Part shown: piece after piece, positions 1 to 64,000 of the stretch
Layout of the letters: each line of letters begins with the position of its first letter
Position numbering within the stretch: the first letter of the stretch is position 1
The notes under the pieces: model-generated
What the model was told of the DNA's origin: nothing
Database searches by the model: none
The model's input: the letters and a program-made list of their open reading frames with translations, nothing else
Program-made: the position numbers and the translations under genes
Assembly (NCBI RefSeq): GCF_021800405.1
Contig: NZ_CP084550.1
Location: 372,001 to 436,000, forward strand
Direction of reading: 5' to 3'
Origin: Arthrobacter sp. FW306-07-I
GTDB taxonomy: Bacteria; Actinomycetota; Actinomycetes; Actinomycetales; Micrococcaceae
Length of the DNA: 64,000 nt

Positions 1-357
1 GGCCAGCTTGGAGAGCAGCTTCAGGTGCTCCTGGTCCGCGCCGTCCGGAGCGGCGATGAAGAACACCAGGTCAGCCGGGCCGTCCTTGGCACCGAAGTCA
101 ACCTTCGGGTCCAGACGTGCCATGGCCAGGGTGGGCACCGTGACGGCGGCGGAGCGGCAATGCGGGATGGCGATGCCGCCGGGGATGCCGGTAGCGGTCT
201 TCTGTTCGCGTGCGAAGGCGTCGGCGAAGAGTCCGTCAACTTCCGACGCGCGTCCGGTGGCAGCTACCTTGCTTGCCAGATGCCGGATCACCGTCTCGGG
301 GGCGTTGCCCAGGTTCTGGTCGAGCTCGACCAGGTCCGTGGTGATGAGCTGGGTCAC
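1..357 (-). CDS. fruA: Fructose PTS enzyme II, N-terminal EIIA domain (partial)
   Basis: This is the first 119 codons of a fructose-specific phosphotransferase permease; the rest lies beyond the left edge. The visible part is an EIIA(Fru) domain. The motif GGIAIPHCRS carries the histidine that accepts phosphate from HPr (family knowledge). The full protein normally continues into EIIB and membrane EIIC domains that import fructose as fructose-1-phosphate. I chose the GTG at 357 because GAAAGG lies 7 bases upstream; an in-frame TTG at 363 is less likely. It starts 2 bases after the fruK stop, so it is the third gene of a regulator-fruK-fruA operon. Confidence 0.9.
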   Translation of the reverse strand, partial: MTQLITTDLVELDQNLGNAPETVIRHLASKVAATGRASEVDGLFADAFAREQKTATGIPGGIAIPHCRSAAVTVPTLAMARLDPKVDFGAKDGPADLVFFIAAPDGADQEHLKLLSKLA

Positions 358-359
358 TG

Positions 360-1382
360 TCAATCCTTTCGAAGGGCCGTGATGGTTACGGCATCCGGGG
401 TGGTTTGGTCTGCTGCCGGAACAGTGGATCCGGGCAGCGAGGCAGCGGCGGCACCATGGGCCACCGCCTGACGAAGGCAGTCGGCGGGGGCGGCGCCCCG
501 GCCGTGGGCAAGCAGGTAGCCGGCAAGTGCGGAGTCGCCCGCACCTACCGTGCTGACCGCGGCGACCGGCGGGTGCGTGGCCAGCCACGCACCGTCGGCC
601 GTTACGAGGACAGCTCCCTTGGAACCGAGAGTTGCCAGCACAGCACCTACGCCGGAACGTACGACGGCGGCTGCAGCGGCGGCGGCAGCCGCCGGGTCCG
701 CTTCCAGCTCGTCACCGGATGCCGGGGCAAAACCGGCGGCTGCGGCCAGTTCCGCCAGTTCCTCGGCGTTGGGCTTGAGGAGGTCCGGTTTCCCGGAACC
801 CGTGGTTGTTCCGCTGGTGCCTGTGCCGTCGTCGGGGGTTCCGGCGTCGGTGAGGGCAGCGGCAAGGGGCGTCCCGGAGGAGTCGACGGCGATCAGCGGC
901 GCATTGCCGTTGCCCGCCTCCCGGATCCGACGGGCCACCGTTGCGTAGAAGTTGTCCGGGAATCCGGGCGGCAGCGAGCCGGCCAGGACTACCCAGCTGG
1001 CGCCACGGGAGCTTTCCAGCAGCAGCTTGATGAGGGCTTCCTGCTGGTCCGCGGCAAGGACGGGCCCGGGTTCGTTGATCTTTGTGGTCACGCCGCCGGG
1101 CTCGGTGAGCGCCACGTTGGTGCGCAGCGGCTCGTCGATGGGAAGGGATATGAAGGGGACTGCACTTTCGCGCAGGCCGGCCAGGACGGGATCGCTGTCC
1201 GCGCCTGGCAGGACGGCCAGGGATTCGAGTCCGGATGCCACCAGGGCGCGGGAGACGTTGACGCCCTTGCCGCCGGACTCCTGGCGGACGGAGACGGCGC
1301 GCTGTACTTCGCCGCGTGCCAGGGGGCCGGGGAGGGCCACTGTGCGGTCGAGGCTTGGATTGGCCGTGAAGGTGACGATCAT
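360..1382 (-). CDS. fruK: 1-phosphofructokinase
   Basis: A 340-residue PfkB-family sugar kinase expected to convert fructose-1-phosphate made by the PTS into fructose-1,6-bisphosphate. The N-terminus (MIVTFTANPSLDRTVALPG) and the motif GGKGVNVSRAL are typical of FruK/LacC kinases. The C-terminal STVGAGDSALAGYL holds the GAGD anion hole and catalytic Asp. A low-complexity stretch (a Gly/Thr-rich part near residues 180-195 and an Ala run near 230-240) is an insertion relative to compact family members. It overlaps the upstream regulator by 4 bases and is followed 2 bases later by the PTS gene, so the three are probably co-translated. Confidence 0.93.
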   Translation of the reverse strand: MIVTFTANPSLDRTVALPGPLARGEVQRAVSVRQESGGKGVNVSRALVASGLESLAVLPGADSDPVLAGLRESAVPFISLPIDEPLRTNVALTEPGGVTTKINEPGPVLAADQQEALIKLLLESSRGASWVVLAGSLPPGFPDNFYATVARRIREAGNGNAPLIAVDSSGTPLAAALTDAGTPDDGTGTSGTTTGSGKPDLLKPNAEELAELAAAAGFAPASGDELEADPAAAAAAAAAVVRSGVGAVLATLGSKGAVLVTADGAWLATHPPVAAVSTVGAGDSALAGYLLAHGRGAAPADCLRQAVAHGAAAASLPGSTVPAADQTTPDAVTITALRKD

Positions 1383-2185
1383 GCGATCACCACATCGACG
1401 CCGGCCTCTTCCAGGGCGGCCGCGAGTTCAGGTCCGGGTTCACTGTCTGTGATCAAGGTGTCCAGATCTTTCAAGGAGGCGAACTGGACAAGGGTTTCCG
1501 TGTCCAGCTTGGAGGAGTCGGCCAGCACCACAATGCGGCGGGCCGACTGGACGAAGGCTGCCTTGACGGCTGCTTCTTCAGGATCGGGAGTGCTGACGCC
1601 AAAGGTGGCATGGATGCCGTTGGTGCCGATGAACGCGATGTCCGGGCGGATCCGGGCAGCGGCGTTCACCGTCGCCTGGCCCACGGCCACCTGGGTAAGT
1701 CCGCGGACCCGGCCGCCCAGGATCTGCAGGGCGACTCCGGGGACGTTGGAGAGCTTGCTGGCGATGGGCACAGCGTGGGTGATAACCACTAGTTCGTGCT
1801 GCGGCCCGGTTCCGTCGGAAGGTTCGACGGCGGTGCGCCGCGCCAGCAGGTCCGCCAGCACTTCGGTGGTGGTGCCGCCGTCCATGAGGACGCTGGCCGG
1901 CGAGTTCCGGGGGATCAGTGTGAGGGCGGCCTGGGCGATCCGGACCTTTTGGTCCGGCCGCTGGATGGCCCGCTCGGTGACGCTTTCCTCGGTGGTGCTG
2001 AAGCGGTCTGCCGCCACCGCTCCACCGTGGACGCGCCGTACGGTGCCGGCGTTCTCCAGAGCGGCAAGGTCACGGCGGATAGTTTCCGTGGTGATGCTGA
2101 AGCGCTCAGCGAGCAGGGTCACGCTGACCCGGCCGTTGCCGGCCACAAGCTCGGCAATCTTTTGCTGGCGCTCCTCGGCGAACAC
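1379..2185 (-). CDS. DeoR-family regulator of the fructose operon
   Basis: A 268-residue DeoR/GlpR-type repressor. Residues 1-57 form the helix-turn-helix (ERQQKIAELVAGNGRVSVT, then ERFSITTETIRRDLAALE); the remainder is the sugar-phosphate-sensing domain, including the motif MDGGTTTEVLADLL. As first gene of the unit it probably controls the whole fru operon, with a phosphorylated fructose as ligand (inference from position and family). A perfect inverted repeat over the -35 box upstream is the likely operator. It overlaps fruK by 4 bases. Confidence 0.9.
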   Translation of the reverse strand: MFAEERQQKIAELVAGNGRVSVTLLAERFSITTETIRRDLAALENAGTVRRVHGGAVAADRFSTTEESVTERAIQRPDQKVRIAQAALTLIPRNSPASVLMDGGTTTEVLADLLARRTAVEPSDGTGPQHELVVITHAVPIASKLSNVPGVALQILGGRVRGLTQVAVGQATVNAAARIRPDIAFIGTNGIHATFGVSTPDPEEAAVKAAFVQSARRIVVLADSSKLDTETLVQFASLKDLDTLITDSEPGPELAAALEEAGVDVVIA

Positions 2186-2244
2186 GTACCCTCCGTTGCG
2201 TAGTGGTTGTCGTGACTTGGATCACTCTGATGTTGAGTTACTTG

Positions 2245-2286
2245 ACTTTATCTTTGCTTGTGTTGGTTTGTCAATGGAAACCAACA
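2245..2286 (-). promoter_or_regulatory. fru operon promoter with operator over the -35 box
   Basis: On the minus strand a TTGACA -35 box (2274-2269) is separated by 18 bases from TAAAGT (2250-2245). A perfect 9-base inverted repeat, TGTTGGTTT (2261-2269) and AAACCAACA (2278-2286), flanks and partly overlaps the -35 box, with weaker matching beyond it. The position fits repression by the DeoR-type protein encoded just downstream; the assignment to that protein is inference. Confidence 0.7.
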
Positions 2287-2394
2287 TGAAACAAGATGCG
2301 AATGTGGGAAGGGCTGGAGTTCCTCTCCCCGGTTCCAGGCTTGGGAGGACGCCAGGGCCTGCGGGTCTGGACTCGGCACCAGGGCCGGGGTGCG

Positions 2395-2431
2395 AAAAAG
2401 CCGGGCCGGACGCATATGGTCCAGCCCGGCT
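2395..2431 (-). terminator. Rho-independent terminator
   Basis: Read on the minus strand, AGCCGGGCTGGA (2431-2420) and TCCGGCCCGGCT (2410-2399) form a 12-base stem with one G-T pair, followed directly by TTTTT. It lies 63 bases past the stop of the small membrane protein gene ending at 2494 and separates it from the fru operon promoter. Confidence 0.75.
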
Positions 2432-2493
2432 CTTCGGGTTACTTGGGGCCGTTCCCGGGGTTCCCGGAACCCCGTCCCCGGTACCGCTGACGG

Positions 2494-2751
2494 TTAGAGT
2501 CCGCCGTCACGGCTTTCGTGGCGGGTGATCCGCTCCCCGGTGTTTGGATCTATGACGGAGCGGGACTCGCTTACGCGGCGGCTGCGTCCGGGTGAGGCGA
2601 GGATAAGGGAAGCGATCAGCCCGATGACGCCCACGGCCATGAGGATGTAGCCCACCAGCTGCTGGTCCACGAAGGGGATCAGGCCGGGAGCCACGGCCCA
2701 GGCGAGGATGGCGCCAAGGGCGATGAGGAAGATTGACGAGCCGATTCTCAT
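2494..2751 (-). CDS. Small two-helix membrane protein (DUF6458-like)
   Basis: An 85-residue protein with two hydrophobic segments (about residues 3-22, SSIFLIALGAILAWAVAP, and 30-50, YILMAVGVIGLIASLILA) followed by a charged tail with VIDPNTGERITRHE. The layout matches the actinobacterial DUF6458 family of unknown function. I chose the ATG at 2751 because AAGGAG stands just upstream; an upstream in-frame start at 2823 would add a polar, unlikely leader. It is monocistronic, with its own terminator downstream and a divergent esterase gene upstream. Confidence 0.75.
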   Translation of the reverse strand: MRIGSSIFLIALGAILAWAVAPGLIPFVDQQLVGYILMAVGVIGLIASLILASPGRSRRVSESRSVIDPNTGERITRHESRDGGL

Positions 2752-2922
2752 GACTTGCTCCTTATAGCCGCGTCCTGCGCGGCGCTGGTAGGGCGTTACG
2801 GAAGGGTGGTGCGTCACTGCCAAAAGCTAAGCCTGCTGTCTGTCAGGCGTCAGGCTACCTTCCGGGGATTCGTGATTCAATCACCGCGCCGTTAGGGCGG
2901 GCATGTCTCGTAGGCTGTTCCG

Positions 2923-3540
2923 GTGGAAACAGTTGTGTGGTCCAAGCCCGAAGGCCAGCGCTCCGGCACTCCCTTGCTGGTGATGATGCACGGGTACGGC
3001 ACGGACGAGGCACGGATGGTGCGCCTTTTCGACTACCTGCCGCAGGAGTTCACCTGCGCCGCCCTCCGTGCTCCTATGCCAATCGGCGACCACTGGGGCT
3101 GGTTCCTGCTGGACTACTTCCTGGCAAATGACTTCGCCGACGTGATTTCCGCAGCGAACTCCGTGCGGGCGTGGATCAGTTCCGTCAGGGACCAGCACAG
3201 CAGTGTCACGCTTATGGGCTATTCCCAGGGCATGGCCATGGCAACCACGCTCCTGCGGCTGCATCCGGAGGACTACAAGGCTGTTGTGGGGTTGTCCGGC
3301 TTCGTCCTCAAGAACGAGCTCCTCTCGGTCATGGACTCCTTTGAAGTGAAGCCGCCGTTCTTTTGGGGGCGGGACAAGGCTGATCTGGTGATTAACGAGG
3401 ACGCCATCGCGTATACAGCCGAGTGGCTGGAACAGAACACGCTGCTGACGACCCGGACCTACCCGGGGATGGGGCACGCCATGTCAAAGACGGAGATGGT
3501 GGATGTCAGCGCTTTCCTCCGCCATTACGTACTGGGCTAA
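2923..3540 (+). CDS. Alpha/beta-hydrolase, phospholipase/carboxylesterase family
   Basis: A 205-residue serine esterase. The nucleophile elbow is GYSQG, preceded by an oxyanion region MMHGYGTDE; the Asp (WGRDKADLVI) and His (GMGHAMS) complete the triad. Length and motifs fit the small cytosolic carboxylesterases of the YpfH/lysophospholipase type that act on short acyl esters; the real substrate cannot be read from sequence. The GTG at 2923 is the first plausible start. No Shine-Dalgarno is obvious and a TAGGCT -10-like box lies about 8 bases before it, so the mRNA may be leaderless. Confidence 0.85.
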   Translation: METVVWSKPEGQRSGTPLLVMMHGYGTDEARMVRLFDYLPQEFTCAALRAPMPIGDHWGWFLLDYFLANDFADVISAANSVRAWISSVRDQHSSVTLMGYSQGMAMATTLLRLHPEDYKAVVGLSGFVLKNELLSVMDSFEVKPPFFWGRDKADLVINEDAIAYTAEWLEQNTLLTTRTYPGMGHAMSKTEMVDVSAFLRHYVLG

Positions 3541-3577
3541 CTGTGTATCCGCTCCAGTAGAGGGTAAGAAAAAACAG

Positions 3578-3607
3578 TTGCCAGCGAAATTTGCAAGCGC
3601 TTACACT
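3578..3607 (+). promoter_or_regulatory. Promoter with LacI-type operator for the disaccharide phosphorylase operon
   Basis: TTGCCA (3578-3583) and TACACT (3602-3607) are spaced by 18 bases. Between and over the -10 box sits TGCAAGCGCTTACA (3592-3605), whose core AAGCGCTT is a perfect palindrome of the kind bound by LacI/GalR-family repressors. No LacI gene is in the window, so the regulator must be encoded elsewhere. The site precedes the beta-phosphoglucomutase gene by about 135 bases. Confidence 0.72.
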
Positions 3608-3740
3608 CGTCTACGGCCATGATCGGTCCTGCAGTGGGCGGACAAGGAAGTGATGCTGCGCGCACGCCGCGCAGCAGAACCTCCTTCAGGCTGCCCGGCG
3701 GGGCCGGCTGTCCACAAACCGAGAGGACACCGCACCGCCG

Positions 3741-4478
3741 ATGACACAAGAAACTGCAGCTGATACCGCCGCCTGGACCGGCGCCAAAGCAATCCTGTTC
3801 GACCTGGACGGGGTGCTGACGCCCACAGCCAGCGTGCATGAGCGGGCCTGGCAGGAACTTTTCGATGGCTACCTCGCCTCACAGCCAGGTGTTTCCGGTT
3901 ACCGGGAAAGCGACTACTTCGACCACATCGACGGCAAACCGCGCTTTGACGGGGTACGTGACTTCCTCGCCTCACGCGGGATCACGCTGCCGGAGGGCCC
4001 GTTGGATGACGATCCCGCCCACGACACTGTCCATGGCCTGGGCAACCGGAAGAACGCGGTCTTCAATGGCATCGTGAGCGCCGGCGTCGAACCGTTCGAA
4101 GGCTCTGTCCGCTTCCTCCAAGCCGCACTGGACCGCGGACTCAAGGTCGCCGTCGTCTCTTCCTCCCGCAACGCCCCTGCCGTACTGAAGGCCGCCGGAC
4201 TCAGCCGGCACTTCGCCGTCGTGGTGGACGGGGTGGTGGCCGCGGAGCAGGGCCTGCCCGGCAAACCAAGCCCGGCCACCTACGAATACGCCGCCAAGCT
4301 GCTGGACCTGTCCAGTTCCGAGTGCGTGGTGGTGGAAGACGCCGTGTCCGGCGTGCAGGCAGGACATGCCGGGTCCTTCCACTCCGTTATCGGGGTGGAC
4401 CGGGGCGCCGGGCGGCTGACGCTCCTGGACGCCGGTGCCACCCTGGTGGTTAGCGATCTCCAGGAACTTATCCCCTAA
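3741..4478 (+). CDS. Beta-phosphoglucomutase-like HAD hydrolase
   Basis: A 245-residue HAD-superfamily protein. Motif I is LFDLDGVLTPTASVH, motif II is VVSSSRNAP, and motif III/IV is KPSPATYEY...VVVEDAVSGVQAG. These match the beta-phosphoglucomutase group that interconverts beta-glucose-1-phosphate and glucose-6-phosphate. The next gene is a GH65 phosphorylase that would release beta-glucose-1-phosphate, so the pair forms a short catabolic route into glycolysis. A GAGAGGA stands about 14 bases before the ATG, a long spacing. The operon is probably controlled by a LacI-type repressor. Confidence 0.88.
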   Translation: MTQETAADTAAWTGAKAILFDLDGVLTPTASVHERAWQELFDGYLASQPGVSGYRESDYFDHIDGKPRFDGVRDFLASRGITLPEGPLDDDPAHDTVHGLGNRKNAVFNGIVSAGVEPFEGSVRFLQAALDRGLKVAVVSSSRNAPAVLKAAGLSRHFAVVVDGVVAAEQGLPGKPSPATYEYAAKLLDLSSSECVVVEDAVSGVQAGHAGSFHSVIGVDRGAGRLTLLDAGATLVVSDLQELIP

Positions 4479-4603
4479 ACCTCCGTTGCCTCCCCGGGCA
4501 ACCCCGTTGCTTCCCCGGCAGCACCAATCCCAGTACCGCACTTCCCCCCAATACTCCATGCCGGCCCAGCCGGCAGCACAGCAAGGCCAAAAGGACCCCG
4601 ACC

Positions 4604-6949
4604 ATGGCACTGATTACCGAGGACCGCGAGCGGTTCCCCGATACCCCCTGGCAGCTCGTCGAAACCCGGTACCAGACCGACGGCGCCGGAACGCTTGAGA
4701 CCCTGTTTGCGCTGGGTAACGGGCACCTGGGCATCCGGGGTGCGCATTGTGCCGCGGCCGATGCCGAACTGCCGGGCAGCTTCATCAATGGGTTCCACGA
4801 AATCTGGGACATCAAGCACGCCGAGAATGCGTTTGGCTTCGCCCGGACCGGGCAGCGCATCCTCTACATTCCTGACGCCAACAACTTCACGGTGGTGGTG
4901 GACGGGGAAAGCCTCAGCCTGGCGGAGTCCGAGGTGCTGGACTACCGGCGGACCGTGGACTTCTGCACTGGAATCTATGAATGCCGCATCACCTGGCAAT
5001 GCCGGTCCGGCGCTATGGTGACCACCACGGAGCGGCGGGCCGTGGGATTCGCGTCCCGTGGCGGCCTGGGCATTTCGCTGGAGGTGGCAACGAACCGGCA
5101 GGTTTCCCTGGATGTCACCTCGTCCGTGATCAACCGCCAGGACCAGCCGGTGGAAGACCACTCCGTGCACGATCCCCGCCGCGCCGGACGCCACGCGGGG
5201 CGCGTGCTGCTGCCCTTGCGGCTCGACGGCGGCGACGGCTCCTTGCGCCTGTCATGGGAGGCTGCGGAGTCCAAGCAGCGCGTGGGCATTGCCGTGGACC
5301 ACTGGACGTCACCCGGGCACCAGCCGTTCGAGACACTGGTGGACCAGGACGACAGCAGCGTCCGGTACGTCCTTGCGGTGGATGCCGATGAGCCGTTCCG
5401 GCTGGAGAAAAGCGTTAGTTACGCCGCCGGCCGCAGCATGCAGGACCCGGAGATCGATGCAGCCGCGGTGGCGGAAGGAGCGTTGCGGCCGGTGGGTGAC
5501 ATCTTTGCCGAGAGCGAGGCGCACTTCCGCAGCTACTGGGCCACCTCGGACATTCTGGTGGAGGGCGGCCGGCCCGGGCTGCAGCAGGCCATCCGGTGGA
5601 ACCTGTTCCAGTTGGCCCAGGCCACCGCGCGTGCCGATGTTGCCGGCATCCCCGCCAAGGGCGTGACCGGATCGGGCTACGAGGGGCACTACTTCTGGGA
5701 CCAGGAGGTGTACCTGCTGCCCTACCTTACGTACACCAATCCCGACGGCGCCCGGCAGGTCCTGGAGTTCCGCCACAGCATGCTTCCCGAAGCCAGGATC
5801 CGCGCCAAGGAGCTGAGCGTGGACGGTGCCCTGTTCCCGTGGCGCACCATCAACGGGCTCGAAGCCAGCGCTTACTACGCTGCCGGTACCGCGCAGTTCC
5901 ACATCGCCGCAGCCATCGCCTTCGCCACCAACAGGTACCTCTGGGCAACCGGTGACACCGCCTTCCGGGACGGGATGGGCGCCGAGCTGCTGATCGAGAC
6001 CGCCCGGATGTGGATCTCCCTTGGCTTCTTCGGGAAGGACGGGCTCTTCCACATCCACGGCGTGACCGGCCCCGACGAGTACACCGCCGTGGTCAACGAC
6101 AACCTGTACACAAACGTCATGGCCCGCTTCAACCTTCGCGCGGCCGCTGCCCTTGAGCACGCCGGCATCACCCTGGAGGAGCGCCAGCTGTGGGAGGCTG
6201 CGGCCAGCCGGATGAACCTGCCGTTCGACGAGCGCATGCAGGTGCACTCGCAGGACAACGACTTCATGACCCTGGAGGCCTGGGACTGGACCACTCCGCG
6301 GTCCAAGTACCCGTTGCTGCTGCACTTCCACCCTCTGGTCATCTACCGCCACCAGGTGCTGAAGCAGGCGGACACGGTCCTGGCCATGTTCCTGCAGTGG
6401 CAGGACTTCACGGCCCAGGAAAAGCACCGTGCCTTCGACTTCTACGATCCGCTCACCACCGGCGACTCCACGTTGTCCGCCTGTGTGCAGGGGATCATGG
6501 CGGCGGAGGTGGGCTATTCGAAGGAAGCGCTGGAGCACTTCACCAACGCCGCGTTCATCGACCTGGACGACACCCACGGCAACACCATCGACGGCGTGCA
6601 CATCGCCTCCACCGGGGGAGTGTGGAGTTCGCTGGTGTGCGGGTTCGCCGGCATGCGCGACCAGGGCCCGGTGCCCTACTTCGATCCACGCCTGCCCGCC
6701 GAATGGGACGGGTTGGCCTTCCACCTGAAGATCCGCGGCCGCCTGCTGCTGGTCCAGCTTGCCGCCGGTTCCATCACGCTCACGGTGCAGGAGGGTGAGC
6801 CGCTGGAGGTAGATGTCCGCGGCCAGCACTTCACGGTGGGCGGTACGCCTGTGCAGGTGCCGCTTGAACCGGCCGTGGAGCCGGAGCCAACGGTCTTTCC
6901 CAGCGGACTGCCGACGGCGAGCATCCCGGTGGTGCGCGGCAACAGCTGA
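4604..6949 (+). CDS. GH65 family disaccharide phosphorylase
   Basis: A 781-residue glycoside hydrolase family 65 protein, the usual length for maltose, trehalose or kojibiose phosphorylases. The N-terminal beta-sandwich (NGHLGIRGAH) is followed by an (alpha/alpha)6 barrel. The general acid Glu is at about residue 492 in HGVTGPDEYTAVVND, and KQADTVLAMF (about 587-596) is the conserved lid/phosphate region. Such enzymes split an alpha-glucoside with phosphate to glucose and beta-glucose-1-phosphate. I cannot tell which disaccharide is used. AAGGA precedes the ATG. It lies 125 bases after the phosphoglucomutase and probably shares its promoter. Confidence 0.88.
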   Translation: MALITEDRERFPDTPWQLVETRYQTDGAGTLETLFALGNGHLGIRGAHCAAADAELPGSFINGFHEIWDIKHAENAFGFARTGQRILYIPDANNFTVVVDGESLSLAESEVLDYRRTVDFCTGIYECRITWQCRSGAMVTTTERRAVGFASRGGLGISLEVATNRQVSLDVTSSVINRQDQPVEDHSVHDPRRAGRHAGRVLLPLRLDGGDGSLRLSWEAAESKQRVGIAVDHWTSPGHQPFETLVDQDDSSVRYVLAVDADEPFRLEKSVSYAAGRSMQDPEIDAAAVAEGALRPVGDIFAESEAHFRSYWATSDILVEGGRPGLQQAIRWNLFQLAQATARADVAGIPAKGVTGSGYEGHYFWDQEVYLLPYLTYTNPDGARQVLEFRHSMLPEARIRAKELSVDGALFPWRTINGLEASAYYAAGTAQFHIAAAIAFATNRYLWATGDTAFRDGMGAELLIETARMWISLGFFGKDGLFHIHGVTGPDEYTAVVNDNLYTNVMARFNLRAAAALEHAGITLEERQLWEAAASRMNLPFDERMQVHSQDNDFMTLEAWDWTTPRSKYPLLLHFHPLVIYRHQVLKQADTVLAMFLQWQDFTAQEKHRAFDFYDPLTTGDSTLSACVQGIMAAEVGYSKEALEHFTNAAFIDLDDTHGNTIDGVHIASTGGVWSSLVCGFAGMRDQGPVPYFDPRLPAEWDGLAFHLKIRGRLLLVQLAAGSITLTVQEGEPLEVDVRGQHFTVGGTPVQVPLEPAVEPEPTVFPSGLPTASIPVVRGNS

Positions 6950-6950
6950 C

Positions 6951-6967
6951 GCGGGCTGCTAGCCCGC
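6951..6967. terminator. Compact hairpin between convergent genes
   Basis: GCGGGCT (6951-6957) and AGCCCGC (6961-6967) form a perfect 7-base GC-rich stem with a 3-base loop, overlapping the lipA stop codon and starting 2 bases after the GH65 stop. No T tract follows on either strand, so it may be a weak bidirectional terminator or only coincidence. Confidence 0.4.
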
Positions 6968-7972
6968 CAGGAGGGTGGCGGCTTCCTGGCGGGTGGTGCC
7001 GGAGTCCTGGATGCCGTCGGCGATGTGGGCGAGTTCGGCGGGGATGTCGCGGCCTTTTTTGCGCATGGCGGTGGCCCAGAGGCGGCCGGCGCGGTAGGAG
7101 GAGCGGACCAGGGGGCCGGACATGACGCCGAGGAAGCCGATTTCTTCGGCTTCGTGCTGGAGGTCGACGAATTCCTGGGGTTTGACCCAGCGGTCCACGG
7201 GCAGGTGCCGTTCGGAGGGGCGCAGGTACTGGGTGATGGTGATCAGGTCGCACCCTGCTGCGTGGAGGTCGCGGAGGGCTTCGGAGATTTCCTCGCGGGT
7301 TTCGCCCATGCCCAGGATGAGGTTGGATTTGGTGACCATCCCATGGGCCCGGCCCTGGGTGATGACGTCCAGGGAGCGGTCGTAGCGGAACGCGGGCCGG
7401 ATCCGTTTGAAGATCCGGGGCACGGTTTCGACGTTGTGGGCGAAGACTTCGGGTTTGGACTCGCAGATCGCTTTGATGTGCTCGGGGTTGCCCGAGAAGT
7501 CCGGGATGAGCAGTTCGACGCCGGTGCCGGGGTTCAGTTCGTGGATCTTGCGGACGGTTTCGGCGTAGAGCCACACGCCTTCGTCTTCGAGGTCGTCGCG
7601 TGCCACGCCGGTGACGGTGGCGTAGCGGAGCTGCATGGACTGGACGGAGCGGGCCACCTTGGTGGGTTCGAACCGGTCCAGGGGTGAGGGTTTGCCGGTG
7701 TCGATCTGGCAGAAGTCGCAGCGGCGGGTGCATTCGGAACCGCCGATCAGGAAGGTGGCTTCCTTGTCTTCCCAGCATTCGAAGATGTTGGGGCAGCCGG
7801 CTTCTTCGCAGACGGTGTGCAGGCCTTCCTTTTTCACCAGGTTCTTCAGGCCCACGAACTCCGGGCCCATTTGGACCTTGGCCTTGATCCATTCCGGTTT
7901 GCGCTCTACCGGGACCGCAGCGTTGCGCTGCTCGATCCGCAGCATCTTCCGGCCTTCAGGTGCCAAAGTCAT
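6959..7972 (-). CDS. lipA: Lipoyl synthase
   Basis: A 337-residue radical-SAM enzyme that inserts two sulfurs into octanoyl groups on lipoyl proteins. Both cluster motifs are present: [12 protein letters not shown] for the auxiliary [4Fe-4S] cluster and CTRRCDFC for the SAM-binding cluster. The C-terminal RSSYRA contains the conserved serine ligand. The ATG at 7972 has AAAGGA 8-9 bases upstream; the frame is open further upstream but runs into sdaA. It is the last gene of the gcvP-T-H-glyA-sdaA-lipA series. It probably serves GcvH directly, and no lipB is adjacent. Third codon positions are almost all C or G, suggesting high expression. Confidence 0.95.
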
Positions 7973-8018
7973 GATCGTTTTCCTTTGTTTGCTTGGGGGA
8001 TTGGAAGTCGGCCGGGCG

Positions 8019-9461
8019 TCAGCATTCGACGACGTTGACGGCGAGGCCGCCCATGGCGGTTTCCTTGTATTTGGAGGACATGTCTTTGCCGGTTTCGCGC
8101 ATGGTGATGATGACTTCGTCGAGGGAGACCCGGTGGGTGCCGTCGCCCCAGAGGGCCATTTTCGCGGCGTTGATCGCTTTGGCGGCGGCGATCGCGTTCC
8201 GTTCGATGCAGGGGACCTGGACCAGCCCGCCGATCGGGTCACAGGTCAGGCCCAGGTTGTGTTCCATCGCGATCTCGGCGGCGTTTTCCACCTGCGCCGG
8301 GGTGCCGCCCATGACCTCGGCCAAACCGGCCGCGGCCATCGAGGACGCGGACCCGACCTCACCCTGGCAGCCGACCTCGGCCCCGGAGATCGAGGCCTGT
8401 TCCTTGTACAGCACCCCGACGGCGCCGGCGGCGAGCAGGAACCGCACCACCACATCCTCCCAGTCTTCCTTCGTGGCCTGGTCCATGCCGGGGGCGAAGT
8501 GGAGCGCGTAGTACAGCACCGCGGGGATGATCCCGGCCGCCCCGTTCGTGGGCGCGGTGACCACCCGTCCGCCCGAGGCGTTCTCCTCGTTCACCGCCAA
8601 CGCCACCAAATTAACCCACTCCTGCCAATACCGCGGGTCGTGGAAGTCCCAGTCCCGGAAACCCAGGTGCTGGTTGTCATCGCCGGGGCGCGCGCATTCC
8701 TTCTTCAGCCTCTCGTACCAGTCCGGGGCGCGGCGGCGGACCTTCAACCCGCCCGGCAGCACCCCCTCCCGCTTCAGGGACGTGGCCACGCAGTCGGCCA
8801 TGACGGACCAGATGTGCAGCAAACCAGCCCGGATCTCCTCCTCGGACCGGGCGGCCTTTTCGTTGACCAGCATCACGTCCGCGATGCCCAGCCCGGTGTT
8901 CCGGCAGTGTTCCAGCAGTTCCGCGGCGGTCCGGAACGGCAACGGCAACTCCTGTTTGGACGCGTCCAGTTCCTGCTGCGCGGCGTCCTCCTCGCCCTCG
9001 CGGACGATGAACCCGCCACCGACCGAGAAGAACGTCGCCGCGTGCAGCACCTCCCCGGCCTCATCGGCCACGGTGAACGTCATCCCGTTCGTGTGCCGGG
9101 GCAGCACCGTCAACGGCCGGAGCACCATATCCTCCACCCCGTACCGCAGCGGCACGGCACCGGCCAGGTTCAAGGTCCCGGTCTCCGCGATCGAGGCCAG
9201 CCGCTCCTCCACCTCCACGGGCAGGATCAACTCAGGATGGAACCCCTCCAACCCCAACAACACCGCGGTCATCGTCCCGTGCCCATGCCCCGTTGCCGCC
9301 AGCGAACCATACAAATCCACCCGCAACGACGCCACGTCAGCCAAGACTCCAAGGCTTTTGAGCTCCTCCGCGAACACAGCAGCAGCCCGCATCGGCCCCA
9401 CAGTATGCGACGAGGACGGACCAATCCCGATCGAAAACAAATCAAAAACGCCAACAGCCAT
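8019..9461 (-). CDS. sdaA: L-serine ammonia-lyase (single-chain, iron-sulfur type)
   Basis: A 480-residue L-serine dehydratase that converts serine to pyruvate and ammonia. The N-terminus ([18 protein letters not shown]) is the beta-domain signature. The C-terminal alpha-domain has the cysteines expected to hold the [4Fe-4S] cluster ([31 protein letters not shown]...VPCIERNA). It lies between glyA and lipA and would drain serine made from glycine by GcvPTH and GlyA. A 289-base spacer with a long inverted repeat separates it from glyA, so it may be partly uncoupled from the riboswitch transcript. Confidence 0.95.
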
Positions 9462-9645
9462 GACGGGGATTCCTAACTAAAACAGTGGTTGGGGTGGTGG
9501 GCCGGTGACCGAATTCCTCCGCGTGCCCGGGGCCCACGCCGTCCGGGTTCCCTGGCCGAGCTTGCGAGGTTAGGGGGACGGTGGGGAGCACGTCTCCGGA
9601 ATCCGCCCAGTCGTCAAGGCCGCCCACCTAGACGGACCCCGCGAG

Positions 9646-9727
9646 CGTCGGCGGAGCCGGACTTTTCGAAAGCCTGCGTCAAAGCGAGGAACGAGCAGCA
9701 GGCGTGAAAATGTCCGGTCCGCCGACG
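9646..9727. repeat. Long imperfect inverted repeat in the glyA-sdaA spacer
   Basis: Left arm 9646-9677 (begins CGTCGGCGGAGCCGGAC) pairs with right arm 9698-9727 (ends TCCGGTCCGCCGACG), about 30 bases per arm with few mismatches and a 20-base loop. On the minus strand it follows the glyA stop by about 25 bases. No T tract follows, so it looks more like a palindromic repeat element, processing site or attenuator than a classical terminator. The rest of 9462-9645 has no gene I can support. Confidence 0.65.
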
Positions 9728-9750
9728 CGGACGCAACCAAGGTGAAGCAC

Positions 9751-11069
<1,319 letters not shown>

Positions 11070-11073
<4 letters not shown>

Positions 11074-11453
11074 AGTTCGCCGCCGTTTGCTTCGGCGTAT
11101 TCCTCTGCGGACAACAGCGGGCCCTCTTCGGTGACGGTGACCTTGAAGAGCCAGCCGGCGCCGTACGGGTCGTTGTTGATCACGGCGGGGTCGCTGACGA
11201 CGTCGTCGTTGACTTCCGTGACCTCGCCCGTAACGGGGGAGTACAGGTCTGAAACGGACTTGGTGGACTCGATTTCGCCACAGGTCTCACCTGCGGTCAC
11301 CGTGGAGCCAACCTCGGGCAGGTCCACGTAGACAATGTCGCCCAGTGCTTCGGCGGCAACAGCGGACACACCAACCACGGACGGGCCGGAGCCGTCAGCG
11401 GCGATCCATTCGTGTTCGGCGGAGTACTTCAGTTCAGCGGCAACTTTAGCCAT
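11070..11453 (-). CDS. gcvH: Glycine cleavage system H protein
   Basis: A 127-residue lipoyl carrier. The motif [20 protein letters not shown] places the lipoylated lysine at residue 65. It shuttles the aminomethyl group between GcvP, GcvT and the dihydrolipoamide dehydrogenase. It lies between gcvT (46 bases upstream) and glyA (4-base overlap). The same operon ends with a lipoyl synthase that could mature this protein. Confidence 0.97.
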
Positions 11454-11499
11454 GGTTTTTTTCCTTAAATTTGGTGTTCAAGAGTGGGAAGCGCCGAAG

Positions 11500-12612
11500 C
11501 TACTTTTGGCGCTTGTAGAACGGCAGGGCAACAACTTCGAAGGGCTCGGCCTTTCCCCTGAGGTCCACGTCCAGCGCGGTGCCCAGCCCGGCGTGCTGGA
11601 CGTCGACGTAGGCAAGTGCAACAGGGTAGCCAAGGGTCGGGCTGGGCTGGCCGGAGGTCACTTCGCCCACCACGTTGCCGTCCTTGAGGACCGGGTAGCC
11701 ACCCCGGCCGGCGCGCCGGCCTAGGCCCTTCAGGCCGACGAGCTTGCGCTTGGAACCGGACTCCTTGGCCGCCTCGAGTGCAGCCCGGCCGACGAAGTCG
11801 CCTTCCTTGGACTTGAGCGCAACTACGGGGCCAAGGCCGGCGTCGAACGGTGAACGCTCAAGCGACAGCTCGTTGCCGTACAGCGGCATGCCGGCCTCAA
11901 GGCGGAGTGAGTCGCGCGATGCGAGGCCGCACGGAATGATGCCAAACTCTTCGCCGGCCTGGGCCACGGACTCCCACAGGGAAGCGGCGCCTTCATTCGG
12001 CAGGAAGAGCTCAAAGCCGTCTTCGCCGGTGTACCCGGTGCGGGCAAGGATGACGTCCTGGCCTGCGATGGTCAGCTCATTGAAGGCGTAGTACTTCAGG
12101 TCGGTGACCAGGGCGTGCTGGGATTCATCCGTGAGCTTGAGCAGGATCGCCTCGGCCTTGGGTCCCTGGACTGCGACGAGGGAGGTGGCCGCGGAAGCGT
12201 CCTCCACCTTCACGTCGAAGTTGGCTGCCCGCTCGGCGAGGGCGGCCGCCACGGTGGGGGCGTTGCCGGCGTTGGGCACCACCAGGTACTTTTCGTCGCC
12301 AAAACGGTAGGTGATGAGGTCGTCGATGATGCCGCCGTCCTCGTTGCAGATCAGCGAGTACTTGGCCTTGCCATCCGCGATGGCGGACAACTTGCCCACC
12401 AGGGCGTAGTCGAGGAAAGCGCCGGCTTCGGGGCCGGTGACCCTGACTTCGCCCATGTGGGAGAGGTCGAACAGGCCCGCGGCTTTGCGGACGGCGTGGT
12501 GCTCGGCCAGTTCAGAGCCGTACTTGAGCGGCATCTGCCAGCCACCGAAGTCGGTGAAGGAGGCGCCCAGTTTCTTGTGCTCTTCATAAAGAGCCGTGTA
12601 GTTCTCAGTCAT
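11500..12612 (-). CDS. gcvT: Glycine cleavage system T protein (aminomethyltransferase)
   Basis: A 370-residue THF-dependent aminomethyltransferase. Family motifs are visible: FDLSHMGEVRVTGP near residues 48-61, YSLICNEDGGIIDDL, ARTGYTGEDGFELF, and GLASRDSLRLEAGMPLYG. It releases ammonia and makes 5,10-methylene-THF from the GcvH-bound intermediate. It follows gcvP after 9 bases in the riboswitch-controlled operon. Confidence 0.97.
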   Translation of the reverse strand: MTENYTALYEEHKKLGASFTDFGGWQMPLKYGSELAEHHAVRKAAGLFDLSHMGEVRVTGPEAGAFLDYALVGKLSAIADGKAKYSLICNEDGGIIDDLITYRFGDEKYLVVPNAGNAPTVAAALAERAANFDVKVEDASAATSLVAVQGPKAEAILLKLTDESQHALVTDLKYYAFNELTIAGQDVILARTGYTGEDGFELFLPNEGAASLWESVAQAGEEFGIIPCGLASRDSLRLEAGMPLYGNELSLERSPFDAGLGPVVALKSKEGDFVGRAALEAAKESGSKRKLVGLKGLGRRAGRGGYPVLKDGNVVGEVTSGQPSPTLGYPVALAYVDVQHAGLGTALDVDLRGKAEPFEVVALPFYKRQK

Positions 12613-12621
12613 GGGGAATCC

Positions 12622-15480
<2,859 letters not shown>

Positions 15481-15486
<6 letters not shown>

Positions 15487-15745
15487 GAGGAACTCCAGGT
15501 TTGGCCGGCCACGGGTGGCTCGGCATGGATCGGGTCCCTCCCCGCTCTGTATTGGACCTGAGAGATTCCGCATCCCCGCCAAGGTCTGCTTGCACCGTCG
15601 GTGAGCGCTGCCGGAGCAGCACTGCTTTCCAGAGTCGCCTCGCCGTGACGGTACATGGGCCTGAGAGATTCCTGGGGAGGATTTGCTCCTACGGCGCCTG
15701 CCCGGTGATAGCCGGGAGAACTCTCCCGCCACAGCTCGAAAGGCT
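15481..15745 (-). repeat. Duplicated riboswitch leader, copy 1
   Basis: From AGCCTTTCGAG (15745) through the first two codons of gcvP the sequence matches 18825-19090 on the opposite strand with only about eight differences by eye, including one 1-base indel. The match includes the spacer, the Shine-Dalgarno and the ATGACG start. Homology stops sharply upstream of AGCCT. Confidence 0.85.
15535..15731 (-). ncRNA. Tandem glycine riboswitch upstream of gcvP
   Basis: The minus-strand leader holds two glycine aptamers in series. Aptamer 1 shows GGCGGGAGAG, GGCGCCGTAGGAGCAA and GGAATCTCTCAGGC, ending in GACTCTGGAAAGCA. Aptamer 2 shows CACCGACGGTGCAAGC and GGAATCTCTCAGGTCC and ends with ACAGAGCGGGGAGGG. 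These are the conserved boxes of the gcvT/glycine class. Such switches usually turn expression on when glycine is high. No clear terminator follows, so control may be at translation. Confidence 0.93.
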
Positions 15746-16060
15746 TATTGAAATATGGGTGATTCGGCTCACAAGTTACAGGATGGCGCCCCGGAGAGCA
15801 AATCGGTCCGCCATGCAGCGCGCTGGCAAGTACAGGTGCGTTACGCGGCGACCGTAATGCCGGGCTTGACTTTTGTTCGTGACGGACGCCACACTGAACC
15901 CCGTGATCCGGCCGGGCAGCGGAACTGGCCCAAAGAACGCTGGGCGCTCCGTCGCCGGCTGTGATTACCGGAGGCCCCGAAATGCACCGTGCGGCTTGAA
16001 GTCCACAGCGGATGCACTCCGATAACTGAACACTGATTTACCAATTAACGCTTTTGACCT
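15746..16060. other. Divergent promoter region between two glycine riboswitches
   Basis: This gene-free stretch separates the leftward gcvP leader from the rightward permease leader and must hold both promoters. It has AT-rich patches (15746-15765 and 16020-16055) but I cannot fix confident -35/-10 pairs. No open frame with a plausible protein is seen. Confidence 0.5.
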
Positions 16061-16253
16061 GCGGCGGGAGAGCCCTGCCGGTACGTTCAGCAGGCGCCGT
16101 AGGAGCAAACCCTCCCCAGGAAACTCTCAGGCCCACGTACCGCCGCGGTGAGGCAACTCTGGAAAGCAGCCAGGCCCTGTCCTGGCTCACCGACGGTGCA
16201 AGCACGCCATCCCGGCGCGTGGAAACTCTCAGGTCCCAGACAGAGCGGGGAGG
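16061..16253 (+). ncRNA. Tandem glycine riboswitch upstream of the amino-acid permease
   Basis: Both aptamers carry the glycine-class boxes. Aptamer 1 has GCGGGAGAG, GGCGCCGTAGGAGCAA, CCTCCCCAGGAAACTCTCAG and ends CAACTCTGGAAAGCA. Aptamer 2 has CACCGACGGTGCAAGC, GGAAACTCTCAGGTCCC and ACAGAGCGGGGAGG. It ends about 50 bases before the permease start. It is clearly more diverged from the gcvP leader than the MetF-like leader is. Confidence 0.93.
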
Positions 16254-16305
16254 AAATCCAATCTTTGCGACACCCCGGGTGCCGCTCGAACGATGGAGTT
16301 CCTCA

Positions 16306-17817
16306 ATGACGACCCACTCCCCGACGTCCCCCGGAAGCGGAGCCCCGCACCTGGAGCGGCAGCTCAGCAACCGCCACATCCAACTGATCGCCATCGGCGG
16401 CGCAATCGGCACCGGCCTGTTCATGGGTTCCGGAAAGACCATTTCGGCAGCCGGCCCCTCGGTGATCTTCGTGTACATGATCATCGGCTTCATGCTGTTC
16501 TTCGTTATGCGTGCCATGGGCGAACTGCTGCTCAGCAACCTCAACTACAAGTCGTTCAGCGATTTCGCCGCAGACCTGCTGGGCCCCTGGGCCGGCTTCT
16601 TTACGGGCTGGACCTACTGGTTCTGCTGGGTCATCACCGGCATCGCTGATGTCATTGCCATCGCGGGCTACTCCCGTGAACTGTGGCCCGGGGTGCCCCT
16701 GTGGATCCCCGGCTTGGCCACCGTGGCCATCCTGCTCCTGCTGAACCTCACCACCGTCAAGGCCTTTGGCGAGACGGAGTTCTGGTTCGCTCTGATCAAG
16801 ATCATTGCCATTGCAGCTCTGATCATTGTTGGCCTGTTCATGATCTTCACCGGTTTCCAGTCCGACGCCGGCCCTGCCACCTTCACCAACCTGTGGAGCC
16901 ACGGCGGATTCTTCCCGAACGAGTTCATGGGCTTCGTGGCCGGCTTCCAGATCGCAGTCTTCGCCTTCGTGGGCATCGAACTGGTGGGCACCACCGCGGC
17001 CGAGGCCAAGAACCCTGAGCGGAACCTGCCCAAGGCCATCAACTCCATCCCCATCCGCGTGCTGCTCTTCTATGTAGGTGCCCTCATCATCCTGATGGCT
17101 GTCACCCCCTGGACCGAGTTCAGGGCAGGCCACAGCCCATTCATCGCCATGTTCTCCCTGGCGGGCCTGGGTGCCGCCGCCACCGTGGTCAACCTCGTGG
17201 TGCTGAGCTCCGCAATGTCCTCCGCGAACTCCGGCATCTACTCAACCTCACGCATGGTCTTCGGCCTTGCACAGGAAGGCGACGCTCCGGACGTCTTTGG
17301 CAAACTGTCCCGGCGGAAGGTGCCCCAGAACGCACTGTTCCTCTCCTGCGTGCTGCTGCTGTCCGGCGTCGTCCTCATGTATGCGGGCCAGGACGTGGGC
17401 AAGGCCTTCGACATGGTGACCACTGTGTCCGCTGTCTGCTTTGTCTTTGTCTGGTCGATCATCCTGGCCAGCTACATCGCCTTCCGCCGCCGCCGGCCGC
17501 ACCTGCACGACGCATCGAAGTTCAAGATGCCCGGCGGTATTGCCATGGTCTGGGTGGTCTTCGCCTTCTTCGGCTTCGTGATCTGGACCCTCACCACCCA
17601 GCCAGACACCCTGGTGGCCCTGCTGGTCACCCCGGTCTGGTTCATCCTGCTGGGCGCCGCATGGTTCGTCCTCCGCCGCCGGCCCGCACACCAGGCCCGT
17701 TTTGCCACGTTCCAGGCTGAACTGCAGGCAGACCAGGACTTCGCCGACGCCGCATCCGGCAAGGCTTCCCGTCCGGGTGCCGCCGCAGAAGTGGGGGAAG
17801 AGCGGGTCAAGCGGTGA
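16306..17817 (+). CDS. Amino-acid permease, probable glycine/serine/alanine transporter
   Basis: A 503-residue, 12-helix amino acid:proton symporter of the AAT/CycA type. The N-terminal motif LSNRHIQLIAIGGAIGTGLFMGSG marks TM1, and FAFVGIELVGTTAAEA is the conserved TM6 region. The frame is open upstream through the riboswitch, but the ATG at 16306 has GGAG 7 bases before it. Homology to CycA/AnsP-like permeases and control by a glycine riboswitch suggest glycine, serine or alanine as substrate (inference). It overlaps purU by 4 bases. Confidence 0.9.
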   Translation: MTTHSPTSPGSGAPHLERQLSNRHIQLIAIGGAIGTGLFMGSGKTISAAGPSVIFVYMIIGFMLFFVMRAMGELLLSNLNYKSFSDFAADLLGPWAGFFTGWTYWFCWVITGIADVIAIAGYSRELWPGVPLWIPGLATVAILLLLNLTTVKAFGETEFWFALIKIIAIAALIIVGLFMIFTGFQSDAGPATFTNLWSHGGFFPNEFMGFVAGFQIAVFAFVGIELVGTTAAEAKNPERNLPKAINSIPIRVLLFYVGALIILMAVTPWTEFRAGHSPFIAMFSLAGLGAAATVVNLVVLSSAMSSANSGIYSTSRMVFGLAQEGDAPDVFGKLSRRKVPQNALFLSCVLLLSGVVLMYAGQDVGKAFDMVTTVSAVCFVFVWSIILASYIAFRRRRPHLHDASKFKMPGGIAMVWVVFAFFGFVIWTLTTQPDTLVALLVTPVWFILLGAAWFVLRRRPAHQARFATFQAELQADQDFADAASGKASRPGAAAEVGEERVKR

Positions 17818-18740
17818 TCGGCACGGAAACCCGCACATCGCAGGCGGGCACGGCCGCGGCCGGACAGCGCCAGGCCATGGTTCCCGAAACCGGCAAGGAA
17901 TTCGTGCTGACCTTCCATTGCCCGGATGCCCTTGGCATTGTCCAGGCGGTGGCGGCATACCTGCTGGAGCAGGAATGCTACATCGTGGACATCAAGCAGT
18001 TTGGCGACAGGGCAAGCGGCCGGTTTTTCATGCGCATCCACGTCACCTCGCAGGTAGAGATGGAACTCGACCGCCTCCGCTCCGGTTTTGAACAAGTGGC
18101 CCGGGAATGGCGGATGGACTGGCGCCTGGAACGGCATGGCCGCAAGCAGCCCATCCTGGTGATGGTGTCCAAGTACGACCACTGCCTCAACGACCTCCTG
18201 TTCCGTGCCCGCAGTGGCGAGTTGCCCGTCCGAATTGCCGCCGTGGTGTCCAACCACCCGGACCTGGAACCCCTTGCCGCCTGGCACGGTGTTCCGTTCC
18301 ATCACATTCCCGTGACCCCGGATACCAAGGCGGATGCTGAAGAGCGCCTGCTGGAGCTGGTAGACCACTACGCCGTGGAACTGGTGGTGCTGGCCCGCTA
18401 CATGCAGGTACTCAGCGACGAAGCCACTACCCGACTCAGTGGCAAGGCCATCAACATCCACCACTCGTTCCTGCCCAGCTTCAAGGGTGCAAAGCCCTAC
18501 CACCAGGCGTACGAGCGCGGCGTCAAAACGGTGGGCGCGACTGCCCACTACGTCAACTCGGAGCTGGACGAGGGACCCATCATCTCTCAGCAGGTGATCG
18601 AGGTGGACCATACGTATTCCGCCTCTGACCTGGTCACCGTTGGCCGCGACGCTGAATGCAAGGCACTTACCAATGCGGTGCGCTGGCATGCTGAAGGACG
18701 AATCGTTTTGTCCGGCAACCGGACGGTCATTCTGCGCTGA
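17814..18740 (+). CDS. purU: Formyltetrahydrofolate deformylase
   Basis: A 308-residue enzyme hydrolysing 10-formyl-THF to THF and formate. Residues about 28-110 form an ACT regulatory domain (FVLTFHCPDALGIVQAVAAYL). The C-terminal formyltransferase-fold domain has VVSNHPDLEPLA, INIHHSFLPSFKGAKPYHQA with catalytic His, and NSELDEGPIISQ with catalytic Asp. The GTG start overlaps the permease stop (GTGA). In E. coli PurU is controlled by glycine and methionine; here the transcript is under a glycine riboswitch. It would regenerate free THF when glycine cleavage charges the folate pool. Confidence 0.95.
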   Translation: MIGTETRTSQAGTAAAGQRQAMVPETGKEFVLTFHCPDALGIVQAVAAYLLEQECYIVDIKQFGDRASGRFFMRIHVTSQVEMELDRLRSGFEQVAREWRMDWRLERHGRKQPILVMVSKYDHCLNDLLFRARSGELPVRIAAVVSNHPDLEPLAAWHGVPFHHIPVTPDTKADAEERLLELVDHYAVELVVLARYMQVLSDEATTRLSGKAINIHHSFLPSFKGAKPYHQAYERGVKTVGATAHYVNSELDEGPIISQQVIEVDHTYSASDLVTVGRDAECKALTNAVRWHAEGRIVLSGNRTVILR

Positions 18741-18824
18741 TTGCCGGCCCATCCATGCGGCCGGCGCCGCATCCCATCCAGTGACGGGACGGGCGCCGGC
18801 CGTTGAACCACTACATCTGAAGAC

Positions 18825-19090
18825 AGCCTTTCGAGCTGTGGCGGGAGAGTTCTCCCGGCCATCACCGGGCAGGCGCCGTAGGAGCAAATCCTCCCCAGGA
18901 ATCTCTCAGGCCCATGTACCGTCACGGCGAGGCGACTCTGGAAAGCAGTGCTGCTCCGGCGGCGCTCACCGACGGTGCAAGCAGGCCCTGGCTGGGTTTG
19001 CGGAATCTCTCAGGTCCAATACAGAGCGGGGAGGGACCCGATCCATGCCGAGCCACCCGTGGCCGGCCGAACCTGGAGTTCCTCATGACG
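18825..19090 (+). repeat. Duplicated riboswitch leader, copy 2
   Basis: This segment is the near-identical inverted copy of 15481-15745 and carries the riboswitch, spacer, Shine-Dalgarno and first two codons (ATG ACG) of the downstream gene. Its low divergence compared with the permease leader indicates recent duplication or gene conversion. Confidence 0.85.
18838..19036 (+). ncRNA. Tandem glycine riboswitch upstream of the MetF-like gene
   Basis: Two aptamers with the same boxes as the gcvP leader: GGCGGGAGAG, GGCGCCGTAGGAGCAA, GGAATCTCTCAGGC, GACTCTGGAAAGCA, then CACCGACGGTGCAAGC, GGAATCTCTCAGGTCC and AGAGCGGGGAGGG. It starts about 100 bases after the purU stop and ends about 48 bases before the next start codon. 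Differences from the gcvP copy fall mostly in one variable stem of aptamer 2. Confidence 0.93.
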
Positions 19091-19918
19091 CCTCAGTCCC
19101 TTACGGCACCATCCGACGCATCAGTGCCTGCCGACCAACCCACCGGCGGTTTCAGGCGGGAGCTGCCGGTCCAGATTCAAATCATTCCTGCTGAGGGCAT
19201 TGCCGCCCGCGTCCAGGCCCACGTACCTGCCGGGACGGCGCTGACGGTGTCCTGCTTGCCCCGCGAAGGTGTAGGGGCAAGCATTCGCACAGCCATCGAG
19301 CTTGCCTACCTCGGCTTTGAGGTTGTGCCGCACCTGGCCGCACGAAGCATCGAAAGCCGGGCGCAGCTGGCCGGTGTAGTCCGAAACTGCCACGATGCCG
19401 GTATCGCCGAGGTTTTCGCCGTCGGTGGTGACGCAGGGGAACCGGCCGGGCCCTACGACAGCAGTCTTCGGCTGCTGGAAGACCTCGCGGAACTGTCCGG
19501 TGGCCGGATCCGGGCCGGCGTGGCGGGCTACCCGGAAGGACATCCGAGCCAAACTGAACTGCACATGCTTGATGCTTTGCTGGAGAAGCAGCATCTGGCC
19601 TCGCGGGTGGTGACACAGCTGTGCTTCTCGGCTCCCCGCATCCAGTGGTACGCCGAAACGCTGCGCCGGGAAGGTGTGCGGCTGCCTGTGTGGGCAGGGG
19701 TATCCGGCGCCTTTCCCCGGGCGCAGCTGATTCGGGCCGCCCTGAAAATTGGCGTGGGCCCATCCCTGAAACTCCTGAACCGGCGTGGCCCCCTGGGCCG
19801 CCGCCTGCTCAAAGGCGGTCTTTACTCGCCCACGACGATCCTGACCCAACTGGAGGACGGCGGAGTGGTGGAGGGTGCCCACGTTTTCACCTTCAATAAT
19901 CTGGCGGACGCCAGCTAA
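19085..19918 (+). CDS. Methylenetetrahydrofolate reductase-like protein
   Basis: A 277-residue TIM-barrel protein of the MTHFR superfamily. VSCLPREGVGASIRTAIEL replaces the classic EFFPP start, RSIESRAQLAGVVRNCHDAGI corresponds to the folate-binding strand, EVFAVGGDAGEPAGPYDSS to the GGD region, and AGYPEGHP is the family signature. It belongs to a divergent MetF-like branch, so reduction of methylene-THF to methyl-THF is a guess. Riboswitch control ties it to glycine catabolism. The ATG at 19085 has GGAG 8 bases before it. Its first codons seem to have come with the duplicated gcvP leader. Confidence 0.82.
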   Translation: MTPQSLTAPSDASVPADQPTGGFRRELPVQIQIIPAEGIAARVQAHVPAGTALTVSCLPREGVGASIRTAIELAYLGFEVVPHLAARSIESRAQLAGVVRNCHDAGIAEVFAVGGDAGEPAGPYDSSLRLLEDLAELSGGRIRAGVAGYPEGHPSQTELHMLDALLEKQHLASRVVTQLCFSAPRIQWYAETLRREGVRLPVWAGVSGAFPRAQLIRAALKIGVGPSLKLLNRRGPLGRRLLKGGLYSPTTILTQLEDGGVVEGAHVFTFNNLADAS

Positions 19919-19960
19919 CGGGCGGTTGCCAGGAGGGCAGAGGTACGGGACGCGCGAAGT

Positions 19961-19972
19961 TAAGCATGCTTA
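19961..19972. promoter_or_regulatory. Perfect 12-base palindrome upstream of a hypothetical gene
   Basis: TAAGCATGCTTA is a perfect palindrome 70 bases before the gene at 20043, in an AT-rich patch followed by TTTATCCACATAGGAT. It could be an operator; the regulator is unknown. Confidence 0.35.
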
Positions 19973-20042
19973 GTGTTTATCCACATAGGATGGAAAGTGC
20001 ACGGCAGCTAACCCGCTGCAGGTCGATTGAATGAAGGTGACC

Positions 20043-20852
20043 ATGGCCCGGCGCAGCAATCCCGCATTACGCATCGCACAGGAAACCGCCCACAATGCGA
20101 TGTTTGACGCTGACGGCAAGCCCAAGCCCGGCGTTCACAACATGCTCCTGAAGGCAGTACAGATCCAGCGGCCCCTGGTGGTTGCCTACATCCGGCGGCT
20201 CCAGAAGAAGCATCCCCATGCCACCGCCGCGCAACTGGCAGACATTGCAGAGCGCGACTACTTGCGTGCCGTCGCCGGAGGTGGCGCACTGGTGGGCGCA
20301 ACCGCCGTCGTTCCCGGGGTTGGAACAGTGGCGTCGCTGGGACTCTCAGCCGCTGCCACCGTAGGCTTCCTGGAGGCAACAGCGCTTTACGCAACCTCGC
20401 TGGCCGAACTTCACGGCATCCGCCTCACCAACCCGGAGAAGGCTGGCACCATGGTCATGGCCATCATGCTCGGCGAGGAGGGTACCGCCCTGCTGGGAAC
20501 GCTGAGTGGCCAGGCCTCCGGCAGCGGGAACAGCGCCGCCAATAATTGGGGCAATGTGCTCTCCAAATCGATGGTGGGTCCGGGCTTCGGCAGTGTCCGA
20601 AAGAGAATCCAGCACGCCTTCCTAAAGAACCTGCTCAAGCGGCAGGGTACCGCCCTGTTCGGCAGGGCGCTCCCGTTCGGCATAGGGGCCGTTGTGGGTG
20701 GAGCCGGTAACCTCGTGATGGGCCGTGCGGTGGCCAAGAATGCCCGTGAGGCGTTCGGGCCGATGCCGGACACCATTCCCGGGGAGCTGACCGCAGCTGC
20801 CGCACCGGACCACCTGACGCTGGAAGGCAACATACTTGGATCTCAACGCTGA
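20043..20852 (+). CDS. Conserved hypothetical protein with hydrophobic core
   Basis: A 269-residue protein I cannot assign. The N-terminus is basic and helical (ARRSNPALRIAQETAHNAMF). Two glycine/alanine-rich hydrophobic stretches lie at about residues 80-115 (GALVGATAVVPGVGTVASLG) and 200-235 (ALPFGIGAVVGGAGNLVMGR), which could be membrane hairpins as in EcsC-type proteins. AAGGTGA directly precedes the ATG at 20043; an ATG at 20031 is the alternative. Its end overlaps the next gene by 17 bases. Confidence 0.7.
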   Translation: MARRSNPALRIAQETAHNAMFDADGKPKPGVHNMLLKAVQIQRPLVVAYIRRLQKKHPHATAAQLADIAERDYLRAVAGGGALVGATAVVPGVGTVASLGLSAAATVGFLEATALYATSLAELHGIRLTNPEKAGTMVMAIMLGEEGTALLGTLSGQASGSGNSAANNWGNVLSKSMVGPGFGSVRKRIQHAFLKNLLKRQGTALFGRALPFGIGAVVGGAGNLVMGRAVAKNAREAFGPMPDTIPGELTAAAAPDHLTLEGNILGSQR

Positions 20853-21585
20853 CGTAGGCCAATCATTCGGCTCCTGGACGGCAGGAGGCGACCCGGCCAT
20901 GTTCCAGCTGATCACCAGTGCCAACGTGGCCTGCGGCCTGCACGCGGGCGACCCCGTCACCATGCTGGACAGCTGCCGCGCAGCATACGAACTCGACGTC
21001 ACTGTGGGGGCGCACCTCGGCTACCGCGACCTGGCGGGCTATGGCCAGCGCGCGCTGGGGATGGGCTTCGACGAGCTGTTCGGCGACGTGCTGTACCAAT
21101 TGGGGGCGCTCGACGGCGTCGCGCATGCCGTGGGTGCCTCCGTGGACTACGTGAAAGCACACGGAGCGCTGTACGACGCTTTGATTTCCGACGCCGAACA
21201 GGCCTCCGCCGTGGTTGCCGCGGTTAATGCCTATGACCCCGGCCTTCCCATCCTGGGCTTCCCGGGCTCCGAGCTGCTGAAGCAGGCAAAGGAGGCCGGG
21301 CACCCGGTGTTCATCGAGGCCTTCGCGGACCGCGCGTACCTGGCCGACGGCAGCTTGGTGCCGCTTTCCGACGAGGACGCGGTCCTGCACGACGTTGATG
21401 TGGTAGTTGAGCGCGCTGTTCGACTGGCAACGCAAGGGGAAGTGGTGGCCGTGGACGGGACGGCGGTCAACGTCCGGCCGGACTCCCTGCGCCTCCAGGG
21501 CGGCAGTCCAGGCGCAGTGGAATTGGCGGCCCGTATTCGTGCTGGGCTTGAGGCCGCAGGCGTGGAGCTTGAGGCCTTCGCGTAG
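20836..21585 (+). CDS. pxpA: 5-oxoprolinase subunit A (LamB/YcsF family)
   Basis: A 249-residue LamB/YcsF protein. The start MDLNADVGQSFGSW, SANVACGLHAGDP, VGAHLGYRDLAGYG, VKAHGALYDA and EAFADRAYLADGSLVP are all family signatures. PxpA works with PxpB and PxpC to hydrolyse 5-oxoproline to glutamate using ATP. The partners are not beside it here, which is unusual. The start is a TTG inside the previous gene, with GGAAGG 8 bases upstream; the 17-base overlap suggests coupling. Confidence 0.85.
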   Translation: MDLNADVGQSFGSWTAGGDPAMFQLITSANVACGLHAGDPVTMLDSCRAAYELDVTVGAHLGYRDLAGYGQRALGMGFDELFGDVLYQLGALDGVAHAVGASVDYVKAHGALYDALISDAEQASAVVAAVNAYDPGLPILGFPGSELLKQAKEAGHPVFIEAFADRAYLADGSLVPLSDEDAVLHDVDVVVERAVRLATQGEVVAVDGTAVNVRPDSLRLQGGSPGAVELAARIRAGLEAAGVELEAFA

Positions 21586-21675
21586 GGGATGTCCGGCGGG
21601 ACTCCCTGGCCCTGCCGAACCGTTCATACTTTGCTCCAGCCCCATGGACGATGTTGCCCGAACCCTTGAATTCCG

Positions 21676-23364
21676 TCATCGGGATGGTACGAGCGGGGTT
21701 GCGAGGAGCTGGGCCCAGAGGGGATCGTCCGGCGACAGGTCATCGGGGTCTATGAAGCTGTCATCGTCTGGTTCGCATAGCGGGAGGTCTTCGGGCCCCG
21801 CCTCGAGACAGCGGATATTGAGACAGGGGACATCGATACACCCGGCATCGTGACATTTGGCGTCCGTACATCTGGCGTCCTTACATCTGGCGTCGAGGCT
21901 CAGGGTGTCCGAGGACCGCAGTTCGGTGGGCATCAGCCATTGCGGCCAGTACGTGGGTTCTGGGTCTGGGTGTTCGGGTTTGTAGTGGCGGCCGGTGGGT
22001 GAGGTCCAGCCGGGTGATCTGTCTTCTGTTGCCGGGTCTGGTGTCCATTGGGTGTGGTGTTTGAGCCGGTGGTGTTTCGGGCAGAGCTGTGCCAGGTTGC
22101 TGGCCCCGGTGGGTCCGCCACATTCCCAGGATTGCAGGTGGTCGGTTTCGTTGTCCGGGGTGCGGTTGGTGCAGCCGGGGAAGGTGCATTTGGCGTCGCG
22201 CATCCTGATCCAGCGTTTGATGGTTTCGGTGAGCCGGTAGTTCTTCCGGCCGATCTCCAAGGGTGCCCCGTCCCTCGGGTCGACCAGGACGCGGTAGAAG
22301 GAGTTCGCCCCGTGGGCGACCAGTTTCCGGGCCATGGACGCCGGGATGGGTCCGAGCCCGTCGAGCATGGCGGGCTCATCCGTGAGTCCGAGGAGGGAGA
22401 ACACCGGCACCATGACCAGGACGTCGGCCTGCGGGGTGGGGACCTTGCCGGGTTCGCTTGCTGATCCAAGGAGCAGGGATGCTGCGATGTCGGGGCGGAG
22501 TTGGGTGATGGTGCGTGGTTCGTTGGGGCCTTGGAGGCCGCGGGCGGTGGCGGTGGTGCGGTTCCAGATGGCGCAGGCGGTGTCGCCGGGGAGGTAGAGC
22601 GAGACCCAGGCCATGCCGTCCCGGTCCGGGGTGTATTCCATCCGCCGGTCCGCCACCCCTTTGGCGTGGCGTTTCTGCAGTGTCTCGGGGTGGTGGCGTT
22701 CGCGCCAGGCGCGGACTTTGGCCCGGAACCGGGAGGGGACGAGTTCGCCAGGGGCTGCGCCGCGGGCGGGGTGGGGTGCGTCGGGGTCGAAGAAGTGGGC
22801 CACCAGCGCGGCAGCGCCGGCCGGATCGAGGCCCTCGGTTTCGTCCGCGACGATGCGGGCGTGCTGCCAGGACATGGCGCCGGTGGCCAGGGCCTGGAAC
22901 ACGGGTGGGAGGGAGCAGATTTTCCGGGACTGTTCCACCAGGGCACCGGCAGCGGCGGAGCTGACGGTGAGGACCCCTGCGATCTCCTCCACCGCGGACA
23001 TCTCGGCGTAGGTGCGGTCCTGGATGGACGCGTCAGGGGGAGTCATGGCCTGCTGGAACCCGATCGCCTCCGCTGCATCCCGCGCCTTCATCGCCGCAAG
23101 CTGCGCCTCCAACCGGGCCGTGAGTTCCAGCCGCTCCAGCCGGATCTCGTACCGCCGCTGCAGCACATCGACACCCGGACCAATAACAACGCCGGAACCG
23201 AGAGCAGCGCCCGAACCAACAGCAATCCCGGAGGCCAGGAACGCATCCTCCCGCTCCAGCGCACTTATGGCATCCAGCGCACCAAGGGCAGTGAGCGCAT
23301 CAAGGGCGGCCACAGAGGCATGAACACCCTCCAAAGCCACCCCGACACCACAGCCGATTCCCAT
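21676..23364 (-). CDS. DUF222/HNH endonuclease (13E12-type) with a cysteine-repeat tail
   Basis: A 562-residue protein of the actinobacterial DUF222-HNH family. The DUF222 region spans roughly residues 60-350 and the HNH motif CTFPGCTNRTPDNETDHLQ...LCPKHHRLKH lies near 400-450. These are multicopy putative nucleases of unknown role. The N-terminal 50 residues are low-complexity (ALDALTALGALDAI; GSGAALGSGVVIGPG). Near the C-terminus, Cys recurs every five residues (DARCKDARCTDAKCHDAGC and on), encoded by 15-base DNA repeats near 21809-21895. The ATG at 23364 is the longest start; a shorter one is possible. Confidence 0.85.
   Translation of the reverse strand: MGIGCGVGVALEGVHASVAALDALTALGALDAISALEREDAFLASGIAVGSGAALGSGVVIGPGVDVLQRRYEIRLERLELTARLEAQLAAMKARDAAEAIGFQQAMTPPDASIQDRTYAEMSAVEEIAGVLTVSSAAAGALVEQSRKICSLPPVFQALATGAMSWQHARIVADETEGLDPAGAAALVAHFFDPDAPHPARGAAPGELVPSRFRAKVRAWRERHHPETLQKRHAKGVADRRMEYTPDRDGMAWVSLYLPGDTACAIWNRTTATARGLQGPNEPRTITQLRPDIAASLLLGSASEPGKVPTPQADVLVMVPVFSLLGLTDEPAMLDGLGPIPASMARKLVAHGANSFYRVLVDPRDGAPLEIGRKNYRLTETIKRWIRMRDAKCTFPGCTNRTPDNETDHLQSWECGGPTGASNLAQLCPKHHRLKHHTQWTPDPATEDRSPGWTSPTGRHYKPEHPDPEPTYWPQWLMPTELRSSDTLSLDARCKDARCTDAKCHDAGCIDVPCLNIRCLEAGPEDLPLCEPDDDSFIDPDDLSPDDPLWAQLLATPLVPSR
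21809..21895 (-). repeat. 15-base coding repeats for a C-x4-C tail
   Basis: Units such as GGCGTCCGTACATCT, GGCGTCCTTACATCT and more diverged copies repeat in frame inside the HNH gene and encode five-residue units ending in Cys. Seven cysteines with exact five-residue spacing result. Confidence 0.65.
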
Positions 23365-23572
23365 AGAAGAATCATCTATCGAGGGTCTGACATTATGAGT
23401 TGTGCCGCTGCCGACACCCGCCCGGGTAAAGCCGGAGCACCCGAGCCGGCGTGCCGTCGTCGTAGGTATTTCCGCCGTCAGGTTCCCTCTCGCACCTCGA
23501 ATATCCGCCGCGAACAGGAATGTGCGCCGCGGCAGTATCTATCCGCCGCGAAAAAGCTCCCGGCCTAATGCG

Positions 23573-24934
23573 TCACCCAAAAATCAGCTGCGCCACCGTA
23601 AAGATTGCCAAGCCCGCAAGAGACCCCACCACGGTGCCGTTGATGCGGATGAACTGCAGGTCCTTGCCCACCTGGAGCTCGATCTTCTGTGAGGTCTCTT
23701 CGGCGTCCCAACGCGCCACGGTGTCCGTGATGACCCCGGCGATGTCCGAGCGGTAGGTCCGGACCAGGTAGCCCGCGGCGTCACCGATCCAGGCGTTGAC
23801 CTTCCCTGCCAGTTCGGGATCGTCCACCAGCCTCGAACCAAAATCGCGCACAGCTGCCTTGAACTTGATGGTGAGCTCGCTGTCCGGGTCGTCCACGGCA
23901 CCCAGCAGCGCGTTCTTCACGGTGCCCCACGTCCGGGACGCCAATTCGCGCACCTCGGGATCCCCGAGCACCTGCGCCTTGATGTCCTCAGCGCGGGCGA
24001 TCATTGCCGGGTCATGCTGCAGGTCCTGCGCGAGGTCGTTGAGGTACTTGTCGATTGACTGGCGCACCTGGTGCCTGGGATCTGCCTGCACGGCCCGCAC
24101 GAACTTGAGGATCTCAAGGTAGACCTTGTCGCCCACCAGCCCGTCCACGAACTGCGGAACCCAGGTGGGGGAGCGGTCGGACACCAGGTGCGTCACGGTG
24201 TCGTGGTTCTCGTCTACCCAATCCGCCGCGCGGTCCACCAACAGGTCCACCAGCGTGTGGTGGTGCCCGTCGTGGAAGATCCGCTCCGCAAGCCTGCCCA
24301 CCGGAGGTCCCCACGGCGGCGTGAGCAGGTGCTTGCGCACCATGCCCTCGATGACCGCCTGGACGTCGTCGTCATTCAACACCTTGAAGGCGCCGCGGAT
24401 CACCGCTGCGCCCTCCTTGGCCACCCGGTCGGCACCGCCGGGCGCGGAAAGCCACTCACCTGCCCGGCGGGCGATGTTGACGCTGGCCAGCTTGTCCTGG
24501 ACCACCTGCTCGGAAAGGAAGTTGGTTTCCACGAATTCGCCCAGGGAGGCGCCGATCTGGTCCTTCCGCCGGGGAATGATGGCGGTGTGCGGGATCTTGA
24601 TGCCCATGGGGTACTTGAATAGGGCAGTGACGGCGAACCAGTCGGCCAGCGCACCCACCATCCCGCCCTCGGCGGCCGCGCGAACATACTGCAGCCATGG
24701 ATATTCCTTTTGCAGCGCGAACGCGAAGACAAAAATCACCGCCATGGCAATGAGCAGGCTCACCGCCAGCAGCTTCATCATCCGCAGCGCTGCCGCCTTT
24801 TCGGCGTCACCGGCGCCAAGCTGGCGGCTTACGACGGCGCCTGCGGCCATGGTGCCCGGCCTCACCTGCTGCGCGGGTTCGGTGGGGGCTTCCTGCGTGG
24901 CTGGCCCGGTAGTTGCCTCAGAGTTCACCTGCAT
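23573..24934 (-). CDS. DUF445 family membrane protein
   Basis: A 453-residue DUF445 (YjiN-like) protein of unknown function. After a polar N-terminus, a transmembrane helix lies at about residues 54-73 (LLAVSLLIAMAVIFVFAFAL), followed by the family motif AAAEGGMVGALADWFAVTALF and IPHTAIIPRRKDQIGASLGEFV. The C-terminus ends in a second hydrophobic helix (GSLAGLAIFTVAQLIFG). The middle is long and amphipathic. It is divergently transcribed from the glycerophosphodiesterase gene 50 bases away. Confidence 0.85.
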   Translation of the reverse strand: MQVNSEATTGPATQEAPTEPAQQVRPGTMAAGAVVSRQLGAGDAEKAAALRMMKLLAVSLLIAMAVIFVFAFALQKEYPWLQYVRAAAEGGMVGALADWFAVTALFKYPMGIKIPHTAIIPRRKDQIGASLGEFVETNFLSEQVVQDKLASVNIARRAGEWLSAPGGADRVAKEGAAVIRGAFKVLNDDDVQAVIEGMVRKHLLTPPWGPPVGRLAERIFHDGHHHTLVDLLVDRAADWVDENHDTVTHLVSDRSPTWVPQFVDGLVGDKVYLEILKFVRAVQADPRHQVRQSIDKYLNDLAQDLQHDPAMIARAEDIKAQVLGDPEVRELASRTWGTVKNALLGAVDDPDSELTIKFKAAVRDFGSRLVDDPELAGKVNAWIGDAAGYLVRTYRSDIAGVITDTVARWDAEETSQKIELQVGKDLQFIRINGTVVGSLAGLAIFTVAQLIFG

Positions 24935-24983
24935 GTGCCAAGCCTAGCCCCGAAGGCGGGGGCCGGTCGGCTACCGTGTGACC

Positions 24984-25883
24984 ATGACAACTGACGAGTC
25001 AGTGCCGCAGCGGCCGCTGGTCTTTGCACACCGCGGTTCAAGCGGCGCCTATGCCGAACACACGCGCGCAGCCTACCTGCAGGCCCTGGCAGATGGGGCC
25101 GACGGGGTGGAGTGCGACGTCCACCTGACCCGCGACCAGCATGTGGTCCTGCTGCACGACGCCAACCTGGACCGCACATCGGACGGAACCGGGCCGGTGG
25201 CAGAACGGACCCTTGGTGAACTGCGCCAGCTGGATTTTTCGTCCTGGAAGGGTGTCCGGATCCCCGACACGTACGGGGCGCGCTCGGAACAGCTCCTCAC
25301 CTTGCCGGAGCTGCTGGACATCCTTCGGGGAGCGGGCCGTCCCGTAAAGCTCGCCATCGAGCTCAAACACCCCAGCCCGTACCAGCTCAAACTGGAGGAC
25401 CGGGTGCTCGAAGTGCTCCGCAGCGAGGGCTGGGACCCGCAAAGCTCCACCGTGGACAACGTGGCTGTGACCTTCATGAGTTTCAGCCCCGATTCCGTCC
25501 GGCACCTGCTCCTTTCCGTTCCGCCCCAGTACATCTGCCAGCTCGTGGACGACCTCACCATTCACGAGATCCGGGGTGGACTGGGAGTTGGACCTCTTGC
25601 CGGCGGTGCCATCGCCAACCTGATGAAGGCGACCCAACTGGAGGGCGAACGGATCCTGGACGACCGGGAAGTAGGGATGGCCGGCCCCGGCATCGACTAC
25701 GTCCGGGAGCGCCCTGCCACCGTCCGCCGCTGGCTGGAGTCCGGACGGCGCTTCCGCGTCTGGACGGTGGACTCGCCGGAAGATGTGGCCCTCTGCCAGG
25801 ACCTGGGCATCCAGGAGATCACCACCAACGTTCCGGGCCGTGTCCTTGACCAGCTCAAACTGGCTTCGCCGCAGGGCAAGTAG
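24984..25883 (+). CDS. Glycerophosphodiester phosphodiesterase family protein
   Basis: A 299-residue GDPD-fold protein. The catalytic signatures are FAHRGSSGAYAEHTRAAY, GVECDVHLTRDQHVVLLHD and the C-terminal WTVDSPEDVALCQDLGIQEITTN. These hydrolyse glycerophosphodiesters to glycerol-3-phosphate and an alcohol. No signal peptide is visible, so it is probably cytosolic. ATG 24984 or GTG 24978 are possible starts; there is no clear Shine-Dalgarno, and a TACCGT box just upstream suggests a leaderless mRNA. The next gene begins 9 bases downstream. Confidence 0.9.
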   Translation: MTTDESVPQRPLVFAHRGSSGAYAEHTRAAYLQALADGADGVECDVHLTRDQHVVLLHDANLDRTSDGTGPVAERTLGELRQLDFSSWKGVRIPDTYGARSEQLLTLPELLDILRGAGRPVKLAIELKHPSPYQLKLEDRVLEVLRSEGWDPQSSTVDNVAVTFMSFSPDSVRHLLLSVPPQYICQLVDDLTIHEIRGGLGVGPLAGGAIANLMKATQLEGERILDDREVGMAGPGIDYVRERPATVRRWLESGRRFRVWTVDSPEDVALCQDLGIQEITTNVPGRVLDQLKLASPQGK

Positions 25884-25891
25884 GGCCTGAA

Positions 25892-27235
25892 GTGGACGCG
25901 TATTCGCCGCGCCACTGGTGGTCCGGCCCGCTCGATGTCGAAGGCCTTGCGCTGCATTCGGTGGAGGCCGCGGCGGCCGCCCTCAACCTGTTTGAAGGTA
26001 CGCCCGGTCGGTTTAGGACCACGCCGGCCCTCACCGCGGCGGCTTTCGACTCCTTCGGCCATCTGCGCATCGCCGGGCGCAAACCGCAGGGCTTTGCGCC
26101 CCTTTCGGGCTTCCATCGCACCAGCGATGGATGGATCCGTACCCACGCCAACTATCCCCACCATGAGCAGCGGCTGCTGCAGGCCCTGGGCGCAGCCTCG
26201 CCTGAGGAGGCGGAGCGGCAACTCCACTCCATGGCCGCACTGGAAGCCGAGGCTGCCATCCAGGGCAAGGGCGGCATAGCCGCGGCTGTCAGGACGCGCA
26301 GCGAATGGCTTGACTCGGACATGGGGCGGGCAGCGGGACTGGGCCCTTGGATTGCTTTCGATTTTGCCGACGGTGCAACGGCCGGCCTGGGGTTGGAGGA
26401 GTCTGCAGCGGCAACAGTTGCCGCGAACGGCACCGAGGCCAGCCCCGGCATGTCCCACAACGGCTCGCCGCTCGACGGATTGCGGGTCCTGGACCTGACC
26501 CGGGTGATCGCGGGGCCCGTTGCCACCCGCCTGCTCGCGGCCCTCGGAGCAGATGTCCTGCGGATCGACCCGCCCGCCTTCCCCGAGATTGAAGACCAGT
26601 TCGTGGACACGGCATTCGGCAAGCGCAGCGCCGAGGCAGATCTCAGTGTGCCGGATATCCAGCACAAGTTGCGGCAACTCCTGGCGGCTGCGGATGTGGT
26701 GGTGGCCGGATACAGGCATGGCGCCCTGGACCGCTTTGGGCTCAACCCCCGGGAACTGCTTGCCTTGTACCCCCGGCTTGCGGTGGTCACCCTGGACAGC
26801 TGGGGGAGCGCTGGTCCCTGGAGCGGACTCCGCGGTTTCGACAGCATTGTCCAGGCCGCGTGCGGAATCGCGCACGTTTACGGCAAGGAAAATGACGACG
26901 GCGAGTGGCGCCCCGGTGCCCTGCCCGTCCAGGCGCTGGACCACGCCACAGGCTACGGCGTTGCTGCGGCTGCCATCCACCTGCTGGGCCGACGCCGTTG
27001 GATGGGGACCGGGGGCGCCGCGCACCTGTCGCTCGCCCGGACCGCCGAGGAACTCTTCGCACTGGGAAGGAACGCGGAGCTGCCTTCAGAACTGCCCGCC
27101 CCCGACTACCGCTCCAGGGACAGCACATACGGCGAACTCCGCTATGTTGGGCCGCCGCTGATGGATGGGGACCAGCCCCTGGACTATCCGTTCCCGCCAC
27201 CGCCGTATGGAGGAACTCCGCTCGCGTGGGCATGA
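25892..27235 (+). CDS. Family III (CaiB/BaiF) CoA-transferase, apparently circularly permuted
   Basis: A 447-residue CoA-transferase-like protein. The Rossmann-domain start of this family, LDGLRVLDLTRVIAGPVATR, normally lies near residue 5 but here is at about 195. The first 190 residues resemble the small domain that normally follows: GFHRTSDGWIRTHANYPHHE (residues 73-92) aligns with the FRSSDGKWVVIAANQD motif of the CoA-transferase at 63094, and AVRTRSEWLDSDMGRA (132-147) with its usual continuation. GFDSIVQAACG and DHATGYGVAAAAIHLL then close the protein. Substrate unknown. GTG start. Confidence 0.8.
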   Translation: MDAYSPRHWWSGPLDVEGLALHSVEAAAAALNLFEGTPGRFRTTPALTAAAFDSFGHLRIAGRKPQGFAPLSGFHRTSDGWIRTHANYPHHEQRLLQALGAASPEEAERQLHSMAALEAEAAIQGKGGIAAAVRTRSEWLDSDMGRAAGLGPWIAFDFADGATAGLGLEESAAATVAANGTEASPGMSHNGSPLDGLRVLDLTRVIAGPVATRLLAALGADVLRIDPPAFPEIEDQFVDTAFGKRSAEADLSVPDIQHKLRQLLAAADVVVAGYRHGALDRFGLNPRELLALYPRLAVVTLDSWGSAGPWSGLRGFDSIVQAACGIAHVYGKENDDGEWRPGALPVQALDHATGYGVAAAAIHLLGRRRWMGTGGAAHLSLARTAEELFALGRNAELPSELPAPDYRSRDSTYGELRYVGPPLMDGDQPLDYPFPPPPYGGTPLAWA

Positions 27236-27343
27236 AGGGTGCCCTGTGTGACAGCTGCCCCGGTGAGATAGCTGGGCAAGCGCTTTTCCTCCCGTCATCG
27301 CCAGGTGGCAGCCGCCGGTTTCTGGCCGCCGCATGTGCTGTGA

Positions 27344-27988
27344 TTGAGTGGTTCCATGTCTTTTCCCTGGCCCGGCCCCGCATTTCGGAGCCCGTCCATG
27401 CGCGGTTTGTCCACGCCGGGCTCGTCCTTTTCGCGCCCGTCGCTTCACGGCCCAACAGTCCAGAACCTGTCCGCCGCTGCCATGGCCGCCCTTCTGCTGG
27501 CCAGCGCAAGCAAGCATTTCCGGGATCCCGGCTTCTACCGGGAGGTAGTTCCGGACTACCTGTGCCGCAGGGATGCCGCGCCGGGCGCCAGTCAAAGCAA
27601 CAGGGACCATAGCAGCAGGGACCAGGGCAACAGGAACCCAGGCGCCGGGGACCAAAGCAACGGGGACCAGGGCGCCGGAGTGCAGCATCCCTTGGCCCTC
27701 CTGTCCCGGGACGAGTGGATCGCAGTGAGTGGCCTGCTGGAGCTGGCGGCCGCCGTCGGAATCCTGCTGCCGCCTACCCGCAAACTAACGGCCACGGCCC
27801 TCACTGCCATGTTCACCGCGTTCCTGGCCGGCCACGTGGACGCCCTCAAGCGGGCGTACGGGCCAGCAGGCACGTCCCGCCGTCGGAAGATCCATACCGT
27901 GCGGCTGCCGCTGCAGGCACCCCTGATCCTGTGGGCCTGGAGCCTGCGGAAATCCCTGCCCATAAACCGGCGCGGAGGCCGGGCGTGA
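27344..27988 (+). CDS. DoxX-like membrane protein with pentapeptide-repeat insert
   Basis: A protein of up to 214 residues with hydrophobic helices around residues 45-60, 125-142 and 150-165 (LTATALTAMFTAFLAGHVDAL), resembling small DoxX/DoxD-type proteins. Residues about 85-112 are a polar insert of five-residue units (SNRDH, SSRDQ, GNRNP, GAGDQ, SNGDQ) encoded by a 15-base tandem repeat. The start is unclear: TTG 27344 or ATG 27356, neither with a strong ribosome site. It overlaps azlC by 4 bases. Confidence 0.62.
   Translation: MSGSMSFPWPGPAFRSPSMRGLSTPGSSFSRPSLHGPTVQNLSAAAMAALLLASASKHFRDPGFYREVVPDYLCRRDAAPGASQSNRDHSSRDQGNRNPGAGDQSNGDQGAGVQHPLALLSRDEWIAVSGLLELAAAVGILLPPTRKLTATALTAMFTAFLAGHVDALKRAYGPAGTSRRRKIHTVRLPLQAPLILWAWSLRKSLPINRRGGRA
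27596..27680 (+). repeat. 15-base tandem repeat, about 5.7 units, inside the DoxX-like gene
   Basis: Units AGCAACAGGGACCAT, AGCAGCAGGGACCAG, GGCAACAGGAACCCA, GGCGCCGGGGACCAA, AGCAACGGGGACCAG and a partial GGCGCCGGAG follow without gaps. The period is a multiple of three, so copy-number change would keep the frame. Confidence 0.8.
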
Positions 27989-28773
27989 AGCTGCTGGCCT
28001 CGCCGGCGGCCAGGGTAGGCCTCTCCATCAGCGTTGCCACCGGCCTGTACGGGATCTCTTTCGGCGCGCTCGCGGTGACGTCCGGCCTCAACTTCTGGCA
28101 GGCCATGGCCCTGAGCCTGCTCCTCTTCAGCGGTGGCTCGCAGTTCGCCTTCATTGGCGTTGTGGCCGGCGGTGGATCGGGCATCGCGGCCATGAGCGCC
28201 GCAACCCTCCTGGGCATGCGCAACGGCATCTACGGCATGCAGCTGAACGCGCTGCTGCGGCCCACCGGCTGGCGCAAGTACGTCGGGGCCCAGCTGACCA
28301 TCGACGAATCCACGGCGACCAGCACGGGCCAGACGGACCCTGCGGAGCAGCGCCGCGGTTTTTGGACGGCCGGAATTGGTGTGTACGTGCTGTGGAACCT
28401 CTTCACGGCCGTGGGTGCGCTCGCCGGCAGCGGGTTGGGCGATCCCAAACAATGGGGACTCGACGGTGCTGCCGTCGCCGCTTTCCTGGCCTTGCTGTGG
28501 CCCCGGCTCAAGGGCCGGGAGCCCATCGCCATCGCGGCCGTGTGCGCCGTGGCTACCGTCGTGGCGGTTCCCTTCGTGCCGCCGGGCGTACCCATCCTCG
28601 TTGCCGCCGTCGTGGCGGCACTCGTGGGGTGGTTCAGCCATGGCCGCCGCGACGAAGGCCTGGAGCCCGACGTCGAGCCTTACACGCATCACGCCGGCCA
28701 TCACCAGGATGCTGCCGGCACGCACCCGGGAGCGAAGCGCCGCGAAGCCACGGATCCGGAGGCAGGCTCGTGA
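27985..28773 (+). CDS. azlC: AzlC-family branched-chain amino-acid exporter, large subunit
   Basis: A 262-residue AzlC/YgaZ protein: LYGISFGALAVTSGLNFWQA, LLFSGGSQFAFIGVVAGGG and MRNGIYGMQLNALLR are the family motifs in the first half, with several further hydrophobic helices. The last 40 residues form a hydrophilic His-rich tail (THHAGHHQD). Together with AzlD it exports branched-chain amino acids or analogues in characterised relatives. The GTG at 27985 overlaps the previous stop (GTGA). Confidence 0.88.
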   Translation: MKLLASPAARVGLSISVATGLYGISFGALAVTSGLNFWQAMALSLLLFSGGSQFAFIGVVAGGGSGIAAMSAATLLGMRNGIYGMQLNALLRPTGWRKYVGAQLTIDESTATSTGQTDPAEQRRGFWTAGIGVYVLWNLFTAVGALAGSGLGDPKQWGLDGAAVAAFLALLWPRLKGREPIAIAAVCAVATVVAVPFVPPGVPILVAAVVAALVGWFSHGRRDEGLEPDVEPYTHHAGHHQDAAGTHPGAKRREATDPEAGS

Positions 28774-29081
28774 GCTTGTGGACGTGGTTGCTGATTGCCT
28801 GCGCCCTTGCCTACGCCTGGAAAATCGTTGGGTACTTTGTGCCGGCCAGATTCCTTGAGGATCCGCGCACATCACGCATCGCGGGCACCATGACCATAGG
28901 ACTGCTCGCGTCACTGACCGTGGTGAACGCGGTGGTGTCAGGCCAGGGCCTTGCTGCCGACGCGAGGCTTGGCGCGCTTGCCGCAGCCGCAATCGCCTTG
29001 GCGCTCCGGGCCCCTTTCCTGGTGGTGGTCATCGCCGGAGCCGGCACCGCGGCCCTGTTGCGGTTCCTCGGCTGGAGCTAA
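28770..29081 (+). CDS. azlD: AzlD-family exporter small subunit
   Basis: A 103-residue, four-helix protein (WLLIACALAYAWKIVGYFVP; TMTIGLLASLTVVNAVV; ALRAPFLVVVIAGAGTAALL) matching AzlD/YgaH, the obligatory partner of AzlC. The GTG start overlaps the azlC stop by 4 bases, so the subunits are coupled. Confidence 0.88.
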   Translation: MSLWTWLLIACALAYAWKIVGYFVPARFLEDPRTSRIAGTMTIGLLASLTVVNAVVSGQGLAADARLGALAAAAIALALRAPFLVVVIAGAGTAALLRFLGWS

Positions 29082-29104
29082 CCGCACACCAACCGCGCCG
29101 GATA

Positions 29105-29118
29105 GTGACTCGGGTCAC
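29105..29118. promoter_or_regulatory. Small palindrome upstream of the 29195 gene
   Basis: GTGAC (29105-29109) and GTCAC (29114-29118) form an inverted repeat with a 4-base spacer about 80 bases before the next start codon. It might be a regulator site. Confidence 0.3.
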
Positions 29119-29194
29119 TTCAACCATAAGGTGCCGGTTGTACTATGAGATCGGCTTATGCAGTTGGCCATGGCATTCCCTATGAACGGCGACC

Positions 29195-29452
29195 ATGGAA
29201 AATCAGCTGCATCCTGCAGGCGGCTTGGCGGGCAAGCCCCGCCAGAAGAATGCCCGACGGCGGGCGGGGCTGCCTGCCAAACGCTTCTTCAGGCGCTTCG
29301 CCAGGCTTTCGGACGTTCCGCAAGAGGACCTTGAATTTCTTTCCCAAAGGCTGCGTGAGGCACTCGACATCGATCCGGCGTCGTCCGTGCCGACACTGCA
29401 GGCCCTGGTGCATCAGGAAATCCGCAGGCGGGGAGACCCCGGCAACGCCTAG
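29195..29452 (+). CDS. Small basic hypothetical protein
   Basis: An 85-residue protein, strongly basic in the first half (KPRQKNARRRAGLPAKRFFRRFARLS) and with a helical C-terminus (DLEFLSQRLREALDIDPASS). I do not recognise the family. It is co-directional with the histidine-rich protein gene 83 bases downstream. The ribosome site is weak. Confidence 0.5.
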   Translation: MENQLHPAGGLAGKPRQKNARRRAGLPAKRFFRRFARLSDVPQEDLEFLSQRLREALDIDPASSVPTLQALVHQEIRRRGDPGNA

Positions 29453-29535
29453 CGCAGGCACCCTCCGGGTGCCATGTGTGGTGCACTGGAAGAGAGGCAG
29501 CCCACACCCAGGCGGCCACTAAAGGAGGAATCGAG

Positions 29536-29952
29536 ATGGACGAACAGTCACGGCCGCTTGAGCCGCAGGACGGCCAGGGCACCGAGGATGCCGGCAGGAA
29601 CGCCAGGGAAGAACAGGGCGCCGGAGTGCCGGCGGCGGAGCAGACGGGAAAGCATCGGGCCGCCTACCTTGATCCCCGGGGTTCGGAGTCGACCCGGGAG
29701 TTGCGGGACACGGCAAGGAGGCGTCGCGATGCCGAAGAAAAACTCCAGCAACACCTGATGGAAGCGAAGGATCACGTTCCCAACGAGTTCCATGAGCAAC
29801 ACCACGGGCATGAAGGACATGGGTACCCGGGCCATGAACACGCCGGTCATGAACAGCACAGTGATGAACAGCGTGAGATGCAAACCCAGCACCAAGGCCC
29901 AGGCCAGCCTGAACACGGCGGGGCTGAGGAAGCGAACAAGGGTAGGGAATAA
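29536..29952 (+). CDS. Hydrophilic His-rich hypothetical protein
   Basis: A 138-residue, entirely polar protein that looks disordered. A charged helix (TRELRDTARRRRDAEEKLQQ, about 58-77) is followed by a histidine-rich segment (EHAGHEQHSDEQREMQTQH) with His at short intervals, suggesting metal binding. I chose the ATG at 29536 because AAAGGAGGAA sits 5-14 bases upstream, an ideal ribosome site; an upstream in-frame ATG at 29476 has none. Function unknown. Confidence 0.65.
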   Translation: MDEQSRPLEPQDGQGTEDAGRNAREEQGAGVPAAEQTGKHRAAYLDPRGSESTRELRDTARRRRDAEEKLQQHLMEAKDHVPNEFHEQHHGHEGHGYPGHEHAGHEQHSDEQREMQTQHQGPGQPEHGGAEEANKGRE

Positions 29953-29987
29953 CTCCGACGGCGAGGTGCTGCCGGAGCGGCAGTTGG

Positions 29988-30212
29988 CTAAGCGACTCCG
30001 TGGGCGGTGCCGCCAGGCGAGACGGCCCTGCGGTACGTTTCTTCCACACCCATTTCATACCAAACCTGCGCGCCGAACTCAGGCTCGGGGGTATCGAGGT
30101 TCTGGTACAGGGCGTCAAGCAGTTCGACGAGTTCCCCGGCCTCCAGTGTAGGAAGGACTTCCTCCGGCCCGCGGGGATCGGTGAGGTAGTGGAGAAGCTT
30201 CGAGTGATTCAT
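29988..30212 (-). CDS. Small acidic hypothetical protein
   Basis: A 74-residue protein starting MNHSKLLHYLTDPRGPEEVL, rich in Leu/Glu and predicted helical. The frame is open further upstream, but that extension is Arg/Pro/Cys-rich and non-protein-like, so ATG 30212 is preferred. I do not recognise the family. It converges on the His-rich gene. Confidence 0.55.
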   Translation of the reverse strand: MNHSKLLHYLTDPRGPEEVLPTLEAGELVELLDALYQNLDTPEPEFGAQVWYEMGVEETYRRAVSPGGTAHGVA

Positions 30213-30320
30213 TGCAGCGCAGCCGTCGAACGGCGGATAGGCACAGAGTGCATGGGTCGCTCCCGCTGGAAGTACCGAGGCTGGCTGCCTAACCCCAAGT
30301 GGCAGTCTATTGCACCTTCC

Positions 30321-30356
30321 CGGCGCTAACAACGAAATCGGCGCTAACAACGAACT
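30321..30356 (+). repeat. 18-base direct repeat, two copies
   Basis: CGGCGCTAACAACGAAAT (30321-30338) is followed at once by CGGCGCTAACAACGAACT (30339-30356), one mismatch. It lies in the gap between the small hypothetical gene and the end of the TetR gene. Confidence 0.7.
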
Positions 30357-30393
30357 CGGCCAACAGCGGGCGGGCCTGCTGCGGGCGGGCCCG

Positions 30394-31053
30394 CTACAGA
30401 CTCGGCGCGGCGGCCGGGACTGGCACCAGCACGGGAAGTGGCCGCGACGGGCGCACGGTGCGGATGGCGTCCTCGACAAGCGCCAGCGGCCGGCGCCAGG
30501 CATCCGAACCGGGTTCCATGGTGTCCACCACTCCGATCAGCATGGCCAGCAGCCGGAACATGTCCGTCATGGAAATGTCCGTGCGCAGGCTTCCCTGGCC
30601 TTGTCCCCGAACCAGCAAGACACCCATGGAATCCATGAGCGATCCCGTGATTCCGGTGAGGAGTTCACGCCGCCCTGCCACCGCGCACAACAGGTTGGCG
30701 TCGTCACTTGCCGCTGCCATCAGGGCCTCGAGGACGCGCAGCAGACCGGCCGCCGCGTCGATATCTGCCAGCGCCCCGTCCATGACCGGGTCCACCGTGA
30801 GCCGGAGCTGCCGGTTAAGCGCCGCAAGCACCAGTTCCTCCTTGTCCGCGAAGTTGCGAAACAGGGTTGCCGGGCCAACGCCGGCGGTGGTGGCGATGGT
30901 TTGGAGTGGCACTTCCGGGCCGAACTCGCGGAAGCACCGGCGCGCCGCCGTGATGATCTTGTCCACGTTCCGCGCTGCGTCTGCGCGGAGGGGCTTTCGG
31001 GCGACTGCGAGGCTCATGCCCAAAAGGGTAGCAACGGAGCCTGCGCCCGACAC
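30394..31053 (-). CDS. TetR-family transcriptional regulator
   Basis: A 219-residue regulator. The N-terminal HTH reads KIITAARRCFREFGPEVPLQ then TIATTAGVGPATLFRNFADK (about residues 32-71); the rest is the helical ligand domain. The GTG at 31053 has GGAG 5 bases before it; ATG 31017 is an alternative without a good site. It is divergent from the thiamine-binding-like gene at 31140. Target and ligand are unknown. Confidence 0.88.
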   Translation of the reverse strand: MSGAGSVATLLGMSLAVARKPLRADAARNVDKIITAARRCFREFGPEVPLQTIATTAGVGPATLFRNFADKEELVLAALNRQLRLTVDPVMDGALADIDAAAGLLRVLEALMAAASDDANLLCAVAGRRELLTGITGSLMDSMGVLLVRGQGQGSLRTDISMTDMFRLLAMLIGVVDTMEPGSDAWRRPLALVEDAIRTVRPSRPLPVLVPVPAAAPSL

Positions 31054-31139
31054 GGTTACTCCGGGGTAGGCGCTTATGTGACGGAGGGCCGCTGCGTCTC
31101 CCTAAGTAGTTGCCGGCAGCCGCGTGGGAGACTGGGGGC

Positions 31140-31463
31140 ATGTTGCTTGCATTTTCTGTAGCTCCGTCAGGCGTTCCCAGCGAAGGCTCCCGGCCCAACG
31201 ACGCCTCAGTGCACGACGCCGTAGCCGCCGCCGTGAAGATCGTCCGGGAGTCGGGGCTCCCCAACCAGACAGATTCCATGTTCACCACCATCGAGGGCGG
31301 GTGGGACGAAGTGTTCGACGTCGTTAAACGCGCCACCGAGGCCGTGGGCCGCTACGGCAGCCGTGTCTCACTGGTGATCAAGGCAGACATCAGGCCCGGG
31401 TACAGCGGCGAGCTGACGGCGAAAGTGGATCGCCTGGAGAACGCCCTGGCGCAGGAGCCCTAA
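31140..31463 (+). CDS. Thiamine-binding-like protein (DUF77/MTH1187 family)
   Basis: A 107-residue protein with the DUF77 pattern: hydrophobic first strand LLAFSVAPSG, SVHDAVAAAVKIVRESGLP, TIEGGWDEVFDVVKRATEAV, SRVSLVIKADIRPG. Members form small ferredoxin-like oligomers, and some bind thiamine-type ligands (family knowledge). The role here is unknown. The methyltransferase gene starts about 60 bases downstream. Confidence 0.8.
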   Translation: MLLAFSVAPSGVPSEGSRPNDASVHDAVAAAVKIVRESGLPNQTDSMFTTIEGGWDEVFDVVKRATEAVGRYGSRVSLVIKADIRPGYSGELTAKVDRLENALAQEP

Positions 31464-31524
31464 GCCTTCCCGGAGGGGCTAAAGTATCTGGACCCCCCGC
31501 AGCGCCGCGTGCCAAACTGTGCCC

Positions 31525-32208
31525 ATGTTCGAGCACAAGCCCCGGCCGGAGTGGGTTGCCACTGAGGAGTTTCTGTCCAGTGCCGTAGTGCATCCGGACG
31601 CCGCGGCCCAGCAGGCCATCCGGACGGCTGCGGAAGCGGGAATGCCGGCCATTGAGGTGGCCCCGAACGCCGGGAAGCTCCTGAAACTCCTGGTCCAGCT
31701 GTCCGGCGCGCACCGGATCCTGGAAATCGGAACGCTGGCTGGCTACAGCACCATCTGGATGGGCCGGGGACTTCCGCGCAGCGGCACATTGGTCACCTGC
31801 GAGTACCTGCCCCAGCACGCGGAGGTGGCGTGGGCGAATATCGATGCCGCCGGTCTGGGTGAAAGGGTGGAGATCCGGTTGGGTCCTGCGCTGGAGACGC
31901 TCGCTGCCCTCGAGGAAGAGGAGCGGGAGCCGTTCGACTTCATCTTCATTGACGCCGACAAGCAGAACAACAGCCGCTATCTTGACTGGGCGGTGAAGCT
32001 CGGAAGGCCGGGTGCGGTGGTGGTCCTGGACAACACCATCTGGGAAGGGGCTGTCCTGGACCCGGACATCGATCCCGTAAATGCGCCGGGCATAATCGAT
32101 GCGCTCAAGATGCTCGGGGACCATCCACGGTTGGATGCCACTGTTATCCAGACCGTCGGGTCAAAAGGTTGGGATGGCTTCGCGCTGGCCCGCATTCTTC
32201 CGCAATAA
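31525..32208 (+). CDS. SAM-dependent O-methyltransferase (family 3)
   Basis: A 227-residue class I methyltransferase of the catechol/caffeoyl-CoA O-methyltransferase family. The SAM loop is RILEIGTLAGYSTIWMGRGL, and the metal-binding residues lie in DFIFIDADKQNNSRYLDWA and VVVLDNTIWEGAV. Expected substrates are phenolic hydroxyls, but the actual one cannot be inferred. ATG 31525 or GTG 31519 are possible starts. Confidence 0.88.
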   Translation: MFEHKPRPEWVATEEFLSSAVVHPDAAAQQAIRTAAEAGMPAIEVAPNAGKLLKLLVQLSGAHRILEIGTLAGYSTIWMGRGLPRSGTLVTCEYLPQHAEVAWANIDAAGLGERVEIRLGPALETLAALEEEEREPFDFIFIDADKQNNSRYLDWAVKLGRPGAVVVLDNTIWEGAVLDPDIDPVNAPGIIDALKMLGDHPRLDATVIQTVGSKGWDGFALARILPQ

Positions 32209-32270
32209 CAGTAAGTAAGCTGTGGAGATGAGACCGGCGCCCTGCCGGCCATCATTAATGGAGGAAATTC

Positions 32271-33359
32271 TTGCGCGCGGCACCTACCCCTGTGCTCCTT
32301 AGCTCCACCCCCGCCGATCTGTCCCCCTGGATTTCGACCCTCGATTCCGTCGCTGCTGCCGCAGGTGACATCCCTGGCCTGCTGTCGCTGGCTGTTCAGG
32401 CCGGCCGGACTTGGCCGCAACCCGGGGGAGGGCGGACTGCGGTGCTGTGGGAACTCCTTGCCTCGGTGGCTGCCATTGATGTGGCCGCCGCCCGCGTGTT
32501 CGAGCCGCACCTCGATGCCACGGCGATTCTCGCCCAAGCCGGACAGCCGTACCCTGATTTTGGGCCCGGGCCGGAGGGTTCCCAAGACGAAGCCTGGGGT
32601 GTGTTCGCCGCGGAAGCCCCCGGCGCCAAGCTTGAGGCGCTCCCCGCCGGCACCGGTGCGGTCCTCACCGGGTCCAAGCCCTGGTGTTCACTTGCAGCGC
32701 ACCTGGACCGCGCCGTCGTCACCGCCCACACGGACGACGGCGGCCGGGCGGCTTTTGCGGTCAGCCTTCGCCACCCCGGGGTGGCGTGCGAGCAACCGCA
32801 GTGGATTGCGCGCGGGTTGCGGGAGATACCGAGTGGAAGTGTCCGCTTCGAGCAGGTCCCGGCCTTCCCTTTAGGTGGAACCGGCTGGTACCACAGTCGC
32901 CCGGGCTTCGCGTGGGGCGGGATGGGAGTCGCAGCCTGTTGGTTGGGCGGCGCAGTAGGAGTGGCGCGGGACTACCGTGACAGCCTGCAGGCGGGTTCCG
33001 GCACGGGCCGGGAACCTGACCAGGTGGCGCTCGCCGCACTTGGGGAGGTTGACCGCACCCTTACTGCCGCGCTGCAGTATCTTGCCTGGACTGCCGCCCG
33101 CTTGGATGACGGGACCCTCGGTGGCGGGGCAAACCAAAGCACGTGGAGCGAGGCCCAGCGGGTCCGTGGAACTGTAGCCGCCGCCGTCGAACGTGTCCTC
33201 AACCTGGTGGGGTCCAACCGGGGTCCAGGCCCGCTCGCCTTCGACGAAACGTATGCCAAGAGAATGGCGGACCTGGCACTCTACGTACGCCAGCATCATG
33301 GCGCACGCGATGACGCCCAGCTGGGGCGGCTCACGCTCAAGGGAGACTGCCCGTGGTGA
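32271..33359 (+). CDS. Acyl-CoA dehydrogenase-like protein
   Basis: A 362-residue protein with the acyl-CoA dehydrogenase fold: a helical N-terminus, a beta region with LTGSKPWCSLAAHLDRAVVTA and VRFEQVPAFPLGGTGWYHSRPGF, and a C-terminal helical domain (ALGEVDRTLTAALQYLAWTAARLDD). The usual catalytic Glu region is not obvious, so it may be a divergent or non-canonical member. GGAGGAAA is correctly spaced before the TTG at 32271. It overlaps the PIG-L/methyltransferase gene by 7 bases, starting the three-gene unit. Confidence 0.72.
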   Translation: MRAAPTPVLLSSTPADLSPWISTLDSVAAAAGDIPGLLSLAVQAGRTWPQPGGGRTAVLWELLASVAAIDVAAARVFEPHLDATAILAQAGQPYPDFGPGPEGSQDEAWGVFAAEAPGAKLEALPAGTGAVLTGSKPWCSLAAHLDRAVVTAHTDDGGRAAFAVSLRHPGVACEQPQWIARGLREIPSGSVRFEQVPAFPLGGTGWYHSRPGFAWGGMGVAACWLGGAVGVARDYRDSLQAGSGTGREPDQVALAALGEVDRTLTAALQYLAWTAARLDDGTLGGGANQSTWSEAQRVRGTVAAAVERVLNLVGSNRGPGPLAFDETYAKRMADLALYVRQHHGARDDAQLGRLTLKGDCPW

Positions 33360-34732
33360 CCTTTTCGCACACAGACGCAGGAACCAGCGAGGCCGCCTGG
33401 GCTGCCAGCGGCCTGTCCGCAATGCCCGAGCTGCCGCTCGATCCCACTGAGTTGGCGGCCATGCGCTTTATCGTGCTCGCGGCACATCCCGACGACGAAA
33501 CACTCGGCGCCGGAGGGTTCATGGCCTCGCTGGTGGCATTGGGGGCCAAGGTGGAAGTCCTGCTCTGCACCGCGGGGGAGGGGTCACACCCGGATTCACC
33601 CACCACCACTCCCGAACAGCTGGCGCAGGTCCGGCTGGCTGAGTTTTCACAAGCCCTCACAGTCCTCGGGTTGAAGAATCACTGGACGTTCCTCGACCTG
33701 CCGGACCGCGGGCTTGCCGGGCAGTCAGAAACGATCGCCCGCGCTGTCCGCGACTCTGCGCGGCGGCTGCGCGGTGCAGCCCAACCGTTGGTCCTCGTTG
33801 CGCCGTACCGGGCAGACGGGCACGGGGACCATGACGCGGTAGGCGCGGTGGCCGCGGAGGTAGCCCGGGAGGATGGGCACGCGCTGCTGGAATATCCCAT
33901 CTGGTTCTGGCATTGGGCGACCACCCAGGACCAGGAGTGGCGGGGCTGGGCCCGGTACCACCTGGCCGAATCCGCTCGCCAAGCCAAAGGGCGGGCCATG
34001 GCTGAGCACACAACACAGGTGCGGCCGCTATCACCGCTGCGCGGGGACGAAACACTGCTCAGCAAAGAATTCCTGGAGCACTTCTCGCGCAGCTTCGAGG
34101 TGTTTGCCTGGACACCCCCGGTAAATACCTCGGAACAGATGCACTCCAGCAGTGATGCCGAGGTGGTCTTTGACAGGGTCCACGACGGCTCCACAGATCC
34201 GTGGAACTACACCCGAAGCTGGTACGAGCGCCGCAAACGGGCACTCACCCTTGCCGCACTTCCCGATGCTTCCTACGAAAACGGCCTGGAAGTGGGGTGT
34301 TCCATCGGAACCCTTACGGCCGAGCTGGCCGCCCGGTGCCGAAACCTGCTGGCCGTGGACGCCAGTGGGTCCGCGGTGCGGCAAGCCGGGCAGTTGCTGG
34401 AGGGCAGCCCCGGTGTCCAGGTGGAACAGCGCATCCTCCCGGGCGACTGGCCGAAGGATAACTATGACCTGGTGGTGGTTTCCGAAGTGGGCTACTACCT
34501 GGCGCCTGGGGAACTCGCCGCACTGTGGGACCGGGTGGAGGCGTCCCTGAAACCGGGGGGAACCCTGCTCCTGTGCCATTGGCGGCACCCGATCAGCGGC
34601 TGGGAACTCGACGGCGACACAGTCCATTCGCTGGCCCGGCAGAGGTTGGGCTGGCGAACGGCAGGGCTCTACCAGGAACGCGACTTTGTGCTGGAAGTCT
34701 TGATTGCCCCCGGACAGAAGGCACCGGCATGA
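33353..34732 (+). CDS. PIG-L deacetylase fused to a SAM methyltransferase
   Basis: A 459-residue fusion. Residues about 38-220 are a PIG-L/LmbE domain: VLAAHPDDETLGAGGFM binds zinc, and PYRADGHGDHDAVG holds the later His residues; such enzymes deacetylate N-acetylglucosaminyl compounds. Residues about 265-455 are a class I methyltransferase (NodS-like): ENGLEVGCSIGTLTAELAAR, LAVDASGSAVRQA, YDLVVVSEVGYYL. Fusion implies sequential N-deacetylation and methylation of one sugar (inference). It overlaps its neighbours by 7 and 4 bases. Confidence 0.88.
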   Translation: MVTFSHTDAGTSEAAWAASGLSAMPELPLDPTELAAMRFIVLAAHPDDETLGAGGFMASLVALGAKVEVLLCTAGEGSHPDSPTTTPEQLAQVRLAEFSQALTVLGLKNHWTFLDLPDRGLAGQSETIARAVRDSARRLRGAAQPLVLVAPYRADGHGDHDAVGAVAAEVAREDGHALLEYPIWFWHWATTQDQEWRGWARYHLAESARQAKGRAMAEHTTQVRPLSPLRGDETLLSKEFLEHFSRSFEVFAWTPPVNTSEQMHSSSDAEVVFDRVHDGSTDPWNYTRSWYERRKRALTLAALPDASYENGLEVGCSIGTLTAELAARCRNLLAVDASGSAVRQAGQLLEGSPGVQVEQRILPGDWPKDNYDLVVVSEVGYYLAPGELAALWDRVEASLKPGGTLLLCHWRHPISGWELDGDTVHSLARQRLGWRTAGLYQERDFVLEVLIAPGQKAPA

Positions 34733-35523
34733 CGGTGTCGCCCCCGGTGGGGGATGAAGCGGATTCAGTGGGCTTCAATCCACGCAGCATCCAGCAGGTG
34801 GCAGTGGTAATTCCGGTGCACAACGAGGAGCAACACCTCCGGCCCGCGCTTGCCGCCGTGGGCTGCGCCGCAGACCTGCTTGGGTCCCAACGTCCAGGTG
34901 TTGAGGTGCAGGTGATGATTGTCCTGGACAGCTGCACAGACCGGTCACCTTCCATAGCCGCGGCAATGGCGGAAGCCGACACCCGATTCCGGCTCCTGCC
35001 CGTCAGCTTCGGCAGTGTCGGAAAGAGCCGGCAGGCCGGCGTCAATGCAGCGCTGAAGAGCCTGCGTGCCCGTTCCCACGACGGCCACGCCGCTGCGGGT
35101 GATCCAATGCAGCGGGTTTGGGTGGCGAACACCGACGCCGATTCGTCGGTGCCCGGGCACTGGCTGGTCCGGCAGCTGGAACTGGCCGCAGCCGGAAGCG
35201 ACGCTGTCGTTGGCACTGTGCACCCGGACCCGCACGGTATGCCCCACGAACTCATTGCCCGATGGCGTGCACGGCACGACCATGGGGAGGACCATCCGCA
35301 CGTGTATGGGGCCAACCTCGGGGTTCGCGCCTCGTCCTACCTCGCCGCGGGCGGGTTCCCCGGTGTCGCATTCGATGAAGACCGCGGCTTGGTGAACCGG
35401 CTCCGTGCCAGCGGCGCCGGCATTACTGCTACAGATACGACGCGCATTCTTACGTCTGGACGGATCTCCGGACGGGCGCCCAAGGGTTTTGCCGCCTATC
35501 TTTTGTCGTTGGCCCGATCGTAG
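34729..35523 (+). CDS. Glycosyltransferase family 2
   Basis: A 264-residue GT-A glycosyltransferase. VAVVIPVHNEEQHLRPAL opens the nucleotide-binding fold, and VWVANTDADSSVPGHWL carries the DxD-type metal site. HVYGANLGVRASSYLAAGGF and DEDRGLVNRLRASG are the acceptor-side motifs of GT2. There are no membrane helices. The frame is open far upstream inside the previous gene; the real start is the ATG at 34729 in an ATGA overlap. It completes the three-gene unit before a strong terminator. Confidence 0.85.
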   Translation: MTVSPPVGDEADSVGFNPRSIQQVAVVIPVHNEEQHLRPALAAVGCAADLLGSQRPGVEVQVMIVLDSCTDRSPSIAAAMAEADTRFRLLPVSFGSVGKSRQAGVNAALKSLRARSHDGHAAAGDPMQRVWVANTDADSSVPGHWLVRQLELAAAGSDAVVGTVHPDPHGMPHELIARWRARHDHGEDHPHVYGANLGVRASSYLAAGGFPGVAFDEDRGLVNRLRASGAGITATDTTRILTSGRISGRAPKGFAAYLLSLARS

Positions 35524-35554
35524 CCCTTGCCACAGGAAGCCCGGATCGGGGCAC

Positions 35555-35592
35555 GCAAAAGGGCTGTTGCCTGTAGGCAACAGCCCTTTTGC
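35555..35592. terminator. Bidirectional rho-independent terminator
   Basis: GCAAAAGGGCTGTTGCC (35555-35571) and GGCAACAGCCCTTTTGC (35576-35592) form a perfect 17-base stem with a TGTA loop. A and T runs in the stem ends give a T tract on both strands. It stands between the convergent GT2 gene and the gene at 35635. Confidence 0.9.
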
Positions 35593-35634
35593 GGTCAAAA
35601 AGTCAATCTCACGACTGAATCGTCATTCCCCGGT

Positions 35635-35892
35635 TTAGACCAAATCGGGAGCGCTGGAAACGATGTAGTCAGCCGCGGCTGGCCCGGTCATGGAAAGGTT
35701 GTTGCTGTCGGGGTTGATACCGGCTTCGTGCATGGCCTCCCAAAGGGCGGCCGGCTCATGGAGTTCAACCTTCTGCAGGAGGCACCAACTGGTATAAAGG
35801 CCGTATAGCTCGTCGCGTCCCAGGCCCAGGCCGGGCTCCTTATCGGGGATAACTGCTTCGGCAAGAAACTGTTCAAAATGGGTAGCAGGCAT
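35635..35892 (-). CDS. Small hypothetical protein
   Basis: An 85-residue, acidic, mostly helical protein (starts MPATHFEQFLAEAVIPDKEP; middle GRDELYGLYTSWCLLQKVEL). I do not recognise it, though the tryptophan-containing core with DELYGLYTSW looks like a compact folded domain. It is monocistronic and ends at the bidirectional terminator. Confidence 0.6.
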   Translation of the reverse strand: MPATHFEQFLAEAVIPDKEPGLGLGRDELYGLYTSWCLLQKVELHEPAALWEAMHEAGINPDSNNLSMTGPAAADYIVSSAPDLV

Positions 35893-36241
35893 GTCCGCTC
35901 ATTTAAGGGTTGACCGAGATGCCGCCGTCTGCTTCAGCGGACCTGCCGGTATCCAGAGGATCCCGGCGAGGTATTCAAGAAAGTATTGCAGCTCGCTGCG
36001 ATTTGTCCAGTCGAACCTGTCCAGTGCGGCCTCAAGCCATGGGAGTTTGAGGGGGCCGACGGCGACTGGGGGGACTGGCCTCGGTCTCAGAAGAGGCCAT
36101 CTCACCGCCGACCCCGCTTCGCCCCGGGTTCGGTGCAACCCGGAAAACTGAACAGGACCTTCAAGATGAATTTTCCTCCATCCTGAAGGTCCTGCCTAGT
36201 CCCTCTGTTGGCCCCTTTAGCCGGGGCGTACACCTGTCCTC
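35893..36241. other. Gene-free interval with an inverted repeat
   Basis: No convincing gene lies here. CAGGACCTTCAAGA (36153-36166) and TCCTGAAGGTCCTG (36181-36194) form a 14-base stem with one mismatch and a 14-base loop; on the minus strand it follows the YihY gene by about 50 bases and is trailed by TTCAGTTTTCC, so it may end that transcript. Confidence 0.5.
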
Positions 36242-37477
36242 CTAGGCGCTTCCGCCCCTTGGGCCGCCGTCGGACCCTGTGTTGCCGGCACGGTGCTGCA
36301 CCTTCTCGCGGATCCTGTCGCGGTGGCTCTCCCCGGGCCGTTGGCCGTTCTGCCCGTCGCCATCGGACTGTCCGTCCTGGTCCCCATCGGAACCGTTCTG
36401 GCCCTGCTGGCCGTTCTCGGCGGCGTACTTCTCCCGCAGGTCACGGCCGTGCTTGATGTCATCCTCGATCTGCTGCTGCAGCTTTTCGCTCTTCTTGGTG
36501 TCGCGTGGCGGCAGCTGGATGGTCTCCTCCGCCTTGATGCCGGCCTGGAGTTCGCGTCCCCGCTCCACCTCGGCGTCAAACTCTGCGCCGAACAGCAGCG
36601 ACATGTTCAGGATCCAGAGCCACAGGAGCATGATGATCACGCTGCCCAGGGCTCCATAGGTCTTGTTGTAGTTTCCAAAGTTGCCAACGTAGAAGCCGAA
36701 AGCCAGCGAGGCGACCAGGAAGATCACCAGGGCGATGGCCGAGCCCATGCTCATCCAGCGGAACTTGGGCTGCTTGACGTTGGGGGTGGCGTAGTAGAGG
36801 ACCGCAATGATGGCAATGATCAGGATGACCATCACCGGCCACTTGGCGATGTTCCAGACGGCGAGGAAGGCGCCGCTGAGTCCGATCAGTCCGCCCACTG
36901 CCTCGGAAACCGGGCCGCTGAGGACCAGCATGCCGGCCAGAAGCGCCACGATGACCACGGCGAGGAGGGTGACGGCAAGCATCGTGCCCCGAAGCTTAAC
37001 GAACGGCCGGCCCTCATCCACCTCGTAGATCCGGTTCATGGCCCGGCCAAAACCACCCACGTAGCCTGAAGCGGACCAAAGGGCGGTGACAATGCCGATC
37101 ACCAGGGTGAACCCGGCCGCCGGCGCGCTTGTCAGTTCAGTAATGGGGCCGCTGATCGTGCTGACCGTCTCTGCCGGGGCGAAGCCGCGCACGATCTCAA
37201 GCAGGGCATTGGTGGTCTTCTGGGGATCACCAAAAAGGCCAAGGAGGGAGACCAGCGCCAGCAGGGCGGGAAACAGGGAAAGGACCGCGTAGTACGTCAA
37301 ACCCGCAGCCAGGTCCGGGCACTGGTCCTTGCTGAACTCGCGCAAGGTCTTCTTAGCGATGTACTTCCAGGACGGCTTGTAGAGATCCCTGGGGCTGTCG
37401 GGCTTCCTTGCGTCGTCGGGTGCCGGAGCCTGGGCCGCCTTCGCGGTACTGGTCTCGGAATCGTCGTGAGTGGCCAT
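36242..37477 (-). CDS. YihY/BrkB family inner-membrane protein
   Basis: A 411-residue multi-helix membrane protein. Near the N-terminus is the family motif CPDLAAGLTYYAVLSLFPALL, followed by about six hydrophobic helices up to residue 300 (VIIMLLWLWILNMSLLFGAEFDAE is the conserved end). The last 100 residues are hydrophilic with a Gln/Gly/Asp-rich stretch (GQQGQNGSDGDQDGQSDGDG). The old RNase BN label for the family is not supported; function is unknown. ATG 37477 has GAGAGGA upstream. Confidence 0.88.
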   Translation of the reverse strand: MATHDDSETSTAKAAQAPAPDDARKPDSPRDLYKPSWKYIAKKTLREFSKDQCPDLAAGLTYYAVLSLFPALLALVSLLGLFGDPQKTTNALLEIVRGFAPAETVSTISGPITELTSAPAAGFTLVIGIVTALWSASGYVGGFGRAMNRIYEVDEGRPFVKLRGTMLAVTLLAVVIVALLAGMLVLSGPVSEAVGGLIGLSGAFLAVWNIAKWPVMVILIIAIIAVLYYATPNVKQPKFRWMSMGSAIALVIFLVASLAFGFYVGNFGNYNKTYGALGSVIIMLLWLWILNMSLLFGAEFDAEVERGRELQAGIKAEETIQLPPRDTKKSEKLQQQIEDDIKHGRDLREKYAAENGQQGQNGSDGDQDGQSDGDGQNGQRPGESHRDRIREKVQHRAGNTGSDGGPRGGSA

Positions 37478-37581
37478 GGGGCGTCCTCTCAATCAGGGGG
37501 CGAAGCCAACAGGCCGACCCCGGGAGACGGTGCCGGCCTGTTGGACAGGGCTATTGCCTTTGCGGTGCCTAGCCAGGCGGG

Positions 37582-38244
37582 CTAGGTGTTTTGGACGTTG
37601 TCTTTGGCGTCTGTGGCGCGGTCTTTGACGTCGGTGGCGGCTTGTTGGCCTTCGGTTTTGACGTTTTGGGCGGCGTCGGTGGCGGTGGCCTTGACGTTTT
37701 CCATGGCTTCCTGGGCGGGTTCCTTTAGGTCCTGGGCGACGGTTTTGGCGGCGTCGGTGACCTGGGTTGCCAGGGGCTGGGCTGCGGTTTTGAGTTGGTC
37801 CGCGGCTTCGCGTTCTTTCTGGCTTGGCGGGATCAGGGAGGAGACCAGGAGCCCGGCGCCGAAGGCGATGAGTCCGGCGGCCAGGGGGTTGCCGGCGGTT
37901 TTGGCTTTGACCTGGTCCGGGGCGGCGCTGACGGTGTGGCCGGCGTCGGAGAGTTTGGCCGAGACGGTGTCGGTGGCCTGGTGCAGGCTGTCCCCGGCCG
38001 AGCTCATGGCGTTGCTGGTGTGTCCGGCGCCGGCGGAGGTTGTGTCGTGGACCTTGGTGGTGGCGGTGTCTGCTGCTCCCATGATTTTCTCCTTCACCCC
38101 GGTCACGGCATCACGGACTTTGTCGGTTTGGCGGTGCACGATGTTGGACGGGGTGACTTTGTCGGCTACGGCGTCGACGTTGGTGCCCAGGCGTGCCCGG
38201 GTCGCTTCGATGTCTGCTCGGATGACGTCAGGGTTTTCGCTCAT
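37582..38244 (-). CDS. DUF3618 protein with a long amphipathic tail
   Basis: A 220-residue protein. The DUF3618 domain is at the N-terminus (NPDVIRADIEATRARLGTNV then DAVADKVTPSNIVHR). A hydrophobic segment (GLIAFGAGLLVSSLI, about 142-156) is flanked by Ala/Thr/Asp-rich helical repeats (DAAQNVKTEGQQAATDVKDR) like LEA or phasin-type proteins. Third positions are nearly all C, suggesting high expression. It overlaps the holin-like gene by 4 bases; role probably envelope stress (inference). Confidence 0.82.
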   Translation of the reverse strand: MSENPDVIRADIEATRARLGTNVDAVADKVTPSNIVHRQTDKVRDAVTGVKEKIMGAADTATTKVHDTTSAGAGHTSNAMSSAGDSLHQATDTVSAKLSDAGHTVSAAPDQVKAKTAGNPLAAGLIAFGAGLLVSSLIPPSQKEREAADQLKTAAQPLATQVTDAAKTVAQDLKEPAQEAMENVKATATDAAQNVKTEGQQAATDVKDRATDAKDNVQNT

Positions 38245-38675
38245 CGGTTTACCTCACCTGGTTTTAGGGTTGGGGGAATTTCTGAGAGGGTTTCGCCTGT
38301 TTGGGGCAGGCCCTTGATCTGCTTGAGTTCCTTGCGGCCGATCGAGGCCAGGACTGCGGCGATGATCGCCCAGATCACGGCGACGATCAGCGCGGCCCAG
38401 CCCAGGGCCATGACGGCGCCCAGGGCCCACATCAGGGCCAGGGAGAGGAAGAGCAGGACGAAGTGTCCGCCTACGCCGGCGCCGGCGAGCATGCCTGCGC
38501 CCTTGCCGGCCCGGGAGGTGGATTGTTTGAGTTCGGCCTTGGCCAGCTCCACTTCCTGGCGCATCAGGGTGGACAGGTCCCGGGTCACATCACCGAGCAG
38601 ATCGCCCAGGGACGCGTTGTCCGCTTTCACATGCGCCGCGCTGGGCGGCGGCTCAGGAATCTGGCTACTCATCAC
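38241..38675 (-). CDS. Holin-like membrane protein (DUF1469 family)
   Basis: A 144-residue protein with a leading amphipathic helix (LLGDVTRDLSTLMRQEVELA) and two hydrophobic helices (about 60-83 and 88-110, LGWAALIVAVIWAIIAAVLA). This is the Phage_holin_3_6/DUF1469 pattern common in actinobacterial stress operons. It overlaps both neighbours by 4 bases. Confidence 0.85.
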   Translation of the reverse strand: MMSSQIPEPPPSAAHVKADNASLGDLLGDVTRDLSTLMRQEVELAKAELKQSTSRAGKGAGMLAGAGVGGHFVLLFLSLALMWALGAVMALGWAALIVAVIWAIIAAVLASIGRKELKQIKGLPQTGETLSEIPPTLKPGEVNR

Positions 38676-39676
38676 AGACCACCCGTCTGGCCACCCCGGG
38701 TGCGGTCCTGGGTGAGGGGATCGTTCGCCATGGGATCGTCAGCAAGCGCTCGGTCCCGCAGCGGGTCGTCGGACAGCTGGTTGCCGGACCAGGGTTCCTC
38801 CACCAGTTGCGGGCTGTCGAGCCCACTGGCCGGACCGGCGGACTCGGAGTAGCCGCTGCCCGGTGCGCCGCCGTCGTAGCCTGCCGTGGTGGTGGCCGGG
38901 GCGGGGAGTTGCACGGGCGGGGGAGGGACGGTTCCACCGGCAACGGGGTAGGACTGGCTGTACTGGTCCCCGTACGTGCTGCCGGAGTACTGTCCGGACA
39001 GGCCTGCGGCACTGGTGCCGGCAGACGAGGGGGAGGCCTCCGGCGCGCCTGCGGTGAGGCCGCGGGTGAGGCGTCCGGCCAGGACGCCGGCGCCTGCTGC
39101 GAGGAGCAGGAAGGTGCCGGGGCGGTTGCGGGCGAAGCGCTGGACCTCGTTCAGGAGGTCACCGGGCTCGCGGTTCTCCAGCCAGGACGCTATTGAGGAG
39201 GTGCGTTCAGCTGCCTGCCGGACCAAGTCGCTGGCCATGCCCTGCTGGTCCGGGGCGCTGGCCATGCTGTGGAGCTGGCTGGAAATGTTGCGGATGCCTT
39301 CGGCCGCTTTCTGCTGCTGTGTGCCGGCCTGGCTGGTCAGCCCCGACTTGGCCTGGTGCAGCAAATCCTGCGCATTGGACTTCGCCTCCTGCGCCACGTT
39401 CGCGGCCTCGCTCTTGGCCGTCTCCGCCACGTTCTGCGCCGATCCTTTGGCGGTCCGGGCTACGTCGGCTGCTTCTTCCTTGGCTGCATCCCTTCGGGAT
39501 GAACCAGCGGCGTCCCCGGCCTGGGCGTCACTGGCCTGGGCGTAGCCGGTCTGGCTCTCGCCGGTGAGGGGAGTGGCGGTGGACGGGAAGGTGGCGGGCT
39601 CCCGCTCGCCAGGAATTCCTGTGCTGGCCGGAGGGGCCGTGTAAGCGGGATCCTCGGACCATTGGTTCTCTGTCAT
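38672..39676 (-). CDS. LEA-like/apolipoprotein-like stress protein
   Basis: A 334-residue protein with no enzyme motif. Residues about 55-125 consist of Ala/Lys/Glu/Gln helical repeats (KEEAADVARTAKGSAQNVAE, TAKSEAANVAQEAKSNAQDL) with an 11-residue-like period as in group 3 LEA proteins. A hydrophobic, glycine-rich helix (TFLLLAAGAGVLAGRLTRGL) lies near 180-200, then a Ser/Gly/Pro-rich tail. ATG 39676 is the natural start. A SigB-like promoter lies about 90 bases upstream, so the three overlapping genes are probably general stress genes. Confidence 0.78.
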   Translation of the reverse strand: MTENQWSEDPAYTAPPASTGIPGEREPATFPSTATPLTGESQTGYAQASDAQAGDAAGSSRRDAAKEEAADVARTAKGSAQNVAETAKSEAANVAQEAKSNAQDLLHQAKSGLTSQAGTQQQKAAEGIRNISSQLHSMASAPDQQGMASDLVRQAAERTSSIASWLENREPGDLLNEVQRFARNRPGTFLLLAAGAGVLAGRLTRGLTAGAPEASPSSAGTSAAGLSGQYSGSTYGDQYSQSYPVAGGTVPPPPVQLPAPATTTAGYDGGAPGSGYSESAGPASGLDSPQLVEEPWSGNQLSDDPLRDRALADDPMANDPLTQDRTRGGQTGGL

Positions 39677-39767
39677 CTTCGCTCTCTTTCCAAGAAGGCC
39701 GGTTGTTGAATCAAGAACCAGCAATACTGGCCGTAAAATGATAAGCATGATTACTAATAAAAGGTAA

Positions 39768-39792
39768 GTACCCTTGCTAAGCGAGTTATAAC
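39768..39792 (-). promoter_or_regulatory. Candidate SigB/SigF-type promoter of the LEA-like operon
   Basis: On the minus strand GTTA (39792-39789) is followed after 15 bases by GGGTAC (39773-39768), close to the GTTT-N14-16-GGGTAY pattern of SigB/SigF-type sigma factors. A sigma factor of that class is encoded at 41749 in this window. Confidence 0.5.
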
Positions 39793-39861
39793 CGTTCCAA
39801 AAATGTCAGCCGGAATGGCCATGCCTGCCCGGTCACAGCGAAGTGGAAAGTGGTGGGAAAA

Positions 39862-40509
39862 ATGGACACAGCTCCATGGGTATGGGTGATAATTGCCGTT
39901 GTTGTGGTGGTGCTCATCGTGGTGCTGCTTCTGGCCGGAGGAAGGCGCCGGAAAGCAATGCAGGAGAAGCGGGACCAGGAGCACCGGGAAAAGGCTGCCG
40001 AGATCCGGCGCGAAGCCGAGAATATGGAAATTGATGCCCGCGAACGGGAGGCCAAGGCCATCCGGGCCCGTGCGGACGCCGAACAGGCCAAGGTTGACGC
40101 GGCGCGCCTCCAAAAAGAAGCTGAACAGCGCAGCCACGAGGCGCAGTCCCTGCGCGGCGATGTTGCCAGCCATACCCGCAAGGCGGACGAGATCGACCCC
40201 GACGCCGGAGTGGACCGCAGCCGGCGCCACGATACTCCTGCCGGCAGCGACAGGCGGTACGTGGACAATACACCTGACGGCACCGCGCATCCGAACACTG
40301 GAAATCCAGATGCCGGCCAGACGAACGCTGGACAATCGAACATCGGACAGTCCGACGTCGAGCCTGGCCGCGGCGCACACCGGGAAGCGACAGCTGCAGG
40401 TGCCAATGCGGAAATTCCTGAGGATGAATCCGGGCTGAGGCGTCAGCCTGGCCCCGGGAACACTTCCGCCGGGCGGGATGTACGGGGAGAGGAAAATCCG
40501 CGCATCTAG
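39862..40509 (+). CDS. Single-helix membrane protein with coiled coil
   Basis: A 215-residue protein. Residues 5-25 are a strongly hydrophobic anchor (WVWVIIAVVVVVLIVVLLLA). Residues about 28-95 form a highly charged coiled coil (RREAENMEIDAREREAKAIR, AEQAKVDAARLQKEAEQRSH). The rest is polar and rich in Asn/Gly/Asp repeats (GNPDAGQTNAGQSNIGQSD). Topology suggests a membrane-tethered cytosolic scaffold. It is divergent from the LEA-like operon. GTG 39850 is an alternative start. Confidence 0.75.
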   Translation: MDTAPWVWVIIAVVVVVLIVVLLLAGGRRRKAMQEKRDQEHREKAAEIRREAENMEIDAREREAKAIRARADAEQAKVDAARLQKEAEQRSHEAQSLRGDVASHTRKADEIDPDAGVDRSRRHDTPAGSDRRYVDNTPDGTAHPNTGNPDAGQTNAGQSNIGQSDVEPGRGAHREATAAGANAEIPEDESGLRRQPGPGNTSAGRDVRGEENPRI

Positions 40510-40560
40510 TCCGGCTGTCCCGGTGGTGGAATCAACCGCGGGATAGTCGCTGCGGCGTAG

Positions 40561-41601
40561 CTAAGGCTTGCGCGGCTTCAGGACGGGGGAAGGGGCTGCC
40601 CCTTCCCCCGTTCCCATGCCCTGGAGGAGTTCCTTGACGGCGTCGATGGAGGACACCTGCGGTTCCCACCCCAGGATGCGCCGGGCCCGGCTGGTGTCCA
40701 TGATGGGTGCGCCGGCGGCCATCCCCACCCAGCCTGAATCGGTGGGCTGGATCCTTGCCCGCCACGTCAGGTCCACCACCGCGTGGAGCAGCCGCATGGG
40801 GATGGGCAATATTCTCTTCGCCCCGAGGATGCGGGCCAGTTCCTGGGGATTCAGGACGGGCTCTGCGGCGATGTTGAAGGCGCCACTGGCCCGCTGGTCC
40901 ACGGCCCGCCAGTAAGCCTCTGCGACGTCGTCCGCATGAACTGCCTGGAAAACCAGGTTGTCCGGGGCCGGCAGCAGCGGGAGCCAAGGTTTCCACGGGA
41001 CGAGCCGCGGAAAAATGTGCCCAAGGAAGTACCTGCCGATCTCACTTCCCGCCCGGCCCTGGAAAATGAGGCCCGGCCGGAGCCGGGCCACCGAAACGTC
41101 CGGATGTGCGGCGGCGAATTCATCCAGCAGTTTTTCCTGCTCGGCTTTGTGCCGGCTGTAGTGGGAGCCTGCCATTCCGGTTGCCGGCCAGGACTCGTCC
41201 CTGCGCGGCTCCTTGCTTGACTTGCTGTAGGCGCCCACGGAGGACGCGCAGACAACCTGCTTCACGCCTGCCCTGCCGGCAGCTTCCAGCGCGTTCTTCG
41301 TGCCGGTGACATTGGTCCGGTGCAGGAGGTCCAGGTTGTGGTTCGGCTGGATTTGCCACGCCAGGTGGACCACTGCGTCAACGCCCGCGAGGGCCTTTTC
41401 CAGCTTCTGCCCGTCCTGCTCCAGACCCACGTCCAGGGTGTGCCACTCCACGCCGGCGTAGGGCGCCAGTGAGGTGTCGGGGAGCCTGCGGCTGATGCCC
41501 ACAAGCTGCAGGCTGCCGGGCTTCCGGGCGAGTTGGCCCTGCAGGTTGCGCAGCAGTGCTGTTCCGGCGTTTCCGCTTGCTCCGGTGATGGCGATGCGCA
41601 T
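40561..41601 (-). CDS. NAD-dependent epimerase/dehydratase family protein
   Basis: A 346-residue extended SDR. The dinucleotide loop is ITGASGNAGTALLRNL; VHLAWQIQPNHNLDLLHRTN and CASSVGAYS precede the active-site tyrosine-lysine in HYSRHKAEQEK; VHADDVAEAYWRA is a later family motif. The substrate is unknown. It is transcribed away from the sigma-factor and heptose genes. An HldD-type epimerase role cannot be excluded, but nothing specific supports it. Confidence 0.82.
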   Translation of the reverse strand: MRIAITGASGNAGTALLRNLQGQLARKPGSLQLVGISRRLPDTSLAPYAGVEWHTLDVGLEQDGQKLEKALAGVDAVVHLAWQIQPNHNLDLLHRTNVTGTKNALEAAGRAGVKQVVCASSVGAYSKSSKEPRRDESWPATGMAGSHYSRHKAEQEKLLDEFAAAHPDVSVARLRPGLIFQGRAGSEIGRYFLGHIFPRLVPWKPWLPLLPAPDNLVFQAVHADDVAEAYWRAVDQRASGAFNIAAEPVLNPQELARILGAKRILPIPMRLLHAVVDLTWRARIQPTDSGWVGMAAGAPIMDTSRARRILGWEPQVSSIDAVKELLQGMGTGEGAAPSPVLKPRKP

Positions 41602-41748
41602 GGCAAAACTCCTTGGCGGGTTGGTCCGGTCGCCGCTTATATTCCGAGCCTACAGCGGAGAAGGATTGTTTTATAAGCAACCTTATGATTTGCTGCTTCT
41701 AAGTCTTGCCGCAGGCTTTCGGAACCAGACCGAGGGAAACCAACACTC

Positions 41749-42705
41749 ATGCCCGAATCCTTTGCCGCACTTGCCATGGATGCTGCGCCTGTCCATCGCC
41801 AACAGCCGGAACCGGCACAACAACAAAGTCCTCCCGCCACTTCAGGGCGGCTGCGGGAGACATTCGAAAACGACCTGGTCCTGCGCTACCTGGACCTCGC
41901 CGAAGCCCTCGCTGCGCGGTTTGAAGCCCGCGGGAGGGAACGCGCAGACCTGAACCAGGTGGCCTACCTGGGCCTGGTGAAAGCGGCCCGCGGCTTTGAC
42001 CAGGCCAAGGGCGAAAGTTTCCCCGCCTATGCCGCTCCCACCATCACGGGGGAACTCAAGAGGTACCTCCGGGACCGGACGTGGGTTGTTCGCCCGCCGC
42101 GCCATATCCAGGACCTGAGGACCCGGCTGTTCCGGGCGGAGCCCGAGCTGACCCAGTCGTTGGGCCGGAACCCCAGCGTTGCGGAACTGGCCGGCGAGCT
42201 GGGGACTGATCCCGCGGAAGTGCAGGAAGCGATTTCGGCGTCGAGCAGCATGCATCCGGATTCCCTGGACGCGGTGAACCCGAACTCCGACGCACCCTCC
42301 ATCGGAGAAGTGCTGGCATGCCCGGACACGCCACTCGAGCGGCTTGAGGAACTGGCATGCCTGCGGGACGCCATGCAGGACCTGGACGACTCGGACCGCG
42401 AGCTTTTGTACCGGCGCTACTTCTGCGAGGAAACGCAGGTGCAGCTGGGGAAGCGGTTGGGGATGTCCCAGATGCAGGTATCCCGACGCCTGGCGAAGGT
42501 GCTGGTGGAACTGCAGCGGCGCTTGGAGACAAGCGCCCAGTTCTCCCGGCCTGAGGACATGGCCGGCAATGTAACCTCAACCCACGCCGGGCAAGCCGGC
42601 GGTATGGGCAGTCCGGTTGCGCCGTTCCGCCAGGCCCGGAACGCAGGGCACCAGGGCATTGCCCGCACTGGCGGCCGCCGCCTCGGCGGCACGCGGACCC
42701 GGTAG
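41749..42705 (+). CDS. Sigma-70 family factor, SigB/SigF type
   Basis: A 318-residue alternative sigma factor. Region 2 is visible as DLNQVAYLGLVKAARGFDQAKG then FPAYAAPTITGELKRYLRDR (core and -10 binding); region 3 spans AEPELTQSLGRNPSVAELAGEL; region 4 has QVQLGKRLGMSQMQVSRRLA, the -35-binding HTH. The C-terminal 50 residues (after about 265) are a Gly/Arg-rich extension. The type controls general stress genes. No anti-sigma (RsbW) or antagonist gene is adjacent, which is unusual for this class. Confidence 0.9.
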   Translation: MPESFAALAMDAAPVHRQQPEPAQQQSPPATSGRLRETFENDLVLRYLDLAEALAARFEARGRERADLNQVAYLGLVKAARGFDQAKGESFPAYAAPTITGELKRYLRDRTWVVRPPRHIQDLRTRLFRAEPELTQSLGRNPSVAELAGELGTDPAEVQEAISASSSMHPDSLDAVNPNSDAPSIGEVLACPDTPLERLEELACLRDAMQDLDDSDRELLYRRYFCEETQVQLGKRLGMSQMQVSRRLAKVLVELQRRLETSAQFSRPEDMAGNVTSTHAGQAGGMGSPVAPFRQARNAGHQGIARTGGRRLGGTRTR

Positions 42706-43015
42706 CAGGGGATCAGGTGGCAGCAGTCCCCCCAGCACGCCCTCGGGAGTGTGGCCATGGCGGAATTTCCGGCGACAGTGGGTTTCTGAGGACAGTGCAC
42801 TTTCTGGGGACAGAGCAGCTTGTTACGACGGCGGTACGCCGTTTCGAAGGCGCCGGTGCGGGCCTGGGCGGAAAGGCTGGAAGAGCCCTGAAAGGAGCAA
42901 CCGCAGCGCCCCAATCCCTATCTTGCCTGTTCAAACGGGTATCAGAACAAGCCTCTACAGCCGAAAAAGCCTGCGGCGCTGTTTAGGAGCAGGAGCAGGA
43001 GGGAACAGGTTGTTT
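42706..43015. other. Gene-free leader before the heptose cluster
   Basis: This interval should hold the promoter of the heptose cluster. It contains a 17-18-base direct repeat: GACAGTGGGTTTCTGAG (42774-42790) and GACAGTGCACTTTCTGG (42791-42807), then GGACAGAG. GGGTAT at 42939-42944 has no matching GTTT at the right distance. No protein gene is supported. Confidence 0.5.
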
Positions 43016-43552
43016 ATGGGAAGCTCTGAAACCTCCAAGCTCCGGGCTGTCCTGTTCGACCGGGACGGGACCCTGGTGGTCGATGTGCCCTACAACGGGG
43101 ACCCCGGCAAAGTACGGCCCATGGCCGGCGCCAAGGCTGTGCTGGACAGCCTGCGGGCGGACGGCATTGCCACCGGCGTGATCAGCAACCAGTCGGGCAT
43201 TGCCCGCGGGCTGATTACGGCCGAGGACGTGGCAAAGGTCAATGCACGCGTGGAAGAACTGCTGGGACCGTTCGACGTGTGGGAGGTCTGTCCGCATGCC
43301 GAACAGGATGGCTGCGACTGCCGCAAACCTGCTCCCGGGATGGTGCACAGCGCCTGCCGCAAACTTGGTATCACAGAATCCGAAGCCGCCCTGATCGGGG
43401 ACATCGGTGCCGACGTGGGTGCCGCGGAAGCGGCAGGGGCCACCGGAGTACTGGTGCCCACCCCCGTGACACGCGTCGAAGAGGTAGCCGCTGCGCGGCT
43501 GGTCGCCCCTGATCTTGCCTCCGCCGTCGGACTGCTGCAGGGGACCGCCTGA
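43016..43552 (+). CDS. GmhB-like HAD-IIIA phosphatase
   Basis: A 178-residue phosphatase resembling D-glycero-D-manno-heptose-1,7-bisphosphate 7-phosphatase. Motif I is LFDRDGTLVVDVPY, motif II is VISNQSGIARG, and the zinc loop CPHAEQDGCDCRKPAPGM is diagnostic of the GmhB/HisB-N group; LIGDIGADVGAAEAAG closes the active site. It opens the cluster. GGAGG is rather far from ATG 43016, and a TTG at 43010 is a possible alternative start. Its stop overlaps the GT9 start by 1 base. Confidence 0.85.
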   Translation: MGSSETSKLRAVLFDRDGTLVVDVPYNGDPGKVRPMAGAKAVLDSLRADGIATGVISNQSGIARGLITAEDVAKVNARVEELLGPFDVWEVCPHAEQDGCDCRKPAPGMVHSACRKLGITESEAALIGDIGADVGAAEAAGATGVLVPTPVTRVEEVAAARLVAPDLASAVGLLQGTA

Positions 43553-44640
43553 TGGGGCGCGTCCTGGTGGCCCGGCTGGACAGCATGGGCGACGTCCTGC
43601 TGGCCGGTCCCGCTGTCCGGGCAGTGGCAAACGGGCGGGCACAGTACGGCGGCAGCACCAACCACGTGGTCATGCTGTGCGGCCGGCAGGGTGAAGCTGC
43701 GGCCGCGATGCTCCCCGGGGCCGCAGAGGTCTACAGCTGGGACAGCCCCTGGATCATGAACCCGGCGCCCAGGATGACCGGCCCGCATGCCGACCGGCTG
43801 ATCGAATATGTCCGCAATTCCCGGATCACCGAAGCCGTCATCCTTACGTCCTTCCACCAGTCACCGTTGCCGCTGGCGCTGTTGCTTCGGCTGGCCGGAG
43901 TGGAGCGCATCACGGGGGCCTCAACTGACTACGCAGGTTCACTGCTGGACGTACGCCTCAAGCCCGGTGAGGACTTTCCGGAAGACCAACCCGAGGCGGA
44001 ACGGGCGCTGGGCATTGCCGAGGCCGCCGGTTTCCGGCTGCCAGCCGGGGACGACGGGAAGCTGCACGTCGACTCCGTCCCCGACGTAACCGACCTGGTA
44101 GGCGACGAGCCCTACGTTGTGGTCCACCCCGGAGCGGCCGTCCCCGCAAGGGCGTGGCCCCCGCTGCACCATGCAGCCGCCGTCGAACTCCTCCAGGGCG
44201 CTGGGTACCGCGTGGTGGTGACCGGCGGCCCGGCGGAAAAGTCATTGACCGCCACGGTGGCCGGCCCCTCGGCCCTGGACCTGGGCGGACGCACCGATCT
44301 TTCCACTATGGCTGGCGTGATGGCCGGCGCCGATGCCGTGGTCAGCGGCAACACCGGGCCTGCCCACCTGGCAGCTGCGGTGGGAACCCCCGTGGCATGC
44401 CTGTTTTCCCCCGTGGTCCCGGCCATCCGCTGGGCGCCCTACGGCGTGCCCCTGGAACTCCTCGGGGACCAGAACGCCCCCTGCCGCATGTCCCGCGCCC
44501 GGGTTTGCCCCGTCCTCGGCCACCCCTGCCTCGACTCGGTCCCGCCGGAAGAAGTGGTGGCCGCGGTGGAGCGCCTGATCAGCGGGGTGAGCTCCTTCAG
44601 CACCCATGTGAGTACCCGTAGAAAGGCCCGCAACAGATGA
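43552..44640 (+). CDS. Glycosyltransferase family 9 (heptosyltransferase-like)
   Basis: A 362-residue GT-B enzyme of the ADP-heptose:LPS heptosyltransferase family. The N-terminus VLVARLDSMGDVLLAGPAVRA matches WaaC/WaaF-type enzymes; PYVVVHPGAAVPARAWP and AVVSGNTGPAHLAAAVGTP are the sugar-nucleotide-binding motifs. In LPS-containing bacteria these add heptose from ADP-heptose; here no LPS is expected, so the acceptor is unknown. Translationally coupled to the phosphatase and, by ATGA, to the next gene. Confidence 0.88.
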   Translation: MGRVLVARLDSMGDVLLAGPAVRAVANGRAQYGGSTNHVVMLCGRQGEAAAAMLPGAAEVYSWDSPWIMNPAPRMTGPHADRLIEYVRNSRITEAVILTSFHQSPLPLALLLRLAGVERITGASTDYAGSLLDVRLKPGEDFPEDQPEAERALGIAEAAGFRLPAGDDGKLHVDSVPDVTDLVGDEPYVVVHPGAAVPARAWPPLHHAAAVELLQGAGYRVVVTGGPAEKSLTATVAGPSALDLGGRTDLSTMAGVMAGADAVVSGNTGPAHLAAAVGTPVACLFSPVVPAIRWAPYGVPLELLGDQNAPCRMSRARVCPVLGHPCLDSVPPEEVVAAVERLISGVSSFSTHVSTRRKARNR

Positions 44641-45671
44641 GAATCCTGCTCTGGCATGTTCACGGTTCCTGGACGGACGCGTTTGTCCGCGGCCGTCATG
44701 AGTACCTGCTCCCCGTCCTGCCCGAACGTGGGGCCTGGGGACTGGGCCGCGCCGGGAGGGACTGGCCGGACTCCGCGCGGGAGGTGGATCTGGCGACGCT
44801 CGACGCCGACGCCGTGGACGCCGTCGTCCTCCAGCGGCCCGAAGAGATCGACGAAGTGGTCCGCACGCTGGGGCGCATGCCCGGCGTCGACCTTCCGGCC
44901 GTGTTCGTCGAACACAACACCCCCAAGGGCAACTTCCCGAACATCAGCCATCCGCTCGCTGGCCAAAACAGCATCCCCGTTGTCCACGTGACCCATTTCA
45001 ACCGGTTGGCCTGGGACAACGGCTCCGCTCCCACCACCGTGATCGAGCACGGCATCCCCGACCCGGGGCAGCTCTACACCGGCGAGCTGCCCGAACTGGG
45101 CGTCGTGATCAACGAACCCGTCCGCCGCGGCCGCGTTACTGGTACGGACCTGTTGCCCGCCTTTGCCTCTGTGGCACCGCTGCAGGTGTTCGGCATGAAG
45201 ACGGACGGACTGGCCGAAGCCACCGGAATCGAACCTTCACTGCTGACAGCCCGGGGCGACCTGAAAACCGTTGAGCTGCACCGGGAACTGGCCCGCTGCC
45301 GGGTCTACGTCCATCCGATGCGCTGGACCTCGCTGGGCCTGTCCCTCCTGGAAGCCATGCATCTGGGCATGCCGGTGGTGGTGCTGGCGGCCACGGAGGC
45401 CCCCCGGGCGGTGCCGCAGGAAGCCGGCATTGTTTCCGCGGACGTCGACGAACTGCTCCGCTGCGCAGCGCGGCTGGTTGCCAATCCGGATGAAGCCCGA
45501 CGGCGGGGACTTGCCGCCCGTGAGGCGGCGCTGGAGCGTTACGGCCTGGGCAAGTTCCAGGACCGCTGGGATGAGCTCCTGGCGGACCTGCGGACCCAGC
45601 CCCGGCACTCCGACAACGGACGTCCGGACGAGCGGATCCTCGTTCCGGCGCGGGAGAGGAAGACCCCATGA
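44637..45671 (+). CDS. GT-B glycosyltransferase
   Basis: A 344-residue glycosyltransferase, GT4-like. The N-terminus MRILLWHVHGSWTDAFVRG is a GT-B start. AVFVEHNTPKGNFPN and TVIEHGIPDP are in the middle, and VYVHPMRWTSLGLSLLEAMHLGMPVV is the EX7E-type nucleotide-binding region. Donor and acceptor cannot be read. ATGA overlaps on both sides place it firmly inside the operon. Confidence 0.85.
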   Translation: MRILLWHVHGSWTDAFVRGRHEYLLPVLPERGAWGLGRAGRDWPDSAREVDLATLDADAVDAVVLQRPEEIDEVVRTLGRMPGVDLPAVFVEHNTPKGNFPNISHPLAGQNSIPVVHVTHFNRLAWDNGSAPTTVIEHGIPDPGQLYTGELPELGVVINEPVRRGRVTGTDLLPAFASVAPLQVFGMKTDGLAEATGIEPSLLTARGDLKTVELHRELARCRVYVHPMRWTSLGLSLLEAMHLGMPVVVLAATEAPRAVPQEAGIVSADVDELLRCAARLVANPDEARRRGLAAREAALERYGLGKFQDRWDELLADLRTQPRHSDNGRPDERILVPARERKTP

Positions 45672-46942
45672 AGATCGCCATGATTTCCGAGCACGCCAGT
45701 CCGCTGGCGGCACTTGGAGGGGTGGATGCCGGCGGACAGAACGTGCACGTTGCCGCGCTGTCGGAAGCCCTTGCCAAGCGGGGCCACCACGTCACCGTCT
45801 ATACGCGAAGGGACGGAACGGAGCTCCCCGGGAGGGTGCGGGTGGGACGGCGCCTCGAGGTGGTCCACGTCGACGCCGGCCCTGCCCGGCACGTGCCCAA
45901 GGACGAGTTGCTGCCCTACATGGGCGAACTCGCTGACGGTGTGGCCGCCGACTGGGGCCAGCGGCCGCCGGACGTGGTGCACGGGCACTTCTGGATGTCC
46001 GGCCTTGCCGCCCTCGACGCGGCCCGCCGGCCGGACACCAATTACCGGGTGCCAATGCTGCAGACCTTCCACGCGCTGGGAACCGTCAAGCGCAGGCACC
46101 AGGGTGCCGAGGACACCAGCCCCGAGGCGCGCCGCTGGCTGGAACCAGGGGTGGGCCGCTCTGCGGACCGGATTATCGCCACCTGTTCGGACGAGGTTTT
46201 CGAGCTCAAGGCCATGGGCATCGCCACCGGCAAGATCTCCATCGCGCCCTGCGGTGTGGATCTTGGCTTCTTCTCACCGGAGGGTCCGGCCGCCGCGCGG
46301 AAGCGCCGCTACCGGATCCTGTCCGTAGGGCGGCTGGTGCCCCGCAAGGGCGTGGACCTGGTCATCCGTTCGCTCCCGTACCTCAAGGCGGCCGGATTCG
46401 AGGACGTCGAACTCCTGATCGTGGGCGGCGGCGACTCGAACGGGATGCACGCCGACCCGGAAATCCGCCGCCTCATGGACCTTGCGGCCCAGCTTGGCGT
46501 ATCGGAGCAGGTAACCCTGCAGGGCCAGGTGTCCCGGGCTGAAATGCCCGGCATCTTCCGCAGCGCCGACGCCGTCGTGTGCGCACCCTGGTACGAGCCC
46601 TTCGGCATCGTCCCGCTGGAGGCCATGGCCTGCGGTGTGCCCGTGGTGGCAGCCGCGGTGGGCGGTCTCCGGGACACGGTGGTGGACCATGCCACGGGCC
46701 TGCATGTGCCGCCCAAGGACCCTGAAGCCATTGCGTCGGCCCTGTCGCTGCTTCTGGAAAACCCCGACCTCAGGGCCAAGCTCGGCCAGGCCGGCGAGCG
46801 CCGGGCCCGCACCCGCTACTCCTGGGACCGGGTGGCAGCGGAAACCGAAAAGGCCTACCAGTTGGCCGTGGCCGGCGTCCAGAAAAGCGCCCAGGCGGGC
46901 GCTCCGGCCGGGATCGTACCGATGGAAGGAGCCGCACTGTGA
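45668..46942 (+). CDS. Glycosyltransferase family 4
   Basis: A 424-residue GT4. It starts MKIAMISEHASPLAALGGVD with the DAGGQNVHVAAL motif shared with sucrose-phosphate-synthase and MshA-type enzymes. VHGHFWMSGLAAL, ILSVGRLVPRKGVDLVI and WYEPFGIVPLEAMACGVPVVA (EX7E) follow. It probably uses a nucleotide sugar, possibly the heptose nucleotide made by its neighbours (inference). Coupled by 4-base overlaps to both neighbours. Confidence 0.88.
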   Translation: MKIAMISEHASPLAALGGVDAGGQNVHVAALSEALAKRGHHVTVYTRRDGTELPGRVRVGRRLEVVHVDAGPARHVPKDELLPYMGELADGVAADWGQRPPDVVHGHFWMSGLAALDAARRPDTNYRVPMLQTFHALGTVKRRHQGAEDTSPEARRWLEPGVGRSADRIIATCSDEVFELKAMGIATGKISIAPCGVDLGFFSPEGPAAARKRRYRILSVGRLVPRKGVDLVIRSLPYLKAAGFEDVELLIVGGGDSNGMHADPEIRRLMDLAAQLGVSEQVTLQGQVSRAEMPGIFRSADAVVCAPWYEPFGIVPLEAMACGVPVVAAAVGGLRDTVVDHATGLHVPPKDPEAIASALSLLLENPDLRAKLGQAGERRARTRYSWDRVAAETEKAYQLAVAGVQKSAQAGAPAGIVPMEGAAL

Positions 46943-47664
46943 CTGCCGAATCATCCCTGCGTGAATCAAGCCTGCGCGAAGCAGACCTCCGCACACTGAT
47001 GGTGCCGCCGGCGCTGCCTGCGGTGCTCCCGGGAGCCACGTTCGTGGACCCCGCCAGTGCGGACGCCGTCCGAACCCACCTGGACAACGTGCTTCCGGCA
47101 CTCGAATCGCTGCGCAGCCAGTCCGGCCGGCTTGCCGCCTGGGGTGTGGAGCTGGCCCAGCGCCTGCTTCGCGGGCATCGGCTCCTGGCGGCAGGAAACG
47201 GCGGCTCGGCCGCGGAGGCGCAGCACCTGACCGCCGAATTGGTGGGGCGGTTCGACTCCGAGCGGGTGCCCTTCTCCGCAATTTCCCTGCATGCCGAGTC
47301 GTCCGCCGTCACCGCGATCGCCAACGACTACGGGTACGACGACGTCTTTGCCCGGCAGGTGCGGGCGCACGGCCGTTCGGGCGACGTGCTGATGCTGCTG
47401 TCCACCAGCGGCAAGAGCCCCAACCTGCTGCGGGCTGCGGAAGCTGCCTCCCGCCTCAACGTGACCACCTGGGCGCTTACCGGCTCCGGACCCAACCCCT
47501 TGTCCGAGGCCTGCGACGAGGCGGTCATGGTTGACGCCTTGAACGCCAATGCCCAGGAAGGGCACCTGATCGCGCTGCACGCCGTGTGCCGCGCCTTCGA
47601 CCTTGAGGTGGCCCGGCACACTCCCTCCCTGACCACCGCGGTGGCAAACGGTGGCCTGCGATGA
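46939..47664 (+). CDS. GmhA-like sedoheptulose-7-phosphate isomerase (SIS domain)
   Basis: A 241-residue SIS protein. LLAAGNGGSAAEAQHLTAEL and VGRFDSERVPFSAISL are diagnostic of GmhA, which turns sedoheptulose-7-phosphate into heptose-7-phosphate. LMLLSTSGKSPNLLRAAE is the phosphate-binding SIS loop, and NAQEGHLIALHAVC carries the C-terminal metal/active-site His. About 50 extra N-terminal residues contain a short repeat (ESSLRESSLREADLR). GTG start in a GTGA overlap. Confidence 0.88.
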   Translation: MTAESSLRESSLREADLRTLMVPPALPAVLPGATFVDPASADAVRTHLDNVLPALESLRSQSGRLAAWGVELAQRLLRGHRLLAAGNGGSAAEAQHLTAELVGRFDSERVPFSAISLHAESSAVTAIANDYGYDDVFARQVRAHGRSGDVLMLLSTSGKSPNLLRAAEAASRLNVTTWALTGSGPNPLSEACDEAVMVDALNANAQEGHLIALHAVCRAFDLEVARHTPSLTTAVANGGLR

Positions 47665-49067
47665 GGATCGTTGTGGTGGGCGACGTGATGCTCGACGTCG
47701 ACCTTTCCGGTGAGGCAACCCGGCTCAGCCCTGATGCCCCCGTCCCCGTGGTGGACGTCTCGGGCGTCCGCCGCCGTGCCGGCGGTGCGGGCCTGGTGGC
47801 GCGCATGCTGGCGCAGGACGGCTGGCCAGTCACCCTGGTGACGGTCCTGGGGAATGACGACGCCGGCAGCCAGCTGCGTGCACAGCTCGCCGGGGTGCGG
47901 CTCGTGGCGGGGAACAGCGGCCACCCTTCGCCGGTCAAGACCCGGGTCCGGGCAGGTTCCCATCCGGTGGTCCGTTTCGACCAGGGCTGTGAGAAGACCC
48001 CGGTCCCCGACGTCAGCCCCGCCATGCTCCGTGCCGTGGAGAAAGCCGGCGTGGTCATCGTTGCCGATTACGGCAGGGGCCTGGCGGCCAACCCGCAGCT
48101 GCGGGACCTGCTCGCACGGCTCGCCGGCACCGTGCCCATCATCTGGGATCCGCACCCCTCCGGGCCCGAACCCGTGCCGGGCATCGCCGTCGTGACTCCG
48201 AACATTTCCGAAGCCACCAAGGCCGTGCAGTCCGGAGCCGGCGGCGTGCCCGACTCCGATGACCCCGCGGCAGCCGTAGCGGAGGTCCTGCTGCAGCGTT
48301 GGCGCAGCCAGGCCGTCCTGGTGACGAAGGGCGAGGAGGGGGCCGTCCTGCTGCAGCAGGGAGAAGCCGCTTCCCATGCCGTTCCCGCGCCGCGCGTGGA
48401 AGCGGGCGACCCGTGCGGCGCCGGCGACCGGTTGGCGGCCAGCCTTGCAGTGCACCTCCTGGCCGGACGCGACCTGCCGGAAGCGGCCGCCCTGGCAGTC
48501 CATGACGCTGCGGATTTCCTGGCGGCAGGGGGAGTCTCGGCATTGCCGGAGACCGATGAACCCGATGCTGCCGCCGGTAGTCCCAGGCCCACGCCGGCCC
48601 CGGCCCGGCGAACCACCGAGCCGCTGCTGCTTGCCCGCTCGGTGCGCGAAAGCGGCGGAAAGGTGGTGGCTACGGGTGGTTGCTTCGACCTGATCCACGC
48701 GGGCCACATCCGGTCCCTCGCAGCAGCCCGGGAGCTGGGGGACTGCCTCATCGTCTGCCTGAACTCCGATGACTCGGTGCGGCGGCTCAAGGGCCCGGAG
48801 CGCCCCATCATTGGCCAGCACGACAGGGCGGAACTGCTTCTGGCCATGGAATGCGTGGACGCCGTGATGGTCTTCGATGAGGACACCCCCGAGGCCGCGC
48901 TGGATCGGCTCCGCCCCGATATCTGGGTCAAGGGCGGCGACTACAAAGGCGCCCGCCTCCCCGAGGCGGACCTGGTGGAAAGCTGGGGCGGCCGCTGCCT
49001 TACCGTCCCCTTCCACCCCGCCCGCTCCACGACAGGCTTGGCGGACGCACTCGCCAAGGTCAGCTGA
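47661..49067 (+). CDS. HldE-like bifunctional heptose kinase/nucleotidyltransferase 1
   Basis: A 468-residue two-domain protein. Residues 1-300 are a PfkB kinase (VVGDVMLDVD, RLSPDAPVPVVDV, DPCGAGDRLAASLAV with the GAGD loop), as in heptose-7-phosphate kinases. Residues about 335-465 are a nucleotidyltransferase (ATGGCFDLIHAGHIRSLAAA with the HxGH motif, NSDDSVRRLKGPERPI, WVKGGDYKGA). Expected product: ADP-heptose or another NDP-heptose. The kinase lacks the usual GGAANVA glycines (RRAGGAGLVARML instead), so specificity may differ. Confidence 0.87.
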   Translation: MRIVVVGDVMLDVDLSGEATRLSPDAPVPVVDVSGVRRRAGGAGLVARMLAQDGWPVTLVTVLGNDDAGSQLRAQLAGVRLVAGNSGHPSPVKTRVRAGSHPVVRFDQGCEKTPVPDVSPAMLRAVEKAGVVIVADYGRGLAANPQLRDLLARLAGTVPIIWDPHPSGPEPVPGIAVVTPNISEATKAVQSGAGGVPDSDDPAAAVAEVLLQRWRSQAVLVTKGEEGAVLLQQGEAASHAVPAPRVEAGDPCGAGDRLAASLAVHLLAGRDLPEAAALAVHDAADFLAAGGVSALPETDEPDAAAGSPRPTPAPARRTTEPLLLARSVRESGGKVVATGGCFDLIHAGHIRSLAAARELGDCLIVCLNSDDSVRRLKGPERPIIGQHDRAELLLAMECVDAVMVFDEDTPEAALDRLRPDIWVKGGDYKGARLPEADLVESWGGRCLTVPFHPARSTTGLADALAKVS

Positions 49068-49110
49068 TCCGCTACTTCGCAAACTTGTTTTCCCCATTGA
49101 AAGGAACACC

Positions 49111-49827
49111 ATGACTGCAGAACCAACTGCAACTGCCTCCACCACGCCCGGCCGCGTCCTGGTAACGGGAGGTGCCTCCGGACTGGGGGCCGCCGTCGTC
49201 GACGCTGTCCTCCGTTCAGGCGGCACCCCGGTGGTCCTGGACCGCGACATCAGCAGCGTCTCCGGCGTGAAGGCGTTCGAAGTGGATGTGGCGGACCGCG
49301 CCGCGGTGGAGCACGCTGTCCGGGAAGCCGCCGAGACCTTGGGCGGCCTGGACGCGGTGGTCACCGCTGCCGGGATTGACCGCTGCGGCAAGCTGGCCGA
49401 CGTCGAAGCCACCGAATGGGAAAAGGTCATCGGGGTCAACCTGATGGGCACCGTTTCCACCGTGCGCGCGGCGCTGCCCTACCTTAAGGAAAGCCACGGC
49501 CGGGTAGTCACCGTCGCTTCAACCCTGGGCAAGCGCGCCGTGGCCGATGCCACCGCCTACTGCGCCTCCAAGTTCGGCGTTGTGGGCTTCAGCCACGCGC
49601 TCGCTGCGGAAACCGGTGGCGAAATCGGCGTGACCACCATGATCCCCGGCGGCATGAAGACGCGCTTCTTCGATGACCGGACGGAGCAGTACAAGCCGCA
49701 GGACGATTCCCGGCTCAACGACCCCGCCAACACTGCGCAGGCCATCCTGTTCGCCCTCAACCAGCCAACGGGCTGCGAGGTCCGCGAAATGCTGATCTGC
49801 CACGAGGAAGAAGGCTCCTGGCCCTAA
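49111..49827 (+). CDS. Classical short-chain dehydrogenase/reductase
   Basis: A 238-residue SDR. VLVTGGASGLGAAVVDAVL binds NAD(P); VTAAGI replaces the usual NNAG; the active site is TVASTLGKRAVADATAYCASK (Ser, then YxxxK). GEIGVTTMIPGGMKTRFFDD follows. It does not have the extended HldD epimerase form. AAAGGAA precedes ATG 49111; an upstream extension of the frame lies in the previous gene. Position suggests oxidation or reduction of a heptose-derived intermediate (inference). Confidence 0.85.
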   Translation: MTAEPTATASTTPGRVLVTGGASGLGAAVVDAVLRSGGTPVVLDRDISSVSGVKAFEVDVADRAAVEHAVREAAETLGGLDAVVTAAGIDRCGKLADVEATEWEKVIGVNLMGTVSTVRAALPYLKESHGRVVTVASTLGKRAVADATAYCASKFGVVGFSHALAAETGGEIGVTTMIPGGMKTRFFDDRTEQYKPQDDSRLNDPANTAQAILFALNQPTGCEVREMLICHEEEGSWP

Positions 49828-49847
49828 GCCGGAACAGGCCGAACCAC

Positions 49848-49882
49848 TGCTGTGGCCGCACGCACCTGGTGCGGCCACAGCA
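49848..49882 (+). repeat. Perfect hairpin between the SDR and ALDH genes
   Basis: TGCTGTGGCCGCAC (49848-49861) and GTGCGGCCACAGCA (49869-49882) form a perfect 14-base stem with a 7-base loop. No T tract follows, so it may stabilise or attenuate the operon mRNA rather than end it. Confidence 0.65.
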
Positions 49883-49930
49883 GGACCACCAGCAGCAACT
49901 CATCCAGCACCGAAAGGCGGGAGGAACACC

Positions 49931-51382
49931 ATGCCCACCACAGCCATCGAAACAACCGCAGGCAATGAAACAGCCCAGGGCGCCGGCGTCACCATCCAGG
50001 ACCCGCGAACCGGGGAGGTGCTTTGGACAGTTCCCGAAGCGGAACCGGACGCAGTGAACGATGCCGTGAGCGTGGCCCGCAGGGCTGCCCCCGGCTGGGC
50101 AGCAACAGCTCCCGCCGAACGCGGTGCAGCCCTCCGTGCCGCCGCCAAGGCGCTCGAAGCAGCTGCACAGGAACTCGCGGGCTTGAACGCCAGCGAAACC
50201 GGACGGCCGGAAGCCGAGGCATTGGCAGGCATCGCCGCCGGTGTCTCCACCCTGGAGCAGTATGCCGAACTGGGCCCGGTCCAGCGCGGCCACAGCCTCC
50301 GCGGCAGCCGGTCAGCCACCGACTACACCATCGCTGAACCGCGCGGGGTGGCAGTCCTGCTGACCCCGTGGAACGACCCCGTAGCCGTAGCCTGCGGACT
50401 CATCGGCGCCGCGCTGGTCACAGGCAACGCGGTGATCCACAAACCCAGTGAGCGCTGCCCGCGCCTGGGCGAGGCGCTGGGCGAGGTCCTGGCCCCGGCC
50501 TTCCCCTCCGGTGTCTTCCTGACCATTTCCGGCGCGGCCGGAGTAGGTGCCGCCCTGTCCCAGGCGGAGGTGGACGTCATTGCCCATGTTGGATCCAGCG
50601 CATCCGGTGCCCGGATAGCCCAGGCAGGAGCCCTCACGGGCGCCCATGTCATCAGGGAAAACGGCGGCAATGACCCGTTGCTGGTGGACCGTGACGTCGA
50701 CCCGGCCTGGGCGGCGGAGCAGGCCGCGATCGGTGCGTTCGCCAACAGCGGGCAGATCTGTACTTCGGTGGAACGGATCTATGTCCACCGCGATATCGCC
50801 AAGGAGTTCTGCAACGCCCTGGAGGCAGAGGCGGCGCTCCGGAACAACAATGGCACCGTGGCACCGCTTGTGGACCTGCGGATGCGGGACGCCGTCCACG
50901 CCCACGTTGCCGATGCCCTGGCGCAGGGCGCGCGCGCCGTCGAGGGCGGCAGCGTGCCGGACGGGCCCGGTTCCTTTTACCCCGCTACGGTCCTGCTGGA
51001 CTGCACCGATGATATGCAGGTCATGGCCGAAGAGACGTTCGGTCCGGTGGCGCCGGTGCAGGTGGTGGACACGTTCGACGACGGCCTGCGCCTGGCCTGC
51101 AGCGGCAGGTACGGCCTGGCCGCCACCGTCCTGAGCGGCAACATCGCACACATCCAGCAGGCAGTGGCCGCGCTGCCCGTGGGAACCGTGAAGGTCAACG
51201 CAGTGTTTGGCGGCGCACCCGGAGGTGCTGCCCAGCCACGCGGAGAGAGCGGTGCCGGGTTCGGCTACGGGCCCGAGCTGCTGGACGAGTTCACCCAGGT
51301 CAAGGTGGTGCACATCGAAGCTCCGCCGGCACCGGCAGGTTCCGGAGCCGGTTCCGTCCCCGAGGAACAGGACCTGCCATGA
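49931..51382 (+). CDS. Aldehyde dehydrogenase family protein
   Basis: A 483-residue NAD(P)-dependent aldehyde dehydrogenase. VAVLLTPWNDPVAVACGLIG, ALVTGNAVIHKPSERCP, the catalytic Glu in VIRENGGNDPLLV and the catalytic Cys in ANSGQICTSVERIYVH are present, as is AEETFGPVAPVQVV. It could oxidise an aldehyde arising in the sugar pathway. It is 103 bases after the SDR and overlaps the second HldE-like gene by 4 bases. Confidence 0.9.
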   Translation: MPTTAIETTAGNETAQGAGVTIQDPRTGEVLWTVPEAEPDAVNDAVSVARRAAPGWAATAPAERGAALRAAAKALEAAAQELAGLNASETGRPEAEALAGIAAGVSTLEQYAELGPVQRGHSLRGSRSATDYTIAEPRGVAVLLTPWNDPVAVACGLIGAALVTGNAVIHKPSERCPRLGEALGEVLAPAFPSGVFLTISGAAGVGAALSQAEVDVIAHVGSSASGARIAQAGALTGAHVIRENGGNDPLLVDRDVDPAWAAEQAAIGAFANSGQICTSVERIYVHRDIAKEFCNALEAEAALRNNNGTVAPLVDLRMRDAVHAHVADALAQGARAVEGGSVPDGPGSFYPATVLLDCTDDMQVMAEETFGPVAPVQVVDTFDDGLRLACSGRYGLAATVLSGNIAHIQQAVAALPVGTVKVNAVFGGAPGGAAQPRGESGAGFGYGPELLDEFTQVKVVHIEAPPAPAGSGAGSVPEEQDLP

Positions 51383-52914
51383 GTGCGTCCCCGGAACATG
51401 CCGATCTCTCCACCCAGCGGGCACTGTCCGACTGGCTGCCCGGCCGGCTGGCCGCGGAGCAGCCTTCGATCCTGGTAATCGGTGACGTCATGCTGGACGG
51501 CTGGTGGAGCGGCAACATTGAACGGCTGTGCCGGGAAGCCCCGGCGCCGGTGGTGGACATCCAGACCCGTGAATCGGTTCCGGGCGGGGCGGCCAACACC
51601 GCCATGAACTTGGCTGCCTTGGGCGCGAAGGTGTCGGTGGCCGGGATCATCGGCGCCGACGACGCCGGTGAGGACCTGCGCGGGCAGCTTGCCGCCGCAG
51701 GCATCGATGTCCAGCACCTGCACACGCACCCGGACATGGTTACCACCACCAAGATCCGGATCAGCAGCGGGGGCCAGGTGATGCTGCGCCTCGACGACTC
51801 GGCCAAAACTGTCCCTGCCGACGCCCTCGCCGCGCTCACCGCGTCGGTGGGTGCCGCCGTCGAACGCCGGGATGCTGTCCTGGTGTGCGACTACGGAACC
51901 GGCGTGGTGGCGGACCCCGTCCGCACAGCTCTTGCCGAGGTCCTTGGCAGCGGCACTGCCGGAACCGACCGTCCGCTCGTGGTGGTTGACGCGCATGACC
52001 CCCGCCCGTGGGCCGCCCTGCAGCCCGACCTGGTGACCCCGAATGCGCAGGAGGCCGCGCAGCTGCTGGACCGGAAACTGCCGGAAGGCCAGGAACGGGT
52101 GGACGCGGTGGGTGCCGAGGCTGCAACGTTGCTCCAGGGAACCGGCGCGCGCGCCGTGGTGGTCACGCTGGACCGGGACGGCACCGTGCTGTTGACGTCC
52201 GACGGCGTGCGGCACCGCACGTGGGCACGGCCGGCAGCCGAGAAACAGGCATCCGGGGCGGGCGATACCTTTGTGGCGGCCCTGACCTTGGCCCGCGCAG
52301 CCGGGCTGCCGCTGACCGCCAGCCTGGACCTCGCCCAATCGGCTGCCGACGTGGTGGTGCACCAGCCCGGCACCTCCGTGTGCAGCACCGCCCAGCTCAG
52401 CCGGTATCTGGAGGCTTTCGCGGACACGGCGCTAAGCGCGGATGAGCTGGAGCGGCAGATGGAGCTGCACCGGGCCCAGGGCCAGCGGATCGTGTTGACC
52501 AACGGCTGCTTCGACGTGCTGCACAGCGGTCACACCCGCTACCTGAACCAGGCCAAACAGCTGGGTGACGTCCTGGTGGTGGCCCTGAACAGCGACGACT
52601 CCGTGCGCCGGCTCAAGGGTGCCGGCCGGCCCATCAACAACGAGGTGGACCGGGCAGCGGTGGTGGCGGCCCTCAGCTGCGTGGACTACGTGACGGTGTT
52701 CGACACCCCTACGGCCACGCCGCTGATCCGCAGGCTCCGGCCTGAGGTGTACGCCAAGGGCGGGGACTACACCCCCGAAATGCTGGAAGAGACACCGGCC
52801 GTGGAGGAGTATGGCGGCCGGGTGGCCATCCTGGACTATGTGGCAGAGCGGTCCACCACGGCCGTGGTGAACCGGATCCGGGACGGCAAGGGGGCAGCCA
52901 GCCCGGTCAACTAG
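51379..52914 (+). CDS. HldE-like bifunctional heptose kinase/nucleotidyltransferase 2
   Basis: A 511-residue paralogue with both domains intact. The kinase (about 30-335) has VIGDVMLDGWWSGNIERLCR, APAPVVDIQTRESVPGGAAN (the conserved glycine pair) and KQASGAGDTFVAALTLA. The nucleotidyltransferase (about 370-500) has VLTNGCFDVLHSGHTRYLNQ, NSDDSVRRLKGAGRPI and VYAKGGDYTPEML. It is closer to canonical HldE/RfaE than the copy at 47661 in its kinase glycines. Two such enzymes in one operon is unusual. Confidence 0.88.
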   Translation: MSASPEHADLSTQRALSDWLPGRLAAEQPSILVIGDVMLDGWWSGNIERLCREAPAPVVDIQTRESVPGGAANTAMNLAALGAKVSVAGIIGADDAGEDLRGQLAAAGIDVQHLHTHPDMVTTTKIRISSGGQVMLRLDDSAKTVPADALAALTASVGAAVERRDAVLVCDYGTGVVADPVRTALAEVLGSGTAGTDRPLVVVDAHDPRPWAALQPDLVTPNAQEAAQLLDRKLPEGQERVDAVGAEAATLLQGTGARAVVVTLDRDGTVLLTSDGVRHRTWARPAAEKQASGAGDTFVAALTLARAAGLPLTASLDLAQSAADVVVHQPGTSVCSTAQLSRYLEAFADTALSADELERQMELHRAQGQRIVLTNGCFDVLHSGHTRYLNQAKQLGDVLVVALNSDDSVRRLKGAGRPINNEVDRAAVVAALSCVDYVTVFDTPTATPLIRRLRPEVYAKGGDYTPEMLEETPAVEEYGGRVAILDYVAERSTTAVVNRIRDGKGAASPVN

Positions 52915-52946
52915 GGTTGAGGCATGACTGAAGCGGGGCAAGGGTA

Positions 52947-53909
52947 ATGGGCAAACGCGGAAAGTCAGGCGGCCGGGGCCGGCCCGCACCGGGAGTGGTG
53001 GAGGTGCCCAAGGGTGCTGCCCCCACTGGTCCGGTGGAGGGTGTCTATTACATCGATACCGGTGACTGCGAGCTGGTGGCGGACCAGGACAATTCCACCG
53101 GTTGGCTCCTGAAGATCAACGGCGTCATGAGCTCACACATCGACCTGGCTGATCCGCTGTTCCTGGACTTCGAGTACATGCGGTGGATGGCGGCGCTCAT
53201 CGAGTCGCGGTGGCCGCCGTCGTCCGCTGCCGGTTCCCCTGCCGGGGGCGGCCACAAACTCCGTGGGCTGCATCTGGGCGGTGGCGCCTGCTCCATGGCG
53301 CGCTACTTCTCCGCTGCCTACCCGGACGCCCGGCAGGTGGTGGTGGAACTGGACGGGAAGCTGGCGGAGTACGTGCGCGGGTGGTTCGACCTTCCCAAGG
53401 CGCCTTTGCTGCGGATCCGCGTGGGGGAGGCCCGCGCCGTGACCGAAACCCTCACCGCCCAGACCCGTGACTTCATCATCCGGGACGTCTTTGCTGGCGC
53501 CCATACCCCGCGCCCGCTGACCACGGCGGAGTTCACTGCCCACGCCAAGCGGGTCCTGGCGCCGGGCGGCCTGTACGTGGCCAACTCCGGCGATGCCCCG
53601 GACCTCAGGAACGCACGGGAGGATGCCGCCACCATCGCGGCCGCGTTCAAGCACACGGTGATCATCGCCGACCCCGCCATGCTGAAGGGCAGGCGCTACG
53701 GGAACATGGTGATGGCCGGCAGCGACGTGCCCTTCGGCGACGACCCCCAGCTGCGCCGCCGGCTCCTGGGCGGTGCCGTCCCCGCGCACCTTTGGGACGA
53801 CGCCCAGGTGCGGGCGTTCGCCGCCGGCACGCCGGTCCGCCACGACCCCGTCCCGCCCCCACCGATTAATCCCCACCGGCCCCCTGACCTCACAAGTTCG
53901 GCCAGGTAA
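52947..53909 (+). CDS. Spermidine synthase-like protein
   Basis: A 320-residue protein with a polyamine-synthase-type methyltransferase fold: GLHLGGGACSMARYFSAAYP is the nucleotide loop, VVVELDGKLAEYVRGWF the acidic strand, and FIIRDVFAGAHTPRPLTTAE follows. The catalytic site of true spermidine synthases is not clearly kept, so activity is uncertain. It starts 33 bases after the heptose cluster and may be on its transcript. The C-terminus is Pro-rich. Confidence 0.75.
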   Translation: MGKRGKSGGRGRPAPGVVEVPKGAAPTGPVEGVYYIDTGDCELVADQDNSTGWLLKINGVMSSHIDLADPLFLDFEYMRWMAALIESRWPPSSAAGSPAGGGHKLRGLHLGGGACSMARYFSAAYPDARQVVVELDGKLAEYVRGWFDLPKAPLLRIRVGEARAVTETLTAQTRDFIIRDVFAGAHTPRPLTTAEFTAHAKRVLAPGGLYVANSGDAPDLRNAREDAATIAAAFKHTVIIADPAMLKGRRYGNMVMAGSDVPFGDDPQLRRRLLGGAVPAHLWDDAQVRAFAAGTPVRHDPVPPPPINPHRPPDLTSSAR

Positions 53910-53955
53910 CCCTGCCGGCGTGGGCCCTTTTTAATTTCAGCGTCCAAAACGGCAG

Positions 53956-54873
53956 TTACCCAGCAGTCGATGAGGATTCCTGCTTCCCCAGGAGCGCTTC
54001 GCGGTGCTCCGCCATCCGGTCCTGGAGCGCCTGTACGACGGCAGCCACGGCAGGACGGCGCAGCGAGTCCGGGCGCAGGACCATCCAGTAGGGGAGCAGT
54101 TCGCCGATCTTGTCGGGCAGCAGCCGGACCAGGTCATCGTGGAGGTCTGCCATGAAGCACGGCAGGAATCCCACGCCGGCGCCGGCCCGGGTGGCTTCCA
54201 CATGGACGAACACATTGGTGGAGGTAAGGCCGTCGCGCATGGCCGGGACCAGCCGGCGAGGTGCGTCGAGGTCGTCCACCTGCAGCATCGAGTCCACGAA
54301 GTACACCAGTGGGTGCTGGTTGAGTTCGGCCACGGTGGCCGGCATCCCATGCTCCTCGAGGTAGGTGCGGGAGGCGTACATGCCCAGCCGGTAGTCGCCC
54401 AGCCGGATGGCCTCGGCCCGGTGCACCTGGGGTACGCCCACCACCACCTCGATGTCCAGCCCCGACCGCTGTTGCAGGGCCCGGCGGGTCATGGTGACCA
54501 CTTCCACGCTGAGGCCGGGGTGGTCCCGGCGCAGCCGTGCCACGGCCGGGGCGGCAATATAGGCGCTGAAGCCATCCGTCGCGGTCATTCGTACGACGCC
54601 GGCAATCGCGTCGGGTGCCTGGCCCGTCGGTCCCAGCGTGCCCAGCACCGCCTCCACCTGTTCCGCCGCCCGCACCGCCTGTTCGCCAAGCTCCGTCAAT
54701 TCCCAGCCTCCGGCGGCCCGGGACAGGACCCTGCCGCCGAGCGCCTTTTCCAACGCGGCTACCCTGCGCGAGACCGTGGTGTGGTTCAGGCCCAAAGCCT
54801 GTGCCGCCGTCGTAAATTTTGCCGAGCGTGACACCGCAAGCAGGACCAGCAGGTCATCGGGATTCGCGTTCAT
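53956..54873 (-). CDS. LysR-family transcriptional regulator
   Basis: A 305-residue LysR regulator. The N-terminal HTH reads FTTAAQALGLNHTTVSRRVA, then ALEKALGGRVLSRAAGGWEL; the remainder is the periplasmic-binding-like sensor domain. ATG 54873 (MNANPDDLLVLLAVS) gives the standard length; the open frame to 54936 would add an atypical leader. It is divergent from the MHS transporter, so it probably controls the transporter and 3-hydroxybutyrate dehydrogenase genes. Confidence 0.88.
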   Translation of the reverse strand: MNANPDDLLVLLAVSRSAKFTTAAQALGLNHTTVSRRVAALEKALGGRVLSRAAGGWELTELGEQAVRAAEQVEAVLGTLGPTGQAPDAIAGVVRMTATDGFSAYIAAPAVARLRRDHPGLSVEVVTMTRRALQQRSGLDIEVVVGVPQVHRAEAIRLGDYRLGMYASRTYLEEHGMPATVAELNQHPLVYFVDSMLQVDDLDAPRRLVPAMRDGLTSTNVFVHVEATRAGAGVGFLPCFMADLHDDLVRLLPDKIGELLPYWMVLRPDSLRRPAVAAVVQALQDRMAEHREALLGKQESSSTAG

Positions 54874-55000
54874 ATCTGCAATTGTGCACATACTTAGTGC
54901 TCTTTTGGCCATTGAAGTGCCTTCTTTGTGCAGCAATACTCATCTGAGTCACTTGTGCTGGAGATCACAGCGCGTGTCAATGTGGACACTGAGGAGAACC

Positions 55001-56377
55001 ATGAGCATTGAGCAAGGCCGGGCAATCGACGCCGGGCATGCACCCAAGGAATCGGGACTGAAGAGGGTTGTTGCCGCATCAATGGTGGGCACGGTGGTGG
55101 AATGGTACGAGTTCTTCCTGTACGCCACTGCCGCCACCCTGGTATTCGGCAAGTACTTCTTTCCCGCCACGGGGAATGACCTGGACGGAATCATCCAGGC
55201 CTTCCTGACCTATGCCGTGGGCTTCATCGCCCGCCCGCTGGGCGGCATCGTGTTCGGCCAGATTGGCGACAAGCTGGGCCGCAAGCCCACCCTGCAGCTG
55301 ACCATCGTCATCATCGGCGTGTCCACGTTCCTGATGGGCTGCCTCCCCGGTTTCGCCGACATCGGATACCTGGCTCCGGCGCTGCTGGTGGCCCTGCGCT
55401 TTATCCAGGGCTTCGCGCTGGGCGGCGAATGGGGCGGAGCAGTCCTCCTCGTGGCCGAACAGAGCCCGAACAAGACCCGCGCCTTCTGGTCCAGCTGGCC
55501 GCAGGCCGCCGTCCCGGTGGGCAACCTGCTGGCCACCCTGGTGCTCTATATCATGTCCACCACCCTCAGCAGCGAGGCCTTCCTCGGCTGGGGCTGGCGC
55601 GTGGCCTTCTGGCTCTCCGCCGTAATCGTCTTCGTGGGCTACTACATCCGCACCAACGTCAGCGAGTCGCGCATCTTCCTCGAGGCCAAGGAGTTGGTCG
55701 AAAAGGAACAGGCCGTCAGCTACGGCGTGTTCGAAGTGCTCCGTAAGTACCCCAAGGGCATCTTCCAGGCCATGGGCCTGCGGTTCGCGGAAAACATCAT
55801 GTACTACCTGGTGGTCAGCTTCTCGATTGTCTACCTCAAGAGCGTGCACAAGTACGACACCTCATCGCTGCTGCTGGCGCTGCTGATCGCGCACATCATC
55901 CACTTCGCCATCATTCCGCAGTACGGCCGCCTGGCGGACCGGATCGGCCGCAAGCCCGTCTACCTGGCCGGCGCCGTCCTCGGAGCCACCTGGCCGTTCT
56001 TCGCGTTCCCCATGTTCGATACCCGCAACGCCGTGGTGATCGTCCTGGCCGTGACCATCGGCCTCATCCTGCACGGCCTCATGTACGCCGGGCAGCCAGC
56101 CATCATGGCCGAAATGTTCCCCACCCGCATGCGGTACTCCGGTGCCTCCCTGGGCTCGCAGGTCACGTCCATCTTTGCCGGGTCATTGGCGCCGCTGCTG
56201 GCCACCCAGTGGCTCAAGGACACCGGGTCCTGGCTGCCCACCGCCATCTACCTGGTGGTCGCCTGCGTCATCACCGCAGTGGCCGTGCTGAGCCTGAAGG
56301 AGACCAAGGGTGTTGCGCTGGAGGACGTTGACAAGGAAGATGCTGCCCGCGAAGGGCTGCTGACCGCCGCACGCTGA
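55001..56377 (+). CDS. MHS-family major facilitator (metabolite:H+ symporter)
   Basis: A 458-residue, 12-helix MFS protein of the metabolite:H+ symporter group (ProP/ShiA/KgtP relatives). GTVVEWYEFFLYATAATLVF is the diagnostic TM1, FGQIGDKLGRKPTLQ and RLADRIGRKPVYLAG are the loop motifs, and ALGGEWGGAVLLVAE is a family signature. ATG 55001 with GAGGAG upstream is the real start, although the frame is open earlier. Likely substrate: a small organic acid, perhaps 3-hydroxybutyrate (inference from the next gene). Confidence 0.88.
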   Translation: MSIEQGRAIDAGHAPKESGLKRVVAASMVGTVVEWYEFFLYATAATLVFGKYFFPATGNDLDGIIQAFLTYAVGFIARPLGGIVFGQIGDKLGRKPTLQLTIVIIGVSTFLMGCLPGFADIGYLAPALLVALRFIQGFALGGEWGGAVLLVAEQSPNKTRAFWSSWPQAAVPVGNLLATLVLYIMSTTLSSEAFLGWGWRVAFWLSAVIVFVGYYIRTNVSESRIFLEAKELVEKEQAVSYGVFEVLRKYPKGIFQAMGLRFAENIMYYLVVSFSIVYLKSVHKYDTSSLLLALLIAHIIHFAIIPQYGRLADRIGRKPVYLAGAVLGATWPFFAFPMFDTRNAVVIVLAVTIGLILHGLMYAGQPAIMAEMFPTRMRYSGASLGSQVTSIFAGSLAPLLATQWLKDTGSWLPTAIYLVVACVITAVAVLSLKETKGVALEDVDKEDAAREGLLTAAR

Positions 56378-56438
56378 CTGAAACCCGCTCAACCGTGCGG
56401 GGCGTACGAATCGTGAGGGCATATAAAGGAGAACTGGA

Positions 56439-57188
56439 ATGGACAACACGCTGAATGGACGCAAGGCCCTGGTCACCGGTGGTGCCAGTGGAATCGGTGC
56501 CGCCTGCGTGCGCGCACTCTCGGCGCGCGGCGCGAAAGTGGTGGTGGCCGACGTCGATGCCGCCGCTGCCGAGGCCCTCGCGGACGAGGTGGGCGGCAGC
56601 GCATGGGGCGTTGACCTGCTGGACACAGACGCACTGGCCACCCTGAGCCTGGACTGCGACATCCTGGTCAACAATGCCGGAATCCAGCGCATCAACCCCA
56701 TCCAGGAGTTCGATCCCGCGGACTTCCGCCGGATCGTTACTTTGATGCTGGAGGCGCCGTTCCTGCTGATCCGGGCAGCCTTGCCGCATATGTATGCCAA
56801 CAACTTCGGCCGCATCATCAATGTGTCTTCGGTGCACGGCATCCGTGCCTCCCCGTTCAAGAGCGCGTACGTCTCCGCCAAGCACGGCCTGGAGGGGCTG
56901 AGCAAGGTGACGGCGCTGGAGGGCGGCCCGCACGGAGTCACCTCCAACTGCATCAACCCCGGATATGTGCGCACACCGCTGGTGGAGAAACAATTGGCGG
57001 ACCAGGCCCAGGTGCACGGCATCCCCGAATCCGAGGTGCTGTCCAAGGTGATGCTCACCGAATCCGCCATCAAGCGCCTGGTGGAACCGGAAGAGGTGGC
57101 CTCCCTGGTGGCGTGGCTGGCGTCGAACGACGCCGGCATGGTCACCGGCGCCAGCTACACGATGGACGGCGGCTGGTCCGCACGCTAG
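56439..57188 (+). CDS. 3-hydroxybutyrate dehydrogenase
   Basis: A 249-residue SDR. Cofactor loop ALVTGGASGIGAACVRAL, LVNNAGIQRINPIQEF, active site IINVSSVHGIRASPFKSAYVSAKH, and INPGYVRTPLVEKQLADQA, which is characteristic of D-3-hydroxybutyrate dehydrogenases (3-hydroxybutyrate to acetoacetate with NAD). AAAGGAG lies 10 bases before the ATG. It follows the MHS transporter by 61 bases and is probably co-transcribed. Confidence 0.87.
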   Translation: MDNTLNGRKALVTGGASGIGAACVRALSARGAKVVVADVDAAAAEALADEVGGSAWGVDLLDTDALATLSLDCDILVNNAGIQRINPIQEFDPADFRRIVTLMLEAPFLLIRAALPHMYANNFGRIINVSSVHGIRASPFKSAYVSAKHGLEGLSKVTALEGGPHGVTSNCINPGYVRTPLVEKQLADQAQVHGIPESEVLSKVMLTESAIKRLVEPEEVASLVAWLASNDAGMVTGASYTMDGGWSAR

Positions 57189-57206
57189 CGCAGGCCCCCT
57201 GGCACC

Positions 57207-57470
57207 CTAGTCCAGGGGCTTGACCATCCGGTGGTCGAAAAAGAAGACACCGTACGGCGTCTTGACTCCCACCGACCGGCGGTCCTGCCATACGACGACC
57301 CCTTCGCGCCTGCCGCTGAAGGGGTCGTCGCCTATCACCGTGTCCCCAACCCGGTAAGGGCAACGGGGTCCGAGGGCCGCCACCGTCCGGCCCCAGGCTG
57401 CCGCGAGGACAGTGCCGAGGCTGACGGGCTGTCCCATCTCCGAAAGATCCTGCGCATAGTCCTTGGCCAC
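57207..57470 (-). CDS. Small hypothetical protein
   Basis: An 87-residue protein whose second half (YRVGDTVIGDDPFSGRREGV, WQDRRSVGVKTPYGVFFFD) looks like a small beta-barrel of KOW/SH3 type. I do not assign a family. It converges on the 3-hydroxybutyrate dehydrogenase gene. The 166-base gap upstream of it shows no other gene. Confidence 0.6.
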   Translation of the reverse strand: MAKDYAQDLSEMGQPVSLGTVLAAAWGRTVAALGPRCPYRVGDTVIGDDPFSGRREGVVVWQDRRSVGVKTPYGVFFFDHRMVKPLD

Positions 57471-57636
57471 GTGACCAACTCCTTCAAGCGGCAGCCCGCC
57501 GCCTGCTAACGGTGCTGGTCGGCGGAACGCTCCCAGCAGAGGATGGTCCTCCCATTCCGGCCGCCACCGTACTCCTACGCTAGGTGCTATTCACACCAGT
57601 CACACCAGTAACAGGTACTCGCGTTTCGAAGACCCG

Positions 57637-58011
57637 CTACTTGCCCGCTCCGGTCCCGTTGACGATCTCCTCCGCGTTCTCGAATGCCCACGCCACCAGT
57701 GGTACCAGGAGCGCGCTCAACTCGTAGCCCCGCTCGGTGAGGCTGTAGTCCACCCTCGGCGGAATGACGGGCTGCGCGTTCCTGCTCACCAGGCCGTCAC
57801 GCTCGAGTGTCTTCAACGTCTGTGCCAGCATCTTCTCGCTGATGCCCTCGGCCCGGCGTCGCAGATCGCTCCAGCGCTGTTCGCCCTCGGACAGCGCAAG
57901 CAGGATCAGGACACCCCATTTGCTGGTGATGTGGTCCAGCACCACACGGCTGGGGCACCCTGCCGGGAACACGCCGTCGTCAAACGCCAAGGGCAGGGGA
58001 GCTGCTTTCAT
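57637..58011 (-). CDS. HxlR-family redox-type regulator
   Basis: A 124-residue winged-helix protein. GCPSRVVLDHITSKWGVLIL is the HxlR signature with an N-terminal Cys; ISEKMLAQTLKTLERDGLVS is the recognition helix, and YSLTERGYEL the wing. In relatives such as QorR and YodB the cysteine senses oxidants or quinones. It is divergent from a quinone-reductase gene, with palindromes between them. Confidence 0.9.
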   Translation of the reverse strand: MKAAPLPLAFDDGVFPAGCPSRVVLDHITSKWGVLILLALSEGEQRWSDLRRRAEGISEKMLAQTLKTLERDGLVSRNAQPVIPPRVDYSLTERGYELSALLVPLVAWAFENAEEIVNGTGAGK

Positions 58012-58027
58012 ACCGGTAGCTTACCTA

Positions 58028-58058
58028 AAGGTCAGTACCTTACTTAGAAGTGCGTACT
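58028..58058. promoter_or_regulatory. Palindromic operators between hxlR-type and quinone reductase genes
   Basis: AAGGT-cagt-ACCTT (58028-58041) is a perfect inverted repeat, followed by AGTGCGTACT (58049-58058), a second shorter one. Both contain GTAC-type cores, and the first starts 17 bases before the regulator's start codon. This is where an autoregulating HxlR protein would bind (inference). Confidence 0.6.
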
Positions 58059-58130
58059 CCCTTTTGGGAAGTTTTGTCCGCGGGCGGCGGTTGTGCTCTT
58101 CGACAGAGCAAAATCCCGAAAGGAATCATC

Positions 58131-58994
58131 GTGAGCATTGTTGTTACAGGCGCCACTGGACAGTTGGGCCGGCACGTTCTGGAAGCCCTCCTGGAGCGGG
58201 GAGTACCTGCGGAGGAAATCGTGGCGGCCGGCCGTTCGGTGGACAAGCTCGCGGACTTCGCCGGGCGCGGGTTGCAGGTCAAGCCCATGGACTACGCCGA
58301 TGCAGGCTCGGTCGCAGCCGCCCTCAAGGGTGCGCGGCGCGTGCTGCTCATTTCCGGCAGCGAAGTGGGACAGCGGGTCCAGCAGCACCGGACTGTCATT
58401 GAAGCCGCCAAGGCGGAGGGCGTGGAGTTGCTGGCCTACACCAGCATCGCCAACGCGGACACCACGGCCATGAAGCTGGCCGATGAACACAAGGCAACCG
58501 AGGCGCTGCTGCGCGAATCCGGAGTGCCCTTCGTGCTGCTGCGCAACGGCTGGTACCTGGAGAACTACACGGAGCAGCTGCCCGGAACCCTTGCCCAGGG
58601 CGCTCTCGCGGGCAGTGCCGGCGAGGGCAAGGTCAGCGGGGCCGCCAGGGTGGACTACGCGCACGCGGCCGCTGCAGTCCTGGTGGCCGACGCCCAGGCC
58701 GGCAAGGTTTACGAACTGGGCGGCGATGACGCTTTCAGCATGGCGGACCTGGCGGCGGAGATCAGCGCCGCAACCGGAAAGGCCATTAAGTACAACGACC
58801 TGCCCGCGGAGGAATACGTTGGCGTGCTCACTGGTGTTGGCGTACCGGAGGCTTTCGCTGAAATCCTTGCGGATTCCGACCTTGGCATCGCGCGCGGCGA
58901 TCTCCTGGTCAGCACCGGCGACCTGCGTCGGCTGATCGGGCGCCCGACGACGTCGCTGGGCCAGGCGGTCAGCTCCGCCGCTGCTTCCGCCTAG
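58131..58994 (+). CDS. NmrA/QorB-type NAD(P)H:quinone oxidoreductase
   Basis: A 287-residue atypical SDR: VVTGATGQLGRHVLEALLER binds NADP, LLISGSEVGQRVQQHRTVI and YTSIANADTTAMKLADEHKA follow, and VLLRNGWYLENY is characteristic of the QorB/NmrA-like quinone reductases. GTG 58131 has AAAGGA 6 bases before it. With the divergent HxlR regulator it resembles the QorA/QorR oxidant-response pairs of actinobacteria. Confidence 0.87.
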   Translation: MSIVVTGATGQLGRHVLEALLERGVPAEEIVAAGRSVDKLADFAGRGLQVKPMDYADAGSVAAALKGARRVLLISGSEVGQRVQQHRTVIEAAKAEGVELLAYTSIANADTTAMKLADEHKATEALLRESGVPFVLLRNGWYLENYTEQLPGTLAQGALAGSAGEGKVSGAARVDYAHAAAAVLVADAQAGKVYELGGDDAFSMADLAAEISAATGKAIKYNDLPAEEYVGVLTGVGVPEAFAEILADSDLGIARGDLLVSTGDLRRLIGRPTTSLGQAVSSAAASA

Positions 58995-59007
58995 GACAGA
59001 AACGGCG

Positions 59008-59049
59008 AGGTGCCCGGCCCCTTTGGGGGACCGGGCACCTTTCGTTTTT
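59008..59049 (+). terminator. Rho-independent terminator
   Basis: AGGTGCCCGG (59008-59017) and CCGGGCACCT (59031-59040) form the outer stem, with CCCC/GGGG continuing inside, followed by TTCGTTTTT. It ends the quinone-reductase transcript and lies 40 bases before the convergent ABC-transporter gene. Confidence 0.88.
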
Positions 59050-59089
59050 AAGCTGCTCCCCGGGCGTGGTTCGCTGCCGTCGGCAGCAG

Positions 59090-60172
59090 CTACTTCACGA
59101 GGTCGTTGGTGTACGTATCGGCAAGCTTGATGTCCTTGTTTCCCACGTCCGGGTTGGCTACCTGCTGGGTTTTCAGGACAGCCTGGACGCCGTCTTCGGT
59201 GAACGTACCGTCCTTGCTCAGGGTCTTCTTGAGGTCGTCGATGACTTTCGCGTAGAGATCCTTGTCGCCGCCGGCGAAGCTTTCCGGCATCTTGGCCGCG
59301 ATTTCGGCACCGGAGTGACCGTTGATGTACTCAAGGGTGCGCTTGATGGCCTTGGCCAGCTTGGCGGCCGTGTCCTTGTTCTGGTTCAGCCAGTCCGTCT
59401 TGGCGTAAAGGCAGGCGGAAGGCCAGGAATCAGTGGAGAACACTTCCTTCAGCCCCTCGGCCGTGCGGACGTCCTCCAGGACTACAGGATTGTGGCCAAT
59501 GCGCTTGGTGAGGACCGATACGTCCGGTTCGAGCATTACGGCTGCGTCAACCTGGCCCTGCTCAACAGCGGCAACGGCGGAAGATCCCGCGCCGATGGCG
59601 GACACCGCTGCATCGGACTGCTGCATGTTGTTCTTGGCCAGCAGGAACTTCACGAACATGTCCGTGGAGGAGCCCGGCGCCGTCACCCCCACGTTCTTGC
59701 CTTTGAGATCGGCAATTGTCTTGATCTGGCCTTCGTTCTTCGGCGCCACCAGCAGGGCAAGGCCGGAAGACTGGCCCATGTCCACGAAGGCCTTGATCTG
59801 CTGGTTCTTGGCCTGCATCTGGATGGTGTGCTCGTAGTAGCCGCTGGTCACATTGGTGCTGCCACCAACCATGGCGGTCAGGGCCTTCGAGCCGCCTTGG
59901 AGGTCCTGGAGTTCGACGTCCACGCCTTCATCCTTGTAGTACCCAAGCTGCTGGGCCAGCGTCGTCGGAAGGTAGGTCAGGAGGGTCTGGCCGCCCACGC
60001 CGATAACCACCTTGCCGCCCCCGCCGCCTCCGCCGGCCGCGGCTGATCCGCTCTGGCCGGGAGGGGCTGCGGCGGGGGCACCACAGGCCGAGAGTGCCAG
60101 GGCAACTGCAGCAATCAGGGTCAGCGGCCGGAGGAGGACCCGGCCACGGCGCCGGGTTGATTTGTCTGTCAT
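59090..60172 (-). CDS. ABC transporter substrate-binding lipoprotein (NitT/TauT/SsuA type)
   Basis: A 360-residue lipoprotein. A basic start is followed by a hydrophobic signal and the lipobox LALSACGA (Cys about 30). A Gly/Ala/Ser-rich linker precedes the binding domain: TLAQQLGYYKDEGVDVELQD, LKGKNVGVTAPGSSTDMF, VEQGQVDAAVMLEPDVSVL. This is the nitrate/taurine/sulfonate/pyrimidine-precursor class; the ligand is unknown. Last gene of the three-gene transporter operon. Confidence 0.9.
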   Translation of the reverse strand: MTDKSTRRRGRVLLRPLTLIAAVALALSACGAPAAAPPGQSGSAAAGGGGGGGKVVIGVGGQTLLTYLPTTLAQQLGYYKDEGVDVELQDLQGGSKALTAMVGGSTNVTSGYYEHTIQMQAKNQQIKAFVDMGQSSGLALLVAPKNEGQIKTIADLKGKNVGVTAPGSSTDMFVKFLLAKNNMQQSDAAVSAIGAGSSAVAAVEQGQVDAAVMLEPDVSVLTKRIGHNPVVLEDVRTAEGLKEVFSTDSWPSACLYAKTDWLNQNKDTAAKLAKAIKRTLEYINGHSGAEIAAKMPESFAGGDKDLYAKVIDDLKKTLSKDGTFTEDGVQAVLKTQQVANPDVGNKDIKLADTYTNDLVK

Positions 60173-60238
60173 GGGTATCCCTTTCAGGCGGTTACGGAAA
60201 GTTGGCGCTGGTAGGCGGCTTTGGGCTGTGGCACCTGG

Positions 60239-61102
60239 TCAGGAGGACCGGACAGGGCGCCATCTGAGGAGGTGCCGCTCCAGGCGGTTGACGAGGAGGT
60301 CGATGATGAGGACCACAATCATGAGGATGAACATCCCGGCGAAGACGCCCTTGGTGTCGAAGACGCCCTGGGCCTGGGCAATGGCGTAGCCCATGCCACC
60401 TGAGGCGCCCAGGTACTCACCCACCACTGCGCCGGTGATGGCGAAGCCCACGCTGATGTGCAGGCTGGAGAAGATCCACGTGAGGGCACTGGGAATGAAG
60501 ACATGGCGCAGGAGCTGCTTTTCGCTGGCCCCCAGCATTTTGGCGTTGTCCACCAGGACCCGGTCGACGCTCTTGACGCCTTCCAAGGTGTTGAAGAAGA
60601 CGATGAAGAACACCAGGGTGAAGCCGAACGCCACCTTCGACCAGATACCCAGTCCGAACCAGAGGAGGAAGATCGGAGCGAGGACCACGCGCGGGAGCGC
60701 ATTGAACATCTGGAGGAACGGGTCCAGCAACCGTTCCAGGAAACGGACCCGGGCAAGGATGAAACCCAGGAGGAGTCCGACGGCGGCCCCCACCAGGAAG
60801 GCGAGGATGGCCTCCTGCATGGTCACCCAAAGATGGGGGAACACAAACCCTGATGACACCCAGAGCCACACGGTCTGGAAGATGTCGGAGGGAAGGGGGA
60901 AGAAGAATTCATCAATCACCCCGGCCCGGCCCAGGACCTCCCACGCTCCCAGCACGAGGACCGTGAGGAGGAGTTGGATGCTCCGCATGGCCAGCGCCGA
61001 CATCTCACCTCGACGTGGCTGGCGGTTGCCGGTGTGTCGGTCCTGTGCCGCAAAGGAACCGTTCTTCCTTGAACCTGTTTTCCTTGAGCCGAGGATGGTC
61101 AC
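60239..61102 (-). CDS. ABC transporter permease
   Basis: A 287-residue permease with about six helices after a 35-residue polar N-terminus. The EAA-type loop DRVLVDNAKMLGASEKQLLR, then HVFIPSALTWIFSSLHISVG, is the site that contacts the ATPase. FNALPRVVLAPIFLLWFGLG is typical of SsuC/TauC permeases. The ATG at 61102 overlaps the ATPase gene by 4 bases; an internal start near the first helix is possible. Confidence 0.9.
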   Translation of the reverse strand: MTILGSRKTGSRKNGSFAAQDRHTGNRQPRRGEMSALAMRSIQLLLTVLVLGAWEVLGRAGVIDEFFFPLPSDIFQTVWLWVSSGFVFPHLWVTMQEAILAFLVGAAVGLLLGFILARVRFLERLLDPFLQMFNALPRVVLAPIFLLWFGLGIWSKVAFGFTLVFFIVFFNTLEGVKSVDRVLVDNAKMLGASEKQLLRHVFIPSALTWIFSSLHISVGFAITGAVVGEYLGASGGMGYAIAQAQGVFDTKGVFAGMFILMIVVLIIDLLVNRLERHLLRWRPVRSS

Positions 61103-61938
61103 GCGGCCTCACCTTCCTCGGCGAGCGCACTTTCGTAGGTCTTTGAGACTTCGACTTTCAGCCGGCCCCAGATTTCCCGGTGCAGGGCCACGAAGCGGGG
61201 GTCGTCCCGAATGTCCAGCAGATCGCGCGGGCGGGGAATGTCGATGTCGTAGCTTCCCACCACAGTGCTTCCGGGGCCTGCTCCAAGGATGAGCACTTCA
61301 TCGGACAGCGCGATCGCTTCGTCGAGGTCGTGGGTAATGAATACCACTGCCTTGCCGGATTCCTGCCAAAGCTGCAGAAGTTCGTTCTCCATGATTTGGC
61401 GGGTCTGGACGTCCAGGGCAGAGAAGGGCTCGTCCATCAGGAGGATGTCCGGGTTCACGATCCAGGCCTGGGCTATGGCTGTGCGTTTGCGCATGCCGCC
61501 GCTGAGCTGGTGCGGGTAGCGGTCCGCAAAATTCTTGAGGCCCACTTTTTCCAGCCAGCGCCGGGACTCCGCGTGGGCCTCCGCCTTGGAGACACCGGCC
61601 ATAGTCAATCCGAGGCTGACATTGTCGATTACGGTTTTCCACGGCAGCAGGGCGTCCTGCTGGAACATGTAGGACGCCCGGCGGTTCACGCCGGTCACGG
61701 GTTCCCCGAAGCTCCTGACTTCCCCAAAGCTGGGTGTCAGCAGGCCGGCCGCCATGTTGAGGATGGTGGACTTGCCGGATCCCGTAGGGCCAACAATCGA
61801 GACGAAGCGGCCGGGCTCGACTTTCAGGTCGATGTCCCGCACGGCGAAGTAGGTCTCGCCTCCGGACGTTGGAAATTGTTTAGTGCACCCGGTGAGCTCC
61901 ACCGCATATCCGGACGTGCCTGGCTGTGCAGCTGGCAT
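61099..61938 (-). CDS. ABC transporter ATP-binding protein
   Basis: A 279-residue ATPase with all motifs: Walker A VGPTGSGKST, Q-loop YMFQQDALLPWKTV, signature HQLSGGMRKRTAIAQAW, Walker B ILLMDEPFSALD, H-loop FITHDLDEAIALSDEVL. It matches SsuB/TauB-type ATPases. I chose the ATG at 61938 because AGAGG precedes it and the length is normal. The frame is open to a GTG at 62082, but that codon lies inside a putative IclR operator and would add 48 atypical residues. Confidence 0.9.
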   Translation of the reverse strand: MPAAQPGTSGYAVELTGCTKQFPTSGGETYFAVRDIDLKVEPGRFVSIVGPTGSGKSTILNMAAGLLTPSFGEVRSFGEPVTGVNRRASYMFQQDALLPWKTVIDNVSLGLTMAGVSKAEAHAESRRWLEKVGLKNFADRYPHQLSGGMRKRTAIAQAWIVNPDILLMDEPFSALDVQTRQIMENELLQLWQESGKAVVFITHDLDEAIALSDEVLILGAGPGSTVVGSYDIDIPRPRDLLDIRDDPRFVALHREIWGRLKVEVSKTYESALAEEGEAA

Positions 61939-62078
61939 CTTTGCCTCTTCCCGGCCGGCTCCGGCCGCTTGTTCCCCCTGTTGGTTCGCGTCTGCGGCAC
62001 GAAAGTGGTTTATCGGTCCGCGTACGGAGAACCGCTTGCGGACTCCGGTGTTCTTGCTCAATGCAGGTTGATTTCCTG

Positions 62079-62110
62079 CCACATCGTGGGTTCTCCATCA
62101 TGATGTGGAC
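62079..62110. promoter_or_regulatory. Putative IclR operator upstream of the ABC operon
   Basis: CCACATCGTGG (62079-62089) and GATGTGGAC (62102-62110, inverse of GTCCACATC) lie in the gap between the divergent ATPase and iclR genes. CCACATCGTGG is repeated exactly on the other side of iclR at 62966-62976. Confidence 0.55.
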
Positions 62111-62169
62111 CTGATGCTAACAGTTACTTCCGTCACACTCAACGCCTCCGCGACTCATACACTTTCCCC

Positions 62170-62943
62170 ATGAGCTCCAGCGAAACCTCGGCCACCCCCT
62201 TGTTGGTCCTTCGGAAGATCACCGCCATCCTTGATGCTTTCTCCCTCGCCCGGCCCGAGCTGTCGCTGGCCGAGATCCGTTCCAGTACCGGCGTGCCGCA
62301 CTCCACGGTGCAGCGGTTGGTGGCGAACATGGTGCAGGAGGGAATCCTGGACCGGCACGGGGACCGGTACCGGGTGGGGGTTCGCATGGCCCATTGGGCG
62401 GCGCCGGCAACCCAGGGGCTGGATTTCCTGGAGCTGCTGACCCCGGTGCTGCGCAGGCTGCGTGATGACTTGGGCGAGACAGCGTGCATTTTTCGCGAGT
62501 CCCAAGGGAAGCGGGTGTGCATCGCTTTGGCCGAGACCCGTCGCATGCTCCGGCGCGTGGTGAGCGTGGGTGAAATCATGCCGCTGCACGTCGGCGCGGC
62601 AGGGCGCGTCCTCCTCGCCTGGAATCCGGAGGTCGCGGAGCGCGTGTACCGGTCGGGCCTGAAATCCCTCACCAACCAGACAATCACCGATGCCGCGAGC
62701 CTGGAGGAGGCGGTGGCCAAAGCCCGCGCAGATGGTTTCGCCATCACCACCGGTGAGCGGGTGTCCGGTGCCAGTGGCATTTCGGCGCCTATCTTCGGAC
62801 CCCAAGGCGAACTTTTTGGGGCACTTACGGTGATGGGGCCCGCCTTGAGGATGCCCTATGACGTTTGCGCGTCCTGGGTGGAACAGGTCCTGGCTGCGGC
62901 CGAGGAGTCCACCAGGGTCATCGGAGGCACCATCCCGCAGTAG
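62170..62943 (+). CDS. IclR-family transcriptional regulator
   Basis: A 257-residue regulator. The winged HTH is LVLRKITAILDAFSLARPEL, LSLAEIRSSTGVPHSTVQRL; the effector domain has GETACIFRESQGKRVCIALA, LHVGAAGRVLLAW and GERVSGASGISAPIFGPQGE. It stands between a divergent ABC importer and a co-directional CoA-transferase and probably regulates both through CCACATCGTGG-containing sites. The effector is likely the imported acid or its CoA ester (inference). Confidence 0.9.
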   Translation: MSSSETSATPLLVLRKITAILDAFSLARPELSLAEIRSSTGVPHSTVQRLVANMVQEGILDRHGDRYRVGVRMAHWAAPATQGLDFLELLTPVLRRLRDDLGETACIFRESQGKRVCIALAETRRMLRRVVSVGEIMPLHVGAAGRVLLAWNPEVAERVYRSGLKSLTNQTITDAASLEEAVAKARADGFAITTGERVSGASGISAPIFGPQGELFGALTVMGPALRMPYDVCASWVEQVLAAAEESTRVIGGTIPQ

Positions 62944-62962
62944 CTGTTTTCCGCCTCCCTCT

Positions 62963-62977
62963 ATCCACATCGTGGAT
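62963..62977. promoter_or_regulatory. Putative IclR operator upstream of the CoA-transferase
   Basis: ATCCACATCGTGGAT is a 15-base palindrome with a 3-base centre. It contains CCACATCGTGG, identical to the site upstream of the ABC operon. A half-match AGTCCACAATATG follows at about 62981. Confidence 0.62.
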
Positions 62978-63093
62978 TTCAGTCCACAATATGAATTGTC
63001 GTCGTGCCAACGATGCTTCGCGATCCCGCGGCAGGCCGGGCAACCCGGGCAACGCGGCCCGGCCCGGGTGCCGGCAGAACAGGAGTTCCAAAG

Positions 63094-64000
63094 ATGGTGG
63101 AAATTTCACAATCCGCACCCGCTGGGGAAATGCGCGGTGCTCAGAACCCGGATTCTGGAGCTGCGCCCCGGACCGGAACCCGGCCCGTTGCCGCTATGTC
63201 CGGCGTTACCCCTGATCCCGCTGCCGCCGCAGGTGCGGTCGGCGGCCCGTTGGCCGGTGTGCGTGTGTTGGAGCTCGGATCCCTCATCGCGGGCCCGTTT
63301 GCGGGACGGCAGCTGGCCGATTTCGGTGCGGAGGTCATCAAGATTGAGTCTCCCGACCGTCCCGATCCCATGCGCGAATGGGGCCGGGCACGGATCGAGG
63401 GCCACACCCTCTGGTGGTCAGTCCAGTCCAGGGGGAAGAAGTGCGTGACGTTGGACCTCAAGTCGCCTCGCGGGCGGGACCTGTTCCTGGAACTCTGCAA
63501 GGAAGCCGATGTCATCCTTGAGAATTTCCGCCCGGGAACGCTCGAAAAACTTGGCCTTTCCCCCGAAGTGCTCTGGCAGCGCAACCCCGGCCTGGTGATC
63601 GCCAGGGTCTCCGGCTATGGCCAGACCGGGCCTGATGCGGACAAGCCGGGCTACGCTTCCGTGGCCGAAGCGCGAGGCGGCCTGCGCCACCTCAACGGAT
63701 ACCCGGACCAGGCCCCGCCACGGACAGGCATCTCTTTGGGGGACAGCTTGGCGTCGCTCTACGCGCTGCAGGGAATCCTGTTGGCTCTGTACTGGCGGGA
63801 TGCCAAGGGAGGGACGGGGCAGGTTGTGGACGTGTCCCTCGTAGAGGCTTGCTTCTCCCTTTTGGAAAGTGCCGTGCCCGATTACGCGGCTGCGGGCGTT
63901 GTGCCGGGCCCCAGCGGTTCCGGACTGAAGGGGATAGCGCCGTCGAATATTTTCCGCTCCAGCGACGGAAAGTGGGTGGTGATCGCTGCCAACCAGGACT
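63094..64000 (+). CDS. Family III (CaiB/BaiF) CoA-transferase, 5' part
   Basis: The first 302 codons of a CoA-transferase; the 3' end is outside the window. After about 45 polar residues the usual family start appears: LAGVRVLELGSLIAGPFAGR, QLADFGAEVIKIESPDRPD, then LDLKSPRGRDLFLELCKEAD, VILENFRPGTLEKLGL and ARVSGYGQTGP. IFRSSDGKWVVIAANQD near the right edge begins the small domain. It would move CoA between acids, perhaps activating the compound imported by the neighbouring ABC system. AGGAG precedes ATG 63094. Confidence 0.88.
   Translation, partial: MVEISQSAPAGEMRGAQNPDSGAAPRTGTRPVAAMSGVTPDPAAAAGAVGGPLAGVRVLELGSLIAGPFAGRQLADFGAEVIKIESPDRPDPMREWGRARIEGHTLWWSVQSRGKKCVTLDLKSPRGRDLFLELCKEADVILENFRPGTLEKLGLSPEVLWQRNPGLVIARVSGYGQTGPDADKPGYASVAEARGGLRHLNGYPDQAPPRTGISLGDSLASLYALQGILLALYWRDAKGGTGQVVDVSLVEACFSLLESAVPDYAAAGVVPGPSGSGLKGIAPSNIFRSSDGKWVVIAANQD

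What the first reader, a model, noticed from the sequence alone, without database searches (positions are those of the whole stretch)
43016..52914. Nine-gene heptose-nucleotide and glycosyltransfer cluster in a Gram-positive background
The sequence shows, in one direction and mostly with 1-4-base overlaps: GmhB-like phosphatase, GT9 heptosyltransferase-like enzyme, two GT-B transferases, GmhA-like isomerase, two HldE-like kinase/nucleotidyltransferases, an SDR and an aldehyde dehydrogenase. Known use of this pathway is ADP-heptose for Gram-negative LPS, GDP-heptose for some S-layer glycans, and ADP-heptose in streptomycete septacidin and hygromycin B biosynthesis. None of these contexts is evident here. 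Inference: the cluster makes a heptose-containing (possibly oxidised) surface glycan, glycolipid or small molecule.
Basis: partly seen in the sequence, partly recalled or inferred. Interest (0 to 1): 0.9.

Follow-up and report, generated by a model that had tools for sequence, protein, structure and literature searches.

The report
Actinobacterial heptose cluster with linked sigma
A soil Arthrobacter relative carries a widely shared set of genes predicted to make an activated seven-carbon sugar and attach it to something, apparently switched on by a regulator encoded next door; it is a variant of a Streptomyces cell-wall-stress operon whose product is still unknown.

Summary
In detail: nine co-directional genes (43016-52914) encode GmhB-, GT9-, GT-B-, GT4-, GmhA-, HldE-, SDR-, ALDH- and HldE-like proteins. 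The heptose inference is reasonable. The claim that no known context exists is not: the core resembles, gene for gene, the partly sigmaE-dependent Streptomyces cwg ("cell wall glycan") operon. What is new is the variant. (1) HldE1 and HldE2 are separate lineages; HldE2 usually comes with ALDH and a further transferase (GT9d), while cwg's carbamoyltransferase, epimerase and GT2s are missing. (2) GT9c and GT9d lie 1.82 Mb away in the window's genome; GT9d is still co-inherited with the cluster (38 of 39 genus genomes with it, 0 of 22 without). (3) A SigB/F-like sigma gene lies within 4 kb in 39 of 39 cluster-bearing genus genomes (and in 3 of 22 without). (4) A promoter-like dyad GTTTA-N15-GGGAA just before gmhB tops an unbiased count (43 of 74 upstream regions; shuffles 3-4). 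No cluster protein looks polytopic and no flippase, polymerase or ligase is in the cluster, so "surface glycan" stays an inference. Sugar, product and regulation are untested.

The parts
41749..42705 (+). SigB/SigF-like sigma factor, predicted regulator of the cluster
   Evidence: Sigma70 r2/r3/r4; TIGR02980 217.5 bits, cut-off 234.35; 2.5-3.9 kb from GTB in 39 of 39 cluster-bearing genus genomes, also in 3 of 22 without
42981..43006 (+). promoter-like dyad GTTTAG-N14-AGGGAAC, ending 9 nt before the gmhB start (possible leaderless transcript)
43016..43552 (+). GmhB-like HAD phosphatase
43552..44640 (+). GT9a, core heptosyltransferase-like enzyme (Asn at the DxG position)
   Evidence: PF01075 82.1 bits
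44637..45671 (+). GTB, GT-B glycosyltransferase typical of this cluster kind
   Evidence: model mean pLDDT 84.8
45668..46942 (+). MshA-like GT4 glycosyltransferase
   Evidence: TIGR03449 253.2 bits, cut-off 462.5
46939..47664 (+). GmhA-like phosphoheptose isomerase
   Evidence: 133.7 bits to 1tk9
47661..49067 (+). HldE1: kinase plus nucleotidyltransferase of the cwg lineage, Leu in place of the pocket Asn
49111..49827 (+). classical SDR oxidoreductase
49931..51382 (+). aldehyde dehydrogenase; Cys and Glu aligned with betaine-aldehyde dehydrogenase
51379..52914 (+). HldE2: kinase plus nucleotidyltransferase of a separate lineage, GGAAN pocket kept

Best explanation
This is a two-module variant of the actinobacterial cwg-type heptose cluster. 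Inferred chemistry: GmhA isomerises sedoheptulose-7-phosphate, the HldE kinase makes the 1,7-bisphosphate, GmhB removes the 7-phosphate, and the HldE nucleotidyltransferase makes NDP-heptose (ADP-heptose, perhaps also CDP/UDP). GT9a, GT9c and GT9d, with the two GT-B/GT4 enzymes, then build a heptose-containing glycoconjugate in the cytosol, most likely for the cell envelope. SDR and ALDH oxidise a sugar or intermediate at an unknown step. HldE2, usually with ALDH and GT9d, is an added second module that may supply a second activated heptose. A linked SigB/F-type sigma factor is predicted to drive the operon from the promoter just before gmhB. Shown: gene content, order, homology, conservation, co-inheritance and the motif. 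Inferred: every reaction, the product, its location and the regulation.
For: Family hits; solved relatives by sequence: heptose-7-phosphate kinase 4e84, putative cytidylyltransferase 5x9q, phosphoheptose isomerase 1tk9, heptose bisphosphatase 4pnh. Core order as in Streptomyces L200 and L212, which fits the published cwg list. HldE1 of twin clusters is one clade and HldE2 another. GT9d is its own clade. Of 78 twin loci with the hldE1-hldE2 stretch visible, 58 hold ALDH and 56 GT9d between them; none of 26 carbamoyltransferase loci is twin. In 61 genus genomes GTB and HldE2 occur in the same 39; GT9d in 38 of them and 0 of 22 others although unlinked in 20; sigma in 39 of 39 and 3 of 22. Dyad GTTTA-15-GGGAA in 43 of 74 non-redundant regions upstream of stand-alone gmhB; maximum 3-4 in 10 shuffles. 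Arg before STT in both window HldEs (sequences; motif from PMC11461863).
Against: No cluster protein looks polytopic, and no initiating enzyme, flippase, polymerase or ligase is in the cluster or in the two Streptomyces operons scanned; this weakens 'surface glycan'. HldE1 has Leu at the pocket position where HldE2 has Asn (80 of 80 against 87 of 87), and GT9a has Asn where GT9b/c mostly have Asp, so HldE1 and GT9a may use another sugar. The window HldEs fit the published (F/L)XXGXSTT motif only loosely. Cwg's carbamoyltransferase, epimerase and GT2s are missing. Three genomes keep the sigma gene without the cluster. Of 75 twin loci with enough upstream sequence, 9 have sigma without a recognised motif, 10 motif without a detected sigma, 12 neither. 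GT9d occurs without a visible hldE2 in 5 loci, 3 of them apparently cut by the stretch end.
Confidence: 0.6

Rival explanations
1. The cluster makes a small diffusible or intracellular heptoside (antibiotic-like, signal or protectant) rather than a wall polymer; all steps are cytosolic and export uses a general system.
For: No cluster protein looks polytopic and no polymer machinery is in the cluster. Few transferases suit a short oligosaccharide. NDP-heptose feeds septacidin in Streptomyces (stated in PMC11461863).
Against: Conserved in many genera. The Streptomyces relative is induced by vancomycin (PMC6767563 passages). No transporter or resistance gene is part of the conserved set seen.
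Confidence: 0.25
2. The enzymes act on a different sugar phosphate: the GmhA/HldE/GmhB-like proteins form a related pathway to a non-heptose or differently configured NDP-sugar.
For: Leu at the pocket position in 80 of 80 HldE1 of twin clusters; Asn at the DxG position of GT9a (118 of 122); most proteins lie below equivalog cut-offs.
Against: GmhA, GmhB and a bifunctional HldE occur together in most loci mapped. HldE2 keeps the pocket Asn in 87 of 87 and the GAGD Asp is invariant in all three groups.
Confidence: 0.15
3. The GTTTAG/GGGAAC element is not a sigma-factor promoter but an operator or a translation-initiation feature of gmhB.
For: Its 3' half is purine-rich and close to the start codon; sigma and motif do not coincide in every locus.
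Against: Fixed dyad over an unconserved spacer; GTTT/GGGWA resembles SigB/SigF promoters (recalled consensus); associated with the sigma gene over 113 de-duplicated loci (both 47, sigma only 11, motif only 13, neither 42; Fisher 7e-10, not corrected for kinship).
Confidence: 0.2

Closest known systems
Streptomyces coelicolor cwg operon (SCO6179-6190), partly sigmaE-dependent, predicted cell wall glycan synthesis
   Same: Core gmhB-GT9-GTB-GT4-gmhA-hldE in the same order in Streptomyces loci L200 and L212, with sequence relatives of each; their GT9b falls in one clade with GT9c; control by an alternative sigma factor known there, predicted here
   Different: Window form lacks epimerase, carbamoyltransferase and GT2s; has SDR, ALDH, HldE2 and GT9d; its linked sigma is SigB/F-like, not the ECF factor sigmaE
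ADP-heptose pathway of Gram-negative LPS (GmhA, HldE, GmhB, HldD, WaaC/F)
   Same: GmhA, bifunctional HldE, GmhB and GT9 families
   Different: No HldD-type epimerase in the cluster; two HldEs; GT9a with Asn at the DxG position; a Gram-positive host
NDP-heptose biosynthetic enzymes across kingdoms (Tang et al. 2024, seen only through the commentary PMC11461863)
   Same: Bifunctional kinase/nucleotidyltransferase; Arg before STT, said to allow CDP/UDP-heptose
   Different: The Arg is common in HldE1 (97% of 80) but not in HldE2 (Arg 36%, His 40% of 87); motif fit is loose
GDP-heptose pathway (HddA/HddC; recalled)
   Same: GmhA and GmhB families
   Different: Window kinase and nucleotidyltransferase hit HldE models; no separate GDP-type nucleotidyltransferase in the cluster

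Membership tests
cwg-type operon | core gmhB-GT9-GTB-GT4-gmhA-hldE in this order | tested here: met
   the S. coelicolor list was matched by gene number and annotation only
cwg-type operon | carbamoyltransferase, NDP-sugar epimerase and GT2 in the operon | tested here: not met
   absent from the window cluster; present in L200 and L212
cwg-type operon | control by the ECF factor sigmaE | not testable with these tools
   linked sigma is SigB/F-like; no expression data
ADP-heptose pathway (HldE type) | phosphoheptose isomerase | tested here: met
   below the equivalog cut-off
ADP-heptose pathway (HldE type) | heptose-7-phosphate kinase with catalytic Asp and sugar pocket | tested here: inconclusive
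   GAGD Asp invariant in all groups; pocket Asn kept in HldE2, Leu in HldE1
ADP-heptose pathway (HldE type) | 7-phosphatase GmhB | tested here: met
   PRK08942 105.6 bits, cut-off 178
ADP-heptose pathway (HldE type) | heptose-1-phosphate nucleotidyltransferase | tested here: met
   TIGR02199 180.3 and 192.9, cut-off 181.5 (HldE1 183.5); HxGH, KGGDY and STT motifs
ADP-heptose pathway (HldE type) | HldD 6-epimerase | tested here: not met
   the cluster SDR is classical, 238 aa; HldD model not among its 25 families shown of 204, nor among the 16 listed for the epimerase-like 40561-41601; rest of the genome not searched
SigB/SigF sigma family | sigma regions 2, 3 and 4 with SigBFG profile | tested here: inconclusive
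   TIGR02980 is the best family, 217.5 bits, cut-off 234.35
Wzx/Wzy or ABC-type surface polysaccharide locus | initiating transferase, flippase/polymerase or exporter in the locus | tested here: not met
   genome outside the window not searched

The most novel reading that the evidence does not exclude
The cell makes two distinct activated heptoses in one pathway: HldE1 with GT9a uses an altered sugar or nucleotide, and HldE2 with GT9d supplies a second. Both feed one stress-induced envelope glycoconjugate governed by a private SigB/F-type sigma factor whose main target is this operon.
Probability: 0.35. Interest if true: 0.75.

Novelty: new variant of a known kind. Interest (0 to 1): 0.6.

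Why it matters
ADP-heptose is best known from Gram-negative LPS, and NDP-heptoses activate the ALPK1 innate receptor (PMC11461863). A conserved heptose system in common soil actinobacteria, related to a Streptomyces vancomycin-induced operon of unknown product, makes an open question testable: what does cwg make? The Arthrobacter-type variant, with a predicted sigma factor and promoter of its own and a culturable host group, offers a simpler place to find out.

Tried and rejected
Rejected: chance ORFs. Rejected: HldE2 as a recent tandem copy of HldE1. Rejected: loss of the extra GT9 genes in the window lineage; they were found 1.82 Mb away. Rejected: a lone GGGTA site 79 nt before gmhB as the promoter; it is not shared by most loci. 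Not upheld as cluster members: SPDS (52947-53909) and the epimerase-like 40561-41601; the first follows the cluster only in near relatives, the second lies on different sides.

Motif as a wide regulon: not supported. A stricter pattern (GGGG, which the window's own site lacks) gave 18 hits in 197 family genomes, 11 at the cluster, against 17 in the control, so away from the cluster it is at or below chance (hits placed by coordinates). A looser one gave 6 hits in the window's genome, 3 in the control.

Led nowhere: the GTB model is confident but the fold search never ran. Paper searches: 14, 15, 25, 33 and 64 returned 2, 0, 2, 0 and 3 papers, none about this cluster by title and abstract; one listed 20 of 86, 77 listed 15 of 323; 32, 39 and 63 (2; 20 of 463; 20 of 30 listed) led to cwg papers, in whose passages I saw cwg only as a predicted glycan operon. 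PMC9608346 has no "heptose" in its main text. Absence from print is claimed only for these searches.

Caveats: genes in other loci were called by my codon-usage script; some starts and splits are wrong (HldE2 of L161 is over-extended). Labels are best profile scores. In one search identical rows were dropped, and some of the 64 "single" HldE1 come from stretches too short or broken to show an hldE2. One search counted sigma on either strand and a few genomes twice; one search is the corrected table. Of 42 sigma matches, 11 span a stop codon, probably past the end of shorter proteins (not checked, but called intact in L229 and L230). The 57-hit count used a pattern chosen; one search is the unbiased one (10 mononucleotide shuffles). 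One search kept the best 80 of 575 matches, a list biased to near kin. Fisher values ignore kinship.
Full report
Observation. Pfam and NCBIfam give a HAD-IIIA/GmhB-like phosphatase, a GT9, a GT-B, an MshA-like GT4, a GmhA-like SIS protein, two PfkB-cytidylyltransferase fusions (HldE-like), a classical SDR and an ALDH. Most scores lie below equivalog cut-offs, so these are divergent members. In the window's HldEs the GAGD, HxGH, KGGDY and STT motifs are kept; the ALDH aligns its Cys and Glu with betaine-aldehyde dehydrogenase (their catalytic role is recalled). The nearest solved relatives by sequence are a heptose-7-phosphate kinase (4e84), a putative cytidylyltransferase (5x9q), phosphoheptose isomerases and heptose bisphosphatases.

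Distribution. An HldE nucleotidyltransferase domain was found in 56 of 197 family genomes at E<=1e-35 (14 of 32 genera; 46 of the 56 with two copies), in 47 of 248 order genomes and in 44 of 346 phylum genomes, both at E<=1e-40. I mapped 60 fetched stretches and 80 named loci, the best of 575 matches to GTB. After removing near-identical ones, 121 loci hold the core GT9. Two main forms appear. Form A (78 loci with the hldE1-hldE2 stretch visible; among others Arthrobacter, Pseudarthrobacter, Paenarthrobacter, Sinomonas, Microbacteriaceae, Brevibacterium, Actinokineospora, Goodfellowiella): gmhB-GT9a-GTB-GT4-gmhA-hldE1-SDR ... hldE2, with ALDH in 58 and reverse-strand GT9d in 56 of the 78 between hldE1 and hldE2, and often a reverse GT9c before gmhB. 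Form B (26 loci): carbamoyltransferase with GT2 and gmhB (often fused), GT9a-GTB-GT4-gmhA (often fused)-hldE, often SDR, and GT9b. No locus is both. Seventeen show neither mark; several are cut short, and Clavibacter and Micromonospora loci look intermediate. The nearest named relatives of the window are Arthrobacter sp. Soil764 and Pseudarthrobacter.

Link to cwg. In Streptomyces loci L200 and L212 form B reads epimerase, carbamoyltransferase, GT2, gmhB, GT9, GTB, GT4, gmhA, hldE, GT9b, GT2, GT2: twelve genes. The S. coelicolor cwg operon SCO6179-6190 also has twelve; in the passage I saw, cwgH (8th) is a phosphoheptose isomerase and cwgI (9th) a bifunctional synthase/transferase, as our order predicts; cwgD (4th), where GmhB should be, is listed as a dehydratase (PMC5839063 passages). 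The operon is induced by vancomycin, partly dependent on sigmaE and "predicted" to make a cell wall glycan (PMC6767563 passages; Hong et al. 2002 not read). I matched order and annotation; I did not have the S. coelicolor sequence.

Two HldE lineages. In a 69-row tree, the 18 HldE1 rows from twin loci form one clade (100/99) inside the cwg HldEs, and 23 of the 25 rows labelled HldE2 form another (100/99); the other two, L099 and L100, group with L094 outside it. The pocket motif GGAAN keeps Asn in 87 of 87 HldE2 but is Leu in 80 of 80 HldE1 of twin loci and in 96% of 64 other HldE1. That this Asn contacts the sugar in PfkB kinases is recalled. The Arg before STT, linked to CDP/UDP use (commentary PMC11461863, section 0 part 1), is present in 97% of twin HldE1, 87% of other HldE1 and 36% of HldE2. 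In Brevibacterium L127 HldE2 has no nucleotidyltransferase match; L184 sits with it on a long branch (its Pfam not run).

The second module. GT9 proteins fall into three groups (67 rows, quick method, SH-aLRT only): core GT9a (29 rows, 96); GT9b and GT9c together (24 rows, 100); GT9d (12 rows, 100; a thirteenth row so labelled, L224, falls elsewhere on a long branch). Its 12 rows come from twin clusters and from L222, where GT9d lies one gene from an HldE2-type gene outside any cwg cluster. The link is not absolute: 22 of 78 twin loci lack GT9d between hldE1 and hldE2 (13 are close kin of the window, where it has moved in the genomes checked), and 5 loci show GT9d without a visible hldE2. In the window's genome GT9d and GT9c lie together 1.82 Mb from the cluster. 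In 61 genus genomes GTB and HldE2 occur in the same 39, and GT9d in 38 of those and 0 of 22 others, though unlinked in 20 of the 38; the one miss, G813, is 90% complete. At the DxG position GT9a has Asn in 118 of 122 (4 without a motif match), GT9b Asp in 17 of 21 (4 without), GT9c Asp in 55 of 66 (2 Val, 9 without); 12 of 13 GT9d printed read (N/D)D(S/T)G.

Regulation. The SigB/F-like sigma gene (41749-42705) matches in 42 of 61 genus genomes: all 39 with GTB, 2.5-3.9 kb away, and 3 of 22 without. In one of the three, G762, sigma and SPDS lie side by side and the cluster is absent between them (L228). It is the best SigB/F match in the window's genome (218.5 bits; next 130). A count of all 5-mer pairs in 74 non-redundant regions upstream of stand-alone gmhB puts GTTTA-15-GGGAA first (43 of 74; at most 3-4 in 10 shuffles). 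Among 55 sites found by a chosen pattern, 49 are 26 nt long and 36 end 9 nt before the called start. Over 113 de-duplicated loci with enough upstream sequence: sigma and motif 47, sigma only 11, motif only 13, neither 42 (Fisher 7e-10, kinship ignored). Genome-wide the motif is not enriched away from the cluster, which fits a narrow regulon.

Against the reading. A simple hydropathy scan gives at most one stretch over threshold per cluster protein, here and in the two Streptomyces operons, and no flippase, polymerase, initiating enzyme or ligase is in the cluster. The product could be a short cytosol-built glycoconjugate or a small molecule. Nothing here shows that heptose is made, what the acceptor is, or what SDR and ALDH do.

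Verdict. The gene set is real and conserved, with a probable sigma factor of its own. It is a two-module variant of a known but unsolved operon type, not a new kind of system.

Noticed in passing
L231:7640-9705 (G000:C1:2236639-2238704): GT9d and GT9c orthologues form a two-gene pair 1.82 Mb from the cluster in the window's genome; GT9d is unlinked in 20 of 38 genus genomes that have it.
   Followed up: yes
L228:6156-7932: Genome G762 keeps the sigma gene and SPDS side by side with the heptose cluster absent between them.
   Followed up: yes
L127:4565-6088: Brevibacterium HldE2 has no recognisable nucleotidyltransferase domain (PfkB only by Pfam).
   Followed up: partly
window 40561-41601: Epimerase-like PF01370 protein, 60% identical to one downstream of hldE2 in L161; it lies on different sides of the cluster in relatives and stays in G762, which lacks the cluster.
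   Followed up: partly
window 52947-53909: Spermidine-synthase-like protein following the cluster in close relatives.
   Followed up: partly
L048, L049, L053, L056: Several kb of other genes between SDR and ALDH/hldE2 in some loci; not annotated.
   Followed up: no
window 33353-34732: Fusion of a PIG-L deacetylase with a NodS-like methyltransferase, possibly part of another small glycan or glycolipid gene set.
   Followed up: no
L223:1825-12134: A cwg-like cluster with carbamoyltransferase whose only HldE (one match in that genome) is of the HldE2 type.
   Followed up: partly
L050, L120, L132 and others: GmhB is fused to a GT2, and in several families GmhA to the GT4, in form B clusters.
   Followed up: partly
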